A stretch of DNA of 64,000 nt from Bordetella sp. LUAb4 (GTDB taxonomy: Bacteria; Pseudomonadota; Gammaproteobacteria; Burkholderiales; Burkholderiaceae_B). The notes under the pieces are model-generated. The model was not told the DNA's origin and ran no database searches. It saw only the letters and a list, made by a program, of their open reading frames with translations. Position numbers and translations under genes: made by a program. Below are positions 1-64,000 of this stretch, piece by piece (within the stretch, counting starts at the first letter, position 1; every line of letters starts with the position of its first letter). The DNA lies in contig NZ_JAHPZX010000001.1 of assembly GCF_021325795.1 (NCBI RefSeq), forward strand, positions 1,364,001 to 1,428,000, written 5' to 3'.

Positions 1-591
1 CGTAAACACCCCGCGTGGAAGATTGCTGGAAGCAAGGTAAACGATTTAGCTGCTCGTATGCTTATAAAAAAGCCGGCAGATCTATACCTATCTCCTTTTC
101 GCGCATTTCGGGCGACTATTAGAGAGCAAGTTACTAAATACACAGGCCCTTTTGTCTACATCGATGGGCTCTTACTTGCATCAACCGCGGAGATCGCCTC
201 TGTAGAGGTCGACCACCATGAGCGGTTGGCGGGCAGTAGTTTTTATGGTTTCAAGAAATCCATTTCTCTTTGGTTAAAAATGGCGACGAGCTTTTCTGTC
301 GCCCCCCTCCGGCTTACGTCCTTGGTCGGACTTGTCGTCGCACTGATTGGTTTTCTATTTGCGATCATTCTGATGATCGAACGAATCACATCGGATCAGT
401 TACCGACGGGCTGGGCATCCTTAATCGTCACGGTATTAATCATTGGCGGCATACAGCTTTTGGCTCTGGGAGTTATTGGTGAATACGTCGGTCGAGTGTT
501 ACTCACACTCAACGGCCGGCCCCAATATATCGTAGGCGAGTCGCTAGGCTTCGACTCCCCTACCAATGACTCCACAACGCAATGTGAGTAA
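1..591 (+). CDS. Polyprenyl-phosphate glycosyltransferase (GtrB/ArnC-like), C-terminal part
   Basis: The reading frame is open from base 1, so the gene starts before the window; 196 residues are visible. The visible part is the end of a GT2 DPM1/GtrB-type enzyme: the conserved 'WKIAGSKVNDLAARMLI' stretch and 'DLYLSPFRAFRA', followed by two C-terminal membrane helices (about residues 98-126 and 138-160) and the typical 'GEYVGRVLLTLNGRPQY' ending. The family transfers a sugar from an NDP donor to undecaprenyl phosphate at the inner face of the inner membrane. The stop lies 4 bases before the next start. With the downstream methyltransferase, GtrA protein and GtrII-like transferase it forms a gtr-type periplasmic side-branch module. 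The donor sugar cannot be told. Confidence 0.85.
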   Translation, partial: RKHPAWKIAGSKVNDLAARMLIKKPADLYLSPFRAFRATIREQVTKYTGPFVYIDGLLLASTAEIASVEVDHHERLAGSSFYGFKKSISLWLKMATSFSVAPLRLTSLVGLVVALIGFLFAIILMIERITSDQLPTGWASLIVTVLIIGGIQLLALGVIGEYVGRVLLTLNGRPQYIVGESLGFDSPTNDSTTQCE

Positions 592-595
592 TACG

Positions 596-1291
596 ATGGA
601 AAAACCTGAATTCGATCGTTTTGCCGATGAATATTACGATATGCTCGGTAAGAACATACAAAGCTCCGGAGAATCACCGGAATTTTTCTCGGAATATAAG
701 GTTCAAGATGTTGCCGCGCTGCTTCGCCGCACTGGTCTAACGAAAGACATTCGAATTTTGGACTTTGGAGCTGGAATAGGGAATTCCGTTCCTTATTTTC
801 GAAAACATCTTCCTGAGGCGGATCTGACATGTGTCGACGTATCCGCACGTAGTCTGGACGTTGCTAATAAACGATTTCCCGGTATGGCGCATTATCAGGA
901 ATTCGACGGCAAACGCCTGCCATTGGAAGACAACACGTTCGACCTAGTCTTCACTGCTTGCGTCTTTCATCACATTCCAGAGAGCATTCATGTTCCTCTT
1001 TTTCGAGAAATTTCGCGTGTACTGAAGCCGGGTGGAAAATTTGTCATTTTTGAGCACAACCCTTTAAACCCATTAACAGTTCGCGCCGTTAATACCTGCC
1101 CTTTTGATGAAAATGCTGTTCTCATTCGCGCAGGCAATCTCAAAGCGCGGATTGAGTCCGCGGGTTTCGAGCACCCAACGATCAGTTATAGGATCTTTTT
1201 CCCGCACTTCTTGCGGCGCCTGAGACGGTTCGAGCCTTCGCTGGCCCGATTACCCCTGGGGGCTCAGTACTATGTTGTCGCCACGAAATAG
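596..1291 (+). CDS. Class I SAM-dependent methyltransferase
   Basis: A 231-residue protein with the Rossmann methyltransferase motif I 'ILDFGAGIGN' near residue 56 and motif II/post-I 'DLTCVDVSARSLDVA', then 'FDLVFTACVFHHIPE' and 'LKPGGKFVIFEHNP', which are typical of Methyltransf_11/25 domains. No membrane segment is visible. I chose ATG 596 rather than the in-frame ATG at 566 because the latter lies inside the preceding gene; no strong ribosome site separates them. It sits inside the gtr-like gene group, so a role in methylating a sugar or lipid-linked glycan is likely but inferred; the acceptor is unknown. Confidence 0.8.
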   Translation: MEKPEFDRFADEYYDMLGKNIQSSGESPEFFSEYKVQDVAALLRRTGLTKDIRILDFGAGIGNSVPYFRKHLPEADLTCVDVSARSLDVANKRFPGMAHYQEFDGKRLPLEDNTFDLVFTACVFHHIPESIHVPLFREISRVLKPGGKFVIFEHNPLNPLTVRAVNTCPFDENAVLIRAGNLKARIESAGFEHPTISYRIFFPHFLRRLRRFEPSLARLPLGAQYYVVATK

Positions 1292-1706
1292 CACAATCGT
1301 GAATCTGCAGCTTATCCGTTTTCTCGCTGTTGGGGCCGCTAACACGCTGATCGGGCTTGCGCTAATTTATATCGCGAAGTTTTTAGGATTTGGCGACGTA
1401 GCCGCAAATGCCATTGGATATGGGCTATGCATTGGCCTGAGCTTTTTGCTGAACAAACGGTGGACTTTTGGTCATAGGGGATCGATTGGATCCGCGTTCA
1501 TGCGCTTTGCTCTAGTGACTGCGATCGCATATCTCGCAAACTTAGCGGTAGTGATGTTCGCGATTCATATCGTTGCCCTGAATCACTACTTGGCCCAAGC
1601 GTTGGGTATTCCGGTCTACACCGCACTAAGTTATCTGGGAAGCCGGATGTATGCATTCGCCGCTGTTCAATCCGCTAATGACGCTGCCAGGCACCTCTCT
1701 AAATAA
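1272..1706 (+). CDS. GtrA-family membrane protein (putative lipid-linked sugar flippase)
   Basis: A 144-residue protein with four hydrophobic helices and the GtrA signature: 'FLAVGAANTLIGLALIYI' at the N-terminus, 'NAIGYGLCIGLSFLLNKRWTF' in the middle (the N-K-x-W-T-F element is diagnostic) and a short basic C-terminus. GtrA proteins are thought to move polyprenyl-phosphate sugars across the inner membrane. It overlaps the methyltransferase by 20 bases, which suggests translational coupling. It is one of three GtrA genes in the window, each beside a different sugar-loading gene set. Confidence 0.85.
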   Translation: MLSPRNSTIVNLQLIRFLAVGAANTLIGLALIYIAKFLGFGDVAANAIGYGLCIGLSFLLNKRWTFGHRGSIGSAFMRFALVTAIAYLANLAVVMFAIHIVALNHYLAQALGIPVYTALSYLGSRMYAFAAVQSANDAARHLSK

Positions 1707-1752
1707 CAGCGCATTCGATTAGACGGCTGCTCCTATCTCCACAAAAATTCAA

Positions 1753-3243
1753 ATGAAAAGCTCAATAACTTTACGGCCCCAATTTATGTGGGTCTTGCTC
1801 TGTACGCTGGTTATCGGATGCTTGAAATTGCCCCTCTTGACATATCCGTCGGTGGACGATATGTCATACATTCAGTCGTCCCTGATAGACAACACCATGC
1901 GGAGCGCGTTCGGTGCAGACCTGGGTTGGGGTCGAATAACTTCGGCAGCCCTGCTCTGGATAATTAAAGAGCTGAACATTTCTGACTACGTCGTGGGGCA
2001 ACTGCTGTTTTTCCCCGTAGAGTTGCTATTCGCGTCCATAATCGCCACGCTTGTTCTACGTTTGAAGCCCAGTTGCGCGCCTTTCGAGCTGTGCTTGATC
2101 GTAATAATTGCCAGCTTCCACCCGGGAATTATCGAGCTTAATAGTTTCACGGTGACCCGTCCCGGCATCGCCACCAGCTTCTTGGCCATGTTTCTGTTTT
2201 CTCGATATAGCGACCCGGGCCGGCCTTTTCTGCTTGCCATTTGGACAGCATGTGCCACCTTCGTGGTAATGACCTCCTATCAGGGCGCAACCAATCTAAT
2301 GCTCTTATGCATGGTGACGGTCTTGCTGAGCACCTGGCTACAGAAACCAGATTCTCCCGCTGTGCTAGCCCGGCAAGTCCTGGCCCTTGGAATTGGATTT
2401 CTCATCGCCGCGATTATCAACACTATAGTCCTAAAGACTCTTTCGCAGCTAATCGGGATTCGCCAGTTCTATGCCTTGATTTCTCCCCATGCGATGCTCT
2501 CGAAACTGGGGCAAATGGCAGCTCGCTTTCCAGACCAGTGGAATGGATCTGGATTCACTCCGCAGGTCACCGCGACGCGTCGCGTCGTGATGATCGCAAT
2601 ACTGATATCTGCCTTGATTGCGAGCATCAAGGCAAAAGTACTTGGACGACGCGAGGCGTGGGTTGGGTTGGGACTGGTAGTAAGTCTTTTCGTTGTCGCA
2701 ATGCAACCCCTCTCATTGCCGTTCGACTATATGTGGTTTCCCCCTCGTACGGCATTCTGGTTCTTTGGTGCGCTGCTAATTGCCTGCGCAGCCTTCGTCT
2801 CTCGTCTACCCGCATCCGGCACGGCCTCCCGCATATGGTTGACAACGCTGTCCATTGGAGCAGCAATTGTCGTCGTACACGGCAGTTTGGCTCTCTCCGC
2901 CTACTCTGCGCTGCGGCAGAACGACCAAGCGATCGCGCGTGAAATCGTAGCCCGCATGCAGGAGCACGGTTTCAATTGGAAAGAGGATTCGGTTTACGTT
3001 GAATTGCGCGATTGGAATTCTCTGCCGGCTTTCTTGACCACTCCGCAGACCATTGGAGATATGGTCTCCGTTTTCCTCCCGCCGTGGTCGCGGGTCCGCG
3101 CGTTGGAGGTCGCGGCTCGCACCGTAATTCGTTCGCCTGCTGACGGCGCGGATAGCGCTAAGAAGGTCTGCGCGGGGATCCCCCCAAATCGCGTACGCTA
3201 CGACATCGTGTTTCTTCCGGGCCGCGCTATTATCTGCTTCTAG
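1753..3243 (+). CDS. GtrII-like integral membrane glycosyltransferase (GT-C type)
   Basis: A 496-residue polytopic membrane protein of about ten helices. Near residue 35 the first periplasmic loop carries 'YPSVDDMSYIQ', and about 20 residues on 'GWGRITSAALL'; an acidic pair plus a downstream 'R' is the pattern of GtrII-type transferases, which take a sugar from undecaprenyl phosphate and attach it to O-antigen in the periplasm. The C-terminal 110 residues are soluble. Its place right after GtrB-like and GtrA genes fits the usual gtrA-gtrB-gtr(type) order and is the main support. No clear ribosome site precedes the start. Specificity cannot be predicted. Confidence 0.65.
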   Translation: MKSSITLRPQFMWVLLCTLVIGCLKLPLLTYPSVDDMSYIQSSLIDNTMRSAFGADLGWGRITSAALLWIIKELNISDYVVGQLLFFPVELLFASIIATLVLRLKPSCAPFELCLIVIIASFHPGIIELNSFTVTRPGIATSFLAMFLFSRYSDPGRPFLLAIWTACATFVVMTSYQGATNLMLLCMVTVLLSTWLQKPDSPAVLARQVLALGIGFLIAAIINTIVLKTLSQLIGIRQFYALISPHAMLSKLGQMAARFPDQWNGSGFTPQVTATRRVVMIAILISALIASIKAKVLGRREAWVGLGLVVSLFVVAMQPLSLPFDYMWFPPRTAFWFFGALLIACAAFVSRLPASGTASRIWLTTLSIGAAIVVVHGSLALSAYSALRQNDQAIAREIVARMQEHGFNWKEDSVYVELRDWNSLPAFLTTPQTIGDMVSVFLPPWSRVRALEVAARTVIRSPADGADSAKKVCAGIPPNRVRYDIVFLPGRAIICF

Positions 3244-3529
3244 CAGGCAAAGCTCGGACGAGTCGCCTTGCACGCATTCACATGATCGAGTCATCACGTA
3301 CTCGCATTCGCTGCGTTCGCCTACACGCGCGGGACATCTGCCCGGCCGGCAACCACCTCCTCTCGCGAACGCAAAGCATACCCGCCTCCGTGCTGGTGCA
3401 GCGTCCGCCAGTGACTCCGTGTTAGAGATTTGATGCCGAGCTAATGCACCGCGATAGCGTTGGAGGCAACAGAATGCGAAGGTGCGCCGCTCCGCGTTCA
3501 ATCTCTGGCATCGGCTATCGCTCGTTGAC
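3244..3529. other. Intergenic, no gene seen
   Basis: 286 bases between two convergent genes. I find no coding potential of recognisable family and no strong terminator hairpin. Confidence 0.5.
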
Positions 3530-4663
3530 TTAGCTCAGAATTTTGTCTGAACGGGTCGCCCCACGCCCTAAACGAACATCAACAAGCGCCCTAATCGCGC
3601 GGCGGGTGGGCCCTTCAAAGAAGAAATGCAGCAGGGCGGCGACGCACCAGACTGTGCACATAGTTAATGTATATCCAACTGATGGCGGCACAGCTTTCAT
3701 AAGCGGCGCGACTGCCTGGATAACCAAGATATGGACCAGATAAAAAGCGTATGAAGCTTCACCTGCAAGCACCATTACTCTAGAACTCAAGAAACGCTCA
3801 ATGATTGATCCTCTTGTAACGGAAACAGAGAGAATTAATATAGCGAAAAGCAAAGCGTACGCAGCATCCCAACTGTATGGCGTAGAGTAGAAAGATTTCG
3901 AATCCATTAGTACGACAATGGCTATAAGCGAAATATATCCGAGCCCCTTCCAACGCTTTTTTCCCCGCTGTGTAAGCGTTCCGTCCATACGCAAGTAGAG
4001 GATCGCGCATAAGATACCGAGGGCAAAGTCGCCCAATCTGGTAAGCGGATTATGGTAGAGCCATCTGTGCGCCGATGTCGGCCATTCGATAGGCTGGTTG
4101 GGCGTACTAAAGATATAGAAATAGGCGCCCCCAGCCACCAAGAGCGCTATCACGAGACTGGCCGCCGCTGCGAGTCGGCGCGGGTAACACAGGACTCCCA
4201 CGCGCCCGAGTGCGCATATCAGGAAAGGCGCGCAAAGATAGAGAAACAATTCTACGCTGATGCTCCAACCCACACCATTGAGCCCGTAGACTACCCCTAC
4301 ATCTCCGACCCATGCCTGGATTCCAAGAAGAAAAAGCGTCGGGTTGGTTTTAAAATCCCCCGCCCACCAAGCGTAGAGCATTGTGGCTGCGTAGAGAGGG
4401 TACACGCGCGCGCACCGGGCCACCCAAAACCGGTAGACCTCCATGGAATTGAGAGTGGAAGAAAATCGATCCGAATAGTTATAAGAAATAATAAATCCGG
4501 ACAGGACAAAAAAGAACGTCACGCCAGCGTACCCTGAGCTCATGAAGGTACCACCAAAGGAAATATTGGGCACTGGGTAATGCCTTACATATACCAATAG
4601 GGCGGCAATCGCGCGGAGCCCAGTAAGCGCGTGTATCGATTCACGCCGCGTACCTACAGTCAT
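3530..4663 (-). CDS. Acyltransferase 3 family membrane O-acyltransferase
   Basis: A 377-residue polytopic membrane protein. The N-terminus reads 'IHALTGLRAIAALLVYVRH', the OafA/YrhL (Acyl_transf_3) hallmark with the catalytic-type His, followed by 'FFFVLSGFIISYNY' and 'FWVARCARVYPLYAATML'. The family moves acyl groups, commonly acetyl, to sugars at the periplasmic face. The start at 4663 has AGGA eight bases upstream (minus strand) and begins right before the conserved domain. It stands alone, between two stretches of non-coding DNA. O-antigen acetylation is the likely job, inferred from the setting; there is no SGNH domain at the C-terminus. Confidence 0.85.
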   Translation of the reverse strand: MTVGTRRESIHALTGLRAIAALLVYVRHYPVPNISFGGTFMSSGYAGVTFFFVLSGFIISYNYSDRFSSTLNSMEVYRFWVARCARVYPLYAATMLYAWWAGDFKTNPTLFLLGIQAWVGDVGVVYGLNGVGWSISVELFLYLCAPFLICALGRVGVLCYPRRLAAAASLVIALLVAGGAYFYIFSTPNQPIEWPTSAHRWLYHNPLTRLGDFALGILCAILYLRMDGTLTQRGKKRWKGLGYISLIAIVVLMDSKSFYSTPYSWDAAYALLFAILILSVSVTRGSIIERFLSSRVMVLAGEASYAFYLVHILVIQAVAPLMKAVPPSVGYTLTMCTVWCVAALLHFFFEGPTRRAIRALVDVRLGRGATRSDKILS

Positions 4664-5278
4664 TGAATTATTCCTACGATATGAAGTCGGACGGATCCTA
4701 CATATCGCCTCGACTATTTGGAATAAGACTATGGGACGGCAGCGCAAAAAATTACTATTTCTCAGAAGGCCGTCGCAGCTTATTAAACGCTTCCTTCATT
4801 CGCAAAACCCAACCTTGAATAGCTGGAAAATCTCGGTGCACCGCGCCTACCGCGTGGGGGAAAGGTGGGTTAAGCGGATAGCATGTTGCTTTTCACCAGG
4901 TGGTGTCCTCCCCTATTCGGGACGCCAGTGACAATGCAAGGCCAAGGGGTCGGCGCGACTTCAGATTGGGCTTTTGGATCCGCTACCTCGTACCAGGGAG
5001 CCTCGAGCGCCTTCAACTGGAGCGCTACTTGATACGGGCCCGGCCTGAAGGACTTTACCCCGCCCAGACATACAATTATTTTCTACTAGTTACCAAACCG
5101 GCCACCAATTGCCTCTTGTTGATCCTTACGGCGCTCCTAGTAGCGTTTGTCTGCCGATTCTGCACCAGCGTAAACTATTCGGGTGGCTGATCGTCTCCCA
5201 CATCGCAGATCTGGGAGACCTAGCCCCGGCTTTCGGTGACGAAGAAGTCACGAGGTGTGAAACAGATAACTATCCGAT
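4664..5278. other. Long intergenic region, no convincing gene
   Basis: About 615 bases. Short open frames occur on + (for example 4900-5190) but none has a good ribosome site, family motifs or expected composition. The AGGA site of the acyltransferase is at its left end. It may hold decayed sequence, but I cannot identify a parent. Confidence 0.4.
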
Positions 5279-5698
5279 CTATCGATGCGGGTCAGGCTCC
5301 CCACCAACAGTCACTCCGTTATGTCCCGCAAAGACGAATTTGCTCATGATAAGGTAGGACAGTACTGCCATCGGCGCTGTGAGCAATGCCTGCGCCAAGA
5401 TGCGGTCGATCTCAATCCCACGTGTCACGGAGCTGATGGCCTCGAGATTGAGCAAAAATAACCCGAGATAGGCGGCGATGAAGCGAAGGAGTCTTCGGGC
5501 CGAGAGATCGCGAAACACGATACCGCCTATAGTTAGGAAATTGAAGACGATACCCGCGACGTTGCCTCCCAGCAGAGCGAGCCATGTGTGACCGCCTAGG
5601 TAGGCAATGGTGCTGAACACAACGAACCCAAAAAGGGAGTTCAACACTCCCACCAATAAGAAGCGGAACACGCGGACGTCAAAAAGCCTTCTCAGCAT
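5279..5698 (-). CDS. GtrA-family membrane protein (second copy)
   Basis: 139 residues, four hydrophobic helices, 'FLLVGVLNSLFGFVVFSTI' near the N-terminus, a central 'NVAGIVFNFLTIGGIVF' and the late 'AVLSYLIMSKFVF' element that fit the GtrA fold (PF04138). ATG 5698 is preferred over an upstream GTG because a GAGTGG element lies just before it. It is the last gene of the minus-strand operon that begins with a split transketolase, and probably flips the lipid-linked sugar made by the 9585-11552 fusion enzyme. It is only distantly similar to the GtrA at 1272. Confidence 0.8.
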   Translation of the reverse strand: MLRRLFDVRVFRFLLVGVLNSLFGFVVFSTIAYLGGHTWLALLGGNVAGIVFNFLTIGGIVFRDLSARRLLRFIAAYLGLFLLNLEAISSVTRGIEIDRILAQALLTAPMAVLSYLIMSKFVFAGHNGVTVGGEPDPHR

Positions 5699-5742
5699 AA
5701 GTTCCACTCGTTAGCGCTGATATGATTATCCGGACGATGGCG

Positions 5743-6648
5743 TCACTTCGGGCGAAAGCCGACGGCGATGCTATTGCCGACATTGATCCGCAAACGTCGA
5801 TTACCAATAAAGGATGGCGCGACTATTCGCTCTGTAATGCCCTTAAGCAGCGCTGGTATCGGGCTAAGCCGCACCCAATAGCGGAGCGAATAACTGTTCG
5901 CGAAACTCTTCACGGATATTTTTTCAAAACCGGTTCTTTCGAACAATTCGCGAATCGACTTTCGAGAAAAAATCTGCATGTGCTCGATATCGATAATAGG
6001 CGATCTTCGGCCCAATAGCCGATTTACCACGCTGCGGTAGTCGTGCGTCACGGTGACCAGGGCGCCACCAGGGCGAAGCAACCGGAGCGCGGCGTCAGTG
6101 ATGACGTGCGGATCGCGCACATGCTCCATCGTCATGAAGCAGCAAATAAGGTCGATCGAGCCGGGCTCGAAATTTCCCTCTTCGAAAATACCCTCCCGTA
6201 TCCATTTCTGCCGCGCCGGCGGAGCTGCCGCGATGGCCGCACTGGATGGCTCTACGCCGATCAGTTCTTCGAAGCCCGCTGCTTTCAGGTGTTCGAGAAA
6301 GATTCCCGTACCGGTGCCGATCTCAAGCGCAACTTTCCGCTGAGGCAATGCCTCCAGCACTGACCTGATGGACACCGCATAGGAGTTGGCAGCATCCTCT
6401 GCTTCCTCGTTGCTGTCGTACGACGCGACGTGATACGCCTGCGCAAGCTCCTCCACAGGCGGCGGCTCATCGACAAATACAAGATCGCAGGTGCGGCATC
6501 GTACCAATTGATGGTTCATGAACTCCGGCTTCTTACGCGATGCGAAGCTGTACTCCGAGAGGCGTGCGGGATCGATATTCCTAGCAATGAATAGTTCGGC
6601 GTCAGCGGCCGGAGTGCCGCAAACGGGGCATGGGCGGGAAGAAGGCAT
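5743..6648 (-). CDS. Class I SAM methyltransferase with N-terminal zinc-ribbon-like motif
   Basis: 301 residues. The first 60 residues hold two Cys pairs, 'CPVCG' and 'CRTCDLVFVD', a small metal-binding element typical of Methyltransf_23-type sugar C-methyltransferases and related enzymes. The catalytic domain follows: 'ALEIGTGTGIFLEHL' (motif I), 'DLICCFMTMEHVRDP' and 'LLRPGGALVTVTHDY'. The start at 6648 begins directly before the Cys motif; an in-frame ATG 36 bases upstream is possible. It lies 44 bases before the second GtrA gene. Substrate unknown; an NDP-sugar or polyprenyl-linked sugar is plausible from context. Confidence 0.8.
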   Translation of the reverse strand: MPSSRPCPVCGTPAADAELFIARNIDPARLSEYSFASRKKPEFMNHQLVRCRTCDLVFVDEPPPVEELAQAYHVASYDSNEEAEDAANSYAVSIRSVLEALPQRKVALEIGTGTGIFLEHLKAAGFEELIGVEPSSAAIAAAPPARQKWIREGIFEEGNFEPGSIDLICCFMTMEHVRDPHVITDAALRLLRPGGALVTVTHDYRSVVNRLLGRRSPIIDIEHMQIFSRKSIRELFERTGFEKISVKSFANSYSLRYWVRLSPIPALLKGITERIVAPSFIGNRRLRINVGNSIAVGFRPK

Positions 6649-6710
6649 CGGGAAGCTCTTGAGTAGGGAAGCCTTGCATCGCATGCAAATCGATGCGCAA
6701 TAGCCCTGAT

Positions 6711-8723
6711 TTAAGATTTTGGGGAAAAGCGGATTGCATAGACGGCGGGGAGGTCGATTCGATCGGTACGGTCATAGACAGCATCAAAATCGTCCAGCCA
6801 AGTATTGAGCGCATGGCTACGCGCAATGATCACCCACCCACTTCGGCGAAGATGATCTGCCGTCCTCTGCAAGAATTCGCGACGCAAAGCCGATGGAAAG
6901 AATTCGAAGTTGGTTGCGACGTGCATGGCGGCCCAAGTACCAACAGGATAATGGGGTTGCAGCAAAAAATACTGATCCATTAATAGGAATGGTTCCTTCC
7001 GTGCGGATAGTAAGTCCATTACCTGGCGTTCCTGGTCAATTTGATCCTTGCTGACTGCGGGGATTCTCCTCAGCAAGTCCGACTCAGTACTCGGATCACT
7101 GTACGAAAGTTTCTCACGCGTTGCGGAAAAACCGAATTCCGCCAGCGTCCCTGCCTGATACGCATTCTGCCAGGTCCCCCATCCAAACACCGTGACCCAA
7201 GCGAGGAGGGATGCAAGCATGATCGCCAGGGATTGCCGCGCAAAAAGCCCTTTCGCAATCACAAGCGCATCCTGCAAAACGAGCATCAAAAACGGTAGCA
7301 AGTTAAGCAGATTATTGTCATGGCTGCGGCCGAGGTAATAGGAGAAAGTAGAGAAAGCCAAAAGTTGTAATGCAAGACTACGGCGAAAGCGGTCGGTATC
7401 GCCAGTGAGCCGCAAACGAGTGCGGACGACGCTGACTGCAGCCACCATCGCGTATACAAAATACCATACGGCGCCGTGTGGATTGATGGGAAGCGGTCCT
7501 GGAGGATAGAGCGCATAGGCGAGGAAGGTGCGGAGCACCGGCAGTACTCCATACGCCAAGTAGTAGCCGACGCAGACGACAATGATGGTGCCGAAGGCGA
7601 CTACCAAAAGGCGAGCCACAGCATTAACGAGGCAGAGCAGACGACTCGAGGCTCCTGCCTTCGTCGCGTAGTCAAACACGTAGACGGGCCACCACACGGC
7701 GGTTACATAGAACAACGACTCCGGCGACCAAACGGCACCAAGAATCCAGAGCAAATGCCCGCCAATAACACGGTAACGGAAGCCCATTGTTGGGGTGAAT
7801 ACCACCCAAGCCGTCAACGACACAACGGGAAGAAATCTCATGCCGCTAGTGGACGGAGTCAGATTGGGAGAAAACACCGCTGGGGGATACGCACTCCAGA
7901 GCAGGCAAGTCGCGACGCAGAGCAAAAGTACAGCAATATTGCGATAGCGGCTGCCGGCAGCTACGCGCCAAGTAATCGCCCCAATTAGCAATGCATAAGC
8001 AAATGTCGCGGTACCAATCACCCAATAGGCAGCGTCCCAGCAATCGACGCCACACACCCAACTGAGCATCAACGTAGGACCTGCGCCGTATTGTGCGGGG
8101 ATGTCGTGCAGCAGCCGGGCACCGCCCAATACCGCTTGAGCTGGGTCAATGTAGGCCCCCCAGTGATGCCACTGCCTGATCATGGCATAGGGATCAACTA
8201 CGGCTGCGGTTGAATAGCTGAGATATGCCGCAATCAGCACGTATATTCCGAGCAAGACTGCACGTTCGACACCACCGGCGACGACGGAGGAGGATCGCGC
8301 GAGCAAGGCGCCCATTGCACTCGCGAGAATGACCCCAAAGCTCAATAACTCACCCGGCGATATGTCGAGGCCTGCTCCTTGACGTCGCCACCAAGGCAAT
8401 GTCGCGGATATGATGCACGCAAGCATTGTCGCCGAGCTTACTTGGGCTGCGTCACGGACAGATGACCGGAAGAGCGCGCCGAAGCCCACTGAAAGTCCCC
8501 CAAATGCCAGGAAAAGTGGACTCGTAATCGATAGGTGGGTATAGATCGCCAGCAGAATCGCACATGGGAAGACCACTGCCGGCAGCCATGGCCATTGCTC
8601 CCGATCCGGCGATCCCACCACAGACGCGCCGCCGGCATGCTGAATACGGATGATTGACGGCGAGAGCGCGAGCAGCAAGCCCAGCACACCGTAAAGCACC
8701 AATACGGGTATTTTGTCTTGCAT
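6711..8723 (-). CDS. Large polytopic membrane protein, putative GT-C-type transferase
   Basis: 670 residues with roughly twelve or more hydrophobic helices and a soluble C-terminal part of about 120 residues. The segment 'YAMIRQWHHWGAYIDPAQAV' followed by 'LLHDIPAQYGAGPTLMLSW' near residues 185-225 looks like a conserved loop of an unnamed polysaccharide-locus membrane family; I do not recognise a named domain. In the operon it sits between a polyprenyl-phosphate sugar-loading enzyme and GtrA, where gtr systems carry the final membrane transferase, so a periplasmic glycosyltransferase role is inferred. A polymerase role is the main alternative. Confidence 0.6.
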   Translation of the reverse strand: MQDKIPVLVLYGVLGLLLALSPSIIRIQHAGGASVVGSPDREQWPWLPAVVFPCAILLAIYTHLSITSPLFLAFGGLSVGFGALFRSSVRDAAQVSSATMLACIISATLPWWRRQGAGLDISPGELLSFGVILASAMGALLARSSSVVAGGVERAVLLGIYVLIAAYLSYSTAAVVDPYAMIRQWHHWGAYIDPAQAVLGGARLLHDIPAQYGAGPTLMLSWVCGVDCWDAAYWVIGTATFAYALLIGAITWRVAAGSRYRNIAVLLLCVATCLLWSAYPPAVFSPNLTPSTSGMRFLPVVSLTAWVVFTPTMGFRYRVIGGHLLWILGAVWSPESLFYVTAVWWPVYVFDYATKAGASSRLLCLVNAVARLLVVAFGTIIVVCVGYYLAYGVLPVLRTFLAYALYPPGPLPINPHGAVWYFVYAMVAAVSVVRTRLRLTGDTDRFRRSLALQLLAFSTFSYYLGRSHDNNLLNLLPFLMLVLQDALVIAKGLFARQSLAIMLASLLAWVTVFGWGTWQNAYQAGTLAEFGFSATREKLSYSDPSTESDLLRRIPAVSKDQIDQERQVMDLLSARKEPFLLMDQYFLLQPHYPVGTWAAMHVATNFEFFPSALRREFLQRTADHLRRSGWVIIARSHALNTWLDDFDAVYDRTDRIDLPAVYAIRFSPKS

Positions 8724-8823
8724 TTAATAGACCAAGAAAACGTGACGCCTTGTTGCGCCATTGGTATCAAGCAGGCCAGAGCACTAGACACCGGAGTTCA
8801 TGTTTCACTGCTTCACGCGGTGT

Positions 8824-9573
8824 TCAGGCCCTTGTACATTCGACGAAATATCCCAGCGGATCATCTTTTGAGCCGAGACCGAAGTACAGGGAGATATGCG
8901 CGCACATGAGAAATACAGAGGCAACACACAGATCCAAAATAGCCAGCGGCAAAGTCCATAAGAAATGCAACTTCCTGGACGGCATGAGTAGTCTCCAGGC
9001 AATTACAATCAGTTTGTTCGCGACAGCACAGATATCATTGCCCCGCTCATATATTCGTACATCTATAAAACCGGCCTTGGCAAGCATCGCGTCGAGCTGG
9101 TAGCGCGTAAACCGATGAAAGTCGAAAGGAATATGATGTGTACGAGCGGACCAGGGTACCGTGAGCGCAAAGGGTGCGCCTGGCTTCAGGACCCGGTATG
9201 CCTCCGATAGCAAAAGCGCAGGTTCGCTAGCGTGCTCCAGAACCTCGATACAAATCGCGGCATCGAATGTGCCGTCAGGGAAAGGAAGTAGCATGCCATC
9301 GTAATAGACCACATCCTTTTGTTCGCTCATCCCGAATTGGTCAGCAGATCTGATATCGACCCCCTGATAGACTGCTGATTTGTTCAGAAAATAGCGCCAC
9401 GGACCCTCGCCCGCCCCGATATCCAGGACCTTCCCCTTGAGCATCGGTAGCAAAGGCCGGAGATAACCGGCGATCGTCTTGAGCTGCAGGTCGAAAAGTT
9501 GCCTCACAAAAAAAATCGAGGGAGATGCTTCCGGACCCTTTACCGGAATAGGTTTTGTTCGATCTACGTTCAT
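8824..9573 (-). CDS. Class I SAM-dependent methyltransferase with C-terminal hydrophobic segment
   Basis: 249 residues. Motif I is 'KVLDIGAGEGPWRYFL', then 'VVYYDGMLLPFPDGTFDAAI', 'CIEVLEHASEPALLLSEA' and 'LKPGAPFALTVPW', the order expected for a Methyltransf_11 domain. The last 55 residues are hydrophobic ('LWTLPLAILDLCVASVFLM') and suggest membrane anchoring. It follows the epimerase-glycosyltransferase fusion by 11 bases and precedes the large membrane protein by 100 bases. It may act on the lipid-linked sugar itself, given the anchor; this is inference. Confidence 0.8.
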   Translation of the reverse strand: MNVDRTKPIPVKGPEASPSIFFVRQLFDLQLKTIAGYLRPLLPMLKGKVLDIGAGEGPWRYFLNKSAVYQGVDIRSADQFGMSEQKDVVYYDGMLLPFPDGTFDAAICIEVLEHASEPALLLSEAYRVLKPGAPFALTVPWSARTHHIPFDFHRFTRYQLDAMLAKAGFIDVRIYERGNDICAVANKLIVIAWRLLMPSRKLHFLWTLPLAILDLCVASVFLMCAHISLYFGLGSKDDPLGYFVECTRA

Positions 9574-9584
9574 ATTGTGGCGCG

Positions 9585-11552
9585 TTATTTTAACGTCTTT
9601 CCATCAGGGAGGAGATCCGTGGACTTACCGTGTCGAATTAATGCAGATCTGATAAGCCTCGGCCTTCCCTTAACTTCCAACATTATCTTTCCCACATATT
9701 CTCCGACCAGCCCTAATGCAAACAAATTCAAGGATCCGAAGAGAAGAATGGTGATGAGAAGTGTGGTGGCGCCGCGGGGAGCAATATCGGGAAAGAAAAT
9801 CTTAAGTACCGCCACGACTACGCAAAGCACCAAAGAGATACCAAGCATCGCAAAGCCCGTCGAGGTCAGCAATGCCAACGGAGCATTGCTGAAGGAAAAA
9901 ATTCCACGCTTGGCCCAATCGATATTCTTAAGAAGATTGTTCGTCGAACGTCCAAACATCCGTTCGGGCCTGATGTAATCCACACCGACCTGCTTAAAGC
10001 CAACATAAGCGCGAAGCCCGCGCATGAAGAGGTCGCGCTCCGAACATTGCAGCAGCCAACCGACCACGCGCCGATCCATCAGGGAAAAATCACCTGCGTC
10101 ATAAGGAATCGGCACATAGCTGAACGCAGCGAAAACTCGGTAGAAGGCTTTGTACATGAGCCCCCAATGCCAAGGCATTTCGCGCTTTATGCGACGACCG
10201 TAGACAACGTCATAGCCTTCATCCCACTTCTCATGAAAAGCTTCTATAAGTTCGGGGGGATCTTGCAGATCTCCATCGAGCAGAACCACGCTGTTCATCG
10301 TGGCCAACTCCATGCCGCTACGAAATGCCATCTGCGAACCGAAATTTCTGGAATGACTAATACCTATAACGTGGGGGTCGCGGGCGCTGATCTCCTCAAT
10401 GACCTGAATGCTGTTGTCCGGACTGCAATCGTTGACAAAGATAATCTCATAATCGATGGCCAACTTTCTGAAAGTCTCGGTCAACCGGCGATACATATGG
10501 GGGATCGCTTCAGCGTCCTTGTAGCAGGCGATGATGGCAGAAACGCTTCTATGCTTGCGGCGTAGATTTTTCTTGGTTGCGCTCGCAAACGCTTCATCCG
10601 TCATCGTCTTGATCCAGCCGCTCATGCTCTGCAGGCCTTCGGCCAAAGGCGTAGAGGCCTTCCAATCAAGCATCCGGCCGGCCTTCGAAGGATCGGCATA
10701 CCAGTCAGGCGTATCCCAGGAGCGGCCTTCCATACTGCCGAATGCGGGCTCATCCGTAATGCCGAACTGTTGCCGTACTAGTTCCGCCAGTTCTCCGATC
10801 GTGGTCTTCACCCCGCTTCCAATATTGAAGGTTTCGCCATACAGGTCAGGATTCATCCGCGCCGCGGCAAGAATGAAGGCTCGGCAAACATCGTCTACAT
10901 GGACAAAGTCGCGAGATGTTCTCGAATCGACGAAGGGGGGAAGCTTGCCCGCCAAAGCAGACTTCAACACGTTCGGAACCAGCCGCGACGTATCCTCAAG
11001 CGGGCCATAGACGGAGTACAGCCGTAAATGGGTGCAAGGAAATCCCTTTTGCTTACCCATGTAACGCAGGAAGCTCTCCGCAGCGATCTTGGACACCGAG
11101 TAATGGCTATTGGGTTCGCATGCGGCGCCCTCTGCCGGTGCGATGGAGTTGATTCCATACTCAGAAGAGCTGCCTGCATGAACGAAAGCGGAAATCGATT
11201 TTTCGCTCAGCAATCCTACGAGATTGACTAAAGACTGAAAATTAGTCGCATAGATCTTGCTCGCATCTTCTTCGAACGAATAGGCACCGTAAGCCACGCA
11301 GTCGAAGACCGTTTGTGGCCGTATGGAGTCGATGAGATTCTTGGACGAAGAATTATCGGTGAGATCGACCGCTATGACCCTATCATCCGGAATATCGTCA
11401 AGGCGCCAGGATTTCTCACGTTGAACGACCGCGAATACGTCTTGACGTACGGAGGCAACGGCGCGAAACAAATTCGCTCCGACAAAGCCTGACGCCCCCA
11501 GTACCAGGACGGGCCCCCGAAGCTGGCGAATGTAGATATCATTTTCTTGCAT
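9585..11552 (-). CDS. Fusion: NAD-dependent sugar epimerase/dehydratase + polyprenyl-phosphate glycosyltransferase
   Basis: 655 residues in one frame. Residues about 14-320 are an extended SDR: 'VLVLGASGFVGANLF' (NAD site), 'HAGSSSEYG' and catalytic 'YSVSK', with 'SRDFVHVDDVCRAF'. Residues about 340-655 are a GT2 of the GtrB/ArnC type: 'SVSAIIACYKDAEAIP', 'NDCSPDNS', 'DGDLQDPPELI', then two C-terminal membrane helices and 'GEYVGKIMLEVKGRPR'. One polypeptide thus finishes an NDP-sugar and loads it on undecaprenyl phosphate. Its operon partners are the split transketolase upstream and membrane transferase plus GtrA downstream. No internal stop or ribosome site splits the two halves. Sugar identity unknown. 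Confidence 0.88.
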   Translation of the reverse strand: MQENDIYIRQLRGPVLVLGASGFVGANLFRAVASVRQDVFAVVQREKSWRLDDIPDDRVIAVDLTDNSSSKNLIDSIRPQTVFDCVAYGAYSFEEDASKIYATNFQSLVNLVGLLSEKSISAFVHAGSSSEYGINSIAPAEGAACEPNSHYSVSKIAAESFLRYMGKQKGFPCTHLRLYSVYGPLEDTSRLVPNVLKSALAGKLPPFVDSRTSRDFVHVDDVCRAFILAAARMNPDLYGETFNIGSGVKTTIGELAELVRQQFGITDEPAFGSMEGRSWDTPDWYADPSKAGRMLDWKASTPLAEGLQSMSGWIKTMTDEAFASATKKNLRRKHRSVSAIIACYKDAEAIPHMYRRLTETFRKLAIDYEIIFVNDCSPDNSIQVIEEISARDPHVIGISHSRNFGSQMAFRSGMELATMNSVVLLDGDLQDPPELIEAFHEKWDEGYDVVYGRRIKREMPWHWGLMYKAFYRVFAAFSYVPIPYDAGDFSLMDRRVVGWLLQCSERDLFMRGLRAYVGFKQVGVDYIRPERMFGRSTNNLLKNIDWAKRGIFSFSNAPLALLTSTGFAMLGISLVLCVVVAVLKIFFPDIAPRGATTLLITILLFGSLNLFALGLVGEYVGKIMLEVKGRPRLIRSALIRHGKSTDLLPDGKTLK

Positions 11553-11568
11553 TGACTGTCAAGGCGCT

Positions 11569-12477
11569 CTAATGGGACGTAACGGATATTATTAACTGGG
11601 CGGCGGAAAGCCCGGATTTCTCACGAAGGAAATTCTGTGAGCCATATGCGGCGTATATGTGACTGCGAGCGCAAAGGTGACGGAATTTTGGCGCAAAAAT
11701 ACCGCGCTCGGCCAAATAGAGTGCCAATTCGGCGCCGAATCCACCGCGCGCAACGTGCTCTTCTGCTACACAGATCCCGGGTCCAGCGATGATCTGTTTG
11801 ATCAATTGGTCGGGGATCGGATTTTTTGACAACGGGAGTTCGGCGATAGCCCAGAGATTCGGCCGTTCATTGTCGGGAAGCATCTGAACGGCGCTCACAT
11901 ATAGGCTGGCGAGGGGACCAACGGCGATCACGGTCATGCCGCGGCCATGCGTTAGTTGGCGCCACGGCGAATAAGATGGCACGGGGAGATCTTTGGGCTG
12001 CTCACCTCGACCGAGGCGCAAGTAAGCGGGATTGGTGTCATTCCCCATGCGAGCGATAACCGCCGGTACGTCCTCATCGAATACCGGCACATACGCCGAC
12101 ATATTAGGCAAGGTCAGGAGAATCCCATAGTCTTCGATAGCATGATGTGTGGGGCCCATGACGCCATAGCCGTAACCGCCGCCATTGCCGATCAGTTTGA
12201 CCGGGAGATCGTGGAAACAGACATCATTCCGGATCTGCTCAAACGGCCGTGCGTAACAGAATGGGGCAATGCTGTAAGCCCAAACCTCAAAGCCCTCGCG
12301 CGACATGGCCGCCGCAACGCTGATCATGTTTTGTTCAGCTACGCCGGCATTAATGAAGCGGTTACCCAAGGCGGACTGCAGCGACTCCAGGGCCATGAAC
12401 CCGAGATCGCCGGTAAGAAATGCCATATTGGCTACCGCAGAGCGTTCAACCAATGCATCACAGAATTGTTTCCTCAT
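11569..12477 (-). CDS. Transketolase, C-terminal subunit (Pyr plus C-terminal domains)
   Basis: 302 residues covering the pyrimidine-binding and C-terminal domains of a transketolase: 'FINAGVAEQNMISVAAAMS' carries the Glu that activates thiamine diphosphate, followed by 'GVMGPTHHAIEDYGIL'. The start overlaps the stop of the N-terminal subunit by four bases, indicating coupled translation. Split transketolases are common in sugar-modifying clusters and move a two-carbon ketol unit. A housekeeping pentose-phosphate role is less likely in this operon; generation of a branched or chain-extended NDP-sugar is inferred. Confidence 0.85.
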   Translation of the reverse strand: MRKQFCDALVERSAVANMAFLTGDLGFMALESLQSALGNRFINAGVAEQNMISVAAAMSREGFEVWAYSIAPFCYARPFEQIRNDVCFHDLPVKLIGNGGGYGYGVMGPTHHAIEDYGILLTLPNMSAYVPVFDEDVPAVIARMGNDTNPAYLRLGRGEQPKDLPVPSYSPWRQLTHGRGMTVIAVGPLASLYVSAVQMLPDNERPNLWAIAELPLSKNPIPDQLIKQIIAGPGICVAEEHVARGGFGAELALYLAERGIFAPKFRHLCARSHIYAAYGSQNFLREKSGLSAAQLIISVTSH

Positions 12478-13274
12478 TCCTCATCCACTTCATCGAGCGC
12501 CGACTGATACTGAGCGTCATTTAGAGGCAGGTAATGCCACTGCATACTGTTTTCCATAAACGAAACCCCATACCCCTTCACCGTGTCGAGGATAACTATC
12601 TTGGGACGATCGGCCGGAAGTGAGAGCACCTCCCGGATGGAATCCAGATCATGCCCGGGAACGCGGTGTAGATCGATGTCGAAACCCTGCAGCTTTTGCT
12701 GAAGGGGCGCCATAGATGCAACCTCCGCCGTAGTACCGAAGCCCTGAAGATTATTATGATCCACGAGTATCGTTAAATTCGCCAACTTGTGATGGCAAAG
12801 GAAGATTAGAGCCTCCCAAGTTGACCCTTCTTGCCACTCTCCGTCGGAGGTCATGCAGAAAACGCGATCCGATTTACCTGCAAGTCGCTTTGCCAGCGCA
12901 GTGCCTGCCGCCAACGACAGCCCGTGCCCCAGACTCCCGGTTGCAAACGGAATGTCGGCGAACTTGTTCGCTGGGGGGTGACCAGGGAGATTTGTATTAT
13001 CTCTATGGAACAGTTTCAAGTCATCGTCGGAGAGCAAGCCTTTGCTCCAAAGCGTTATATATAGCGCTCCGGCTGAGTGCCCCTTTGACAGAATGAAATT
13101 ATCCTGTTTATTCAAATATTCGTGCCATATGACCAGCATGGCGTCCAGAGCCGACAGATTTCCGCCTATGTGCCCCACGCCGCTTTCATAATGCATTTGA
13201 AGAAGCCTTCTTCGGGCACGCTTCAAAGCGTTAGAATCGATTTTCAAACTTTTTCTCTCAAAGAACTCAGACAA
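12474..13274 (-). CDS. Transketolase, N-terminal subunit (thiamine diphosphate-binding)
   Basis: 266 residues. 'HIGGNLSALDAMLVI', 'FILSKGHSAGALYITLW', 'ATGSLGHGLSLAAGTALA' and the ThDP/Mg element 'SDGEWQEGSTWEAL...DHNNLQGFG' match the N-terminal half of transketolase. The start appears to be TTG: an in-frame stop lies shortly upstream and no ATG precedes the conserved region. It is the first gene of a minus-strand operon reaching 5,279, so its promoter should lie in 13,275-13,973. It must pair with the C-terminal subunit to bind the cofactor. Confidence 0.85.
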   Translation of the reverse strand: MSEFFERKSLKIDSNALKRARRRLLQMHYESGVGHIGGNLSALDAMLVIWHEYLNKQDNFILSKGHSAGALYITLWSKGLLSDDDLKLFHRDNTNLPGHPPANKFADIPFATGSLGHGLSLAAGTALAKRLAGKSDRVFCMTSDGEWQEGSTWEALIFLCHHKLANLTILVDHNNLQGFGTTAEVASMAPLQQKLQGFDIDLHRVPGHDLDSIREVLSLPADRPKIVILDTVKGYGVSFMENSMQWHYLPLNDAQYQSALDEVDEE

Positions 13275-13973
13275 TCGATTGAATTCCCATTTCTGTTATT
13301 ACCCCGATACAGAGTAATTAACTTAAGTGGTAACCAATATAAATCCCGACGTGTGCATTATTGCAACAATCCTGGTCTTTGGCTAACGGTATTTCTGCGC
13401 ATCTAGTTCGAAGTCAAGGACACTCGCTGCCGCCGGTAATGATAGCCGCTAGGAGCTCCTACGGTAATCTTCAGCTGACCTGCTCTGCATATCGTGCCGA
13501 TTGGGCAAGATCCTAATTTCATTACCCGCTCGTGCTCAACAGGAATATCGCAGCACCCGGATGCGGATCCTGGAGCATGCAGGTTTGCAGGTAGGTGCGC
13601 ACGGCGGGCGCCCTTCCCCTTCGGCAAACCTATCTGAGGCGGCACGCCGCGGCCGGTTGGCCGTGATTGACCGCCCCACCGAGCCAGGCGCTGATATAGC
13701 TCTATGGCTTTGATATCGACCTCATCGCCGCCAAGCCGCAGCGCGGTTGCTCTCCGGAGCCAGCTAGGCGAAGACGCTAAGTGTGGACTCATGGGATTGG
13801 CCCATATCCACATACGCGAGGACGATTCGGCTATGGTGAATGTTGTCGGCAGCATGGTGTGTGGCCAGGGCTCGGCACGAAGCGACCATGCAAGAGCGTT
13901 ACTGCAAGGCCTCACGCCTATGTTGATCGATATACGAGGGTGGTGGCGCTCGTGGGTGGTCAACGGCAGACTC
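13275..13973. other. Long intergenic region without a convincing gene
   Basis: About 700 bases between two minus-strand genes. Open frames on both strands (such as 13403-13963 on - and 13704-14210 on +) overlap each other, lack ribosome sites and show no family motif. Composition is more G+C-rich in the right part than in the neighbours, so a decayed insertion is possible, but I could not match it to a transposase. The left end should contain the transketolase operon promoter; no clear -35/-10 pair was identified. Confidence 0.4.
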
Positions 13974-15587
13974 TCAGCGAAGAGCTTCTATGTGTCCGCA
14001 GTCATGACCCGACTGAGCAGGCTTTGCCAGACGGAGAACAAGCCCACCAAATGTGCCGTAGCTACGATCTCCGGCGGAAGAAATTTCAGCGAACTCTTCA
14101 TAAAGATTCGTTTCTCGAACTGCGGTAAGGATCTCGGCCGCCCCAGGCCATTCGACTCTCGTCGTCGTCATAATGACCCCCGGCGAACAGCGCAAGAGCA
14201 CATCGCGTAAAGCAGAGGATGAAAGTTTTAGCTGGATAACGGCGCTTGTCAGATTCGCCAACTCAGGTGCGGCAGGGAGGTGCCCCGTCAGTGGATAGAG
14301 GGCATGCATAAAACCACTGATCGCTATTGTCCCCCCCGGGAGCGACGCTTGGCGTATCGCTTGGGCCGCTAGTAGATAGTTGCTGCGACTCGTGAATTCC
14401 TCAGGCCATCCCCCAGACGAGAATGCAGCTAAAGCTTCGCGAGTCTGTAGCCACGAATACGTAAGCACCTCCATGCGCGGAACTACAGCACCAAGCAAAG
14501 AAGCGCACATCCCCACTACAGCAGCCCCTCGCAGAAATGCACGATCCCATCCCCAGACAATACGCCACCCTAAAGCCGTTATCCCAGCCAGCCCAATTAG
14601 GCATACGCCGAAGTGATAAGGAAACCCAATTTTGGACGCGGGCTCGATGAGCGGAATCGCCGTCACCAAAAGCCAAAATACCAACCGTGAGAGATTCCTC
14701 GTAGACTTACCTCCGACACTGTCTACTATGACGGATATCGATCCTATAGAAGCAAGCGCTAAAATAACGATATTCTCACGCACCACATACACCGCCGCGG
14801 AAAAGAACAGCTCGCTTCGCTGGTTCATAACCGCGTTATAAATGATGCCGGCCTCTTTGTAGCTATCTAGGAGTGCGCTAGTACCGCCCCGAGCTAGCAT
14901 GACGACTCCAACGACGGCTAAGGTTGTCACCGCTGCACCTATTATTATCCGCACCAATGCACGCCACCCCCTGCTCAACAGTGCAGTAAGTGCCCCTAGC
15001 GCGGCCAATGGTGCAAACGTCTCCCTCAAAAGCACAGTGAGTGCAAGCAGTGCCCCGATGCCGATCCAGCGGCGCACATCGGCTCGATCCGGTGCGTTGA
15101 GGCCGAGCCACAATGCTGTCAATAAAGGCAGATATGCAGCATAAATGCTATTCTTGAACCCAGATTGAATAAAAATTGGTTGATTTAAAACGAACAAAAA
15201 TATGGCGGCAATCAGAATGCCGCCCGTTCTATTACGGCATTCCGCTTCAATAACTCGGAAGAACACGTAGCCGGCCAGACTTGCGACAAGCATATCGGCC
15301 ACACGGAAAGCAATAAAGGCGTTACCTTTGAGAGAAAATATCCAATTCAATAGCATCGGATACAGCATTAACGGGCCAGTATCAGGTAGCCCATCACCTC
15401 TGATCAAACTTGCGTGCATTATCTGGGCGTAATAGAGATAAGCCCCTTCGTCAGTAGTGGGAAGACCACCCAGCAACATGACTCGTGGAAGTGCAACCGC
15501 GAGCAGCACGACGCCAGCCGCGATTCCCCACGGAATACGACGAAAATTCAAAATTACTTGATTTCTGGAAGCCGGGATGGAATACAT
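13974..15587 (-). CDS. PMT/ArnT-like GT-C membrane glycosyltransferase
   Basis: 537 residues with about eleven hydrophobic helices and a soluble C-terminal third. The first periplasmic loop contains 'GGLPTTDEGAYLYYAQIMH', where the Asp-Glu pair matches the catalytic acidic motif of GT39/GT83-like enzymes that use polyprenyl-phosphate sugars. It is flanked by non-coding DNA on both sides (about 700 and 490 bases) and so seems to be a single-gene unit divergent from the 16081 operon. Target (lipid A, O-antigen or protein) is not predictable. Confidence 0.65.
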   Translation of the reverse strand: MYSIPASRNQVILNFRRIPWGIAAGVVLLAVALPRVMLLGGLPTTDEGAYLYYAQIMHASLIRGDGLPDTGPLMLYPMLLNWIFSLKGNAFIAFRVADMLVASLAGYVFFRVIEAECRNRTGGILIAAIFLFVLNQPIFIQSGFKNSIYAAYLPLLTALWLGLNAPDRADVRRWIGIGALLALTVLLRETFAPLAALGALTALLSRGWRALVRIIIGAAVTTLAVVGVVMLARGGTSALLDSYKEAGIIYNAVMNQRSELFFSAAVYVVRENIVILALASIGSISVIVDSVGGKSTRNLSRLVFWLLVTAIPLIEPASKIGFPYHFGVCLIGLAGITALGWRIVWGWDRAFLRGAAVVGMCASLLGAVVPRMEVLTYSWLQTREALAAFSSGGWPEEFTSRSNYLLAAQAIRQASLPGGTIAISGFMHALYPLTGHLPAAPELANLTSAVIQLKLSSSALRDVLLRCSPGVIMTTTRVEWPGAAEILTAVRETNLYEEFAEISSAGDRSYGTFGGLVLRLAKPAQSGHDCGHIEALR

Positions 15588-16080
15588 CGAATTCTATTGA
15601 GAACTGTTACTGGTAGAACGCAGATACCTGGATTTAACGGACATCAATACGAAAGATCGCTAACTGCCTCTAAAAAGGGGCGAATTTCATTATCTACTGT
15701 TTCTCGTTGCGGCCCCGGGGCTTTGGCAATGCGGGATTGTATCGGAAACATCATTGGACGGCATGCAAGTGTCGTCAGCCCGCCATCCACACAGATGTTA
15801 ATAGATTTCCACTTTCATGAGTTTTTCTCAGCTGAATCTTCTCGACTAGAAACTCCGAAGTGGCCTTAGCGTACGCGACCTGCTATGCTTTATCCCCTAC
15901 GTCGCGTGTGACGCTATTTCTAGTGCAGAGCTTCAGAAACGCAGTTATTCATCAGCAGAAGCATTGAGACGCCAGTCGCTTCGAACAGATTAACCGCGAA
16001 AAAAATGCAAATAAATATCATTGTGTCGGCTGAGACTCTACACCGACCAAAATAAAAATAGAATCAGCTTAAGGTTTTAC
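15588..16080. other. Divergent promoter region
   Basis: About 490 A+T-rich bases between divergent genes at 15587 (-) and 16081 (+). It must carry promoters for both. No coding frame with family motifs is present. Immediately before 16081 the sequence 'TAAGGTTTTAC' gives an AGG ribosome site with seven-base spacing. I found no JUMPstart/ops element. Confidence 0.45.
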
Positions 16081-17010
16081 ATGAACACATATTTAGTTAC
16101 AGGGGGCGCGGGCTTCATCGGATCTCATTTGGCTGATGATTTAATCGCAGCCGGCCATGAAGTGCGTATTCTTGACAATTTTTCCACTGGAAAACAACAC
16201 AATATTCACGTCAACGCCCGGGTAATTCGGGGCGATGTCAATGACTATTCGGTGCTCTTGGAAGCGTCGCGCGGATGCGATGGAATTTTTCATCTGGCGG
16301 CTATCGCTTCGGTTGCGAGATCGACGGAAGATTGGCCAGGAACCCACCGAACTAATCAGGGCGCCACAGTCTCAGTTTTAGATTGCGCTCGTGCGCATGG
16401 AAGATTACCTGTAGTCTACGCTTCGTCTGCCGCGGTATATGGCGACTGCAGTACGCTTCCCCTCACGGAGAATTCGGACACCGATCCCATATCAGCCTAT
16501 GGCGCTGACAAACTGGGAGGGGAGCTTCACGCCCGCGTGGGTACATTAATACACCAAATTCCAACGATAGCGTTCCGCTTTTTTAACGTCTACGGGCCGC
16601 GGCAAGATCCCAAATCCCCTTATTCAGGAGTTATTAGCATCTTTGCCGAACAACTCCTGAATGGGCGGAACGTGCTCATACACGGTGATGGACGGCAAAC
16701 ACGGGACTTCATCTACGTGAAGGACGTCGTTGATCACCTGACAGCGGGCATGAAAGCGATGCACGATCGAGCCTTCCCTGTTCCCCAAATTTTTAATGTG
16801 TGCAGCGGGGTAAGTACCTCCATAAAGCAGTTGGCGGATACTATTGCAGAAATAACAAAGCGACCAGCCAGCCTTCACTTCGGTCCCCCCAGAGAAGGCG
16901 ATATCCGGTCTTCTCTTGGATCTAGGTCTAAAACGGAGAAGTTGTTGAATGTAGCACCGCCAACATCGTTGTACCGTGGTCTACAGGCACTTGTTGACTC
17001 CATGGCTTAA
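16081..17010 (+). CDS. NAD-dependent sugar epimerase (GalE/WbpP-like)
   Basis: 309 residues of an extended SDR. The protein starts directly with the NAD-binding loop '[19 protein letters not shown]', has 'FHLAAIASVARS', a Ser-Ser element 'VYASSAAVYGD', catalytic-type 'YGADK' (Tyr/Lys at YxxxK) and 'FRFFNVYGPRQDP', the signature of UDP-hexose 4-epimerases. An in-frame ATG 60 bases upstream was rejected because the domain begins at residue 2 here and a ribosome site precedes it. First gene of a four-gene + operon. Likely epimerises a UDP-hexose or UDP-HexNAc; exact substrate unknown. Confidence 0.82.
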   Translation: MNTYLVTGGAGFIGSHLADDLIAAGHEVRILDNFSTGKQHNIHVNARVIRGDVNDYSVLLEASRGCDGIFHLAAIASVARSTEDWPGTHRTNQGATVSVLDCARAHGRLPVVYASSAAVYGDCSTLPLTENSDTDPISAYGADKLGGELHARVGTLIHQIPTIAFRFFNVYGPRQDPKSPYSGVISIFAEQLLNGRNVLIHGDGRQTRDFIYVKDVVDHLTAGMKAMHDRAFPVPQIFNVCSGVSTSIKQLADTIAEITKRPASLHFGPPREGDIRSSLGSRSKTEKLLNVAPPTSLYRGLQALVDSMA

Positions 17011-17035
17011 AGCCTGCACACACGGGGCGAGAGGA

Positions 17036-19117
17036 ATGACGTTAAACATCGCGGATGACTATTGGCGACGCTTCGCTGGCGCTAAGGAAAATCGATTAGC
17101 GGCAAAGCGCCGAGCGGAAATTATTACGCAAACCTGCGGTTGGGGTCACGTCCTGGACATCGGCTGCGGAGACGGCGCCCTCGTGCGGGAGCTTATAGAG
17201 CAAGGCTTTGTTGCCGAAGGGATTGATTCCTCAGAGATTGCGATAGAGTATGCCCGCTCTCATTCGAGAGCGTCTTTCGCTCGAGAGGATATCTCCGCCC
17301 TGTCCGCTTCGGCAGCGAGCGTCGACATCATTTCGATTTCAGACGTCCTCGAGAATTTAGATGAGTCGGAAATAGGCGGTGCATTAGCAGAGTTGCGACG
17401 AGTAACTAAAAACTATCTAGTTGCCTGGATAACGTGCGAAGGTCGCGCGCAGACGCGTCGGCCCAGGGCTTGGTGGGAGTCTCGTCTGTTGGATGCGGGC
17501 TTCCGAATCGGGTTGCGTGCATTCAACGTACCAGTTGGGGAGATTTGCCGCGGGGTAAGTCGAGAGATCCTGGTCATGGAAAAATGTCCCCAGCCAGCCA
17601 GGTTTTCGCGCAATAGCGAGGCAGTGGGCGATCTCACTACCTGGCCAACAAAGATTTCGGGCGCTTCGTTGAGACGACGTCACATTGCTGCGCAGTTCAT
17701 TCGAGAGGGCGACCGAGCGTTAGATATTTCCTGTGGTACTGGTTGGGGCGCCCATATTCTCGCCGCTAATTCGCTGGCGTCGGAAGTAATAGGAATCGAG
17801 GCTGACGAGCAGGCGATTAGATATGCTGAAAATGGATTCTCGCCGATCAAACGCTTGGCGTTTGTCTGTGAGACTTCCATTCAGTACTTAAATCGGACCC
17901 CAGATATGGCGGTCGATTTTATCTTCGATACAGAAGGCCAATCTGCGCAATTTGAATTCCTTCAGGAATGCTGCCGCGTCCTGAGCCCAGGTGGCCGAAT
18001 CTTCGTTCTTACCAACGGCAATCAACGCGCCACCGTTGGTAATTTCGATTGGGTAAGATCAGGCGGTTTCTTCATCGAACACACTTTTCTCGGACTAGAC
18101 GCACCCCCAAGCGCAGAAGCGTCTGAGATTGAGTCCGACGTCGTCCCCATTCTACTTGCGAAAGATCCGATTTTGGGCTGGGGAACGAAAGTGCAACGCG
18201 AGGTGAATCCATATGTCCTCGAACAGAAGTCACCACCACTGCTGCATTTCAATGCGCAATATGAGAACCCCTGGTTGATACGCAACATGGTGTCGATTGG
18301 AATCCGCTCATTCAACCCTAAATTGCTCGATATTTTAGCTACCCGTGTAATAGAATCGAACAATGGAGTCAACGATATTGCGGCAGCCACTTGTGTCCGC
18401 GCTTATGCCTTTTTGGAAGCGGGTGATCGGCCGCTTACTGAATTTGCGCCGATCCTTAATGAAATCGATGCGAGTCTCTTAGATTTAAATGGAAAGAAGG
18501 CGGACGCCGCAGCGTACCCGCGCTGGCAAATATCGCTGCACTATGTGAAGGCGCTCATCCACCTTAGTATCGGCGAACGCGAACTCGCAAGTGAGAATCT
18601 CCACGCCTGCATATCTCTTCCCTATAATGATTATTCGATCCTGCTCGGCACGAAGGTTGCGGGCGCAAGCTTTTTACTTGGAATGATGAGAATCGCCGAA
18701 GGTGACATCGCCTCAGCACGCCAAGCGTGGCAGATCGGTCTTGATGTAGGAAAGGCAGCGACCAGCATCAGGTGGGAGCGAGAATTCGGCCAGTCGGCCA
18801 TACCGCCAGATTTCGTCTTTCGTGAATTGACGACAGTCCTTGACTTGGCGACGCGCTGCAGCACGGCGCTGCTCCAGTGCCGAGACGGCACGATGTCTGC
18901 ACTAAGTTCGCTGCGCTCTGTGGTGAACAAACAGTGGATGTACGATAAACTCCACCAGCGGCTTCTGGACAGAGAAGCTGAAGTAGAGATTGTCGCGGCA
19001 GACCTACAGAAACAAAACGCCGATTTAGCTAAAGAGATACTGCGCCTCGATTCGCTCTCCAAATTGAAGGACGAGCAGATCAGCCAGCTGAAAGTCCTGT
19101 TGGCTTCCATTAAATAA
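17036..19117 (+). CDS. Tandem methyltransferase protein with C-terminal coiled coil
   Basis: 693 residues. Domain 1 (about 10-190): 'VLDIGCGDGALVRELI', 'IDIISISDVLENLDESE'-like post motifs. Domain 2 (about 215-380): 'ALDISCGTGWGAHILA', 'VIGIEADEQAIRYA', 'CRVLSPGGRIFVLTNGN'. Residues about 400-630 are helical with repeat-like character, and the last 50 ('EAEVEIVAADLQKQNADLA', 'LSKLKDEQISQLKVLL') form a heptad coiled coil. A coiled coil plus methyltransferase resembles chain-length regulators of the WbdD kind that sit with ABC exporters; this one has two methyltransferase domains and no visible kinase. ATG 17036 follows GAGAGG; the longer frame overlaps the epimerase. Confidence 0.75.
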   Translation: MTLNIADDYWRRFAGAKENRLAAKRRAEIITQTCGWGHVLDIGCGDGALVRELIEQGFVAEGIDSSEIAIEYARSHSRASFAREDISALSASAASVDIISISDVLENLDESEIGGALAELRRVTKNYLVAWITCEGRAQTRRPRAWWESRLLDAGFRIGLRAFNVPVGEICRGVSREILVMEKCPQPARFSRNSEAVGDLTTWPTKISGASLRRRHIAAQFIREGDRALDISCGTGWGAHILAANSLASEVIGIEADEQAIRYAENGFSPIKRLAFVCETSIQYLNRTPDMAVDFIFDTEGQSAQFEFLQECCRVLSPGGRIFVLTNGNQRATVGNFDWVRSGGFFIEHTFLGLDAPPSAEASEIESDVVPILLAKDPILGWGTKVQREVNPYVLEQKSPPLLHFNAQYENPWLIRNMVSIGIRSFNPKLLDILATRVIESNNGVNDIAAATCVRAYAFLEAGDRPLTEFAPILNEIDASLLDLNGKKADAAAYPRWQISLHYVKALIHLSIGERELASENLHACISLPYNDYSILLGTKVAGASFLLGMMRIAEGDIASARQAWQIGLDVGKAATSIRWEREFGQSAIPPDFVFRELTTVLDLATRCSTALLQCRDGTMSALSSLRSVVNKQWMYDKLHQRLLDREAEVEIVAADLQKQNADLAKEILRLDSLSKLKDEQISQLKVLLASIK

Positions 19118-19133
19118 TTTTTGATCGTACATA

Positions 19134-21044
19134 ATGATAAGCGGAATGGGTTTTTCGACCGTCCTAAAGCGAGTTCTTAGACGACTAGTATGGGAACGTC
19201 GTGAAATACGCACCATCGCCGGATCACGCTATTTTGATGGCACCTGGTACGCGGCCAAGTATTCTGATATTGGGTCGATGCCGCCGGCTATGCACTATTT
19301 ACGACATGGTGCTCAGGAGGGTCGGGATCCAAGTAGAGATTTTTCCACTTCTTGGTATCTGGAGACTAATGTCGACGTCAAGGATAGTGGAACCAATCCG
19401 TTGCTCCACTTCATAAATCATGGCTTGCGCGAGGGCAGGTTGCCTTTCCCTATCGCTGGCGGTCAAATTATCGAGGAGAAGCCGAGCAGCCTCGGCGAAG
19501 ACCTTGAGCTGTTGGTCTCGTCTGAGCTGTTTGACCCAATATGGTATGTGAACAACTATCCCGACGTAAAGGGCCACAATCCTTATCTTCATTTTCTCGA
19601 GAACGGCGGAAATGAGAGGCGCGAAGCCAGCTTAAGTTTTAATAGCGCTTCGTATTTGTCGATGTATCCCGACGTCGATGTTCGCTACATTAATCCCCTA
19701 ATTCATTATCTACGATTTGGGAAAGACGAGGGCCGGACGCCTGGTTTATCGAACGCAAAAAAATGGGCCATTGATCAGACAATCAATGATGTGCAAGATT
19801 TGGATCCAGAATTCGAGGCATGCCACCCTCTCTACCTCGATCGCCGGCGACTACCCACAAACGTGAGTATGCCGCGAGGTCAAGTACCTCAAGTATGGTC
19901 AGAAATTTTTCAGAACTTGCACGACGATATGAAATATCTAGTGTTTGTCCCTTGGCTCATTCGCGGGGGGGCCGACTTAGCTGCTGTCAACTTGGTCAAA
20001 GTCGCGATAGAGAAACACGGCACAAGTCAGGTATTGCTTGTTCTTACCGATTATGATCGTACGGATGCATTGGACTGGCTCCCAGCGGGAACCCAGGTGC
20101 TGGTATTAAGTGACTTCGACATAGGCTTGGGCATGTCCGACCGCCAGCGGATTGTCGAGCTACTTATATTTACCCTACTTCCTATCTCTGTTCTAAATAT
20201 AAACAGCGGCGCGTGCTGGAACGTCATACGAAGCAGAGGCATTGCGCTGCGATCAATGACAGACATTTACGCTTGCCTTTTTTGCAGAGATTATGCTGCG
20301 GATGGGCGAGGCGTAGGATATTCCGATACTCATTTCAGAGCATGTCTTCCGTACTTGACCAAGATCTACCTAGACACGTCATCATTCATCGACTATTTAA
20401 AAATTCGTTATGGAATTCCCCCAGATAATATGGGGAAGCTTCAGTTGTTGCGACAACCCGTCTCGTTTCCACGAAACGCCAGCAATCCAAGGCCGGAGCT
20501 TGAAGGGCCTGCGCGAGTTCTCTGGGCGGGACGTTTCTGCCACCAAAAAAACACCGAACTGTTGACCCGTATCATTCCCCTTCTTCCCGATGTGATTTTT
20601 GAGGTTTACGGTTCCGGGGATGAAGATCGTCGAGTCGCACTGGAGGAGTTGGCTGCTAGTAATGCCAACCTCAAATTGCATGGTTCCTTCAAAACCATCA
20701 GTGAATTACCGCTCGATTCGTTCTCCGTTTTTTTGTTCACATCCCGCTTCGAGGGCATGCCAACGATTTTGATCGACCTTGCAGCCGCTGGCCTTCCGAT
20801 AGTAGCCAGCTCTGTCGGAGGCGTGCCCGAACTGATCGACGACGATTCCGGGTGGCTTATCACGGACACCGACAACGAAATCGCCTATGCAGACGCGATA
20901 AAAGATGCCATCGGGAGTGGAGCACATGTGCGCGGAAAGATCGATCGAATGGTATCTAAACTTTGCAACGAGAGATCGTGGCAAGCTTTTTCCGAGGCCG
21001 CGGCAATTGCGCCGTCGTTCTTAATTGAAGGGCGCAAAGAATGA
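19134..21044 (+). CDS. GT4 glycosyltransferase with N-terminal repeat domain
   Basis: 636 residues. The first 215 residues carry about four degenerate repeats of the form 'FD..WY...Y.D....NPL.HYL..G..EGR.P' (for example 'YFDGTWYAAKYSDI', 'NPLLHFINHGLREGR', 'NPYLHFLENGGNERR', 'NPLIHYLRFGKDEGR'), a module seen in some polysaccharide glycosyltransferases. Residues about 440-600 are a GT-B C-terminal domain: 'RVLWAGRFCHQKNTELL', 'FLFTSRFEGMPTILIDLAA' with the E-x7-E type donor motif, and 'GVPELI'. Start has no good ribosome site; ATG 19146 is an alternative. Ends overlapping the next gene by four bases. Confidence 0.8.
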   Translation: MISGMGFSTVLKRVLRRLVWERREIRTIAGSRYFDGTWYAAKYSDIGSMPPAMHYLRHGAQEGRDPSRDFSTSWYLETNVDVKDSGTNPLLHFINHGLREGRLPFPIAGGQIIEEKPSSLGEDLELLVSSELFDPIWYVNNYPDVKGHNPYLHFLENGGNERREASLSFNSASYLSMYPDVDVRYINPLIHYLRFGKDEGRTPGLSNAKKWAIDQTINDVQDLDPEFEACHPLYLDRRRLPTNVSMPRGQVPQVWSEIFQNLHDDMKYLVFVPWLIRGGADLAAVNLVKVAIEKHGTSQVLLVLTDYDRTDALDWLPAGTQVLVLSDFDIGLGMSDRQRIVELLIFTLLPISVLNINSGACWNVIRSRGIALRSMTDIYACLFCRDYAADGRGVGYSDTHFRACLPYLTKIYLDTSSFIDYLKIRYGIPPDNMGKLQLLRQPVSFPRNASNPRPELEGPARVLWAGRFCHQKNTELLTRIIPLLPDVIFEVYGSGDEDRRVALEELAASNANLKLHGSFKTISELPLDSFSVFLFTSRFEGMPTILIDLAAAGLPIVASSVGGVPELIDDDSGWLITDTDNEIAYADAIKDAIGSGAHVRGKIDRMVSKLCNERSWQAFSEAAAIAPSFLIEGRKE

Positions 21045-21811
21045 CCAAGTACAACGTCAGCGCTGTTATAAATGGCCACGCCGAAGGTTTACTTCTGAAA
21101 CCTTCGATTGACAGCGCATTGAGTGCTAGAGAGTACGCAGTAGCTAATGGATTGGCAGTCGAGCTGATCGTTGTCCTCGATCGCCCCGACGATATCTCTC
21201 GGACAGTCGCTCACGCTTGTCTTAAGGACCATCCCCATGCCCGCGTCGTAGAGGTAAAAAATGGGGATCTGGGACTGTCGCGAAACGACGGAGCTTCGGC
21301 AGCCAGCGGGGAATATGTAGCGTTCTTGGACGGTGACGATTTATGGGGAAAAAATTGGCCGACGGCTGCGTATAACAGCGCGGTCGCCTCAGGTAGAGAG
21401 GTAGTTTGGCATCCGGAGGTCAACGTGTACTTTGGCGGGACCCCACACGTATTTCTCCATATTGACTCAGACGACCCTTCGTTTGAGATTTCGGGCCTGG
21501 CTTATACCAATTACTGGACCGCCCTTAGTTTCGTGCGCCGTGACTTTTTGCTGCAGGTGCCGTATTCGAGAACTCAGCTTGCGAAGCAAATCGGCTATGA
21601 GGACTGGGGCTGGAATCTTCACACGATGGAACTAGGTGCAGTCCATAAGATCGTTCCGGGGACGGGCCATGCCATTCGTACCAAACCCCCGGGAAGTTCG
21701 CTACTTAGCGCCACTTCAGCAGCGGGCTGCATGCCTGCGCCAAGCAGAGTTTTTTTGAATGCTTTACCGAAACGCACGGACGAGCCCCGTAGCAAGCTGA
21801 GAATTATCTAG
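21041..21811 (+). CDS. GT2-family glycosyltransferase
   Basis: 256 residues with a GT-A fold: 'VSAVINGHAEGLLLKPSID' at the N-terminus, 'ELIVVLDRPDDIS', 'GLSRNDGASAASGEYVAFLD' and 'DGDDLWG', where the D-x-D-type element binds the metal-nucleotide. The C-terminal part has 'YEDWGWN', like the acceptor ED motif. It overlaps the preceding GT4 by four bases (ATGA) and closes the + operon. A convergent ABC-transporter operon follows, with a hairpin between them. Confidence 0.8.
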   Translation: MTKYNVSAVINGHAEGLLLKPSIDSALSAREYAVANGLAVELIVVLDRPDDISRTVAHACLKDHPHARVVEVKNGDLGLSRNDGASAASGEYVAFLDGDDLWGKNWPTAAYNSAVASGREVVWHPEVNVYFGGTPHVFLHIDSDDPSFEISGLAYTNYWTALSFVRRDFLLQVPYSRTQLAKQIGYEDWGWNLHTMELGAVHKIVPGTGHAIRTKPPGSSLLSATSAAGCMPAPSRVFLNALPKRTDEPRSKLRII

Positions 21812-21849
21812 CATCCGGATATATCTGCTGATTGATCCACGGGTGGTGG

Positions 21850-21875
21850 GAGCGCTGGCGCAGTCTTCAGCGCTC
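21850..21875. terminator. Hairpin between convergent operons
   Basis: Perfect 8-base inverted repeat GAGCGCTG / CAGCGCTC with a 10-base loop, placed midway between the + operon ending at 21811 and the - operon ending at 21889. No strong T-run follows on either strand, so it is a candidate bidirectional terminator or end-protecting hairpin only. Confidence 0.45.
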
Positions 21876-21888
21876 TGGTTCAGCCACT

Positions 21889-22632
21889 TCAATCCTTAAA
21901 ATAGGCTGCACCCACTTCATCCGTGGACCCATCCATCTTTACTCTGCCATGTTCCAGCCAGATGAGGCGGTTGCAAACATGCCGAACCAGCTCCTTTGAG
22001 TGACTTGCGAGCACCAGGATATTCGTCGACTCGACCAACTCGTTCATCCGCTGCTCAGCCTTGTGCCGAAACCCTTCGTCGCCCACCGAAAGCCATTCAT
22101 CCATCAAGAGAATTTGTGGCCGAATCACAGTAGAGACGGAAAACGCAAGCCGCAAGTGCATACCAGCTGAATAAGTTCGCACAGGCATATCGACAAAATC
22201 ACCGAGCTCGGAGTATTCAATGATTTCTTCCATCCGCTCCTTGATCTCATCTTTAGGAACGCCGAGTAATGCGCCGCGAAGATGGATATTCTCCCGACCG
22301 GTGGCCTCGGGGTCGATACCGAACGAGATATCAATCAACGAACCTATTTCGCCTCTAATGTTCGCCCGGCCGGCTGAAGGCTCATAAACGCCGCTCAACA
22401 AGCGCAACAGCGTGCTTTTACCTGCCCCGTTATGGCCAAGAAGCCCGACACGATCACCATCTCGGAGAGAGAACGTGAGGTCCTCCAAAGCGCGGACAAC
22501 TACGCGCCCATTCTGGTCAGCGTTGAGTTGACCGCCCGTAGCGACCTGGAATAGCCGCTTTTTCAGCGATCGCGCACTGGCGTTGTATATGGGAAACTCA
22601 ACACTGACGTGTTCAAAATCAACGGATGCCAT
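21889..22632 (-). CDS. wzt: O-antigen ABC exporter ATP-binding subunit (Wzt-like, short form)
   Basis: 247 residues forming a single nucleotide-binding domain: Walker A 'GHNGAGKST', signature 'YSAGMHLRLAFS', Walker B 'ILLMDEWLSVGD', and switch His in 'LASHSKEL'. Similarity is to the TagH/Wzt/KpsT class, with 'LTFSLRDGDRVGLLG'. The C-terminal carbohydrate-recognition domain found in Wzt proteins that read a chain terminator is absent. Follows the permease by 25 bases. Predicted to power export of an undecaprenyl-linked glycan across the inner membrane. Confidence 0.9.
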   Translation of the reverse strand: MASVDFEHVSVEFPIYNASARSLKKRLFQVATGGQLNADQNGRVVVRALEDLTFSLRDGDRVGLLGHNGAGKSTLLRLLSGVYEPSAGRANIRGEIGSLIDISFGIDPEATGRENIHLRGALLGVPKDEIKERMEEIIEYSELGDFVDMPVRTYSAGMHLRLAFSVSTVIRPQILLMDEWLSVGDEGFRHKAEQRMNELVESTNILVLASHSKELVRHVCNRLIWLEHGRVKMDGSTDEVGAAYFKD

Positions 22633-22657
22633 GATTTATGTATAAATCTCTTTCCAA

Positions 22658-23458
22658 TTACAGCCAGTACGCAACTCGACGACGGTAGCGGCCGTAAAAC
22701 GTCAGCGTCACAAGCCATCCCAACACGCACATTACAAGAGAAACAAGCCAACTTTCCAGTTGGGGGACTTCGCCTAGCAAAGGGGCACGGACGATCTCAA
22801 TAAGGTGATAGAACGGATTCGCATCGACGATGTACGCACCAGCGCGCTGCGGCAATAAGTGCGGTAACCACATGATAGGCGTGAGGTAGAACACGATCTG
22901 CAATGCGCTAGTGATGATCTGCGGGATGTCACGGTAACGCGCACATATCGTCGACATCAGCAATGCGCCCCAAATCAAATTGAGGACGACGAGCGCCAAT
23001 CCAGGAATGCTGAGAAAGGCAACCCAACTCAAGGGCTTCTGCATCACCACGAGGACTATTGGGAAGATCACGATATTGTGCGCAAGAATAATCAGATTGC
23101 GCCACACCATCCGCAGAATATGCACTGGCAGCGGAATAGCAAGCTGCTTGATGATCGCTTCCGCCGCGATGAAACCACTGCAGCCTTCGGTGATTACCGT
23201 GGAAATAAAATTCCAAAGGATAAGTCCGATAGCAAGGAATGGGAGGAATTGCTCCATCGGCGATTTGAAAATCTGTCCGAAGACAATCCCGATCGTACCG
23301 ATCACCACGCCCATACTGATTGTCAACCAGAACGCACCGACCGAGGACCGGCGATACCGTGCACGGACATCCTGCCAGCCAAGGGTTCCCACAAGACTTA
23401 GACGACGCGCCGCATCGATGATGTCTCGTACGGCGCCCATAAAAAAAGAACTATTCAT
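22658..23458 (-). CDS. wzm: O-antigen ABC exporter permease (Wzm-like)
   Basis: 266 residues with six hydrophobic helices and the ABC-2 polysaccharide exporter pattern: 'DVRARYRRSSVGAFWLTIS' in the N-terminal cytoplasmic segment, 'FISTVITEGCSGFI' and 'FYLTPIMWLPHLLP' followed by 'NPFYHLIEIVRAPLLGE'. Pairs with the ATPase gene just downstream. A 99-base gap separates it from the GtrA gene upstream, the longest gap in this operon, so a secondary promoter is possible. Confidence 0.9.
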   Translation of the reverse strand: MNSSFFMGAVRDIIDAARRLSLVGTLGWQDVRARYRRSSVGAFWLTISMGVVIGTIGIVFGQIFKSPMEQFLPFLAIGLILWNFISTVITEGCSGFIAAEAIIKQLAIPLPVHILRMVWRNLIILAHNIVIFPIVLVVMQKPLSWVAFLSIPGLALVVLNLIWGALLMSTICARYRDIPQIITSALQIVFYLTPIMWLPHLLPQRAGAYIVDANPFYHLIEIVRAPLLGEVPQLESWLVSLVMCVLGWLVTLTFYGRYRRRVAYWL

Positions 23459-23557
23459 GAATCAATTGGCTTTGCAAGAACACGGGTTTGAGCAAAAAAG
23501 GAGCTGCAAGCTTAACAGGCTTTCTCGCCCACTCCTTCAGTTGTGTAGGCACCGCCT

Positions 23558-23962
23558 CTACCGGAACGTCGCCAATTTGTGTCCAACGTAACTCGTCATC
23601 ACGGGAAACAATACACCAATCAGATGGGCCGACGCTTCCGCGTGAGGCACGCCCATGGGACCGAGTACCCACCGGACCAACCCGAGGCTGATGATCAGTG
23701 TTTGAAGAACGGCCAATAGATTGATAGAAACGAACTTGACTATCTGGGGTCCCAAATCACGACTCGTAGCCTGGAACACGAACCCACGCATCAAAAGAAA
23801 CGCGACGATCATTCCCACGACATACGCGCAGACAATCGCCCAAGCGTACGATAGCCAAAGACTAAAAATAAAGCGCGAACCGTAATTTGCCGCCGCAGCG
23901 ATGCCGCCCGCAATCAGAAAGCGACCGAAGGGGCCGGAGAGCATCGCAAAAATCGACCTCAT
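23558..23962 (-). CDS. GtrA-family membrane protein (third copy; Rv3789-like context)
   Basis: 134 residues, four helices, 'FLIAGGIAAAANYGSRFIF' at the N-terminus and 'VVGMIVAFLLMRGFVFQ' in the middle, matching GtrA (PF04138). ATG 23962 overlaps the upstream stop by four bases (ATGA); longer in-frame starts would reach into the neighbouring gene. In mycobacteria a GtrA-like protein, Rv3789, is encoded beside DprE1 and DprE2 and is linked to arabinan donor handling. Here the same families occur in one operon, so flipping or recruiting polyprenyl-phosphoarabinose is a reasonable inference. Confidence 0.8.
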   Translation of the reverse strand: MRSIFAMLSGPFGRFLIAGGIAAAANYGSRFIFSLWLSYAWAIVCAYVVGMIVAFLLMRGFVFQATSRDLGPQIVKFVSINLLAVLQTLIISLGLVRWVLGPMGVPHAEASAHLIGVLFPVMTSYVGHKLATFR

Positions 23963-25272
23963 AGCTCCGACACCGGCTGCGCTGCCATTCTGGCCATTTT
24001 TCTTCCAAAGCCTATGCTCTCGGAGATTCCGCGGTCTTCGGGGTAGTAATAGGACGTGTCGGCTACCCACAGCCCCTGCACGGGCAATCCTACAGGTGGT
24101 AGCTTCTCCAAATACCCAGGATCGCAGATGGGCTGGGCGTAGCGATATCGGCTGGCACGCAGCTCAATGAAGTCTTCATCAGTTAACGCAGGATTCACCC
24201 GCTTTAAGTAGCGTCGCACCTTGGCGAGAAATATTTCGTCGGGCTCCTGATACTTCGGATGTTCGCCAGGTAGATAGAAGGGCACATACACGACGCTATT
24301 TTCCAGTGGGCGTAGGTTCGTGTACTCAACGATCCCGGGGATGTCCATTTCGGGATCATTCGTATTCAACCAAAAATTCTCTGTTACTGGTCTGCGCAAT
24401 TTTACGATGACGCACACGACGGCGATATTGCGCAGCGCCTGAAAGCGGGAAGTTATGTCGGCGGGTAGATCAGGCATGATCCGGGAAACGAGAGGCAGCG
24501 GAACGGTGCTTACGACTTTCGCGTAAGGATGGAACTCACCCCTGCTTTCTACGCCTTGCACCTTGCCGCCATTCAGCACGACTCGCGATACCGGCGAGCT
24601 CAGACGGAATTCGCCCCCGAGAGCTTCGATGGCGGAACGCATTCCCTGGAGTAGAGTTTCGGAGCCTCCGTCAAGGTACCCGAGCTTCTCGCGGAACAAA
24701 TCGTAGCGTGACCTGCCGATACGTCGTACCCTGCTCCAGATCCATGCCGCGGACAAACCGTGAGCGTAGTCATAGAACTTCAAATCGAAGAGTTTGCGCC
24801 ATAGCACCTCATAGGCTTCGGCGCCAACCCAGCGCTTGATCCATCCCGTCGCTTCGACTTTGTCCAACGAGCGCCAGTCTTTGCGTTTAGTCGAGAGAAA
24901 GGCGTGTAAGCCATAGCGGAACTTAGCGACCCAACCAAGCCCTTCGAAACGCAATAGAGCCATGGGATTGCCCCAGGCTTGCAGTCTACCTCCATAAAAG
25001 TAGCCCATTTTGGTTTCTACCCAGTGCATCTTTTCCGTCAGGCCGAGCTCATCCAGCATCTGCAAGAAAGCAGTGTCGGACGTGCAGTGAAAATGGTAAT
25101 AGCGCTCGATCGAAAGGCCACCGAAATCGAAGGCGGCGGTCATGCCTCCGACCCGGTCATCAGCTTCGAAGACTACGGGCTTGTGACCGTCCTTTGCTAA
25201 CTGGTACGCCACCGCAAGTCCCATCGGGCCAGCACCGAGCACTGCAATGCGTTCTGAGAGTGGAAGGGACAT
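23959..25272 (-). CDS. NAD(P)/FAD-dependent oxidoreductase (amine-oxidase / UDP-galactopyranose-mutase-like fold)
   Basis: 437 residues. An N-terminal dinucleotide loop 'IAVLGAGPMGLAVAYQLA' and 'VVFEADDRVGGMTAAFDFGG' identify an FAD-binding GR2-family enzyme related to protoporphyrinogen oxidase and UDP-galactopyranose mutase. The C-terminal 'LPVQGLWVADTSYYYPEDRG' completes the FAD site. Found in polysaccharide loci, where partners often act on sugars or lipid carriers, but the reaction of this subgroup is not established to my knowledge. Starts one base after the epimerase stop and overlaps GtrA by four bases. Confidence 0.75.
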   Translation of the reverse strand: MSLPLSERIAVLGAGPMGLAVAYQLAKDGHKPVVFEADDRVGGMTAAFDFGGLSIERYYHFHCTSDTAFLQMLDELGLTEKMHWVETKMGYFYGGRLQAWGNPMALLRFEGLGWVAKFRYGLHAFLSTKRKDWRSLDKVEATGWIKRWVGAEAYEVLWRKLFDLKFYDYAHGLSAAWIWSRVRRIGRSRYDLFREKLGYLDGGSETLLQGMRSAIEALGGEFRLSSPVSRVVLNGGKVQGVESRGEFHPYAKVVSTVPLPLVSRIMPDLPADITSRFQALRNIAVVCVIVKLRRPVTENFWLNTNDPEMDIPGIVEYTNLRPLENSVVYVPFYLPGEHPKYQEPDEIFLAKVRRYLKRVNPALTDEDFIELRASRYRYAQPICDPGYLEKLPPVGLPVQGLWVADTSYYYPEDRGISESIGFGRKMARMAAQPVSEL

Positions 25273-25273
25273 C

Positions 25274-26212
25274 TCAGAACTCCAATTCGACTTTACTGTA
25301 GCGCGGATCGTTGAACGTTTCGTCCAGCGCAGCCGCGAAGGGGGTAGACCGGACCCCGAAGGTTCCTGGCCAGTCTATAACCTCAAAGTCATCCTTTGCG
25401 ACCAAAGCCTCCAACTGCTGCGTCGTGAAGGGTGGATTGGAATCGAAAGCCCCCCAGATCCTCAGTAGCAGATGAAAAAGCCCGTAGGGAATTTTTATGA
25501 TCGCGGCACGTGCTCCTGTCACTCGCTTTATCTCGCGAATGATGTCGATATAGTCCACGCGCTCCTGACCCGAGATATTAAAAATTCCACCAGGGTGGCG
25601 CTGCGTTATGCAACTAATGATGACATCACAGAAGTCTCCGACATATAGCGGCTGCCGCATGTACCTACCATCCCCAGGGATCGGAAAGACAGGTTGCTTT
25701 TTCATGAAGCGCGAGAGCCACCCCAAATGCTTGCGGTCGAACCAGCCGAACATCAGTGTAGGCCGCAGAATGGGGCAACCGATGCCGCTCGCGATCACAA
25801 TTTCTTCTTGCTCGCGCTTGCTGCGCGTGTAGAAATCATCAGCGACTGACTCAACCACCGATGAACTGATGTGAACGAGATACGGCGACGACCCGGTCTT
25901 AATGGCATCGAGGATTAGACGAGTGGAATCCACATTGTTACGTTGGAAGTCCGTGTAGTCGTTTCCGCCTATCTGTGCCTGCAACATGACGACTATCGCC
26001 GCGTCCTCGAAATGCCGTTCCCATTCCCCATGCTCGGCAAGATCAGCGTACTCGACCGTAATGTCCGGTTGGACTCGTCGCAAGACTTCGATGTTGGCCC
26101 GATGCTTATCTAGTACGACGATGTTGTCATAGCCATGAGCCTTGAGTCTAGCAACCAGATTTTGGCCTACAAGCCCCGCCCCTCCAGGGAGAAGAATTTT
26201 TGCTTGTTTCAT
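25274..26212 (-). CDS. NAD-dependent epimerase/dehydratase family protein
   Basis: 312 residues, extended SDR: 'ILLPGGAGLVGQNLVARL' (GxxGxxG), 'VVLDKHRANIEVL', 'VHISSSVVES' and catalytic-type 'YTRSK' (YxxxK). 'GDGRYMRQPLYVGDFCDVI' resembles the substrate loop of sugar epimerases. The start at 26212 forms a TAATG overlap with the preceding stop; the longer frame reaches into that gene and was rejected. Substrate unknown; lies between the arabinose genes and the FAD enzyme. Confidence 0.75.
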   Translation of the reverse strand: MKQAKILLPGGAGLVGQNLVARLKAHGYDNIVVLDKHRANIEVLRRVQPDITVEYADLAEHGEWERHFEDAAIVVMLQAQIGGNDYTDFQRNNVDSTRLILDAIKTGSSPYLVHISSSVVESVADDFYTRSKREQEEIVIASGIGCPILRPTLMFGWFDRKHLGWLSRFMKKQPVFPIPGDGRYMRQPLYVGDFCDVIISCITQRHPGGIFNISGQERVDYIDIIREIKRVTGARAAIIKIPYGLFHLLLRIWGAFDSNPPFTTQQLEALVAKDDFEVIDWPGTFGVRSTPFAAALDETFNDPRYSKVELEF

Positions 26213-27795
26213 TACATTTCCTGAGTGAGCGGCCGTGAGCCCCGCACTGTCCTGTTCCTCATCCACAACACGCATGACCATGCCAACGCGCTAGCTCCTA
26301 ACACTGCAACTAGCCAAGAATGCGCCAACATCCACAGCAAGGAATCGTCAAGGACGCCGCTGTGAAGCTGCGCCTCTAATGGCGGGAGTACCGCAGCAGG
26401 TAATAACTTGCGTATGCCAGGTTCATCCAACAACATCTGCAATCGACCAGGATCCGGATAGGGGATATCCATGAGCGGCTTGTCGTATAAGTATCCTCGA
26501 TCGCCTGTCGTCAAATAGCCAGACACATTAGCCTGCTCAAGGATACTGTACCGCTGCTTGTCCAATACGCTATTGCCTATCTCGTGACGCCCCTGGTAAA
26601 TGCCGAATGCCACATAACAGACCCAAAGGAAGCACACAACATAGGCGCCCTTCCTCGGCTTGGCCTGCATAGCCTGAGCGCACCAGAGTAGACATGTAAA
26701 GTTAAGCACGACGCTGATCGACAGCAAGTCCAGGTATCGGGGGGCGAGCACCGTGGCAGCCCGGCCGTAGGCCAAGGTGACCATCTGCCCGGCGACCCAT
26801 GCCATCAGCGCCAACAAAAACCAAGTGCCACGAGAAATGGGCCGTGCACGAGGCTGGCAAACCATCACGCACATAAGCAACAATGGAAGATTCATCAGGA
26901 GGATGTGCCGCAACCGTACGACGTGTGGCCAGGCCAGCTCCCTCAGCAGAGCCGAAACAAATTCCGTTAACGAGTGCGCCTTCAAATCAGCGTGCGATGC
27001 CAACTGCGGCGTGTAGAAATAACCTGCCACGAAAAGAATGGACAACAGAACGATAGCAAGTAAACGCAGACATAATCGGGGATCCGGTTCAGGCGTGGCG
27101 TCATTCGTTTCATGCGGCGGCTGGCGACGAGCTCTGAGAAAGGAACCAGTGGCCTGCAAGACCATAATTGGCACAGCGGCCGCCAAAGCGAAGATCCCCG
27201 ACGCGAGAGAGAAATAAGCAGCGGCGGATGCGAACACGCCCCCAAGCCATCCTGCAGAGAAGGCAGCTCGTGTCGTCAATAGCCAAAGCGCCAAGAAACT
27301 GAATAGCAGGTTGAAGTAGAACTGCGCCTGAAAGCCAGCAAGTGTGTTCTCACTGGCGTACGGCACGGCGTAAAGCGCCAACAGGAAACCACAAATCGCA
27401 ATACGACTACCCGACTTCAAAGATTTCGCCAGGAAGCCGGACAGCATAACTAGGGTGCCCGCTAGCAAGATTGCGTTTACGGCCATCTCCAAAAGAGGAT
27501 TCCAAGCCCCGTTCAGCACGAACAGACCAAGCGCCAACAAGCGCGTGGTAAAGATACGATGCTCGTTGTGAGGAGCGAGCATCTCCGCCCATGTCAATCG
27601 TCCCGAAACAAAAGGCTGGTATAGACGAACTGCCTCCGCATCCCATTGGTCCCAAAACGGCACGGGATTGCCATAGCGGCCGATCAGCCACCAACGCAGG
27701 CTGACGGTGAGACAAAAAAATCCCAACAGCGCCAACCCGACAGTCCAGCGATCCAAGTGCCGACCGGCCACACGAATAGACTTCGCGCGCGTCAA
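26212..27795 (-). CDS. Polytopic membrane protein, candidate arabinofuranosyltransferase (GT-C)
   Basis: 527 residues with about ten hydrophobic helices. The first large loop contains 'GNPVPFWDQWDAEAVRLYQP' and 'LAPHNEHRIFTTRLLALG' (about residues 40-90), an acidic plus His/Arg arrangement resembling GT-C catalytic loops. It directly follows DprE2-, DprE1- and UbiA-like genes, overlapping the first by four bases. In Pseudomonas group IV pilin systems an integral membrane transferase, TfpW, uses polyprenyl-phosphoarabinofuranose made by homologous genes, so this is a good candidate for the same step. Assignment rests on context. Confidence 0.55.
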   Translation of the reverse strand: MTRAKSIRVAGRHLDRWTVGLALLGFFCLTVSLRWWLIGRYGNPVPFWDQWDAEAVRLYQPFVSGRLTWAEMLAPHNEHRIFTTRLLALGLFVLNGAWNPLLEMAVNAILLAGTLVMLSGFLAKSLKSGSRIAICGFLLALYAVPYASENTLAGFQAQFYFNLLFSFLALWLLTTRAAFSAGWLGGVFASAAAYFSLASGIFALAAAVPIMVLQATGSFLRARRQPPHETNDATPEPDPRLCLRLLAIVLLSILFVAGYFYTPQLASHADLKAHSLTEFVSALLRELAWPHVVRLRHILLMNLPLLLMCVMVCQPRARPISRGTWFLLALMAWVAGQMVTLAYGRAATVLAPRYLDLLSISVVLNFTCLLWCAQAMQAKPRKGAYVVCFLWVCYVAFGIYQGRHEIGNSVLDKQRYSILEQANVSGYLTTGDRGYLYDKPLMDIPYPDPGRLQMLLDEPGIRKLLPAAVLPPLEAQLHSGVLDDSLLWMLAHSWLVAVLGASALAWSCVLWMRNRTVRGSRPLTQEM

Positions 27796-28535
27796 AGATT
27801 ACTCCGCTTGAAAAGCGCGGTTGGAACGAACTTGATGATGATCATGATCAGCCGCCAGAAGCCGGGCGTATACAGGATATCCCTCTTATGTGCGACCGCG
27901 CGCACAATATCCTCGGCCACCCGTTCAGGTTGTGCCGTCATTCGAGCGGGCAGATCCAAGTTCGCCGTCATGGGCGTGGCGACAAAGCCGGGCTTGATTG
28001 TTAGTACATGCACACCAGCCTTGAACATGCGAGCGCGCAAACCGGACGCGTAGGCATCCAGTGCGGCCTTTGCCGCCCCATAAAGGTAATTGCTACCCCG
28101 CCCTCGATCGCCGGCCACCGAGCCGATGACTGCCAGTACACCCCTGCCCTGTTCTTCAAACCGCTTGGCCATAAGACCCATCGCGGCAATGGCGCTTTCG
28201 CCGTTAGCACGAAATTCACGTATGGCGTAATCCACATCGTCTTGTGCACGCTCTTGGTCCGGCAACGTTCCATGTGCAATCAGGGCAACATCAATAGTGA
28301 GAAGGATGCCCCACGCGTCTGCGCACATGGCTTCCAATGCAGAGTAGTCCAAGGCGTCGGCACAAAACGTATGTACCCCGACTGCACCACGTCCACGCAA
28401 ATCAGCCGCAACCATATCGAGTTTGACCTGATCTCGGGCAACTAAAAAAAGTGATGCCTGCTCGCGTGCGTAACGGCGTCCGACTGCCTGTGCGATGCCG
28501 GACGTCGCACCCAAGATAAGAATATTCAAGCTCAT
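27792..28535 (-). CDS. SDR oxidoreductase, DprE2-like (decaprenylphosphoryl-2-keto-ribose reductase family)
   Basis: 247 residues of a classical SDR: 'LNILILGATSGIAQAVGRRY' (TGxxxGxG-type NAD(P) loop), 'IAHGTLPDQ', 'VIGSVAGDRGRGSNYLYGAAK' region with catalytic Ser, Tyr and Lys, and 'LTIKPGFVATPMT'. The C-terminal hydrophobic tail is also typical of DprE2. ATG 28535 overlaps the DprE1-like stop by four bases; the much longer open frame upstream is antisense noise over that gene. Predicted to reduce the 2-keto intermediate to polyprenyl-phosphoryl-D-arabinofuranose. Confidence 0.82.
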   Translation of the reverse strand: MSLNILILGATSGIAQAVGRRYAREQASLFLVARDQVKLDMVAADLRGRGAVGVHTFCADALDYSALEAMCADAWGILLTIDVALIAHGTLPDQERAQDDVDYAIREFRANGESAIAAMGLMAKRFEEQGRGVLAVIGSVAGDRGRGSNYLYGAAKAALDAYASGLRARMFKAGVHVLTIKPGFVATPMTANLDLPARMTAQPERVAEDIVRAVAHKRDILYTPGFWRLIMIIIKFVPTALFKRSNL

Positions 28536-29839
28536 TGAGCTACCCGTTTCCAAAATTTCGACATTAAAGCCGGATCCCGCAATGCTTCGACTTGCTGCCA
28601 TTGAGGGTACGCCGCGCGAAAATGGGCAGCCCCCATATGCGCATCCTTTGCGGGATACAACCGTCCGCCCGCTTCGTGCACTAGCTCGTCTAGGATGGCA
28701 AACAAACGGCTGATCGCCGGTTCCCGTTGCGCGAAGTCCAGCGCCAGAGAAGTGCCATGTAGCGGAAAGGACATCATGCCGGGAGATTGCATCGGACCGC
28801 ATTGCTTGAGCACAGCGAGGAATGAACCCATTCCGCTCTCCGAGATACGCCTTAATATTTCTGCAATGGCGGCTTCCGCGTTGGCGTGCGGCACGACACA
28901 TTGGTACTGCTGGAATCCGCGCCGTCCATACATGCGGTTCCAATTAAGTAACTTATCCAGCGGATAAAAGAATGGGTCATAGCCAACAATCTGCCGCTTA
29001 TCCGTCTCACGCTGGCGGTGATAGTAGAGCGAATTAAAGGTGCGCAATGACAGCTGGTTGATCAGAGGAAAGGGCGGATCGATGAACATCGAAAGCCGTC
29101 CGGGCGACGCAGCGCGGCGGGGTCCAGTCAAGCGGTGGTCACCCATGATGTAGTGGCCCCGCCCGAGTCGCGAGCCACTCGCCAGACAATCTACCCAGGC
29201 CACGGTGTACTCGTGCGCCAAATCATGTTCGCTGCTAAGTCCAAAAAACTCGCGCAAATTGCCAAATCGAATGGAACGCTGCGCGATCATCCCCGAGCGC
29301 ACGCGGCGCAGTTGCAACGTGACTGTCTGAATGATGCCGGTAAGGCCCAGCCCACCTATCGTAGCCGCAAACATTTCTGAGTTCTCGCAGCGCGAGCAAG
29401 TCAACAGACTCCCATCGCTACGGTGCAAAGTGAATTCAAGCACGTGCTGGCCGAAGGTGCCCTGCGTGTGATGATTTTTTCCATGCACATCGTTGGCAAT
29501 AGCTCCACCCAAGGTCACAAACTTAGTCCCGGGAGTCACTGGAAGAAACCAACCGCGCAACAAAGAAACTTCGATAATGTCGCCCAGCGTAAAGCCAGCC
29601 TGCGCACGAATGACGCCCGTTTCCCAATCTACGTCGATCACTCGATCCAGGCCGCGCATGTGAATCACGCGATCTGAATCCGCCAGGCACGAGTCGCCAT
29701 AGCTACGGCCACAGCCATAGGCCAAGGTGCCTGCGGGAGTTCGTCCCATCAGCAAGCGCGACACATCCTCAGGCCAGGCGACCTGCTCGGCAATCTGCAG
29801 CCGAGGCGGATATCGTCCCCATGACTGTCGCCCTTTCAT
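28532..29839 (-). CDS. FAD-binding oxidoreductase, DprE1-like
   Basis: 435 residues with a PCMH-type FAD domain: 'YGCGRSYGDSCLADSDRVI', 'GFTLGDIIEVSLLRGWFLPV', and 'GGAIANDVHGKNHHTQGTFG', which is the DprE1 hallmark (VHGKNHH). The C-terminal half carries the ALO-type substrate domain. DprE1 oxidises the 2' hydroxyl of polyprenyl-phosphoryl-ribose, the first step of epimerisation to arabinose. ATG 29839 overlaps the preceding UbiA gene by four bases, and the pair order UbiA-DprE1-DprE2 is as expected for a working pathway. Confidence 0.85.
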   Translation of the reverse strand: MKGRQSWGRYPPRLQIAEQVAWPEDVSRLLMGRTPAGTLAYGCGRSYGDSCLADSDRVIHMRGLDRVIDVDWETGVIRAQAGFTLGDIIEVSLLRGWFLPVTPGTKFVTLGGAIANDVHGKNHHTQGTFGQHVLEFTLHRSDGSLLTCSRCENSEMFAATIGGLGLTGIIQTVTLQLRRVRSGMIAQRSIRFGNLREFFGLSSEHDLAHEYTVAWVDCLASGSRLGRGHYIMGDHRLTGPRRAASPGRLSMFIDPPFPLINQLSLRTFNSLYYHRQRETDKRQIVGYDPFFYPLDKLLNWNRMYGRRGFQQYQCVVPHANAEAAIAEILRRISESGMGSFLAVLKQCGPMQSPGMMSFPLHGTSLALDFAQREPAISRLFAILDELVHEAGGRLYPAKDAHMGAAHFRAAYPQWQQVEALRDPALMSKFWKRVAQ

Positions 29840-31278
29840 CCGAGGGACGCCACAGAAAAGGCAACGAAGAAGAGCACGCCAACCCACCGGCTCACTCGGT
29901 CACGCAGTGCGAACACAATAGGGTCATCGTGCATCTCTCCGCGGTGCGCTAGCAACCAAACACGGCTCAGCCAAAACAGCAACAGCGGGCACGTCGCCCA
30001 CATCCACTCAGGGTGTTGATAGAGTCCGCTGCGACCCACTTCGTTGATATAGAGCGCCAGAATCAATACTGACATATATCCTGCGGATCCGCCCAAGGCT
30101 GCCAACAGTTCGTAATCCGAGGGCAAATAGCCGCGACCCGCGGCCTTTTGTTGCCGCCCTTCAAGTCGCGCTTCGCGTAGCTCTGTGTAGCGCTTCACAA
30201 AGGCCAGGCTTAAAAAGATGAATACGCAGAAGGCCAGAATCCAGAACGTCGGAGGCAGCGTCATGGCAGCGGTGCCAGCGATGACGCGGACGGTGTAAAG
30301 CATTGCAAGCACAACGACGTCGAGCATGACGATCCGCTTCAGCCGGAGTGAATAAGCGAGCGTCAAGACGTAATAAACCGCCATGACTACAAGAAACGGC
30401 CAAGATAGAAAAGCGGTCGCGACGGCAACCGATAGGACCAACAGCACCGGTATGGCAAGCACGCCATGAAGAATGGGGAACGTGCCGGCGGCAAGCGGAC
30501 GAAATCGTTTGCTGCGGTGGCCCCGGTCATCCTGCAGGTCCAGGAGATCATTCAACAGGTAAACACTTGACGCGCATAGACTGAAAGCAATGAATGCGAC
30601 CATCCCTTGCCACAAAGTCTCGATATCGGAAATGCGATGCGCTGCGATAGCAGGGACGAAAACCAGCAGATTCTTGGCCCACTGATGAACACGTAGACCC
30701 CTGATTGCCGTCTTCAAGTACGGGGGGCGGTTGTCGAATACTTGATCAACTTCCCCCAATTTTTTGGCTGCGGCCAATACGCCACGCTCTGGATTAGCCA
30801 CGTGAATCCGAGAGGCAGCACTCCACACCTTGAGGTCAGGATGTGCATTTCCCACATACTCGAAGTTGCCAGCACCATAGCGTTCAACCAGCGCCTCGCG
30901 CTTGCGCGAGGACGACAAATTGATGGCACCATGAGTACCGATGACATCGTCAAAGATGCGCAGATGGTCAGCGACCAGCTGGGCTATTCGATGGTCGGAG
31001 GCAGTGGCCAGTACCAGCCGGTCCCCCGACTGTCGCCGTCTACCGAGCCAGGCGATCAGTGCCTCGTTGTAGGGAAGCCGATTTACAGGCGGGAGTATGG
31101 CGTCGGCAAGGCGTCCCTTGAAGTATGGCCGTCCCTTCAACAACCAAACAAAAAGGTGGAAGAAGCGCCACGGATAGGTGCGCAGGAAGAGAAACAGGTT
31201 CTCGACAAGCATGTCGGTATGCACCAACGTCCCGTCAAGATCGACCACCACATGTGTGAATCCGTTGGTCTCGGTCAT
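29836..31278 (-). CDS. HAD-UbiA fusion: candidate phosphoribosyl-polyprenyl-phosphate synthase with phosphatase domain
   Basis: 480 residues. Residues about 1-190 are a HAD-type hydrolase: 'HVVVDLDGTLVHTDM' (DxDGT) and 'LATASDHRIAQLV'. Residues about 195-480 are a UbiA prenyltransferase: 'RVHQWAKNLLVFVPAI', the Asp-rich 'NDLLDLQDDRGHRSKRFRP' and seven or more helices. In mycobacteria, Rv3806c (UbiA) joins phosphoribose to decaprenyl phosphate and a separate phosphatase removes the 5-phosphate; here a HAD domain is fused and could serve as that phosphatase. Overlaps both neighbours by four bases. Confidence 0.82.
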   Translation of the reverse strand: MTETNGFTHVVVDLDGTLVHTDMLVENLFLFLRTYPWRFFHLFVWLLKGRPYFKGRLADAILPPVNRLPYNEALIAWLGRRRQSGDRLVLATASDHRIAQLVADHLRIFDDVIGTHGAINLSSSRKREALVERYGAGNFEYVGNAHPDLKVWSAASRIHVANPERGVLAAAKKLGEVDQVFDNRPPYLKTAIRGLRVHQWAKNLLVFVPAIAAHRISDIETLWQGMVAFIAFSLCASSVYLLNDLLDLQDDRGHRSKRFRPLAAGTFPILHGVLAIPVLLVLSVAVATAFLSWPFLVVMAVYYVLTLAYSLRLKRIVMLDVVVLAMLYTVRVIAGTAAMTLPPTFWILAFCVFIFLSLAFVKRYTELREARLEGRQQKAAGRGYLPSDYELLAALGGSAGYMSVLILALYINEVGRSGLYQHPEWMWATCPLLLFWLSRVWLLAHRGEMHDDPIVFALRDRVSRWVGVLFFVAFSVASLG

Positions 31279-33239
31279 TTGGCAGATTGCGTATTGCTAG
31301 CGAATTCCCGAGGTATTGCTGATACCCTCGGCGGCCAAGCGTAGGAAAAATCCTCGAAGTCCTGAGTCAGGTTTGGGCTGTAAGCGGGGTCGGCAGCTAA
31401 CGCTGCAGCCCAGCGAGTTTTCATGTAGTCGATCTCGGACCGAAAGCGCGCTACCTTCTCTGGCGAATTTTCGGTTCCCCGCGAAACAGATTCGTGATGA
31501 TATAGCTCGGCATAAGACGCATAAACATTGCGATAGCCTGCCTCTCGTATCCGCATGCAAAAATCCACATCGTTGAAGGCCACCGCAAGTGCACGTTCCT
31601 CGAGACCGCCGACGGCTAGATAGAGAGACTTCCGTACAACCAAGCAGGCGGCCGTAACGGCTGAAAGCTCCTGAGTCAGAACGGCCCGGAAAAAATAGCC
31701 AACATCTTCGCGGGAGATATGCTTGTGACTATGCCCGGCGACTCCTCCAAGGCCTAAAATCACTCCCCCGTGTTGCAGTTGGCCGTTCGGATACAGAAGC
31801 CGCGCACCGACCGCGCCCACGCCAGGTTGCAGGGCGATCGACACCATTTCCCCCAGCCAACCTGGAGCAATGACTTCAATGTCATTGTTGATAAGCGCAA
31901 TGAGTTCACCCCGCGCTTGAGACACTGCGTTGTTATTCAGGGCGGAATAGTTAAACGGCCGATCATCTCGGATGAGCCGTACGACATCCGTCTCGACCAG
32001 TTCGTCGAAATATCGGAGCGCCGATGGATCGTCCGAGCCGTTATCGACAAGAATAATTTCGTAATTTCGGTAATCTGTTTTTTCCCGGATACTACGAATG
32101 CACTGGCGAACCAAAGACTCACCATTACGAGTGGGGATGATAAGTGAGACCAACGGGGGATTCGGCGGTAAGACAAACTGCGTCCGGTAATAGCCTCGGG
32201 GTTGCAACTTTGCGCTGGCTTCGACACCGGCACGCATGAAGTGCTCATTGAGCGCTCGTTCGCCGGCAATCAAGGCATAGGGCTTTGAGTCACCAGCCAT
32301 TGCTGTACTGTTCCTATGGACACGCCAATGGTAAAGCACCCTAGGAAGATGAAGTATTTGTTCTGGACGCAATGTTTCTACGCAACGCAGCGCAAGATCG
32401 TAATCCTGTGCACCCTCGAAACCGGAACGAAAGCCACCGACTGCTCGAACCATCTCGGTACGATAGGCACCGAGATGGCTGATCATGTTGTAGGACAGAA
32501 ACAAGGTGTGGTTCCAATCCGGCTTGAAATGGGGCTCGGACCGCTTCCCGTTCTCGTCAATTTTGTCTTCGTCCGAATACACCAAACCTGCGTCCGGATG
32601 TTCTGTGATGGCATGCGCGATCCAGAACAAGGCGTGCTCGGTCAGCAAATCATCGTGATCGAACAAGCAAACCCACTCGCCCTGAGCTAATTCAAGTGCG
32701 GAATTCGAGGCAGCGGAGATGTGTCCGTTGGCCCCTCGAAACACAACCTTTATCCGCTCGTCTGTTTCCTGATATCGACGCAACAACGCCCTGACGGCGT
32801 CGTCTGTCGAGGCGTCATCGGCAATGCACAATTCCCAATAGGGATAAATCTGCGCGCGCACAGACTCAATGGCGGCCTCTAGCCACGCAAGTTGAGGGTT
32901 GTACACAGGCATCAGCACGGAAATCAGAGGCTTTGAAAGACCGGGGATACGGGCCTCAAGCGCCGCGCGATTTTTCTCGGAAAGAGTGTCGTACAGTCGC
33001 ACCCATTCCGAGTAGTTGTTGCGGTCTAGCCGCGATGGGTTGCCAACCATGGCGCGGAGTGCGAGCAAGCCTTGTTTAATTCCGGTCAAGCCGCGGCGCT
33101 GGTAAATTCCCAAAACCTTTCGTGAAACCGTGCGCACCCCCCCCCTCTGGCGCACGAAGCGGATCACGGTACGCAACAGCCGAAACGGCAGCATTGCCTT
33201 AGCACCCAGACCGGATGGCTCTGATTTATTCGCGCTCAT
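31275..33239 (-). CDS. Tandem-domain GT2 glycosyltransferase
   Basis: 654 residues holding two complete GT-A domains. Domain 1 (about 105-320): 'ISVLMPVYNPQLAWLEAAI', 'CIADDASTDDAV', 'FDHDDLLTEHALF'. Domain 2 (about 360-610): 'VSLIIPTRNGESLVRQCI', 'LVDNGSDDPSALRYF', 'LINNDIEVIAPGWLGEM' and 'FNDVDFCMRIREAGYRN'. The first 90 residues are basic and may bind the membrane. Two-domain GT2 enzymes of this kind commonly build rhamnan or mixed repeats. It sits between rmlC and the arabinose genes with four-base overlaps. Confidence 0.85.
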   Translation of the reverse strand: MSANKSEPSGLGAKAMLPFRLLRTVIRFVRQRGGVRTVSRKVLGIYQRRGLTGIKQGLLALRAMVGNPSRLDRNNYSEWVRLYDTLSEKNRAALEARIPGLSKPLISVLMPVYNPQLAWLEAAIESVRAQIYPYWELCIADDASTDDAVRALLRRYQETDERIKVVFRGANGHISAASNSALELAQGEWVCLFDHDDLLTEHALFWIAHAITEHPDAGLVYSDEDKIDENGKRSEPHFKPDWNHTLFLSYNMISHLGAYRTEMVRAVGGFRSGFEGAQDYDLALRCVETLRPEQILHLPRVLYHWRVHRNSTAMAGDSKPYALIAGERALNEHFMRAGVEASAKLQPRGYYRTQFVLPPNPPLVSLIIPTRNGESLVRQCIRSIREKTDYRNYEIILVDNGSDDPSALRYFDELVETDVVRLIRDDRPFNYSALNNNAVSQARGELIALINNDIEVIAPGWLGEMVSIALQPGVGAVGARLLYPNGQLQHGGVILGLGGVAGHSHKHISREDVGYFFRAVLTQELSAVTAACLVVRKSLYLAVGGLEERALAVAFNDVDFCMRIREAGYRNVYASYAELYHHESVSRGTENSPEKVARFRSEIDYMKTRWAAALAADPAYSPNLTQDFEDFSYAWPPRVSAIPREFASNTQSAK

Positions 33240-33793
33240 TCGAATAAATCAGCGGCACCGAGCCGCACACCCTGCTTATCTTTGGCCGATAGCTGAATAC
33301 TCGAACCGTCCAGATCATCGATAGGCCAGTCTATAGCCAAAGTTTCGTCGTCCCACGCGATGCATCGCTCCGCTTTAGGAGCGTAGTAATCAGTGGTTTT
33401 ATAGAGAAAATCAGCCGACTTTGAGCACACCAGGAACCCATGCGCGAATCCTTCCGGAATCCAGAACATGCGTTTATTTTCGGCGCTCAAGACCTCTCCG
33501 ACCCATTTGCCAAACGTAGGCGAAGATTTGCGTAAGTCCACGGCCACGTCGAATACGGTCCCCTCTACGACGCGCACCAATTTTCCCTGCGGCTGGCTGA
33601 TTTGATAGTGCAGCCCTCGCAACACCCCCTGCACCGAACGCGAATGATTGTCCTGCACGAAAGCAACATCGCGCCCTATCGCTTCAGAGAAATCGCGTTG
33701 ATTGAAGCTTTCGAAGAAAAAACCCCGGTCGTCGCCGAAGACTTTGGGCTCTATGGCAAAGACGTCGGGAATCGCGGTCCGAATGACATTCAC
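33236..33793 (-). CDS. rfbC: dTDP-4-dehydrorhamnose 3,5-epimerase
   Basis: 185 residues, full length. '[20 protein letters not shown]', '[20 protein letters not shown]' (with the catalytic His of the LRGLHYQ element) and '[16 protein letters not shown]' are RmlC signatures. Third enzyme in dTDP-L-rhamnose synthesis. Overlaps the GT2 start downstream and the rmlA stop upstream by four bases each. Confidence 0.95.
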
Positions 33794-34686
33794 GTACGCA
33801 CCTCGTTTTTGAGCAGACGCAACAGATATTGACCATAGCCACTCTTAGCCAGGGGTAGCGCCAGCTTCTCAAGTTGAGCGGCGTCGATGAACCCATGCCG
33901 GTAAGCGATCTCTTCCGGACAGGCCACTTTCAGCCCCTGACGGTGCTCGATGGTTTCAATGAAATTACTGGCCTCGATCAGACTTTCATGCGTACCCGTA
34001 TCCAACCAAGCGTATCCCCGGCCCAAGATCTCAACAGAAAGCTGACCGCGCTCCAAGTACATCCGGTTGGCGTCGGTAATTTCCAGCTCTCCGCGCGCGG
34101 AAGGTTTCAAGGAAGCAGCGATGTCAATGATCTGCGAATCATAGAAATAAAGCCCCGTTACAGCGTAACTGGACTTCGGATTCAGCGGTTTTTCCTCGAG
34201 CGAAGTAGCACGGCCATCGGCATCGAAGTCAACGACGCCATAGCGCTCGGGATCATGCACATGGTACGCAAACACCGTGGCGCCGTTCTCTTTGGCCATG
34301 GCATTTTCCAACTGTACATGCAGGTCATGTCCATAGAAAATATTGTCACCCAGGACCAGAGCCGACGGCGAACCGTCCAGAAAGTCCTTGCCGATGATGA
34401 AAGCTTGCGCCAAACCATCGGGGCTTGACTGAACGGCATACTGGAGATTAAGACCCCAATCGCTGCCATCCCCAAGAAGCTGTTGGAAGCGCGGCGTGTC
34501 TTGCGGCGTCGAAATGATCAGGATGTCTCGCAACCCTGCCAGCATCAGCGTAGCCAACGGGTAATAGATCATCGGCTTGTCGTAGATGGGCAGAAGCTGC
34601 TTGGACACCGCTTTCGTAACCGGATAAAGGCGGGTACCCGAGCCGCCGGCCAGGATGATGCCCTTGCGTGCTTTTTGCTGGGTCAT
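33790..34686 (-). CDS. rfbA: Glucose-1-phosphate thymidylyltransferase
   Basis: 298 residues, usual length. '[19 protein letters not shown]' is the nucleotide-binding signature, followed by '[17 protein letters not shown]', '[13 protein letters not shown]' and '[19 protein letters not shown]'. First enzyme of the dTDP-L-rhamnose pathway, forming dTDP-glucose. Lies three bases after rfbD in a tight operon. Confidence 0.96.
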
Positions 34687-34689
34687 TAT

Positions 34690-35589
34690 TTATTTCTCCA
34701 GAATTTCGGCGAGCATGCGCGCGACGCCGCTCTCCCAATCAGGCAAAGTCAGTCCGAACGACTGCTCAAGCTTAGCGGTGTTCAGGCGTGAGTTCAGAGG
34801 GCGTTGCGCAGCGGTCTTGTACGCGCTTGTTGGAACTGGGTCAACGGCGTCGGACTTTGCTTGTGTGGCCACACCATGCGCTTCAGCGCAACGCAGGACA
34901 AACCGCGCATAGGCGTTCCACGTTGTCGTACCCGCTGCCGCGAGATGAAAGGTACCGGTGAGAGTTGGATCGCAACGCTGCGATCTGATGGCCTGCGCGG
35001 TCACATCCGCGATGAGATCGGCCCCTGTCGGCGCTCCGAACTGGTCATCGATGACACTCAGCCGCTCGCGTTCTCCAGCCAGGCGGAGCATGGTCTTGGC
35101 GAAATTTCCGCCCCGCGCCGCGTAGACCCAACTAGTCCGGAAAATCAGATGCTGACAACCAGCAGTTCGAATCGATTCTTCGCCAGCAAGCTTGCTGCTG
35201 CCGTATACACTAAGCGGCCCCGTTTGATCATCTTCACTCCATCCGATATCGCCTGAACCGTCAAACACGTAGTCCGTTGAATAGTGAACAAGCAGGGCGC
35301 CCAATTGTGCGGCTTCGCGGGCCAGGACGCCGGGACCTTGGCCATTGACCGCATATGCAATCGGCGCCTCGCTCTCCGCTTTATCGACCGCCGTATAGGC
35401 TGCAGCATTAACGATGATGTCCGGAGCAATGGCACGGACTGTGCGCGAGAGACCCGCGCTATCCGAAAGGTCCCCACTCAGATCACCGTGTCGGCCGCGG
35501 CCCAGGACCGTAACTCGGCCCAACGGCGCCAGGGAGCGTTGCAGCTCCCACCCTACCTGGCCTTTACCGCCGAGAAGCAAGATTTTCAC
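34690..35589 (-). CDS. rfbD: dTDP-4-dehydrorhamnose reductase
   Basis: 299 residues. NADPH loop '[18 protein letters not shown]', '[14 protein letters not shown]', '[13 protein letters not shown]' and catalytic 'YGSSK' within '[13 protein letters not shown]' are RmlD signatures. Final enzyme of dTDP-L-rhamnose synthesis. Overlaps rfbB by four bases. Confidence 0.95.
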
Positions 35590-36656
35590 GAGTTACGACC
35601 CGCGTAGTTTTTCTCGACCCACTGGAGGTAGGCGCCGCTTTGCACATTGGCGGTCCACGCAGTATTTTCGAGATACCAAGACACTGTCTTTCGAATACCA
35701 GTTTCGAAAGTTTCCGCCGGTTTCCATCCGAGATCTTTTTCCAGCTTGCGCGCATCGATGGCGTAGCGCCTGTCATGTCCGGGGCGATCCTTCACGAACG
35801 CGATCTGGCCGGCGTACGAACGACCGTCGATCCGCGGTTTCAATTCGTCCAGAATCGCGCAGATCGTCTTGACCACCTCAAGGTTGGGCTTCTCGTTCCA
35901 ACCGCCGACATTGTAGGTTTCACCCAGCCGTCCACCGTCCAGCACGGCTCGGATGGCCGAACAGTGATCCTTTACGTAAAGCCAATCGCGCACCTGCTGG
36001 CCATCGCCATAGATCGGCAAAGGCTTGCCCGCGATGGCGTTCAGGATGACCAGGGGAATCAGCTTTTCCGGGAAGTGATAAGGGCCGTAGTTATTGCTAC
36101 AGTTGGTCGTGACGACCGGCAACCCATAAGTGTGATGCCAGGCGCGCACCAAGTGGTCCGACGCCGCTTTACTGGCGGAATAAGGGCTATTTGGCTCGTA
36201 GGGATTCGTCTCCTTGAACGGTTCGTCCGTAGGACTCAAGGAACCATAGACCTCGTCGGTAGACACATGCAGAAAGCGAAACGCCAGGCGCGCTTCATCC
36301 CCGAGTCCGTCCCAGTAGCCGCGCACGCTTTCCAACAAATTGAAGGTGCCGACTACGTTTGTCTGGATGAACTCGCCAGGACCTTCGATCGATCGGTCTA
36401 CATGCGACTCCGCGGCAAAGTTGACCACCGCGCGCGGCTGATGCTCGCGCAAAAGCTCGCTGATCGCCGCACGGTCACCGATATCCACTTTCACGAATAA
36501 ATGCGCTGGATTTCCCTGGATGGACTTGAGCGTCTCCAAATTACCGGCATAAGTAAGTTTGTCGACGTTGATGACCTTCTCGCTGGATGAAGCCAGCCAG
36601 TCCAGGACAAAATTACCACCAATAAAGCCGGCACCGCCGGTAACCAGAATAGTCAT
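35586..36656 (-). CDS. rfbB: dTDP-glucose 4,6-dehydratase
   Basis: 356 residues, full length. '[19 protein letters not shown]' (NAD site), '[14 protein letters not shown]', '[11 protein letters not shown]' and catalytic '[12 protein letters not shown]' are diagnostic. Produces dTDP-4-keto-6-deoxyglucose. The order rfbB-rfbD-rfbA-rfbC is that of several pseudomonad and betaproteobacterial O-antigen loci. Confidence 0.96.
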
Positions 36657-36658
36657 GG

Positions 36659-37630
36659 TTATAGCTTCTTAAAAAGCGCCGCGACAAAAAGCCCGACATT
36701 ACCCATAAACGTCTGACGGAACACGCCAGACCGCTTCAAACCGCACACACGGCGCACCGGCCCGCCATCGCGGGACGCCAGAAAAGCATCAAAGACATTC
36801 CTGTTCGCAACGGAAAGCCGAGGCGATATCCTGCGAATGCCTGTCATGTTTTCGTCTATCCATGCGCGTAACTGACCGCGCATAAGCAAACGCACCCGTA
36901 ACAAGCGCGCGCCCAAACCACTATTGGAACCGATCAGATTGCCGCCATGTTGCCGGTAAAGCAACGAGGGGCGCGGATCATATACGACCACGCCGCCTGC
37001 GGCGCTGACAGCCACGTAAGTCCACCAATCATGGGCTACGATCTTGAGATCGGGCCCTGCTGACATGAGAAGTTGCCGGGCCGCATGGTTGAACACCATC
37101 GTATTCCCCCCTCCAACGTTCTGCACCAACGCGTTGCGGAAGCCCGGCTCCCGCGTAAAAAGTGGAGAAAAGCCGATCGAGCGCCCCTTGCTGTCAATCA
37201 GTTGGGTGCGCGAACAGTATAACGTCGGGGTCGCGTGACCAGATGGTTCGAGATGCTCCAGGGCTCGCCGGAGCTTGTCCGGCTGCCAAATATCATCCTG
37301 ATCCGAATACGCATAGTAGTCAGCCTTGATTTCCGATCGGCAGGCCACAGAAAGAAAATTGGCCGCGAAGCCCCGCGAGGGGCCATGCACCACGATCAGG
37401 CGGTCGCTACCCCAGCGATCTGAATATTCCTGCAGAATCTTTGCAGTGCCGTCACTCGACCCATCATCTGAAACCCAGACCGACCACTCCCGATGGGTCT
37501 GCGTTTCGATGGAGTCCAACTGCTCGGCAAGATAACGTTCACCGTTATAAGCACAGAGCAAAATTGCGACATGAGGAACATTGCCCGTGGGCCGTACATC
37601 GGCAGCGGGTTCGAACGGCATTACTTGCAT
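36659..37630 (-). CDS. GT2 glycosyltransferase, rhamnosyltransferase-like
   Basis: 323 residues. '[20 protein letters not shown]', '[13 protein letters not shown]', '[16 protein letters not shown]' (metal-binding D-x-D region) and '[19 protein letters not shown]' match the WcaA/RfbF-like family that often transfers L-rhamnose. Position next to rmlBDAC supports that but does not prove it. The start overlaps the end of the WecA-like gene; a second ATG at 37621 forms a TAATG overlap and may be the true start. Confidence 0.82.
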
Positions 37631-38781
37631 TCAGACTCATCCACCTCTTTTTTCACCATCAACCATCGTGGCGATGCGAACCGTACCAAAGTACGGTAAA
37701 GGCTCAAATAAACAAAGGAAAACAAGGCCGCAAATCCTATCAGCACGTACTGGTACTGCCAAAAGCAGACGGCCGGAATCACAGCCAGGGACGACAATGC
37801 CCACAAATAAGGCGACGTCATTGCATTGCGCTGTACCTTGTCCTTCACCGCGGAAGACCCGATGGCCCAACGCACCAATCGCTTATAGACCAGCATGTGC
37901 AGATGCACGCCGTCGGGCATGCCCGGCGAACGGCCTCGCAGCCAGCGCTTCCGGTAGATTGAAAACAGCGTCTCAAAGACCGGATAAATACACAGCAGGA
38001 GGGGGAACCAGGCCGAAACATCCGGGTGACGGTATAGCAGCAACACCGAAAGTTCGCCAATAATAAAGCCAATGAAATAGGCTCCGCCATCGCCGAGAAA
38101 GATCAATCCTCGAGGGTAATTCCAAATCAGAAATCCGCCGATTGCGCCGATCATTCCGACCGACATGACTACCAATAACCGATCACCCAAGTAAAAAGAC
38201 ACATACGCCAACCCGGCCAAAATCATTACCGACACTACGGCAGCCAGACCGTTGTAGCCGTCAATAATATTGATAGCATTGGCTGCACCACCCACGGCGA
38301 TCATCGTGCATAACACGGATATAGCCGTAAATTGCAAAAGCCAATCGACGCCAATAATATCGAGACGAACAACCGCAGCGCCCAGCAAGTAGTAACCCAG
38401 ACCGCCAGCGGCCATGGCCAACAGCAGGCGAACACTTGCACGTACCCGCTTGGTAACGTCTTCGACCAACCCGCCGATGAACGCAGGCAAGCTGGCCAAA
38501 AGCAAGAGGAATAGTTGTTTCAGCAGATAGGGTTCCCGCCAAGCCGCCGCAACACACACTACCAACATGGCGACAAAAATGGATACTCCGCCAACGCGCG
38601 GCACAGGGCGCACGTGATACTTCTGCACCCCGGTCATATCATGATCCGAAGTAAAACGCGCATGCCAATGGCCGAAGCGCAGCGTCAGGAGCGTAAATAC
38701 CGCGGACACCACGAAAGCAATCGACACATAAAGCATGACGGGCACCCACCCTGTTTGAAGTTTTATAGGGCCGGATGACAT
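37621..38781 (-). CDS. WecA/MraY-family undecaprenyl-phosphate sugar-phosphate transferase
   Basis: 386 residues with about eleven helices. 'YHVRPVPRVGGVSIFVAML', 'GGAANAINIIDGYNGLA' (D-G-x-N-G-L element), 'GLIFLGDGGAYFIGF' and the C-terminal 'GVHLHMLVYKRLVRW' (His-rich loop) identify the GT4-type polyprenyl-phosphate HexNAc-1-phosphate transferase family. It probably starts each O-antigen chain on undecaprenyl phosphate. First gene of the 17-kb minus operon reaching 21,889, so the main promoter should lie in the 71 bases to the divergent ligase gene. Confidence 0.88.
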   Translation of the reverse strand: MSSGPIKLQTGWVPVMLYVSIAFVVSAVFTLLTLRFGHWHARFTSDHDMTGVQKYHVRPVPRVGGVSIFVAMLVVCVAAAWREPYLLKQLFLLLLASLPAFIGGLVEDVTKRVRASVRLLLAMAAGGLGYYLLGAAVVRLDIIGVDWLLQFTAISVLCTMIAVGGAANAINIIDGYNGLAAVVSVMILAGLAYVSFYLGDRLLVVMSVGMIGAIGGFLIWNYPRGLIFLGDGGAYFIGFIIGELSVLLLYRHPDVSAWFPLLLCIYPVFETLFSIYRKRWLRGRSPGMPDGVHLHMLVYKRLVRWAIGSSAVKDKVQRNAMTSPYLWALSSLAVIPAVCFWQYQYVLIGFAALFSFVYLSLYRTLVRFASPRWLMVKKEVDESECK

Positions 38782-38852
38782 CTTGAACTGCTACCACGGT
38801 CGAATGCTGGACCGTGTAAGCATGAGCTATCATCACCCCATCAGATAGCGCA

Positions 38853-40193
38853 ATGATTTTACTGCGATTCTTCGCGGTCCGCCTGCCATCTTTACTTGCG
38901 TTATGTCACGGCTTCATGACCACACCCCGCCGCCACTGCGTTCTCTCCATACTTCTAAACGGATCTCTCGGCCTGCTACCGGTGACGTTGGTGGCGACGT
39001 CACAGGGCGGAAGTGTCCTGTTTTATGTGGTCATCCTAGCTAGCCTCGCGGCGTTAGCCTATCTGCCTCCTCCACCGGCGGCCAACCTGCAGGGCTACAG
39101 AACACTCGCCGTGTGTGTATCAGTCACTCTGCTAGCGATGTTGGCGAGCCAGGCAGCACACCATTTCGCGTCCGGATTCGGATCCGAGTTCGAACGGGCG
39201 GCCCGGCTAGTACTAGGGATTTTGCTTGTGCTGGCCGCTCTTCTGCGCCTCAATGACCGAAGCTTGCGCTACCCCATCCTCGGTTTCGGGGTCGCCGCTT
39301 GGGTTGCGGCTATCACCGTCGCTCTACTGGCCTGGAAAGCGGGGGGCCGCCCCGAAACGCAGGAATACAACGCCGTCGGTTACGGAAACCTACTACTGCT
39401 GTTCGGTGTTCTGGTCACGTTTTCGCTGGCCTGGCGTCTCACACGACACGCCAATGCCGAGGCAACCCTAAAAATTTTTACTGCTGGGGCGGCGTTTTAC
39501 GGCTTCGTACTCACCCAGACTCGTACCGGCTGGATGGCGGTGCCGGTCTTCATCATGATCGGCGTCGCCTTGTTCGCCCACAAGACCAGCCGCCGCAAAG
39601 CGATCATGGCGTGCGTTGCAGCGCTCTCCATCGCTGTTGCCGTGGGCGCCAGTAGTACCGCATTGCGTCAGCGCGTGGAGATGGGTGTAGTAGAGCTACG
39701 CAGGTGCGAGACGGCTCCGCTGACAGATAGCTCCATGTGCATACGATTGCAACTCTGGCGTACGGCTTGGCAGATGTTTTCCGAGCAACCACTGTTCGGC
39801 GTTGGGGGAGGCAAGCCCTTTGCGGCGCGTCTGAAAGCCGAAGAAGGCCATACCGTCTCACGCTATGTCGCCGAAAATTTCGGCGAGGCTCACAGCGATC
39901 CGCTTTATACATTGGCGACGACCGGCATCTTTGGGGGCATCGGCCTGCTATTCGCCTACCTTACACCGGCCTGGATCTTCTTCCGACGATTGGCTCGCAC
40001 CAGAATTTCTCAGGAATATAGAACCGCCGCCGCCATGGGGCTGGCATTTTGCCTTGGTTTCGCTATCTTTGGCCTGACAGAGTTGATGTTTCGGGGCATG
40101 CGAACCGTCTCGTTCTACGGGGTCAGCGTCGCGTGGCTACTCGCAGCGTCAGACTCTGCCGCCACCAGGTGTGAGCGTCCGCCGTTGACATAG
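38853..40193 (+). CDS. O-antigen ligase family protein (WaaL/Wzy_C-like)
   Basis: 446 residues with about eleven helices and one large periplasmic loop. 'FVLTQTRTGWMAVPVFIMI' and, in the loop, 'LFGVGGGKPFAARL' and 'GEAHSDPLYTLATTGIFGG' hold the Arg and His of the Wzy_C (PF04932) domain. With an ABC exporter in the locus the ligase role (glycan to lipid A-core) is favoured over a Wzy polymerase. Transcribed divergently from the WecA-like gene. An in-frame ATG at 38916 is a possible alternative start. Confidence 0.8.
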   Translation: MILLRFFAVRLPSLLALCHGFMTTPRRHCVLSILLNGSLGLLPVTLVATSQGGSVLFYVVILASLAALAYLPPPPAANLQGYRTLAVCVSVTLLAMLASQAAHHFASGFGSEFERAARLVLGILLVLAALLRLNDRSLRYPILGFGVAAWVAAITVALLAWKAGGRPETQEYNAVGYGNLLLLFGVLVTFSLAWRLTRHANAEATLKIFTAGAAFYGFVLTQTRTGWMAVPVFIMIGVALFAHKTSRRKAIMACVAALSIAVAVGASSTALRQRVEMGVVELRRCETAPLTDSSMCIRLQLWRTAWQMFSEQPLFGVGGGKPFAARLKAEEGHTVSRYVAENFGEAHSDPLYTLATTGIFGGIGLLFAYLTPAWIFFRRLARTRISQEYRTAAAMGLAFCLGFAIFGLTELMFRGMRTVSFYGVSVAWLLAASDSAATRCERPPLT

Positions 40194-40260
40194 TGTGAAG
40201 TTGCGACAGACGCTCTAACACCAATGGCAGGTGCACCGCCGCCATTTGAACGGATCGATT

Positions 40261-41796
40261 CTATAGGCATATAACCTTGACGTTGCTCACCTCTGCCTCG
40301 CCTCCTTCCGCCGCGAAAATCAACCTTATATCAATAGGCGCCTTTTCTTTCTCGAATGCAATTTGGATGCGATTACTTCCTGCTGGATAAGATCTACGAG
40401 CGGAGCTAGGTTTCACCTCGGGCGAAAACCATTCAACGACAACCGGCCCCGGAAGGGATTGGACGGCGTCAAGCACAACGGCAACACCGTCAGCCTCGCT
40501 ACATGACTCCGCGGAGAGGTTGAACGTTTTTTGATCGACTCTCGTAGGCTCGACTGCGAAATTACTCGCATTCAATACATTCTGATTACGAATTTCCAAG
40601 GGCCAATCGTTGCCGGGAACGCTAGGAGCCAATGGTATTTTCAAACTGGATTCGTACTTCAACAATGCAACGTATTGTTCATAGAATCTCGCCTCCTGAG
40701 GAAAATTTTTGTTGATTCGGTTTGCAACGGGAACCGCGAGGAGAATGGCGGCGAATATAGCGAACCGGTCCCCTCGGCGCGCCTGCAGCATTACATACGC
40801 AATCGAAAGCGCATAAGGAACTACGAAATAACGGGACCCATTTCCAATTGGACTAATTACTGAAGGCATGTCCTTAATGCTATAAAGCCCAGCGGCGTAT
40901 ACAATGGCTGCGCATGCTACAAGCATCCGCCTGTTCATATCCGCTCGGAACAAGCTGACAGTCAGTAAAACCCAGAAAGCGATCGCGGCTATTCGTACGA
41001 CCCAACTCTTAATTCCGAACGTCAAAAATGTGACAATCGCGGTGATCCAGTGATAAATATTTCCGTCCGCTTGTCCGATTGCCCGGGGAGAGGTGAGAAG
41101 AAAATAGATTTGTATCGCTGCGCCAGCACAAACCACCAGCGGAATACGCCATTGTTTCTCCCGCATGCCAATAAATGCCGCGACGGGAAAATAGAGAATC
41201 GAGAACGGACCGGTTAGTGAGATAACTGCCACCAATGGCAGACAGCGTGGCCCGAATCGAGTCGGAAAGCAGCAAATCATGGCCAGGATTAGCGCAAGCC
41301 ACCACTGCGCGTTGGTAAGACTCAAAATCGTCTCGCCACTGTGCGGCTGATACAACATCAGCCCCACAGCGATTACAGCGGTTGCCGCATTAACCCATTC
41401 AGATCCGCAGGAAGGTACTATTCGTCTAATGGCCCAGAACACCAACACAATTGAAAGAAGCCAGCCCGAGAAATACACATAAGGAAGGGCGGATAGCGGA
41501 AAGATAGTCGCCACTAGGGCGAACGCTCTGGCGTAAACATGCAAATAACCCGCATATGGCGCGGCGAGAGACGCTAAACCCCGATCTTGAGCTCCATTAA
41601 AGAAGATTGGCCCGTCTTCTGCCCAAAGCGAATTGACAATGAAATTGTAATTATTATAGCGATGGGCCAGGCCCAATAATATCAGGCATATGAAGGCAAT
41701 CCAAATTATTAATTCTTTCTTAGCTTGCCTTTCCACGCCAGGCTGGCCCACTGAGTTCAAATCTCTCTCTCGTCGGTATTGAAGATTCACAATCAT
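40261..41796 (-). CDS. Polytopic membrane protein of unknown function, GT-C-like
   Basis: About 511 residues with ten or so hydrophobic helices and a soluble C-terminal domain of about 120 residues. The first loop has 'VNSLWAEDGPIFFNGAQDRG', an acidic pair after the first helix as in GT-C enzymes, and later 'QPHSGETILSLTNAQWWLAL'. I do not recognise a named family. The start is uncertain: a TTG start at 41955 would add 53 hydrophilic residues; ATG 41796 lies closest to the first helix. Markedly more A+T-rich than the genes to its right, so it belongs to the polysaccharide locus and marks its right edge. Confidence 0.6.
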   Translation of the reverse strand: MIVNLQYRRERDLNSVGQPGVERQAKKELIIWIAFICLILLGLAHRYNNYNFIVNSLWAEDGPIFFNGAQDRGLASLAAPYAGYLHVYARAFALVATIFPLSALPYVYFSGWLLSIVLVFWAIRRIVPSCGSEWVNAATAVIAVGLMLYQPHSGETILSLTNAQWWLALILAMICCFPTRFGPRCLPLVAVISLTGPFSILYFPVAAFIGMREKQWRIPLVVCAGAAIQIYFLLTSPRAIGQADGNIYHWITAIVTFLTFGIKSWVVRIAAIAFWVLLTVSLFRADMNRRMLVACAAIVYAAGLYSIKDMPSVISPIGNGSRYFVVPYALSIAYVMLQARRGDRFAIFAAILLAVPVANRINKNFPQEARFYEQYVALLKYESSLKIPLAPSVPGNDWPLEIRNQNVLNASNFAVEPTRVDQKTFNLSAESCSEADGVAVVLDAVQSLPGPVVVEWFSPEVKPSSARRSYPAGSNRIQIAFEKEKAPIDIRLIFAAEGGEAEVSNVKVICL

Positions 41797-42187
41797 AAAC
41801 CGCAATTTGCCAAAATTTGAGCGGGAAAGGGCCAAAATGGCTCGTTTGGCCGTGTCCCGCGTCGCGCCGAAGCCGCTAAATCGCCCTTTAGGGATCATCA
41901 ACATAAAGTCGAGTGCGAGACTTCCGGCGACATGATCGCAACGGACTGGTAACAATATCGCGCGAGAAGATCAGCTGCGACCATCGCAAACTCTCCGCTT
42001 GAACTTCGCTATTTCCGACCCCGTAGCACTGCACTCCAATGACTACGGTCCGAATTTATCGATGTCGTCAGAGGAACGTAAGCATTCGCGGCGTCACACT
42101 TTGCAACACCGCATTATCGACAACCCGATGGACGAGACATCTGAAAGAGGTACAGAATGGCTAAAACTCCATAACTAGGAGACAGCC
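41797..42187. other. Boundary region between polysaccharide locus and housekeeping genes
   Basis: About 390 bases upstream of divergent genes. Part may code for an N-terminal extension of the minus-strand membrane protein. The right end contains AGGAG six bases before the 42188 start. A change from A+T-rich to G+C-rich sequence occurs just after it. Confidence 0.4.
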
Positions 42188-42757
42188 ATGCGCATTTCAG
42201 ATGCTCAATGGATTCCGTCGACCCAGCATCAGACCTGGGAAGCATTGACCACTTGTTCGGTTCTTCGGGAATGCATTCCCGGTTGTGTCCAAGTGGAATG
42301 CAAATCTCCGACGGAATATGCGTTCACGGTTCGCGTCAAAGTGGCCGGTCTGGGCGCGGATTATGAGGGTGAGCTCTTACTCTCTGACGTCAATGCACCT
42401 CACGGCTGTACCCTTGTCTTTGAAGGCAAGGGCGCGGCGGCGGGGCTTGCCATCGGCACCGCCCAGGTCAACCTGACGCCGAAGGACGACGGTACCCGCC
42501 TGTCCTATACGGTCGCGGCGATGGCCGGGGGCAAGTTGGGTGAGGTCGGCGAGGCGACACTGGTGAAGGCGGCGGAGAAGATCGTCGAGAAGTTCTTTGC
42601 ATCCTTCATTGATTACATGTCGCGCCAGCCTCGCGTGGCGCCACCACCACCGCCCCAGACTCCGGAGTCACGTGGCCTGCACAATTCTCGGTGGTCATGG
42701 GCGGCGGTACTGGCAGTGGTGGTCGTCTTCGTGGGCTATCACACCTTCTTCACCTGA
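42188..42757 (+). CDS. CoxG/SRPBCC-family protein with C-terminal membrane anchor
   Basis: 189 residues. The N-terminal 145 residues show the carbon monoxide dehydrogenase subunit G (CoxG) pattern: 'TWEALTTCSVLRECIPGC', 'YAFTVRVKVAGLGADYEGEL' and 'FEGKGAAAGLAIGTAQVNL', 'GGKLGEVGEATLVKAAEKIV'. A proline-rich linker and one C-terminal helix ('SWAAVLAVVVVFVGYHTFF') follow, placing the domain at the membrane. An excellent AGGAG site precedes the start. No CO dehydrogenase genes are nearby, so its role is not the textbook one; lipid or cofactor binding is possible. Confidence 0.85.
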   Translation: MRISDAQWIPSTQHQTWEALTTCSVLRECIPGCVQVECKSPTEYAFTVRVKVAGLGADYEGELLLSDVNAPHGCTLVFEGKGAAAGLAIGTAQVNLTPKDDGTRLSYTVAAMAGGKLGEVGEATLVKAAEKIVEKFFASFIDYMSRQPRVAPPPPPQTPESRGLHNSRWSWAAVLAVVVVFVGYHTFFT

Positions 42758-42828
42758 TCGCTCTGCCCGCGCGTTTTATGGTTTGTTGATGGTGCATCCT
42801 ATCGGAGAGGCCGTCAGCGGTGCTCGCC

Positions 42829-42855
42829 TGCGACGGCTTAGCTGAGGCGAGCACC
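42829..42855 (+). terminator. Strong hairpin after the CoxG-like gene
   Basis: Perfect 11-base inverted repeat GGTGCTCGCCT / AGGCGAGCACC with a five-base loop, followed by TTAATACTG. The stem is strong but the T-run is poor, so it is a likely terminator of the upstream gene with moderate certainty. Confidence 0.55.
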
Positions 42856-42943
42856 TTAATACTGTCCATCGTCCATCTTCCCCTGTCGCTAGCGGTCTTG
42901 GTGCTATGCTTGCTCCCCTCAAAGGCAGTAAGCAAATTACGCC

Positions 42944-43819
42944 ATGCGTAGCCGCGACATAACCGACCTGCTAGTACTCGCCGCTGTATGGGGCGGATCC
43001 TTCCTCTTCATCCGCATGGGCGTGCCGGAATTTGGACCCGCCGCGCTGATCGAGCTTCGCGTCGGTTTCGCTGCCCTCGCTCTGCTGCCATTGCTGCTCT
43101 GGCAACATAAGACCCGCGTATTGCTGCGCCACTGGAAAGCAATCTTTGTCGTGGGCACGTTCAACGCCACCCTCCCCTTCATTCTTTACGCCTATGCCGC
43201 GCAGCAATTAGGCGCGGGATTCCTATCCATTGCCAACGCTGTCACACCGATGTGGGGTGCAGCGATAGGCTGGATTTGGCTGGGCGATCGCCTGCCTCCT
43301 TCGAGAGTCACGGGGATGGCGCTGGGACTGGCCGGGATCGTTGTCCTGGTTTGGGACAAGTTCAATTTCGGCTCGGGCGGTAGCGGTCTTGCCGTGCTCG
43401 CCTCGCTGCTGGCGCCCGTCTGCTACGGCATTTCAGCCAATTGCACCAAACGCTATCTGGTTGGCGTCGATGCGTTGACCAATGCCGCCGGCAGCATGCT
43501 CGCGGCGGCGTTGACGTTGCTTCCCTTCGCTATCTGGACCTGGCCGGCGCAGCCCGTTTCCTTCCAGGCCTGGAGCGCCACGCTGCTGCTGGCACTCGTC
43601 TGCACAGGCTTTGCCTACGTCCTGTTTTTCCGTCTCATCGCCAGTGTTGGGCCGACCGGTGCAATTAGTGTGACGTTTTTGGTACCTATCTTCGGCGTGT
43701 TCTGGGGCGCGTTCCTGCTGGACGAAATCGTCACGCCCAACATGCTGGCTGGTGCCGCGGTCGTATTGGCCGGGACCGCGCTGGCATTGGGCCTGGTCAG
43801 GTTCCCCGCCACCCGCTGA
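42944..43819 (+). CDS. EamA/DMT-superfamily transporter
   Basis: 291 residues with ten hydrophobic helices in two five-helix halves. 'LLVLAAVWGGSFLFIRMGV' at the N-terminus and 'GPTGAISVTFLVPIFGVFWG' in the second half are typical EamA (PF00892) segments. Substrate unknown; family members export amino acids, nucleotides or drugs. The surroundings give no clue. Confidence 0.88.
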   Translation: MRSRDITDLLVLAAVWGGSFLFIRMGVPEFGPAALIELRVGFAALALLPLLLWQHKTRVLLRHWKAIFVVGTFNATLPFILYAYAAQQLGAGFLSIANAVTPMWGAAIGWIWLGDRLPPSRVTGMALGLAGIVVLVWDKFNFGSGGSGLAVLASLLAPVCYGISANCTKRYLVGVDALTNAAGSMLAAALTLLPFAIWTWPAQPVSFQAWSATLLLALVCTGFAYVLFFRLIASVGPTGAISVTFLVPIFGVFWGAFLLDEIVTPNMLAGAAVVLAGTALALGLVRFPATR

Positions 43820-43893
43820 CGTCGTGCGCATGTGCGGTACGCCGACGTGTGACACGTCGAAGTACCGTGCACTCTCACGATGGAAAATGCGAA

Positions 43894-44769
43894 ATGTTGT
43901 ACGAATCCTTAGCCTGGCTGACCTGGGCTTGCATCTTTTTAGCAGCAGCATGCGCCTGGTTGCAGCCGCCCCGATGGCGGATTCACCTGCCGGTGCTGCT
44001 CGCTTGCGGCTACACGGCGGCGACCCTGGATTTACAGCTTTCCTGGGAAGCTCTGGTCGTCCTGGCCGCCCTGGTTATCGCAGGAGGATCCGTCCAGCCA
44101 CGCAAGCCGCCTCTACTGCGCTTCCTGGGCCATGTGGTCTATATCGTGATGGCCGTCGCATTGGGTGCACATCTGCTACCCGGCTTCCAGAATCCAGCGG
44201 CGATTTACGCTTTGCGCATAACGCCGGATGCCACGCCTTTTACGATGTTTTTGAACTTGGACAAGCCGCTGGTGGGATTCTGGGCGGTACTTGCGCTGCC
44301 CTGGATAACGGCACGCCGCTTCTGGCGACAGGTTCTTTCCGCGACGGGGGCGGCGCTGCTGCTGGGCGTACCGGTATGTATGGCGCTGGCCTTGGCGCTG
44401 GGGATGGTGAACTGGGCACCTAAGGTGCCGCCGGACGCGTTGCTCTGGGTCCTGAATAATCTACTTTTGGTCGCCGTAGCGGAGGAGGCGTTCTTCCGTG
44501 CATATGTGCAAGGTGGGCTCGCCCGGCTCTTGGACAATGGGGCGAAAGCTCGCATCGGTGCATTATTTGTGTCGGCGATTCTCTTTGGATTGGCGCATTA
44601 CTCCGGGGGATGGCGCTGGATGCTGCTGGCAGGCGTGGCGGGTGTCGCGTACGGCTGGGCTTATCAACGCGGCGGTCTACGAGCGGCAGTGTTGACGCAT
44701 TTCGGTCTGAATGCCGTGCATTTCTTCTTTTTTACCTATCCGGGATTGCAAGCGTCCGCAATGAATTAA
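43894..44769 (+). CDS. CPBP-family intramembrane glutamic endopeptidase
   Basis: 291 residues with about eight helices. The Rce1/CPBP motifs are all present in order: 'VAEEAFFRAYVQG' (EExxxR), 'FGLAHYSGG' (FxxxH) and 'THFGLNAVHF' (HxxxN/B). Such proteases process prenylated proteins in eukaryotes and are linked to bacteriocin immunity or processing in some bacteria. It is the last ordinary gene before the tail cluster, but the start, at ATG 43894 after a GGA, gives no sign of co-regulation with it. Confidence 0.85.
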   Translation: MLYESLAWLTWACIFLAAACAWLQPPRWRIHLPVLLACGYTAATLDLQLSWEALVVLAALVIAGGSVQPRKPPLLRFLGHVVYIVMAVALGAHLLPGFQNPAAIYALRITPDATPFTMFLNLDKPLVGFWAVLALPWITARRFWRQVLSATGAALLLGVPVCMALALALGMVNWAPKVPPDALLWVLNNLLLVAVAEEAFFRAYVQGGLARLLDNGAKARIGALFVSAILFGLAHYSGGWRWMLLAGVAGVAYGWAYQRGGLRAAVLTHFGLNAVHFFFFTYPGLQASAMN

Positions 44770-44840
44770 ACACGGGGTTGATTCCTTCCCGAGTCTAGAC
44801 AACCCGCGCTCGCCGGGACACCCATGCATGCCATAGTCCC

Positions 44841-44865
44841 GATGCCCCCGATTTATTCGGGCATC
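44841..44865. terminator. Inverted repeat between protease and recombinase genes
   Basis: GATGCCC / GGGCATC separated by 11 bases that themselves contain CCG...CGG. It lies 18 bases before the recombinase start and could end transcription from the protease gene or regulate the recombinase. No T-run follows. Confidence 0.35.
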
Positions 44866-44882
44866 GGCGATAGAATTCGGCC

Positions 44883-45902
44883 ATGAGACCTAAACGCCGA
44901 CGCATACGCTTATCCGTTCCCTCTTTGGCTCAGGCCTTGGAGCGTTATCTGACTGAGGTTTCAACCACCAAGAAGGGGGTGGTGTCGGAGCGATCGATTG
45001 CCAGGATCTGGCTGGGGACTCGGCTTGCAGGGCGGCCGGTGGACCGGATACGCAGCGCTGATCTGGCGGATTTGCGGGATGAGTGGTTGAAGGATCGGGC
45101 CGCGGCCACGGTGGTGCGCCGGATGGCGTTTCTTTCGCACGTATATACGGTGATCCGCAAGGATTGGGGGCTTGATTGGTTGGCCAATCCTGTGCAGTTG
45201 GTCCGGCGACCTGCGGTGGCGGATTCGCGTGATCGGCGGTTGTTCGATCAGATACGGTTGCGCGGGGTGTCCGAAGGGGAATGTCCACGTGAGGAGCTGG
45301 CGTGGATCATCCGTGCGACGCGTTCAGCGGAACTGCCTACGATTTTGACTGTGGCCAAGGAGACCGGGATGCGGCGGTCGGAGGTGGTCGGGATTTTGCG
45401 CGAGAACCTCGATTTGCAGCATGGCGTCGTGCATCTTCCGCACACCAAAAATGGGCGAGCTCGGGATGTGCCGTTGACGCCGCTGGGGCGTGAGACTTTG
45501 CGGCGGTGGGTGGTCGGGAAGCCGATGCGCGGGCGGATTTTTTCGATGCGGCCGGGGTCGGTGACGCGGGCGTTTATCCGGGCTCGACTACGCGCGCGGC
45601 GGGAATACGAAGGGTTGTGCCGCGAGCATGGACGGCGGCCGAACCATGCTTATTTCCGGGATCTGAGGTTTCATGATTTGCGGCATGAGGGGACCTCGCA
45701 GCTGGCGACGGTTTTCCAGATTCATGAGTTGGCTAAGGTCAATGGGAACGTGGATACACGAATGCTGTTGCGGTACTACCATCCGCACGGGCGGGAGCTG
45801 GCGCAGAAGTTGGCGCGTAGCCCTTTGGGGCGGAGGCAGTTGGATCAGATTCGGCAGCAACGGATCGCGGTTGATGATGGCGCGATGGCGTTAGCGGCTT
45901 GA
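44883..45902 (+). CDS. Rci-like tyrosine recombinase, candidate tail-fibre shufflon invertase
   Basis: 339 residues. An N-terminal core-binding domain ('SLAQALERYLTEVSTTKKG', 'RMAFLSHVYTVIRKDWGL') is followed by a catalytic domain: Arg in 'KETGMRRSEVVG', Lys in 'LPHTKNGRARDVPL', H-x-x-R in 'FHDLRHEGTSQL' and a nucleophile-type Tyr in 'LLRYYHP'. The usual His of the 'GH' element before the Tyr is Asn here ('VNGNVDTR'). The N-terminal pattern resembles shufflon recombinase Rci rather than a typical prophage integrase. It lies convergent to the fibre genes, overlapping the fibre-assembly gene by 12 bases, next to five copies of a 16-bp site. An integrase role is the alternative. Confidence 0.85.
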   Translation: MRPKRRRIRLSVPSLAQALERYLTEVSTTKKGVVSERSIARIWLGTRLAGRPVDRIRSADLADLRDEWLKDRAAATVVRRMAFLSHVYTVIRKDWGLDWLANPVQLVRRPAVADSRDRRLFDQIRLRGVSEGECPREELAWIIRATRSAELPTILTVAKETGMRRSEVVGILRENLDLQHGVVHLPHTKNGRARDVPLTPLGRETLRRWVVGKPMRGRIFSMRPGSVTRAFIRARLRARREYEGLCREHGRRPNHAYFRDLRFHDLRHEGTSQLATVFQIHELAKVNGNVDTRMLLRYYHPHGRELAQKLARSPLGRRQLDQIRQQRIAVDDGAMALAA

Positions 45903-46385
45903 TGGTTTGGCGGTCTTCTTCGCGGGAGGCTTGGCTGCTTTGCTTGATTTTGTCGCTTTTGATGGCTGCGCCGCTTTAGCTGTCTCGGCCTTTCTGGGCG
46001 TCTTGATGGCCTTGACCTGGTTGCTCACGTCAACCGTCGAGGAGGACGACGGCTTGGGCGGCGGCTGTGTGGTGGTCAACCAGGAAGGAAGAGTTCCCCA
46101 GCCTGGGTAGGTGACGTTACTGCCGCCGACGTTAACCGTAGACCCGAGAGCGTATGCATGGCCCCCTAGCTCGTTTATCCATAAAGGGGTGTGCCGATAG
46201 TCGTCGATCAAAGCCCACCGACTACCTCCCCATTGCGCAACCTTGCCAGCGGCGGCGTTTGGCGGTGTCGATTCCACCGCGAGGTACGGCAGGTTATAGA
46301 CGCCAGGGTCCAGCGCCAGATCATTGGCGATGGTTTGGTGCATGTATAGCCCGTACTTGTCTGTCTGATAGACGGTTTTTTGCAT
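45891..46385 (-). CDS. Tail-fibre assembly/chaperone-like protein with Lys-Ala-Pro tail
   Basis: 164 residues, last gene of the tail operon. 'TDKYGLYMHQTIANDLAL', 'LPYLAVESTPPNAAAGKVA' and 'WGGSRWALIDDYRHTPLW' resemble the N-terminal domain of phage tail-fibre assembly proteins, which sit right after the fibre gene and help fold its tip. Residues about 118-164 are Lys/Ala/Pro/Ser-rich low complexity. ATG 46385 has AGGA eight bases upstream; ATG 46391 and a TTG at 46418 are in frame but worse placed. Recombination site 1 lies 25 bases upstream, so this gene is just outside the invertible DNA. Confidence 0.65.
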   Translation of the reverse strand: MQKTVYQTDKYGLYMHQTIANDLALDPGVYNLPYLAVESTPPNAAAGKVAQWGGSRWALIDDYRHTPLWINELGGHAYALGSTVNVGGSNVTYPGWGTLPSWLTTTQPPPKPSSSSTVDVSNQVKAIKTPRKAETAKAAQPSKATKSSKAAKPPAKKTAKPSSR

Positions 46386-46410
46386 GGTCATTTCCTGAAG
46401 AAGGGTTTTG

Positions 46411-46426
46411 CACTGCAAATGTGAGA
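46411..46426 (+). repeat. Inversion site 1 (+ orientation)
   Basis: CACTGCAAATGTGAGA, a full match to the 16-bp consensus CACTGCAAATGYRAGA. Outer left boundary of the array. Reads into cassette A, coding T-A-N-V-R in that cassette's frame. Confidence 0.85.
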
Positions 46427-46651
46427 GTGCTGGGGAGCCGACAGCTGGATGCGCTCCAGAACATCACGGGCGCGGGCATTATTACCACCTCAATTCCCTC
46501 CGGAGCATTCCAGGGGCCATCTACGACCGGCGGCTATACGCTGGGTGGTACCGCATTCGTTCAAGCCTCCTTTAGTGCTGCGCTGGTCGCTCGGACTGCC
46601 ACGGAGACCCGGCCCACGAACGCCGCCTACTGCCCTCGAATTCATGCTTGA
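46412..46651 (+). CDS. Silent tail-fibre C-terminal cassette A
   Basis: 79 codons from the site to a stop, with no start codon or ribosome site of its own. Begins 'TANVRVLGSRQLDALQNITG' and ends 'ETRPTNAAYCPRIHA', the same beginning and end as the expressed fibre tip with a different middle. It is expressed only if inversion between sites 1 and 5 joins it to the fibre gene. The 'ETRPxNxxxxPRIH' ending is common in phage tail fibres. Confidence 0.8.
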   Translation, partial: TANVRVLGSRQLDALQNITGAGIITTSIPSGAFQGPSTTGGYTLGGTAFVQASFSAALVARTATETRPTNAAYCPRIHA

Positions 46652-46660
46652 CGTACCTTT

Positions 46661-46676
46661 CACTGCAAATGTGAGA
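46661..46676 (+). repeat. Inversion site 2 (+ orientation)
   Basis: CACTGCAAATGTGAGA, identical to sites 1 and 5. It lies between cassettes A and B. Direct orientation relative to sites 1 and 3; inverted relative to sites 4 and 5. Confidence 0.85.
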
Positions 46677-46913
46677 CCGCTCGCTGGGCGACAATTGGAC
46701 GCGTTGCAGCGGATCGTAGGCATGGTAGACGGGTATAACGATTTTCTCAGTTCGGATGGAGCGATGTTCGGCGGCAATGCGAGCACGAATGCTCCGAACC
46801 TGGGTTCCCGCGCCACCAACCATCAGCTCGCTTTCGATTCCGCAAGGGTGACTCGCTCATCGACAGAAACACGCCCACTGAATGTTTCTCTTCTCCCTCG
46901 GATCCATGCTTGA
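46662..46913 (+). CDS. Silent tail-fibre C-terminal cassette B (copy of the expressed tip)
   Basis: 83 codons, 'TANVRPLAGRQLDALQRIVG' to 'ETRPLNVSLLPRIHA', no start signal. By eye it is base-for-base the same as the expressed tip at 47518-47769, in the opposite orientation. The identity continues through the following inversion site. Confidence 0.82.
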   Translation, partial: TANVRPLAGRQLDALQRIVGMVDGYNDFLSSDGAMFGGNASTNAPNLGSRATNHQLAFDSARVTRSSTETRPLNVSLLPRIHA

Positions 46914-46922
46914 CGTCCGCTT

Positions 46923-46938
46923 CACTGCAAATGCAAGA
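46923..46938 (+). repeat. Inversion site 3 (+ orientation)
   Basis: CACTGCAAATGCAAGA; differs from sites 1, 2 and 5 at positions 12 and 13 (CA for TG) and matches site 4. Leads into cassette C. Confidence 0.85.
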
Positions 46939-47190
46939 GTGTTCGGCTCGTACCAAAGTGATGCTTTTCAAGCCCACATGATGGGTAGCATTCAGGTTTT
47001 GTCTGGTGGGCAAGATCCGGTCAACGTAATTCAGTCCACTTATGAGTTGAGAGGCGGACGACTCCTTGACGGCTGGCCACTCGTCGGCGTCTACGGCCAA
47101 ATCGTGGATGACTTTGTGCATGGAGTGCCACGTACCGGGTACGAAACGCGGCCGCTAAATGTGGCGTACGCCCCCCGACTACATATCTGA
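46924..47190 (+). CDS. Silent tail-fibre C-terminal cassette C
   Basis: 88 codons, 'TANARVFGSYQSDAFQAHMM' to 'ETRPLNVAYAPRLHI'. No start signal in front of the site; ATGs upstream belong to the end of cassette B read in another frame. Inversion between sites 3 and 5 would join it to the fibre. The middle part is unlike A, B or D. Confidence 0.8.
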   Translation, partial: TANARVFGSYQSDAFQAHMMGSIQVLSGGQDPVNVIQSTYELRGGRLLDGWPLVGVYGQIVDDFVHGVPRTGYETRPLNVAYAPRLHI

Positions 47191-47270
47191 CACTGCGTCA
47201 CCGCAAGGTGGCTGAGGGACCAAGGCACGACTAACCAACGTCACATTTCATCGGGGAGTCATGCATAAAA

Positions 47271-47507
47271 CTAGGCGTGTATTCGTGGGTAGTAAACGAC
47301 GTTCACAGGACGACTTTCCGGGCCGCCGCTCGCGGCCGTGCTGCCCCCGTTTGACTGCATCCACCCTGTAGGATCTACGGCGATGTTGGCGTATCCCCCC
47401 GTTTCCGGAATCATGTTGAGCACGAAATTTCGACCCGCTGATGGGACATGAAAGTGCGATCTGTTCGAGTCGCCTTGGCGCGTACCCGCAGTTCTTGCAT
47501 TTGCAGT
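47271..47507 (-). CDS. Silent tail-fibre C-terminal cassette D
   Basis: 78 codons on the minus strand, 'TANARTAGTRQGDSNRSHFH' to 'ESRPVNVVYYPRIHA'. Shares a site-3-to-site-4 segment with cassette C, tail to tail. It would need two inversions (sites 3-4, then 3-5) to be expressed. The 'SHFH' element is like the His-bearing knobs of collar-type fibres. Confidence 0.8.
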   Translation of the reverse strand, partial: TANARTAGTRQGDSNRSHFHVPSAGRNFVLNMIPETGGYANIAVDPTGWMQSNGGSTAASGGPESRPVNVVYYPRIHA

Positions 47508-47508
47508 G
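47493..47508 (-). repeat. Inversion site 4 (- orientation)
   Basis: CACTGCAAATGCAAGA on the minus strand, identical to site 3. It ends the expressed cassette B segment and begins cassette D. Confidence 0.85.
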
Positions 47509-47517
47509 AAGCGGACG

Positions 47518-48534
47518 TCAAGCATGGATCCGAGGGAGAAGAGAAACATTCAGTGGGCGTGTTTCTGTCGATGAGCGAGTCACCCTTGCGGAATCGAAAG
47601 CGAGCTGATGGTTGGTGGCGCGGGAACCCAGGTTCGGAGCATTCGTGCTCGCATTGCCGCCGAACATCGCTCCATCCGAACTGAGAAAATCGTTATACCC
47701 GTCTACCATGCCTACGATCCGCTGCAACGCGTCCAATTGTCGCCCAGCGAGCGGTCTCACATTTGCAGTGTCAGCGTCAGTTCCTGTGTATCGCCGGAAC
47801 ATATTGCGTAAATCCGGGAGCTGGAACTTGTCGCCGGCATCCACGAAATAGTGGGCGCCGACGTTGGCGGTCCAGGTTGCCTGGTCTTTCACCAAACCGT
47901 TTTCCTGCGCATAGCCCCATAAGCCGGCGTAAGCGGTTTTGCTAAGAAGGCCGCCTACGGCGTCGACTTCGTTGGGTAGGGGGACGGTGGTGTGGCCGTC
48001 CAGAGGGCGGCCGCATAGGGGGGAGCGGTAGCCAGTGAAGTAGGTTGTACTGACCCAAATCCAGATTTCGCCACATTCAGCGATCACTACCGGGCCGACA
48101 TCCTGGGTCGGAAGGGCGAGGATGGAGCAGACTCTTGGCAACGACGCCCACGCGGGTGAACTGCCCGCGTCCGGGTCGGACTTGTTGTCGTCGGCCGCAC
48201 TTATCCACAACCTGGTGCCGTCTGCGCTTCGCAAAATGGCTGACAGAGGATAGCCACCAATCGCATTGGCAAAGTCGCTGTCGTAGGGATACCCGCCGCC
48301 AGCTTGAATCCAACGCACGGCAGAACTCAGAAAGTTCAGGATGCCGTTGAAGTCTTTTCCATTGGGTGGCACGCCGCCGGCCGCCAGTGGGGTCATGGTC
48401 AGCGGTGGGAAGCCATCCGTGAAGGATGCCGCTCCAGGCGCGATGCCAGCCTGCGATGCCTCGGGAATCGTGTTTTTGGCGCCGCCATCAGCAAATGGCA
48501 CCGCGGATCTGTTGGGAAAATCGCTGGCCTTCAT
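47518..48534 (-). CDS. Tail fibre with exchangeable C-terminus (currently tip B)
   Basis: 338 residues. Constant region: residues 1-255, with an N-terminal domain ('VPFADGGAKNTIPEAS', 'GFPPLTMTPLAAGGVPPNGK', 'DFNGILNFLSSAVRWIQAGG') shared with the other fibre and a collar-like segment 'GDKFQLPDLRNMFRRYTGTD'. Residues 256-338 are cassette B, entered through inversion site 5. The start has GAGGAA six bases upstream. The tip is predicted to contact the target cell surface, so switching should change host or target range. The paralogous N-terminus probably docks on the baseplate. Confidence 0.88.
   Translation of the reverse strand: MKASDFPNRSAVPFADGGAKNTIPEASQAGIAPGAASFTDGFPPLTMTPLAAGGVPPNGKDFNGILNFLSSAVRWIQAGGGYPYDSDFANAIGGYPLSAILRSADGTRLWISAADDNKSDPDAGSSPAWASLPRVCSILALPTQDVGPVVIAECGEIWIWVSTTYFTGYRSPLCGRPLDGHTTVPLPNEVDAVGGLLSKTAYAGLWGYAQENGLVKDQATWTANVGAHYFVDAGDKFQLPDLRNMFRRYTGTDADTANVRPLAGRQLDALQRIVGMVDGYNDFLSSDGAMFGGNASTNAPNLGSRATNHQLAFDSARVTRSSTETRPLNVSLLPRIHA
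47755..47770 (-). repeat. Inversion site 5 (- orientation), crossover point in the expressed fibre
   Basis: CACTGCAAATGTGAGA on the minus strand, in frame inside the fibre gene where it codes T-A-N-V-R. It is the right boundary of the array and the point where alternative tips are joined. Confidence 0.88.
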
Positions 48535-48659
48535 TTAAAGATTCCTCATCTGACTAAGAGACCACACCGAAATGTTTTCCACCGAAAGCCGGACTGGGCT
48601 ATCCCAGTTTTCGAGGGCCAGCCTACTCATTCTTCACAAATTAGGTCGTAGCAAACCCA

Positions 48660-49991
48660 CTAATATTTGATGACTACTAGGCCGAACCCGCCCACTGCAC
48701 CTGTCCCAGAACTCGAGGAACCACGCCCCCCGCCTCCTCCCCCAGGAGCACAACCACCAGCCGACTCCCCCCCTCCCGCACCGCCACCGGGTCCACCGAA
48801 CGCCCCTGCACCGCCGATACCGCCTACCGCGCCGACCCCCGGACTGCCCTGCGACCCGTATCCTCCCCCGGCGTTCAGCAATCCCCCGGAGCCGACACCT
48901 CCCGGCCCGCCGTTACCCGATCCATTTGGCTGACCGCCAATTCCTCCAGAAGCGCGCAGAAAAGATCCGAACGTTGTCGTCCCTCCAGTTCCCCCAGCGG
49001 TGCCCACATTGCCGGTATCGCCCCTGCCGGGCGCGCCACCCAGGCCGACAGTGCACTCAATTACTTGCCCTGGTGTGACCGCATATACACCACGGGCATA
49101 CCCGCCCCCACCGCCGCCTCCCGCAGCCCATGTGTTGATGGAAAGTCCAACCCCGCCCCCGCCTCCTCCACCGCCCCAAACTTCAACGTCGACCCAATAA
49201 ACGTCTGCCGGAACCGTCCAAACCCCATTCGCATTGAAATATGCGAGCCCATGATTCCAAGCGTAGCTTCTCTGTACTTGTCCCAGCTGGACGGCGTGCG
49301 TCGACGCAGTCGCAGCACCAACTTGCTGGGCTGGCAGGACGATTCCGGTCCCGTCGCCATGCACATTCGCCGCACCACCCTGAGCCAGGGCAACGCCACT
49401 GCCCGATGCGGTTTTGCAAGTGACCGAGAAACTTCCAACGGTTCCGTTGACGACGAGCCACTGCTGACGAGTTTCGGGGAAGATGAGATTGATATTTGCT
49501 GATAACGTCCCAGCCAAGGTGATGATCGGCTTTGCATACTGAGCGGCCGTAAGCTGGACATCAGCGGTCGATAAACCCGTGATCGCCGCAAGCCCCTGGT
49601 TGAACGCAGGGACCCAGTCTCCATTACCAAGCTCAGGCCGCGTCTTGTTGTTATCCACGACGCTGATCCAGAACCCATCCAAGAGTTCGTTCAGCAGCAC
49701 CGCGCCTTTTGGATAGCCACCGATGGCAGTTGCGAAGTCAGCGTCGAAGACATATGAGCCCCCTGTCTGGGCCCATCGCGACACTGAGGAGATGAGGTAC
49801 AAGATCCCATTGAAATCAGCGCCGGTCGGCGGAATTCCGCCTGCTGCGATGGGTGTCATCGTGATAGGTGGAAAACCCACCTCCAATGACGCCGATCCTG
49901 GCGTTGGCAAGGGGGCTGTTGGAATGATGTTCTTGGTCCCGCTATTCGCGAACGGCACCTCTATCAACGCCGGCTTGTCGCTAGCTTGCAT
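48660..49991 (-). CDS. Tail fibre/spike with glycine-rich C-terminus
   Basis: 443 residues. The N-terminal 110 residues are paralogous to the variable fibre ('VPFANSGTKNIIPTAP', 'GFPPITMTPIAAGGIPPTGA', 'DFNGILYLISSVSRWAQTGG'). Middle: beta-rich. From about residue 285 a glycine-rich domain with 'VEVWGGGGGGGGVG', many GG/GA steps and 'GFGLVVIKY' at the end, as in glycine-rich tail-fibre adhesins whose loops read receptors. ATG 49991 overlaps the previous gene by 11 bases. No inversion site lies in it, so this fibre is fixed. A 125-base gap separates it from the variable fibre. Confidence 0.82.
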   Translation of the reverse strand: MQASDKPALIEVPFANSGTKNIIPTAPLPTPGSASLEVGFPPITMTPIAAGGIPPTGADFNGILYLISSVSRWAQTGGSYVFDADFATAIGGYPKGAVLLNELLDGFWISVVDNNKTRPELGNGDWVPAFNQGLAAITGLSTADVQLTAAQYAKPIITLAGTLSANINLIFPETRQQWLVVNGTVGSFSVTCKTASGSGVALAQGGAANVHGDGTGIVLPAQQVGAATASTHAVQLGQVQRSYAWNHGLAYFNANGVWTVPADVYWVDVEVWGGGGGGGGVGLSINTWAAGGGGGGGYARGVYAVTPGQVIECTVGLGGAPGRGDTGNVGTAGGTGGTTTFGSFLRASGGIGGQPNGSGNGGPGGVGSGGLLNAGGGYGSQGSPGVGAVGGIGGAGAFGGPGGGAGGGESAGGCAPGGGGGGRGSSSSGTGAVGGFGLVVIKY

Positions 49992-50682
49992 ACACCACTC
50001 CCGTAAACATCGTCCCTTGCCCGAATGGCGCGAAGGTATCGACCCCCGCCTCGGCAAATCCGAACACGTTCGGCACGGGGATCTGCGCTATCGACACCGC
50101 GACCGCCGCCGGCCGGGGTACGGCATTCGATTGCGTCATGATCGCCATCTCGAACGGCTCCAGATAGAACTCGAACGTGAACCGCATCTGCATGTCGCCC
50201 AGATCGTTCACGTAGCAACGCCCTCTGTCCTGGAATAAGTTCTGCAGCAGCTGATTCAAACTCGGCGCGGTGCAGTCCGATATGTTGGCCAAGGCTTTGA
50301 CCAGAATCAGCGTGCGGTACGCTTCGTCGGGCAGTGTGTAGCTGTCCAACGTCGGTTCGCCATTCGCGAACGGTGCCTGGCCGAACGGTTGGGGGCCGAG
50401 CGTCGCGCTCGCCGCTGTGTAGGCTTCGTCGAAGCCTAGAGACACATTCGCTCCAGGTATCGTCAACTGCCTCCCCACATTCACAATCCTCCCCCAAATA
50501 TCCAACCCAAACCCCTCCGCGGTATGCACGTTCCACACGTAGTCGTAGAACGCATCCAGATCCGCATCCGGGTTGATGTAGTCGTCCATGTTGTTGCACA
50601 ACTGGACGAGCGTCGGGCTGTTGGCGTACTGGCTGATAAATGTCTGCGCGACGCGGCCGGGTTTGGGCTTGATGTCGGTCAT
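49981..50682 (-). CDS. Baseplate wedge/tail protein, DUF2612-like (gpI position)
   Basis: 233 residues. 'AQTFISQYANSPTLVQLCNN', 'YDYVWNVHTAEGFGLDIWGR' and 'YRTLILVKALANISDCTAPS' with 'LNQLLQNLFQDRGRCYV' match the DUF2612 phage tail family that follows gpJ in simple contractile tails. It should link the wedge to the fibres. Overlaps gpJ by four bases. The last 40 residues repeat 'FAEAGVDTFAPFGQG', similar to a phrase in the middle ('QPFGQAPFANG'). Confidence 0.75.
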   Translation of the reverse strand: MTDIKPKPGRVAQTFISQYANSPTLVQLCNNMDDYINPDADLDAFYDYVWNVHTAEGFGLDIWGRIVNVGRQLTIPGANVSLGFDEAYTAASATLGPQPFGQAPFANGEPTLDSYTLPDEAYRTLILVKALANISDCTAPSLNQLLQNLFQDRGRCYVNDLGDMQMRFTFEFYLEPFEMAIMTQSNAVPRPAAVAVSIAQIPVPNVFGFAEAGVDTFAPFGQGTMFTGVVYAS

Positions 50683-51884
50683 ACCAGCTTCACCGTGATG
50701 TCGTTGGCATTGATCGTCGGCCGGCTATCGATGGGTACGGTGTAGCTGGCCAGCGTGGCAGTGTCAGGGCCAATCAACAGAGACAAAATCGATACATTGT
50801 TCGCCAACGCCACCACCGGTGCGTAATACCGGCTGGCGAATAGTGTCGCGCCGATGCGCGCTCGTACGCCGCCGTCAGCGCCATCGAAGGCGTCGATGAT
50901 GGCCTGCCTGGTCAAGGGCACGATGTCCGCCGGCAGCGCGGGATCGTTGGCGATCTCTACGGCGAACTTGATCGGCAAGGCCTGCGCGGTTTGCCACGTG
51001 ACGCGATACGTCGGATAAGGATACGCATACCCCGTCTTGTCCTGCACCTCATATGAGGTGTTGCCGTTGTAATTCGCCCCCAAGGATTTCTTGCGCCAGA
51101 TGGCATGCGCGATGTCCTCGACGGCGCCGCCGAAAACAGCGATCCAGATCGAATGCGGCGCCAACGTCACGTTGCCTATCGTTATCGGCGCCGCGGTGAC
51201 GTTCTCCGCCGCATACGCATCAATCACACCGGCAACATTCAATACGTTGGCATAAATGGACTGCAGTGAGTTGACGGCATTCAGGGCAACGGACTGCCTG
51301 CGCCTGTCTTCGAACTCCGCGCGGCTTTCGACATTACTGCCGGGCGTGCCGTCCTCGGCATTCAATACCGAGTCCCAGCCGGTGATCGATTGGTAAATCT
51401 GATTCAGCTGGCCGACCGGGCACGCGATCGGTCCGTTCGTCGAACATGCGAACGCCAAATCGACGGAGCCCGACGCCGGTATCGTGCCCTGCTGGGTACA
51501 CAGATAGATGCTGCCGTCCGTCGCCTTCGCCTGCGCGCCGACAGGAATGATCGTTCCCGCCAACCCCATGCAGGTCGCCACCACCGCTGTTGGTGTGCCA
51601 GGCTTGCGCTCCAGAAAATAAATATACCCGATCGCATCCTGCATGCGCCCTTCAGCGAAAACGGGATTCACCTGGTTCACGATGCTGGCAATCTCATCGT
51701 TCTTGCGTCCGATGATGGCCGTGGTACTCGTGGCCAATTGGCCTTGCGGGGTTTCCAGCGCGCGATTCATCCCTCCGCCGAAAGCGGCGTCCTGGTCGGC
51801 CTGGACACCATCCAGAATGGACGATTCAGCCGGCAATACCAGACCCTGCGGAGTCCACTGGATGGCTGGAACACGAGTCGCCAT
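50679..51884 (-). CDS. Baseplate J-like wedge protein
   Basis: 401 residues. 'ESSILDGVQADQDAAFGGGM', 'TPQGQLATSTTAIIGRKNDE' near the N-terminus and 'AEDGTPGSNVESRAEFEDRR' in the middle are typical of baseplate J/gp47-like wedge proteins, which start sheath contraction. The ATG at 51884 has TGAGG six bases upstream; an earlier in-frame start would overlap gp25. Seven bases after gp25. Confidence 0.88.
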   Translation of the reverse strand: MATRVPAIQWTPQGLVLPAESSILDGVQADQDAAFGGGMNRALETPQGQLATSTTAIIGRKNDEIASIVNQVNPVFAEGRMQDAIGYIYFLERKPGTPTAVVATCMGLAGTIIPVGAQAKATDGSIYLCTQQGTIPASGSVDLAFACSTNGPIACPVGQLNQIYQSITGWDSVLNAEDGTPGSNVESRAEFEDRRRQSVALNAVNSLQSIYANVLNVAGVIDAYAAENVTAAPITIGNVTLAPHSIWIAVFGGAVEDIAHAIWRKKSLGANYNGNTSYEVQDKTGYAYPYPTYRVTWQTAQALPIKFAVEIANDPALPADIVPLTRQAIIDAFDGADGGVRARIGATLFASRYYAPVVALANNVSILSLLIGPDTATLASYTVPIDSRPTINANDITVKLV

Positions 51885-51891
51885 GCTTACC

Positions 51892-52242
51892 TCAGAAAGT
51901 GACGTTGTGAGCAGCGCCATCGCTGTCGGTGACCAGGATCAGGCCGGTGAATGTGCGCGCCTGCAAGGCCAGGCCTACGCAACGGGCGGCCGCGACGCCT
52001 GGCACGGTCATCGCCGCGCGCTCGATCTGCGTACGTATCAATGACTCCGGCGGCCACGCACCGAGAATCTGCTCGAAATAAGGCACACCCTTGGTGGTGT
52101 CGTAATACAGTTCACCCAAAAACAGGCGCACCGCACTGGCGACGTCCTGCGCCATGGCATAGGGTTCATCGGCGACCGCCCAATTACCCGAAGCATCCAG
52201 CACCAGGTCCCATGCGCGTTGATCTAGCAGCATCGTTTTCAT
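51892..52242 (-). CDS. gp25-like sheath initiator / baseplate protein
   Basis: 116 residues, the usual size for gpW/gp25-lysozyme-fold wedge proteins. 'QDVASAVRLFLGELYYDTTK' and 'GVPYFEQILGAWPPESLIRT' are the conserved core. It nucleates the sheath on the baseplate. Overlaps the spike gene by four bases. Confidence 0.82.
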   Translation of the reverse strand: MKTMLLDQRAWDLVLDASGNWAVADEPYAMAQDVASAVRLFLGELYYDTTKGVPYFEQILGAWPPESLIRTQIERAAMTVPGVAAARCVGLALQARTFTGLILVTDSDGAAHNVTF

Positions 52243-52994
52243 GATGTCGGCGGATTGGTTTGACCGCCCTTGCCGTTTTCAGCATGGGTATGGCCGGTAA
52301 GGCTGATGCCGGAAGCATTGACGTCGGCATTCACCTGCAAAGGGCCCTGCATCGTGGCCGCGCCGCCACGTGGGCCGGCGCCCTGCGTCAACGAGCCATC
52401 CAGTTCTATCGACGCTGCGGATACTTTGACGTCCGCATCGGCGCTTAATGTGATTCCCTTCGATGCCTGCAATGCGATATCGGGCGCGGACAGGCGGATC
52501 GAGGTCGGGGATACGATGTCTATCCCGTCTGCGCCGAAGCGGATGTATTGCTTCGGCACGCCGTTCAACACGCCCCCAAAATAAATGCCATCCGCCATGT
52601 CGAAGGACCGCGCCGATCCGGGGTTGGCTTGTCCCTTGGTCGCCTTGACCGAGGATATGTCGCGACAGGCATATGCGGCCAGGCCGATGTCGCCTACCCG
52701 TGGATCCAGGATGACGGCGTTGTCGCCACCTTGAAGACGAAAGTACGGCAGGTGATAAACGGTGCCATGCGGTACGGCATTACCGGCGCCGTCGACCTGG
52801 TTCACTAAAGGCTGCACGTCTACATAACCCACCGGCTCCAAGCCGCCGCTATTGGTCACGGACACGACACGCACCAGGTCGATGGTGCGTACTTCCTTTA
52901 GCAGTACGCTGCGGACCAGGAATAGCAAGGCACCGAGTTGGCTATTGCCCTCGCCAGGGGCAAGCAGGCCGGTGTATCCGGTTTCATTTGCCAT
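52239..52994 (-). CDS. Baseplate spike, Gp138/gpV-like membrane-puncturing protein
   Basis: 251 residues. N-terminal OB-like part: 'RVVSVTNSGGLEPVGYVDVQ', 'YFRLQGGDNAVILDPRVGD', 'IGLAAYACRDIS' (Gp138 N-terminal type). The second half is a repetitive beta-helix-like shaft ('VSPTSIRLSAPDIALQASKG', 'ITLSADADVKVSAASIELDG'). The end has 'GHTHAENGKGGQTNPP', an H-x-H metal motif seen at spike tips. It pierces the outer membrane on contraction. Overlaps the hub gene by 11 bases. Confidence 0.88.
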   Translation of the reverse strand: MANETGYTGLLAPGEGNSQLGALLFLVRSVLLKEVRTIDLVRVVSVTNSGGLEPVGYVDVQPLVNQVDGAGNAVPHGTVYHLPYFRLQGGDNAVILDPRVGDIGLAAYACRDISSVKATKGQANPGSARSFDMADGIYFGGVLNGVPKQYIRFGADGIDIVSPTSIRLSAPDIALQASKGITLSADADVKVSAASIELDGSLTQGAGPRGGAATMQGPLQVNADVNASGISLTGHTHAENGKGGQTNPPTS

Positions 52995-54294
52995 TCTTGG
53001 GCCTCACGCAAGTCAGCTGCGTAGTCCATCCGCCGGCACTTGCGGCGGCGCCGGATGCCGCCGCCGCTGCGGCTGCTCCACCTGCCGGCGCACCGCCACC
53101 TGATCCACCTCCCTGCCCTCCCCCTCCTGTTCCACTCCCTGCTTTTGCCGCAGTCGCGGCAGCGGCACCGGTCGCGCCCGCACCCGCGGCACCACCCCCG
53201 CCGCCGCCGCCGCCCGGGCTGGCCGCCATCAAGGCCGAAAGCGTGTGCTTATAAGCCGTCACCACCCACAAGCCATTCGCCATGCCGAGCGAAGTCCGCA
53301 CCATCACGAGCATCCCCAAGGACCAGGACGAGCTCTCGGGGGATGACGCCTTCGTGGCCGAGGTTTGATCCGCGGTCGGCGTTTTACCTCCGGGAGCCGG
53401 TTTTCCTGATGCAGCCAATGCCGCTGTTTGCACCAAGCCCGAGCTTGAGCCAAACGCCGAACCGGAACGGGAGCCCGAACCGGATCCTGAAGCGGAACCC
53501 GGCTTGGACCCAGACCCCGCCGGCTTCGGTGGCGACAAATCATCCCCCACCGACCACGCATCCACCAACGACGCCGATAGCGACGGGTTGTAGAGCATAT
53601 TCACCGTGACGCCACTCGAGGTAAACGAGGGATACCCCATCAACCCCGTCTCGGGGGAGATCTCCACCGCCGCGCTCTGCCGTCCCGCATCGGGCGGCCA
53701 GATTGCCAAGATGCCGTGCTCGATGGAATACGGAACATTCGCTGCCCGCGCACACGCCTTGACCTGATCCAACGCCGTGCCGGGAAAATACGACGGCGGC
53801 AGCTTGACCGATACGCCATTGCCTTCAAAACCCAGTCCCATCTGAACCGCTTTGCTTTCCATGAACGTCTGCACGTCCACCGCGTCTTTGAAAGAACTCG
53901 GAGGCACCGGCTTTACCGCGCCCGTCAGATGCGTCGTCGCCGTCACATGCCATGCAACATCGGGTAGCTTCCCGTAGTCCGCGACCGAAGCATCGATCTC
54001 TCCATCGAAGACCATTCCGTACATGCCGCGCTCATCGCCCGCAAAGACACGGATGCGGTTCTTACGCAAATCCTGAACATAGGGTCCGGTCGTCGTCAGG
54101 CAGTTGAGCATGTCGGCCGACAATCCCCATACGGCCAACGTCAGTTTCGAACTCGACTGGGATCCCATTAAAGCGCTCTCGACGCCCACCGAACACCGAT
54201 ATCCCGACAGCGTCACATCCGGACCTGGCTCATCTCCCTTGTCGCCTTGTCCAAGATTGACCGTAATATCGATGCGACGCATGGCGAAACTCAT
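52984..54294 (-). CDS. Baseplate hub protein with low-complexity C-terminus
   Basis: 436 residues. The N-terminal 235 residues form a hub domain ('CSVGVESALMGSQSSSKLTL', 'LRKNRIRVFAGDERGMYGMV', 'TFMESKAVQMGLGFEGNGV') like those of DUF-type gpD/gp27 hubs in simple myophages. From about residue 255 long Gly/Ser/Pro/Ala-rich runs take over, broken by one ordered piece 'GMLVMVRTSLGMANGLWVVT'. The low-complexity runs are unusual for a hub, which normally must fit tightly around the spike. Confidence 0.75.
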   Translation of the reverse strand: MSFAMRRIDITVNLGQGDKGDEPGPDVTLSGYRCSVGVESALMGSQSSSKLTLAVWGLSADMLNCLTTTGPYVQDLRKNRIRVFAGDERGMYGMVFDGEIDASVADYGKLPDVAWHVTATTHLTGAVKPVPPSSFKDAVDVQTFMESKAVQMGLGFEGNGVSVKLPPSYFPGTALDQVKACARAANVPYSIEHGILAIWPPDAGRQSAAVEISPETGLMGYPSFTSSGVTVNMLYNPSLSASLVDAWSVGDDLSPPKPAGSGSKPGSASGSGSGSRSGSAFGSSSGLVQTAALAASGKPAPGGKTPTADQTSATKASSPESSSWSLGMLVMVRTSLGMANGLWVVTAYKHTLSALMAASPGGGGGGGGAAGAGATGAAAATAAKAGSGTGGGGQGGGSGGGAPAGGAAAAAAASGAAASAGGWTTQLTCVRPKNGK

Positions 54295-54590
54295 GACTCG
54301 CCATCCTCCAGATATAAAAGCTGGAAGCGATCGCCCAAACCCGAATACGTCGGGTCGTCGTATCCATGGAGATCGGCAAATGCCAGATCACCCGAGAAGC
54401 CTTGATAAGCCGTACGCACAATGCGTAAACGGTCCAGGCAACGCACGGTGCGAACAATGACCTTGTTGTACACGGCGAGATCCAGAAACAGCCCCGTCGA
54501 CTTCTGATAAACATTGATCTGGCAGTTCTGCCTGCCCAACAGCACACTCAAGGTCTGCGAAGGCACGGCGCGTAATGGGATGACTCTCAC
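54291..54590 (-). CDS. Baseplate plug-like small protein (Pam3 gp18/DUF6983-like)
   Basis: 99 residues. 'LRAVPSQTLSVLLGRQNCQI', 'VYQKSTGLFLDLAVYN' and 'GFSGDLAFADLHGYDDPTYS' with a final 'RFQLLYLEDGES' match the small plug protein between the tube end and spike in simplified contractile baseplates. Overlaps both neighbours by four bases. Confidence 0.75.
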   Translation of the reverse strand: MRVIPLRAVPSQTLSVLLGRQNCQINVYQKSTGLFLDLAVYNKVIVRTVRCLDRLRIVRTAYQGFSGDLAFADLHGYDDPTYSGLGDRFQLLYLEDGES

Positions 54591-55255
54591 TTGATGTCTC
54601 CCACGGCCACCGACCTGACCACGGACGTGCTGGCAGTCGGCATCGCTTGTACCTGGCCATCGTTGACGGGATCGGCGCCGCTGGGTTCCTTCACTTGGGA
54701 AAACAATGCCGTGGCGGAAAGATTGACCTCCTGGAAAGCCAGATCGACGAGCAACATCGTCGGGCCGCCGGTCACGGCCTGAGGCGTTGGCACCGACTGC
54801 CCATACGTGAACTTGATCAGATTGACGTTGGCGAACGCCGCCTGCGGCGTCACGATGGAGTAAAGCTCCGTCGAACTCACCATAAGGCTGATCTTCGTGA
54901 GGAAAACCTGGCAGTCGGCAGCATTGCCGCTGAAGGCCATCTTGACCTCGTTGCCTATCGGCGCCACGACCTTGTTGTAGGAAGAGAAGGCGCGAGCGTT
55001 ACCGCTGAAACCCACATCAAGCGGATAGCTGGCGATGCTGGCCGAGCGAGTGGCGGAGATACTGATGAACGTATCCGGCTCCAAAGCCAAACCGCCATCC
55101 TGGGTATAGATTCCCCATACCGAGGAACCAAATAGCAAGCCACCCGCGGCGTTGTAGACGCTCTGTTCCAGATAAGGAATCGATAGCGAGAAATCGCGCG
55201 GCAACGGTGGCACGCCGGGTTTGGGAGGGACCGCTGGGTATGGGATCAAAGGCAT
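54587..55255 (-). CDS. Tail tube/baseplate junction protein, unnamed family
   Basis: 222 residues. Proline-rich N-terminus ('YPAVPPKPGVPPLP'), then beta-rich sequence ('GGLALEPDTFISISATRSAS', 'YPLDVGFSGNARAFSSYNKV', 'MLLVDLAFQEVNLSATALFS'). I recognise the position (after tape measure, before plug and hub) from KPP10- and Pam3-like tails but not a named domain. Likely the distal-tube or hub adaptor. Start shares a base with the tape-measure stop (TAATG). Confidence 0.65.
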   Translation of the reverse strand: MPLIPYPAVPPKPGVPPLPRDFSLSIPYLEQSVYNAAGGLLFGSSVWGIYTQDGGLALEPDTFISISATRSASIASYPLDVGFSGNARAFSSYNKVVAPIGNEVKMAFSGNAADCQVFLTKISLMVSSTELYSIVTPQAAFANVNLIKFTYGQSVPTPQAVTGGPTMLLVDLAFQEVNLSATALFSQVKEPSGADPVNDGQVQAMPTASTSVVRSVAVGDIK

Positions 55256-56670
55256 TATCGCAATCCACTATTCAGCTGGAACGCCAAGGCCTGATCGTGC
55301 AAGGCGGTGGGCAGATCATTCGTGACGCCGTAAGCATCGGAAGGCTGCGTATAGACGTCGATGGGCACCTGGCTGTTCATAAGCGCGGCGGGTATCGCCT
55401 GAGCCTCGGGCAACGAAGCTGCCGATGTCATCAGACCGGTTGCACTCGGGGCATTGACGACCACGTTCGCGACATCCACGGCATTACCCAGTCCGATTCC
55501 ACTAACGTACATGTCGCGATAGAGAACGTGGGAAACGGCGGCATGACGTCTCGATTCGCTGGCGCCAGCGTCAGGGCTATTGGCGTTCCGTACGCCTTCA
55601 TACAGACGCGCGACGACTTCAGCCGCGCCCTGCGGCGTGGTCTCGGCACTCAAATTCCGGCCCGTGTCCGATTGCGCAATTCGCAGCTCCCAGTCCACGA
55701 AAGCCAATTGTTGATTCAGCGTGGATCCTCGGATATCGAATCCAAAAGTCTTTTTGAAATCGGCCTGTCGGTCGGCGCTCCATTGCGCCAGGCCATATGA
55801 TTTTCCGTCACTGCCGGCAGCGGCGGGATTCATGTCGCTCCGTGCCTGCAGAGTCGCCACGGTGCCGACGGCCTGTTCGCGGGTATAGCCTTTGTCTTCT
55901 AGCCATTGAACTGCCAGGCGCGCACGCTGCCGCGTCTCCATCGACGGCGTCGAGGTGTTTGAATCGAAGCGGCGTGCGGGTGTTGAAGGCTGAGATGCGA
56001 CCCACGACGCTGGCGCCGTGTCGCGGCCTTGCGTGACAGGGGGCGCTTGCCCTATCGAGGCGGTGAGGAGCGAAACGATGCTGTCATGACGAGCGGGGTC
56101 GGTAGCCGACCCATTGTTCGGAGCTATCGATTCGCCTGCGGACTGAAGCATCTGCAATTCGTAGGGATGTGCTCCCTCCAGATCCACATCCGCGGTAGCG
56201 GCCGTGGTCGTGGTCGTGGTCGAACCTGCAAAGAGGGAAGCAGCCCGCCGCCCTGTCTCTACCGCGTCGATCAGGGACACCGCGTATTCCTCCAATCCCC
56301 CGCTTGAGCTCGGCTTACCTACAGCGACCTGGGTCAAAGCGGTCGACAGCGGCGGCACAGGCGCCTGCACAGGCACAGGAGCAGACACAAGCACAAGCGG
56401 CGTTCCACCCGCCAGAGACGCCACATGCGCCCTGCACCACACATCCATCCGCGCGGCAATAAGCGCCAGCGTTCCGAACAAGCGCATACACGCCGCCATG
56501 GTCTCCAGCGCGGCGGCGAGGCGATCGTCCTCATCCGAAGCCAGCGCAGTGCCCCTGGACGCAGCAGGCGAGTCCGCGGCGGCGGTGCCCCCACCGCCGC
56601 CGCTCCTCGCCCTCCACTTCGCCCCCTTCAGGCTCAGCCCCACTACATCAACCACGCTAACCATATTCAA
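55255..56670 (-). CDS. Short tape-measure protein with phage tail lysozyme-like domain
   Basis: 471 residues. The N-terminal half is Ala/Gly/Pro-rich with one hydrophobic stretch ('MAACMRLFGTLALIAARMDV'). Residues about 260-390 resemble phage tail lysozyme: 'AVQWLEDKGYTREQAVGTVA', 'SYGLAQWSADRQADFKKTFG', 'LNQQLAFVDWELRI'. At the place where family members usually read 'xES' the sequence is 'ARSDMNP', so the catalytic Glu seems to be lost. Tape-measure length sets tail length; at 471 residues the tail should be short. Follows the frameshifted chaperone with a four-base overlap, the classic position. Confidence 0.78.
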   Translation of the reverse strand: MNMVSVVDVVGLSLKGAKWRARSGGGGGTAAADSPAASRGTALASDEDDRLAAALETMAACMRLFGTLALIAARMDVWCRAHVASLAGGTPLVLVSAPVPVQAPVPPLSTALTQVAVGKPSSSGGLEEYAVSLIDAVETGRRAASLFAGSTTTTTTAATADVDLEGAHPYELQMLQSAGESIAPNNGSATDPARHDSIVSLLTASIGQAPPVTQGRDTAPASWVASQPSTPARRFDSNTSTPSMETRQRARLAVQWLEDKGYTREQAVGTVATLQARSDMNPAAAGSDGKSYGLAQWSADRQADFKKTFGFDIRGSTLNQQLAFVDWELRIAQSDTGRNLSAETTPQGAAEVVARLYEGVRNANSPDAGASESRRHAAVSHVLYRDMYVSGIGLGNAVDVANVVVNAPSATGLMTSAASLPEAQAIPAALMNSQVPIDVYTQPSDAYGVTNDLPTALHDQALAFQLNSGLR

Positions 56671-56893
56671 CCTCGTGCGCTACTCAGCAAGGTTTCGTTG
56701 TGTACGTCCACCGCAATCACTTCCAGCATGTCGTACAGGTCTTGCGACCCGTACACCGTCTGTAATTCATGCAGCGTCGCCATCCGGCACGACACCACGC
56801 GGCCGATGGCGGGCGATACGTTCACCGGACGTATCAGGCGGCCATGGAACGAGCCGCTCCCTGAGCCGATATCGAGGGGGCGGCGTCGGTAAA
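56667..56893 (-). CDS. Frameshift extension of the tail-assembly chaperone (gpGT-like T part)
   Basis: Open in the -1 frame relative to the chaperone. After the slip it reads 'YRRRPLDIGSGSG...', ending 'LHELQTVYGSQDLYDMLEVI' and 'AVDVHNETLLSSARG', the sort of small C-terminal domain that follows chaperones in myophage tails. Together with the first 125 residues of the 56834-57265 gene it would give a fusion of about 199 residues. An internal ATG (56783) lacks a ribosome site, which favours the frameshift. The last codons overlap the tape-measure start. Confidence 0.7.
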
Positions 56894-57265
56894 AAAAGAC
56901 AGATGCAGATCCAACACTTCCTTGCGCAAGCGGAACAAGGTGGACACTTCCTCGATGTCGCCGTCCACCAGCGCGCGCAGCACGCGGGGACTGGGCTGGA
57001 TCTGGATGCACGTCAACATCTTGTCCAGCAACGGCCTGGCTTGCTCATAGGACACCCGCGACAGCGACTGCAAGCTCAAGGCCGCGACACCCGCCAGCCC
57101 GGCCGCGGCGATGTCGTCGGGAATCTCCACGCCCGCATTCATCATGGCGAACAGCGCGCGGGTCGCCCACTCTTCCGATTCGTAGGCCGACAGCTCCGTC
57201 GCGACGAAGATCTTGCCCTTGTCGCGGCCGTCGGCATCGATGGTGATAGTGACGGTTTTACGCAT
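56834..57265 (-). CDS. Tail-assembly chaperone (gpG-like, unshifted form)
   Basis: 143 residues. 'MRKTVTITIDADGRDKGKIF', 'YESEEWATRALFAMMNAGVE' and 'PSPRVLRALVDGDIEEVSTL' are typical of chaperones that lie between tube and tape measure in contractile tails. It starts right after the tube gene with an in-frame Met at the head of the conserved part. Contains the slippery run T TTT TTT at codons 124-125; about 18 codons remain before its own stop. Confidence 0.8.
   Translation of the reverse strand: MRKTVTITIDADGRDKGKIFVATELSAYESEEWATRALFAMMNAGVEIPDDIAAAGLAGVAALSLQSLSRVSYEQARPLLDKMLTCIQIQPSPRVLRALVDGDIEEVSTLFRLRKEVLDLHLSFFTDAAPSISAQGAARSMAA
56891..56897 (-). promoter_or_regulatory. Programmed -1 frameshift site T TTT TTT
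   Basis: On the minus strand the reading is CTG TCT TTT TTT ACC; the seven T form a perfect X XXY YYZ heptamer in the zero frame. A -1 slip continues into the frame ending at 56667. The location, between tube and tape measure, is the one where lambda G-GT and P2/Mu E-E' frameshifts occur. Confidence 0.75.
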
Positions 57266-57266
57266 A

Positions 57267-57701
57267 TCAAATCGGCGACGGCGAGCAGGATTCGAAAGTG
57301 ATGGTCCACTTGCGCGGCTGCAATTGCGACTGCGCGGCGGCCGGCAGCACACTGGCTGACGTCAGCACGCCGCGCGTGAAGGCATACTTGCTACCCACGC
57401 TGGGGATCGACAACATGCAATTCGCATAGAAGACCTGCCGGGCCGATTGCTGTGCCGTCAGCCATGCGTCGAAGATAACGGCGGAAGGTGAGTCGGCCTG
57501 CAAGGTGATGGTCAGCGGCACGGGATGGGGCACATAGCTCCCCGACAACTTGCCATCCAGGCCCATGACCACCACACCGGCGGTCGTGTCGCCCGCTGCG
57601 AAGGCGTCCGTGGCGGAATACCCCTCCAATTTCTGCGGGACCGGAAAGACGCCATTAACCGTCAATGTCAGAACCGAGTTGCCGGCAGTTAAGGTTCCCA
57701 T
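57267..57701 (-). CDS. Tail tube protein (DUF3277-like)
   Basis: 144 residues, beta-rich. 'TAGNSVLTLTVNGVFPVPQK', 'GYSATDAFAAGDTTAGVVVM', 'GLDGKLSGSYVPHPVPLTIT' and the C-terminal 'QLQPRKWTITFESC' match DUF3277 tube proteins of KPP10-like myophages. Forms the inner tube driven through the target envelope. Located between sheath and chaperone genes as expected. Confidence 0.85.
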   Translation of the reverse strand: MGTLTAGNSVLTLTVNGVFPVPQKLEGYSATDAFAAGDTTAGVVVMGLDGKLSGSYVPHPVPLTITLQADSPSAVIFDAWLTAQQSARQVFYANCMLSIPSVGSKYAFTRGVLTSASVLPAAAQSQLQPRKWTITFESCSPSPI

Positions 57702-57712
57702 GATCTTTCCCC

Positions 57713-59188
57713 TTATTGGACCGCGATGGAAGCAAGTTCAAGCTGCTGGACGGCCTGGCCATCCATGTACCAAAAGGTCATGGACGGCGACTGCCGGGCG
57801 GCGCGCACCTGCGCCGAGGCGTCCTTGATCTGCAGGTACCAGCCACGCGTCTGCAAGGTCGATGAGATATCGACGCCAGCCTGGTTGTTGACCTCCGCGG
57901 CCTGCAAGGCCGACAGGGTGACGCCGGCGCGCACGGCACCGAAGTTCAAGGCCGCGTTGATCGGGTCCATGCAGGCTTGCTCGATCAGGGTGTAGCCCGC
58001 CGTGTCGTAAGGCACCGACGGGACGTTGGTCAGTAGCGTCATCAGCGCCTGTTGGAAGGCGCTGTTCAGCCAGATCTGATTCACGTAGGAATCGATCCAG
58101 TCGAACTCGCCGCTGATTTGTCCCGGATACAGGAAGCGGAATCTGTCGTTGGCGGTGGCATAGTCGCCATAGAAGTTGTAGCCGTTGGCGATCAGTGTGC
58201 TGGCGGTGGTGGCGTCGGTCACCGTTGCGGTCAAGCCGGATTGACCTTTGAATGCCAGTGTGATGCGGCCATTGCTACGATCGAAGTCGATGGACGCGAT
58301 GGCGCCTAGCAGAAAGGCCGCATGCTCGATGCTTTTATACACGCACACGATGCCGGAATAGCCGGCGTCCTTGACCTGCGCGCCCCAGCACTCCGTGCTG
58401 TCTTCCACAGTGGCTTGGGCGTCCGTGTCCCAGCCGATGTAGGCATAACGGTTGTCCTGCGCATTGGTCCAGGTGGCGAACGCCAGCTTGGTGTCGGTGT
58501 CGGGTTCGAACATCGTCATGAATCCGGCCCAGTTCTGGCTGATCTGGGCGATGGCCGGCAGGCTGACGTCCGCTTCGCCGGCGGCGGAACCTTGTGACAA
58601 CACGGCTCCCGTCGCGCTGGTCAGCTTCAGGCCGGCGGCCAGCGTACCGCTCGCGTAATCGATGGTGGATGCAACGCCGGTGGTCGATGAGCTCAGCACG
58701 AAAGCAGCGAGTTGGGCGTCGTAGGAGACGGCCACACCGCTGGTGAAGCCGTCGGCGATCAAGGTCGCCGCGTTCGAGAAGCTGGTCGCGGTAGACAGGT
58801 CGATGGCGGACGAAGTCTTCGCGGCGCCGTCCACTTCCACCGTCAAGGTGCCGGATAGTGCCTGCAACTGCGCCAACTTAAGCGCGGCCAACGAGCCGCC
58901 GCGCAGGTAAGCCGCAACCGCCTGTTCCGGATACTGCGCGAACAGCAAGGCACCAGGTCGACGCGTCGCGTTGGTGAAGCCGAGGAAATAAATGGCGGCC
59001 ACGTTCGCTTCAGGCGAGGTCGGCCCGAAGAAGCTGGCTACGTCGTCCTTGTTGGCGAAGTTCAGCACCGATCCGACCGGCGCACGCGTATCGTGCGTCA
59101 ACACCAGACCATTCATGACGAGGGCTGAACCGCCCGCGCTTATCACGCCAGGATGAACCTGGACGATGGCACTTGCGGGGATGGACAT
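57713..59188 (-). CDS. Contractile tail sheath protein (DUF3383)
   Basis: 491 residues. 'QVHPGVISAGGSALVMNGLV', 'FANKDDVASFFGPTSPEANV' and 'AAIYFLGFTNATRRPGALLF' are the N-terminal DUF3383 sheath signature; the C-terminal 'LGAIASIDFDRSNGRITLAF' and 'NFYGDYATANDRFRFLYPGQ' complete it. Presence of a sheath makes this a contractile (myovirus/R-type) tail. An excellent GGAGG site lies six bases before the start. Confidence 0.93.
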   Translation of the reverse strand: MSIPASAIVQVHPGVISAGGSALVMNGLVLTHDTRAPVGSVLNFANKDDVASFFGPTSPEANVAAIYFLGFTNATRRPGALLFAQYPEQAVAAYLRGGSLAALKLAQLQALSGTLTVEVDGAAKTSSAIDLSTATSFSNAATLIADGFTSGVAVSYDAQLAAFVLSSSTTGVASTIDYASGTLAAGLKLTSATGAVLSQGSAAGEADVSLPAIAQISQNWAGFMTMFEPDTDTKLAFATWTNAQDNRYAYIGWDTDAQATVEDSTECWGAQVKDAGYSGIVCVYKSIEHAAFLLGAIASIDFDRSNGRITLAFKGQSGLTATVTDATTASTLIANGYNFYGDYATANDRFRFLYPGQISGEFDWIDSYVNQIWLNSAFQQALMTLLTNVPSVPYDTAGYTLIEQACMDPINAALNFGAVRAGVTLSALQAAEVNNQAGVDISSTLQTRGWYLQIKDASAQVRAARQSPSMTFWYMDGQAVQQLELASIAVQ

Positions 59189-59191
59189 TGC

Positions 59192-59725
59192 CTAACCTCC
59201 GTAGGGAAACTTTGCGTCGACGTTGATCAAACCCATCGCCAGCGTGCTGGCGGATTCCTGGGGAATTTCGATGTAAGGGTTGTATTGAAGAATCAGCGAA
59301 AAACTCCACTGCGCCGGGGCCGGCGCTTCTTCGATCGGAATTGCGGGGAAAGCGGCGGCATCGGCGAACAAGGGGCTGATGTCCATGCCGCTGTCCTGAA
59401 ACTTGCGATAGATGGACGCGCTGCCAAAAGCCACACTCAGGCGCACGGCGCAATCGTGTCCTTCAGCCCCGCGACACGCTATCCGCGCTGTCCATTTGCG
59501 TGACTGCTTGATGCGGGTGACGCGCACGTCTCCATGTTCGAGATAGTTCTCGTCGGCGGGCGCCAGCGGCGCGTCTTCCAGGCCGGCCAGCAGGATGCAA
59601 TCGCCATCGGGTAGGACGACACCGGACTGCGCCCGCAAGACGGGCCAATCGACCAAGGATGCAATGACATCGCCCAGCACCTTGAACAGATCGTTCTCGG
59701 TAATGGAAATGGCCACGGAAGACAT
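59192..59725 (-). CDS. Neck/tail-terminator protein (LIC_12616/gp12-like)
   Basis: 177 residues. 'SITENDLFKVLGDVIASLVD', 'VVLPDGDCILLAGLEDAPLA' and a C-terminal 'APAQWSFSLILQYNPYIEIP' fit the neck terminator family encoded before DUF3383 sheaths. It should cap the tube and sheath. This is the most head-proximal structural gene: nothing for head completion, portal or capsid precedes it. GGAGAT lies in front of the start. Confidence 0.75.
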   Translation of the reverse strand: MSSVAISITENDLFKVLGDVIASLVDWPVLRAQSGVVLPDGDCILLAGLEDAPLAPADENYLEHGDVRVTRIKQSRKWTARIACRGAEGHDCAVRLSVAFGSASIYRKFQDSGMDISPLFADAAAFPAIPIEEAPAPAQWSFSLILQYNPYIEIPQESASTLAMGLINVDAKFPYGG

Positions 59726-59736
59726 GGGATCTCCGT

Positions 59737-59749
59737 CCTGATCATCAGG
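59737..59749. repeat. Small palindrome upstream of the structural genes
   Basis: CCTGATcATCAGG, 6-base arms, in the 93 bases between the regulator gene and the first structural gene. Could be an operator or an antiterminator-related hairpin; no further support. Confidence 0.25.
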
Positions 59750-59818
59750 GCGATGGAACGTTGAGTACTCGGCACCGCGCTGGCTGAAGTCACACTTCCA
59801 CAGCCTGTATGAAGCACT

Positions 59819-60226
59819 CTATATTTGTCCGGACAGTGCCTCAATCAGTCCGGACGATTTATCGTCGTAGCCCTTGATGTAGCGGCCACCCATGTCGTGC
59901 GACAGCTGCATGTGACAGAACTTCAAAGTGTCGAAATAGCCGGTGCGTGACAGGCCCAGGCGATCGAGCTTGATCTTTACCGGGCCCGGCCACTTGTAGT
60001 GCGCGAGCACGACAGAGCGGTATTGCGGATGCAGCCGAAGGATGGCGCCGTTGAGTCGACGCACGTCGTCATCCAGCAAGGGCGCGTAAGGGTCGCTGCG
60101 GCGGCGCACGCCGTCGACCTTCAGGCAGGTAAAAGCGGCGTGCGAGGGATAGCCCTGATGCGAGTCGTCCTGCGCGACCTGCCAACGTCCCCACTCGCCC
60201 AAGATGATCTCAAGGTTTGTTCGCAT
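59819..60226 (-). CDS. Q-like late-gene regulator/antiterminator with sigma-region-4-like HTH
   Basis: 135 residues. 'LNGAILRLHPQYRSVVLAHY' followed by 'KIKLDRLGLSRTGYFDTLKF' looks like the DNA-binding C-terminal helix pairs of phage antitermination protein Q (phage 82 type) and ArpU/RinA regulators, related to sigma region 4. ATG 60226 has GGAG six bases upstream; an earlier in-frame ATG lacks a site. As first gene of the tail operon it probably turns on the structural genes. Exact family is uncertain. Confidence 0.65.
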   Translation of the reverse strand: MRTNLEIILGEWGRWQVAQDDSHQGYPSHAAFTCLKVDGVRRRSDPYAPLLDDDVRRLNGAILRLHPQYRSVVLAHYKWPGPVKIKLDRLGLSRTGYFDTLKFCHMQLSHDMGGRYIKGYDDKSSGLIEALSGQI

Positions 60227-60324
60227 GATTTGCTCCAGGTGAACCGAGCCACGCAAAGCTGACGACTCATCCAAAAGTCAACAGACATGGCTTATCGATG
60301 CAGCACTCTAGAGCAGGGATCGAG

Positions 60325-60357
60325 ACCGTCGCTTTTAAAAGTGAGCGGTTTTTTTTT
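60325..60357 (+). terminator. Strong intrinsic terminator on the + strand
   Basis: ACCGTCGCTTTT / AAAAGTGAGCGGT forms a 12-pair stem (one G-U pair, one bulged G, TTAA loop) followed by nine T. It points in the + direction although all flanking genes are on -. It may end an unannotated + transcript antisense to the regulator leader. Confidence 0.6.
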
Positions 60358-60358
60358 G

Positions 60359-60388
60359 ATTATCTGTACGACGTACGGAAGGGTTACA
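60359..60388 (-). promoter_or_regulatory. Candidate promoter/operator for the tail operon
   Basis: On the minus strand a GATAAT -10-like hexamer (60364 to 60359) is preceded by a perfect palindrome GTACG-t-CGTAC (60366-60376) lying where a repressor would block the spacer; TTGTAA further upstream is a weak -35 at 19-base spacing. Placement upstream of the regulator gene is right. Weak evidence. Confidence 0.35.
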
Positions 60389-60531
60389 ACCTAAAATTGT
60401 CGTTTGTCGCGTCTTTTGATTGAGAATAAATATAGACGGCAGCGCATTGATCGTCTGGGGTGAAGAGCACCCGCGCGTCTGGTCGATGAAGACAAGCTCC
60501 TCGATGGCTCATGCAGGGGGAAGCGGAAGGG

Positions 60532-61113
60532 CTAGGCGAGGAACTGCGCTTCGATCTTTTTCGCGAGTTCCACGGCTAATCGAATGCTGGTCTTGAGCAT
60601 GTCCACGTTACCCACGTAACACGACAGGGCTTCGTTCGCGCGTGTCTCGATAGCGTCGGCCGTGGTCAGGCCTTGACGCACCAAGGTGGCGATATCCTCT
60701 CTATCGTTCTCGGCGAATCTGGAAATTTTGCTCACGGCAAGGTCTACCGGCGACAAGACGTAGACATCGATGCTGCTCAGACCAAGGGGCACTCTCCAAG
60801 CATCCTCGCGGTGATCCTCGTGGATCAGGGAGAACGTTGAGTTGTATTGGGTATCGATGTAAAGCCAAGGGTCGCGGCCGCTCTCCCCTGGCAATTCCAC
60901 TGAGAGATCGCTAGGAACGGGAACCTTGGCGTCGAACTCCATGTCTACGTCGACGGTCACTCGATAGGCAGTGTAAAGATGCACTGCGATTCCGCCGGCA
61001 ATGTATGCCTTGATCATCCGCTCCAATTGGAGACGGTCCTGCAACTGCATCAGCAGATCACGCAACGACCGGGCTAACGGCGTATCGAGATGGAAGTGAA
61101 AATTCTCTTTCAC
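60532..61113 (-). CDS. DUF6036/AbiEii-like nucleotidyltransferase
   Basis: 193 residues. 'YIAGGIAVHLYTAYRVTVDV' with 'DVDMEFDAKVPVP' shows the GG...R-T-x-D-x-D arrangement of minimal nucleotidyltransferases of the DUF6036/AbiEii group, and 'SPVDLAVSKISRFAENDRED' is the conserved second motif. Such enzymes act as toxins in type IV/MenAT-like toxin-antitoxin pairs and phage defence. Overlaps the upstream small gene by four bases (ATGA). It lies between the tail cluster and the thiolase; whether it belongs to either is unknown. Confidence 0.75.
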   Translation of the reverse strand: MKENFHFHLDTPLARSLRDLLMQLQDRLQLERMIKAYIAGGIAVHLYTAYRVTVDVDMEFDAKVPVPSDLSVELPGESGRDPWLYIDTQYNSTFSLIHEDHREDAWRVPLGLSSIDVYVLSPVDLAVSKISRFAENDREDIATLVRQGLTTADAIETRANEALSCYVGNVDMLKTSIRLAVELAKKIEAQFLA

Positions 61114-61412
61114 GCGCGGTCCCTTTCTTCCAACTGGCGAAGGAGCATGCTTCGCAACCGCGGCAGCGTCACAATGTGGCCCTGAGCCATCAAGTCGGCG
61201 GGAGGCAAACGGTGCTGTTCGGCATGCTTTTCGAAATACTCATCGCTCGAATTCCAAAGCGCGTTCGCGCGCGTTGGATAGTAGGTTTGCACGGCGGAAG
61301 CAGCCAGACGAAAAATGCTGGCCTCGACCTGATCCCGCGCGGATGCCACTTCGCCTAATGCTGCCGCGATGCAGCTATCAAGCATTCGCTGTTCCTTTTC
61401 GCGCGCGTCCAT
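61110..61412 (-). CDS. Small partner of the nucleotidyltransferase, function unknown
   Basis: 100 residues, mostly helical ('LDSCIAAALGEVASARDQVE', 'IFRLAASAVQTYYPTRANAL'). The C-terminal 'GHIVTLPRLRSMLLRQLEER' is basic. No named domain recognised. Its place, first in a two-gene unit with translational coupling to a nucleotidyltransferase, is that of an antitoxin or specificity partner; this is inference from layout. Confidence 0.6.
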   Translation of the reverse strand: MDAREKEQRMLDSCIAAALGEVASARDQVEASIFRLAASAVQTYYPTRANALWNSSDEYFEKHAEQHRLPPADLMAQGHIVTLPRLRSMLLRQLEERDRA

Positions 61413-61518
61413 GGCGATGACCTCTAAGTCGACGGGAAATTATCACATGGAACGTCGAGTATACGGCGCCTCTTTCCCGGATATGCCCGGTGGTAAAGCA
61501 CCCTCTAATTGGTGATCG

Positions 61519-62724
61519 CTACAACCGCTCGAATATCCCCGCTGCGCCCATGCCTGTCCCTACGCACATGGTCACCATGCCGTGTTTGAGTCCATGGCGG
61601 CGTAAGGCGTGGATCAAGGTGGCCGCGCGGATGGCGCCAGTGGCGCCCAAGGGGTGGCCCAGGGCGATGGCGCCGCCCAGGGGATTGACCTTGGCAGGGT
61701 CCAGGTCCAGGTCGCGGATGACGGCCAGGGATTGGGCGGCGAAGGCTTCGTTCAGTTCTATCCAGTCCATCTGGTCCAGGCTCAGCCCGGCTTGGTCCAG
61801 CGCGGCCGGAATGGCGACACGCGGGCCTATGCCCATGATGTCTGGCGCGACACCGCGCACGGCGCAGCCGACATAGCGCGCGAGCGGGTTCAGGCCATGG
61901 TCGCGTATGGCGCGTTCAGAGGCCAGCAGCAGGACGGCGGCGCCGTCCGACGTTTGGGAGCTGTTGCCCGCTGTGACGCTGCCGCGCGCGGCGAAGACAG
62001 GCTTGAGTCGCGCCAAGGCCTCGGCGGAGGTGTCCGCGCGTGGACCTTCGTCGCGAGTGAACGCCACGCCGGCTTGCACGGACTGGCCCGTGCCCTGCGT
62101 CAGATCGGGCGCGCGCAGGGTGACGGCGACGCTACTGATCTCGTCGTCGAACTCGCCCGCCTTCTGCGCGTCCAACGCGCGTTGATGCGAACGCAGCGCG
62201 AAGGCGTCCTGGTCTTCGCGCGATACCTGCCACTGTTGCGCGACACGCTCCGCGGTCAGGCCCATGCCGTAAGCAATGCCGATGTTCTCGTCGTTCGCGA
62301 AGACGGAGGGCGAGAACGAAGGCGCATAGCCCATCATCGGCACCTGGCTCATGGATTCGACGCCGCCCGCCAGCATGACGTCGGCCTCGCCGACACGGAT
62401 GCGATCCGCTGCCAGCGCGATGGCGCTCAGTCCCGAGGCGCAGAAGCGATTGACGGTCATGCCCGCGACCGTGTCGGGCAGGCCAGCCAATAACGCACCC
62501 AATCGCGCGACGTTCAAGCCTTGCGACCCTTCAGGGCGGGCGCAGCCAATGACGGCGTCCTGGATCGCTGCCGGGTCCAAGGTCGGTACGTGGGCCAGCG
62601 CGGCGCGGATCATGTGCGCCAGCAGATCGTCCGGGCGCACGCTGCGGAGCATGCCACGGGGGGCTTTCCCAACCGGAGAGCGGGTCGCGGCGACGATATA
62701 AACGTCTTGGAGGCTTTGCATCAT
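61519..62724 (-). CDS. Acetyl-CoA C-acyltransferase (3-ketoacyl-CoA thiolase)
   Basis: 401 residues, full length. Acyl-binding Cys in 'NRFCASGLSAIALAADRI', 'AGGVESMSQVPMMGYAP', 'NPLGGAIALGHPLGATGA' (catalytic His) and 'CVGTGMGAAGIFERL' (second Cys) give the complete thiolase set. Last step of fatty acid beta-oxidation. Cotranscribed with the FadB/FadN-like gene 106 bases upstream. Confidence 0.95.
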   Translation of the reverse strand: MMQSLQDVYIVAATRSPVGKAPRGMLRSVRPDDLLAHMIRAALAHVPTLDPAAIQDAVIGCARPEGSQGLNVARLGALLAGLPDTVAGMTVNRFCASGLSAIALAADRIRVGEADVMLAGGVESMSQVPMMGYAPSFSPSVFANDENIGIAYGMGLTAERVAQQWQVSREDQDAFALRSHQRALDAQKAGEFDDEISSVAVTLRAPDLTQGTGQSVQAGVAFTRDEGPRADTSAEALARLKPVFAARGSVTAGNSSQTSDGAAVLLLASERAIRDHGLNPLARYVGCAVRGVAPDIMGIGPRVAIPAALDQAGLSLDQMDWIELNEAFAAQSLAVIRDLDLDPAKVNPLGGAIALGHPLGATGAIRAATLIHALRRHGLKHGMVTMCVGTGMGAAGIFERL

Positions 62725-62830
62725 GGTGTCTCCTCAAGGCCAAGGAACGCGGCAGGCGCCGCTGGTCTCAGCCGAAATCTGGTCTTAGCTACGGAGAACG
62801 CGCTTGGCGCGCCTTGTTCACGCTGCTGGA

Positions 62831-64000
62831 CTAATTACGCACCGGTTTGCCCGTCTTGAGCATGCCGGCGATGCGCTCCTGGGTCTTCGGCTGCCCGAGC
62901 AGGCGCAGGAAGGCGCGGCGTTCTTGCGCAAGCATCCACTCTTCGTCCACGAGCGAACCGGGATCGACGTCGCCACCGCAGATGACCTGGGCGACGGCCA
63001 GGCCCAATTCGTAGTCGTAAGCGGAAATGAAGCCGCCATCACGCATATTCACCAACTGCGCGGTCAAGGTGGCGATGCCGTCACGGCCTGCTACCGGGAA
63101 GGGTTGCGGCAAGGGCGGCCGCCAGCCGGCGTCTGCCAGCGCGCCGGCCTGTTGCAGGGCCGCGTACAGCAAGGCATCCGGATGAGGCACCACCAGGTCG
63201 CTTTCGCGTAGATAACCGATCTCGCGGGCGTCCAGGGCGGAACGCGAGACTTGCGCGGTGGCAACGGCCTGGGCGAACTTCTGCACGAACCACAGCAACG
63301 GTGCGTCCGGTGCGCTCGCTGCACGCAATTCGGCGGCGCGGCGTGCGCAGTAGGCCAGCCCACCAGCGCCAGGCACCAGGCCGACACCGACTTCCACCAG
63401 GCCGATATAGGTTTCCATATGCGCGACACGTGCCGATGCGTGCACGGAGATTTCGCAACCGCCCCCCAAGGCCAAGCCCGCCAACGCCACGACGGTGGGC
63501 ACCTGCGCGTTACGCATGCGTTGCGCTACACGTTGCAGTTCGCGCTCCATGGGTTCGATAGCAGCCGCTCCGCCCTGCATGAAAGCCGGCAGCATGGACT
63601 GCAGATCGGCACCAGCGGAAAAGGGTTCACTGTCCTGCCAGATCACCAGGCCGCGATAGCTGGCTTCGGCGAGATCGATCGCGCGTAGCAGCCCCGCCGT
63701 GACGGTGGGGCTGATGGTGTGCATCTTGGTCTTGAACGATGCAATAAGGATATCGGCACGGCCAGGCTCGAATGCAGTCCACAGGCGGATGTCGGTATCT
63801 TCGTAGACGGTATCGCCCACAGCCACCGCTGCTGCTGCCGGTGATTTCGTCGATGCCGTTGACGATTCCGCTGCTGATTTCGCAACGCCCACTCTCGCTT
63901 CCCCCACCAGCAACGGCGGCACCAGATGGGTTGCATAGACCGCCAGCATGCGCCGCGGCTGGAATTCGCCGAGCGTGGGATTCCAAGAACCTGCCGGCGT
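62831..64000 (-). CDS. 3-hydroxyacyl-CoA dehydrogenase/enoyl-CoA hydratase (FadB/FadN-like), C-terminal part
   Basis: The frame is open to the right edge, so the N-terminus lies outside; about 389 residues are visible. They hold the enoyl-CoA hydratase-like domain: 'LVIWQDSEPFSAGADLQSML', 'VVALAGLALGGGCEISVHAS' and 'YIGLVEVGVGLVPGAGG', and the ending 'QERIAGMLKTGKPVRN' common in betaproteobacterial homologues. The NAD-binding dehydrogenase part must be in the missing N-terminus. Pairs with the thiolase for beta-oxidation. An internal ATG at 63949 is not the true start, since in-frame sequence continues upstream. Confidence 0.9.
   Translation of the reverse strand, partial: TPAGSWNPTLGEFQPRRMLAVYATHLVPPLLVGEARVGVAKSAAESSTASTKSPAAAAVAVGDTVYEDTDIRLWTAFEPGRADILIASFKTKMHTISPTVTAGLLRAIDLAEASYRGLVIWQDSEPFSAGADLQSMLPAFMQGGAAAIEPMERELQRVAQRMRNAQVPTVVALAGLALGGGCEISVHASARVAHMETYIGLVEVGVGLVPGAGGLAYCARRAAELRAASAPDAPLLWFVQKFAQAVATAQVSRSALDAREIGYLRESDLVVPHPDALLYAALQQAGALADAGWRPPLPQPFPVAGRDGIATLTAQLVNMRDGGFISAYDYELGLAVAQVICGGDVDPGSLVDEEWMLAQERRAFLRLLGQPKTQERIAGMLKTGKPVRN

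What the first reader, a model, noticed from the sequence alone, without database searches (positions are those of the whole stretch)
46411..47770. Shufflon-like multiple-inversion array at the end of a tail-fibre gene
Five copies of CACTGCAAATGYRAGA (three on +, two on -) each sit in frame at the start of an alternative fibre C-terminus. Four distinct cassettes (A 79, B 83, C 88, D 78 codons) all begin 'TAN[VA]R' and end near 'RPxNxxYxPRIH', and only one is joined to a promoter-bearing fibre gene. Site 5 with 1, 2 or 3 gives A, B or C; D needs a prior 3-4 inversion. Tail-fibre inversion systems and the R64 Rci shufflon are established; this site sequence and five-site layout are not ones I know.
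Basis: partly seen in the sequence, partly recalled or inferred. Interest (0 to 1): 0.93.

Follow-up and report, generated by a model that had tools for sequence, protein, structure and literature searches.

The report
Tail-fibre shufflon with tyrosine recombinase
A phage-tail gene cluster in a betaproteobacterial genome carries a DNA-shuffling cassette array that swaps the tip of its tail fibre; relatives caught in different arrangements suggest the shuffling is active, but the idea of shuffled tail fibres was already known.

Summary
Five exact copies of CACTGCAAATGYRAGA (46411, 46661, 46923 on +; 47493, 47755 on -) head in-frame tail-fibre tips of 79, 83, 88, 78 and 83 codons. One point was missed: cassette B plus both its sites is present twice as a perfect 278-bp inverted repeat. 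The likeliest reason is that the assembly merged two isomers, so the real array probably has four sites and four tips.

The array is a shufflon, most likely worked by the Rci-like tyrosine recombinase next door (44883-45902). The evidence comes from relatives: the recombinase-array-fibre-end module recurs in Achromobacter, Bordetella, Herbaspirillum and others; the site's DNA is conserved at silent codon positions; two metagenome contigs with over 99.8% identical flanks carry one 474-bp segment in opposite orientations; five assemblies hold junctions of two isomers.

The module sits in unrelated tail contexts: a P2-like prophage in one relative, and here a ~15.8-kb tail-only island (no head genes found), absent from three same-genus genomes.

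Closest described system: the bifidophage Rin shufflon (tyrosine recombinase, 11-bp sites). This is a new variant of that known kind. Not shown: inversion in this strain, fibre function, or that this recombinase is the enzyme.

The parts
44764..60537 (.). Approximate limits of the inserted tail-only island that holds the module
   Evidence: Nucleotide homology to a same-genus genome stops at about 44763 and resumes at about 60538; in three same-genus genomes EamA-CPBP lies directly beside the DUF6036/thiolase genes
44883..45902 (+). Tyrosine recombinase (339 aa), proposed shufflon invertase
   Evidence: PF00589 E 1.8e-14; 34% identical over residues 6-310 to the integrase beside pilV on plasmid CP074634; R164, K189, H264, R267 and Y298 invariant in all 10 aligned sequences, window included (that these are the catalytic residues is recalled)
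45891..46418 (-). Small gene between recombinase and array (open frame from a TTG at 46418; an in-frame ATG lies about 30 bases further in); probable tail-fibre accessory protein
   Evidence: phrog_1807 tail fiber protein E 1.7e-07; found in the same place in all 32 viral recombinase loci at 29-53%
46411..46426 (+). Site 1 (CACTGCAAATGTGAGA)
46412..46651 (+). Silent cassette A, 79 codons
46661..46676 (+). Site 2 (CACTGCAAATGTGAGA)
46662..46913 (+). Silent cassette B, 83 codons; exact copy of the fibre-joined cassette
46661..46938 (+). Left arm of the 278-bp perfect inverted repeat (site 2 + B + site 3)
46923..46938 (+). Site 3 (CACTGCAAATGCAAGA)
46924..47190 (+). Silent cassette C, 88 codons
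47271..47507 (-). Silent cassette D, 78 codons
47493..47508 (-). Site 4 (CACTGCAAATGCAAGA)
47493..47770 (-). Right arm of the 278-bp perfect inverted repeat (site 4 + B' + site 5); probably an assembly duplicate
47755..47770 (-). Site 5, inside the fibre gene (CACTGCAAATGTGAGA)
47518..48534 (-). Tail-fibre gene as assembled (338 aa): constant part about 47770-48534 plus cassette B'
   Evidence: phrog_12796 tail fiber E 6.5e-45 over residues 1-129; the half of the constant part next to site 5 is conserved in relatives
48660..50057 (-). Second fibre-like gene (glycine-rich C-terminus)
49981..60274 (-). Contractile-tail genes: DUF2612, baseplate J, wedge, hub, tail lysozyme, gp32-like, sheath, tail terminator, and ORFs without assignment

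Best explanation
This is a tail-fibre shufflon. The fibre gene (minus strand) has a constant N-terminal part that ends at a recombination site. Several alternative C-terminal tips, each headed by a copy of the site in the same reading frame, lie between it and a tyrosine recombinase gene. The recombinase recombines inverted copies of the site, crossing over within or next to the 11-bp core CACTGCAAATG, so that the DNA between them flips and a different tip is fused in frame to the constant part. Each cell, and the particles it makes, would then carry one of about four tips, most plausibly changing the surface receptor recognised. The module (recombinase, small fibre gene, array, fibre C-terminal half) moves as a unit between otherwise unrelated tail gene clusters. 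In this strain the real array is most likely s1>A s2>B s3>[C D]<s4-fibre (4 sites, 12 reachable arrangements); the assembled five-site order merges two of its isomers (my probability 0.7 for that sub-claim). SHOWN: the sites, frame, cassettes, module conservation, and inverted isomers in relatives. INFERRED: that this recombinase is the enzyme, activity in this strain, and the receptor function.
For: (1) Five exact in-frame sites, none in 100 shuffles. (2) 32 recombinase relatives in viral contigs; 28 of the 32 have their first site (0-3 mismatches) 370-461 bp past the gene. Of the other four, three contigs end 344-419 bp past the gene (L002, L010, L018) and L030 has a variant-core site at 658. 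(3) Silent-position test with cassettes picked by protein motif, not by DNA: Thr is ACT in 143 of 143, Ala GCA in 151 of 156, Asn AAT in 156 of 158, while Gly at codon 8 is GGT/GGA/GGC/GGG 37/34/33/15 of 119 (158 distinct cassettes from 65 of 77 loci examined, some loci being copies of one contig). So DNA, not only protein, is conserved. (4) Direct inversion: L082 versus L029, contigs of two metagenome data sets, fibre flank 99.97% and array flank 99.8% identical, the 474-bp two-cassette segment 100% identical but inverted, breakpoints at the sites; L037 also has the inverted form, L027 (flank 99.4%) a third arrangement. (5) In one assembly (IMG 2855751197) the same 592-bp segment lies in both orientations on two contigs. 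In 4 of 6 contig pairs examined from other assemblies (G024, G026, G183, IMG 2858950400) one cassette start is both on the recombinase-side contig and fused to the fibre on another contig; no overlap in G014 and G018. (6) Of 23 recombinase genes in draft genomes, 9 lie within 2 kb of a contig end on the array side, 0.73 expected from contig lengths, and 1 on the other side. (7) 146 of 154 distinct cassettes are intact.
Against: No reads from this strain were available, so activity here is not shown. The shared cassette starts on two contigs of one assembly could in principle be true second copies. Recombinases below about 55% identity mostly lack such arrays in my crude 11-mer screen, so the wider enzyme family is not diagnostic; that screen also found nothing at the pilV-shufflon plasmid locus that should have been a positive control. 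Some relatives have variant cores (CACTGCTAATG, CGCTGCAAATG and others, 29 of 158 cassettes; CTGCGAATGCG in L136). No experiment links recombinase and site. L015 and L032, two assemblies 99.95% identical over 6.2 kb, have the same order, so flipping need not be frequent. The recombinase lacks the C-terminal extension of the pilV-shufflon enzyme.
Confidence: 0.9

Rival explanations
1. Five sites and a genuinely duplicated cassette B: the 278-bp inverted repeat is real, produced by recombination between sister copies or by gene conversion.
For: The contig is long (1.55 Mb; 20 contigs in all) and crosses the array without a break; other arrays have more sites, up to 12 with intact cassettes (L250).
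Against: The copies are identical to the base and end exactly at the site edges. Only one other genome shows the same thing (L126, 260 bp exact; duplicate census), also a draft, also with the fibre-joined cassette as one copy. In 11 arrays from 10 genomes of 1-3 contigs no exact inverted repeat of 60 bp or more was found. Both halves of the window order are reachable isomers of the 4-site model that share the [C D] segment.
Confidence: 0.28
2. A fossil array: sites and recombinase were active in ancestors but the locus is now fixed in this strain.
For: The surrounding tail-only island may be a prophage remnant with no lysis genes found; two near-identical assemblies of a relative share the same order (L015, L032).
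Against: Recombinase and all cassettes are intact; the duplicate cassette is best explained by a mixed DNA population in this very strain.
Confidence: 0.1
3. The adjacent enzyme is only an integrase and the repeats are conserved coding motifs that recombine homologously now and then.
For: The enzyme matches general phage-integrase profiles and the repeats encode a conserved TAN[AV]R motif.
Against: Silent positions inside the site are nearly fixed while neighbouring codons vary freely; breakpoints fall at the sites; 16-bp repeats are poor substrates for homologous recombination (established knowledge); the enzyme travels with the array through unrelated tail clusters.
Confidence: 0.04

Closest known systems
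Rin shufflon of Bifidobacterium prophages (PMC6109161; section 8 read in full, other passages) and its Eggerthella counterpart (PMC8778435; passages only)
   Same: Tyrosine recombinase gene at one end, constant receptor-binding-protein gene at the other, variable C-termini between them, short asymmetric sites (11 bp), isomers seen in sequence data.
   Different: Site sequence (TTCCCTAACCC there, CACTGCAAATG here), host phylum, fibre family; here the module is found in different tail backbones and the tips share their ends (TAN[AV]R ... RPxNxxYxPRIH). Homology of the two recombinases was not tested.
Rci / pilV shufflon of R64-like plasmids
   Same: Tyrosine recombinase (34% identity over 90% of the window protein to the integrase beside pilV on plasmid CP074634), several alternative C-termini, multiple inversion; L250 has back-to-back sites and two-cassette segments, as I recall for R64.
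   Different: Target is a tail fibre, not a pilus-tip adhesin; the site differs from the R64 sfx site (recalled); the recombinase lacks the C-terminal extension.
Min (p15B), Gin (Mu), Cin (P1) tail-fibre inversion (as described in PMC6109161, and recalled)
   Same: Inversion swaps the tail-fibre C-terminus and host specificity; Min is multi-site.
   Different: Those use serine recombinases; this one is a tyrosine recombinase.
Prophage 03 of Pseudomonas fluorescens Pf-5 (PMC2647930; passages only)
   Same: A prophage with a myovirus-like tail region and a gene for an Rci-like integrase.
   Different: The passages seen describe no site array or fibre cassettes; relation to this clade was not tested.
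Carotovoricin Er tail-fibre inversion in a phage-tail-like bacteriocin (recalled, not looked up)
   Same: Inversion of a fibre gene in a tail-only particle.
   Different: Recalled as a two-fibre switch; here a multi-site array with a tyrosine recombinase.

Membership tests
Shufflon (multiple-inversion system, by function) | Several inverted and direct copies of a short site, each heading an alternative C-terminus of one gene | tested here: met
Shufflon (multiple-inversion system, by function) | Dedicated site-specific recombinase gene adjacent | tested here: met
   44883-45902; same neighbour in relatives. That it acts on the sites was not tested
Shufflon (multiple-inversion system, by function) | Isomers observed | tested here: met
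   In relatives only; in this strain inferred from the duplicated cassette
Rci / sfx shufflon family of R64-like plasmids | Recombinase homologous to the pilV-shufflon enzyme over its catalytic core | tested here: met
   34% over residues 6-310, compared with the enzyme of plasmid CP074634, not with R64 itself
Rci / sfx shufflon family of R64-like plasmids | C-terminal extension of the recombinase | tested here: not met
   Alignment ends at residue 310 of 339 here and 284 of 384 in the plasmid enzyme
Rci / sfx shufflon family of R64-like plasmids | pilV target and sfx site sequence | tested here: not met
   Target is a tail fibre; the sfx sequence is recalled and was not compared by a tool
Rin shufflon | Tyrosine recombinase, short asymmetric sites, constant RBP gene plus variable C-termini | tested here: met
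Rin shufflon | Common descent of recombinase, or same site | tested here: inconclusive
   Site differs; the Rin protein was not at hand for comparison
Min/Gin/Cin tail-fibre inversion | Serine recombinase | tested here: not met
   PF00589 tyrosine integrase
R-type tailocin (for the surrounding island) | Contractile tail genes without head or packaging genes | tested here: met
   17 ORFs tested (plus one overlapping frame): sheath, baseplate, hub, tail lysozyme; no capsid, portal or terminase match; terminase model PF03354 absent from the whole genome, one model only. Against: PHROGs files three of the 17 under 'head and packaging' as structural proteins; Pfam names one of these a tail protein (E217 gp32) and one DUF2612, the third was not run in Pfam
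R-type tailocin (for the surrounding island) | Lysis genes and conserved chromosomal place | tested here: not met
   No holin or endolysin match among the ORFs tested, only a tail-lysozyme domain; the place is empty in three same-genus genomes

The most novel reading that the evidence does not exclude
A tailocin with switchable aim: the ~15.8-kb tail-only island makes headless contractile particles, and the shufflon lets a clone produce a mixture of killing specificities, using a recombinase-plus-array module that betaproteobacterial prophages and tail islands exchange as a plug-in.
Probability: 0.35. Interest if true: 0.75.

Novelty: new variant of a known kind. Interest (0 to 1): 0.58.

Why it matters
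It gives a site, a candidate enzyme and dozens of natural arrays for a tyrosine-recombinase tail-fibre shufflon in Proteobacteria, where the tail-fibre inversion systems known to me are serine-type. The arrays are natural sets of interchangeable fibre tips with fixed ends, which shows where nature joins them. They also explain why contigs of Achromobacter and its relatives tend to end at this point, and warn that fibre genes there may be misassembled.

Tried and rejected
Looked for the same repeat layout around more distant recombinases (55 loci, including a pilV-shufflon plasmid locus): apart from L134 and L136, which are 62% and 64% relatives, only 3-4-copy 11-mers without an array pattern. 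The screen is crude and found nothing at the plasmid locus either, so it is weak negative evidence.

Looked for attachment-site repeats at the island ends: none clear among direct repeats of 14 nt or more. Promoter scan: none found. Solved structures: no sequence match for recombinase (E up to 0.01) or fibre (E up to 1). The annotated phage recombinases listed are 28-36% identical (best 40 of 75 records) and include Pseudomonas phages labelled 'shufflon-specific'; the one opened gave no repeated 11-mer.

First codon test picked sites by DNA pattern and so leaned towards conserved cores. It was repeated with cassettes picked by protein motif, which still counted some copies of one array twice and, through a hand-made drop list of 28 loci, lost one contig altogether (L003 = L121 = L229). 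redid it with no drop list and identical sequences counted once; the results hardly changed and one search is what I cite. Loci with recombinase below 60% identity (9 of 86) are left out of it. The intact-cassette and upstream-G counts were redone in the same way. One search printed no line for the window because of a name clash with alignment rows; redone. The contig-end count used 23 loci at 53% identity or more from genomes of over 3 contigs; left out were G025, G169, G121:C11 and G014:C48 (43-50% identity) and a fragment in G016:C2. One search repeats it from printed coordinates with the same result.

Literature: tailocin + shufflon, 0 papers; shufflon + Achromobacter, 2 papers, one opened at its passages and concerning a plasmid pilV, the other seen in the listing only; shufflon + tail fiber + prophage + recombinase, 7; shufflon + tyrosine recombinase + phage tail + inversion, 2; invertible + tail fiber + Rci + phage, 0. 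The statement that this site is undescribed rests on these, in an open-licence library only.
Full report
What is there. The window holds five exact copies of CACTGCAAATGYRAGA at 46411, 46661 and 46923 (+) and 47493 and 47755 (-); none of 100 shuffles of the window gave an exact copy, and the rest of the 6.66-Mb genome has one copy with one mismatch. Each is read in frame as TAN[AV]R and opens a cassette of 79, 83, 88, 78 and 83 codons. The cassettes share their first residues and the end RPxNxxYxPRIH and differ in the middle (33-51% identity to cassette A). The last site lies inside the tail-fibre gene 47518-48534 (phrog_12796, E 6.5e-45).

A missed point. Cassette B with both its sites is present twice as a perfect inverted repeat of 278 bp, whose identity begins and ends at the site edges. 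With four sites, s1>A s2>B s3>[C D]<s4-fibre, twelve arrangements are reachable by inversions between opposed sites. One has '>A >B >[C D]<' on the left, another has '[C D]< B'<' next to the fibre. An assembler that joins the two through their common [C D] segment (554 bp between the repeat arms) gives exactly the order in the window. The same pattern, 260 bp exact and again with the fibre-joined cassette as one copy, occurs in the draft L126, and none of 11 arrays from 10 genomes of one to three contigs shows an exact inverted repeat of 60 bp or more. I put 0.7 on this reading; reads would decide.

The enzyme. The gene 44883-45902 encodes a tyrosine recombinase (PF00589), 34% identical over residues 6-310 to the integrase next to pilV on plasmid CP074634 but without its C-terminal extension. 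Residues R164, K189, H264, R267 and Y298 are invariant in all ten aligned sequences; that they are the catalytic set is recalled knowledge.

The family. 32 relatives at 66-98% (best segment) were found in viral contigs and 19 named genome loci at 54% or more, in Achromobacter, Bordetella, Herbaspirillum, Paracandidimonas, Castellaniella and Paenalcaligenes (the scan kept the best 80 of 124). In the family of the host, 32 of 268 genomes have a match at E 1e-60 or better. In 28 of the 32 viral loci the first site lies 370-461 bp past the recombinase. Among arrays seen whole, the number of intact cassettes ranges up to 12; that array, L250, has five divergent site pairs 28 bp apart.

DNA-level constraint. 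With cassettes chosen by protein motif alone (158 distinct cassettes; 65 of 77 loci examined had one), threonine is ACT in 143 of 143, alanine GCA in 151 of 156 and asparagine AAT in 156 of 158, while glycine eight codons in is spread over all four codons (37/34/33/15); the 11-base core is exact in 129 of 158. Among sites within one mismatch of the pattern, a G at -8 occurs in 105 of 113 distinct array contexts and 24 of 24 fibre contexts, hinting at a left arm; part of this may reflect shared descent. In L027 versus L029 the bases after the core travel with the cassette, and likewise in L071/L075, so crossover lies within or before the core.

Isomers seen. L082 and L029, contigs of two metagenome data sets (by their IMG numbers), have 99.97% and 99.8% identical flanks, and between them a 474-bp segment with two cassettes that is 100% identical and inverted; L037 shows the inverted form too, and L027 (flank 99.4%) a third arrangement at a contig end. 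In assembly IMG 2855751197 a 592-bp segment lies in both orientations on two contigs. In G024, G026, G183 and IMG 2858950400 one cassette start, 91-111 bp long and reaching to within 8 bases of the end of the recombinase-side contig, is again fused to the fibre on another contig; in two further pairs, G014 and G018, no overlap was found. True second copies of the cassette would be the other reading. Of 23 draft loci, 9 have a contig end within 2 kb on the array side against 0.73 expected from contig lengths, and 1 on the other side. Against high activity: L015 and L032 share one order over 6.2 kb at 99.95% identity.

The module and its surroundings. Recombinase (mostly 72-85%) and the half of the fibre's constant part next to the site (mostly 62-75%; 30-57% in four loci) are far better conserved than the other tail genes, which are at 24-37% or not detected. 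In the same-genus genome G003 the module lies beside baseplate, lysis, terminase and portal genes, which I read as a P2-like prophage. In the window it lies in an island of about 15.8 kb, 44,764-60,537, with sheath, baseplate, hub and tail-lysozyme genes and no capsid, portal, terminase, holin or endolysin match among 17 ORFs tested, although PHROGs files three of them as structural proteins under head and packaging. Three same-genus genomes lack the insert (edges in one of them). The nearest sheath proteins listed, 43-50%, are in phage records of 35-48 kb. It may be a tailocin or a prophage remnant; I cannot tell which.

What is known. [quoted passage not shown] Serine-type Min, Gin and Cin do the same to coliphage fibres (same source). 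A prophage of P. fluorescens Pf-5 carries an Rci-like integrase gene (PMC2647930, passages). So the principle is known; the site, the recombinase clade, its spread through prophages of Achromobacter and its relatives, and the tail-only setting are, as far as my searches reach, not described.

Noticed in passing
L250 (G068:C1:2308900-2315900): Very large relative array: 12 intact cassettes, with sites in five divergent back-to-back pairs 28 bp apart, giving two-cassette segments much as recalled for R64.
   Followed up: partly
window 44764-60537: Tail-only island of contractile type inserted between a CPBP protease gene and DUF6036/thiolase genes; three same-genus genomes have no insert.
   Followed up: partly
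window 59819-60274: Unassigned 151-aa ORF at the upstream end of the tail operon; could be a late-gene regulator (impression only, no database match).
   Followed up: no
window 44836-44870: Inverted repeat CCCGATGCCC...GGGCATCGG just before the recombinase start, seen by eye; possible operator or terminator.
   Followed up: no
L136 (Castellaniella sp. MAG), 1916-2638 past the recombinase start: Three copies of a variant core (CTGCGAATGCG) beside a 64% recombinase, suggesting that recombinase and site co-vary.
   Followed up: no
L001 and L008: A cassette of the same cluster (single linkage at 93% DNA identity) occurs in arrays of different elements, so tips themselves seem to be exchanged.
   Followed up: partly
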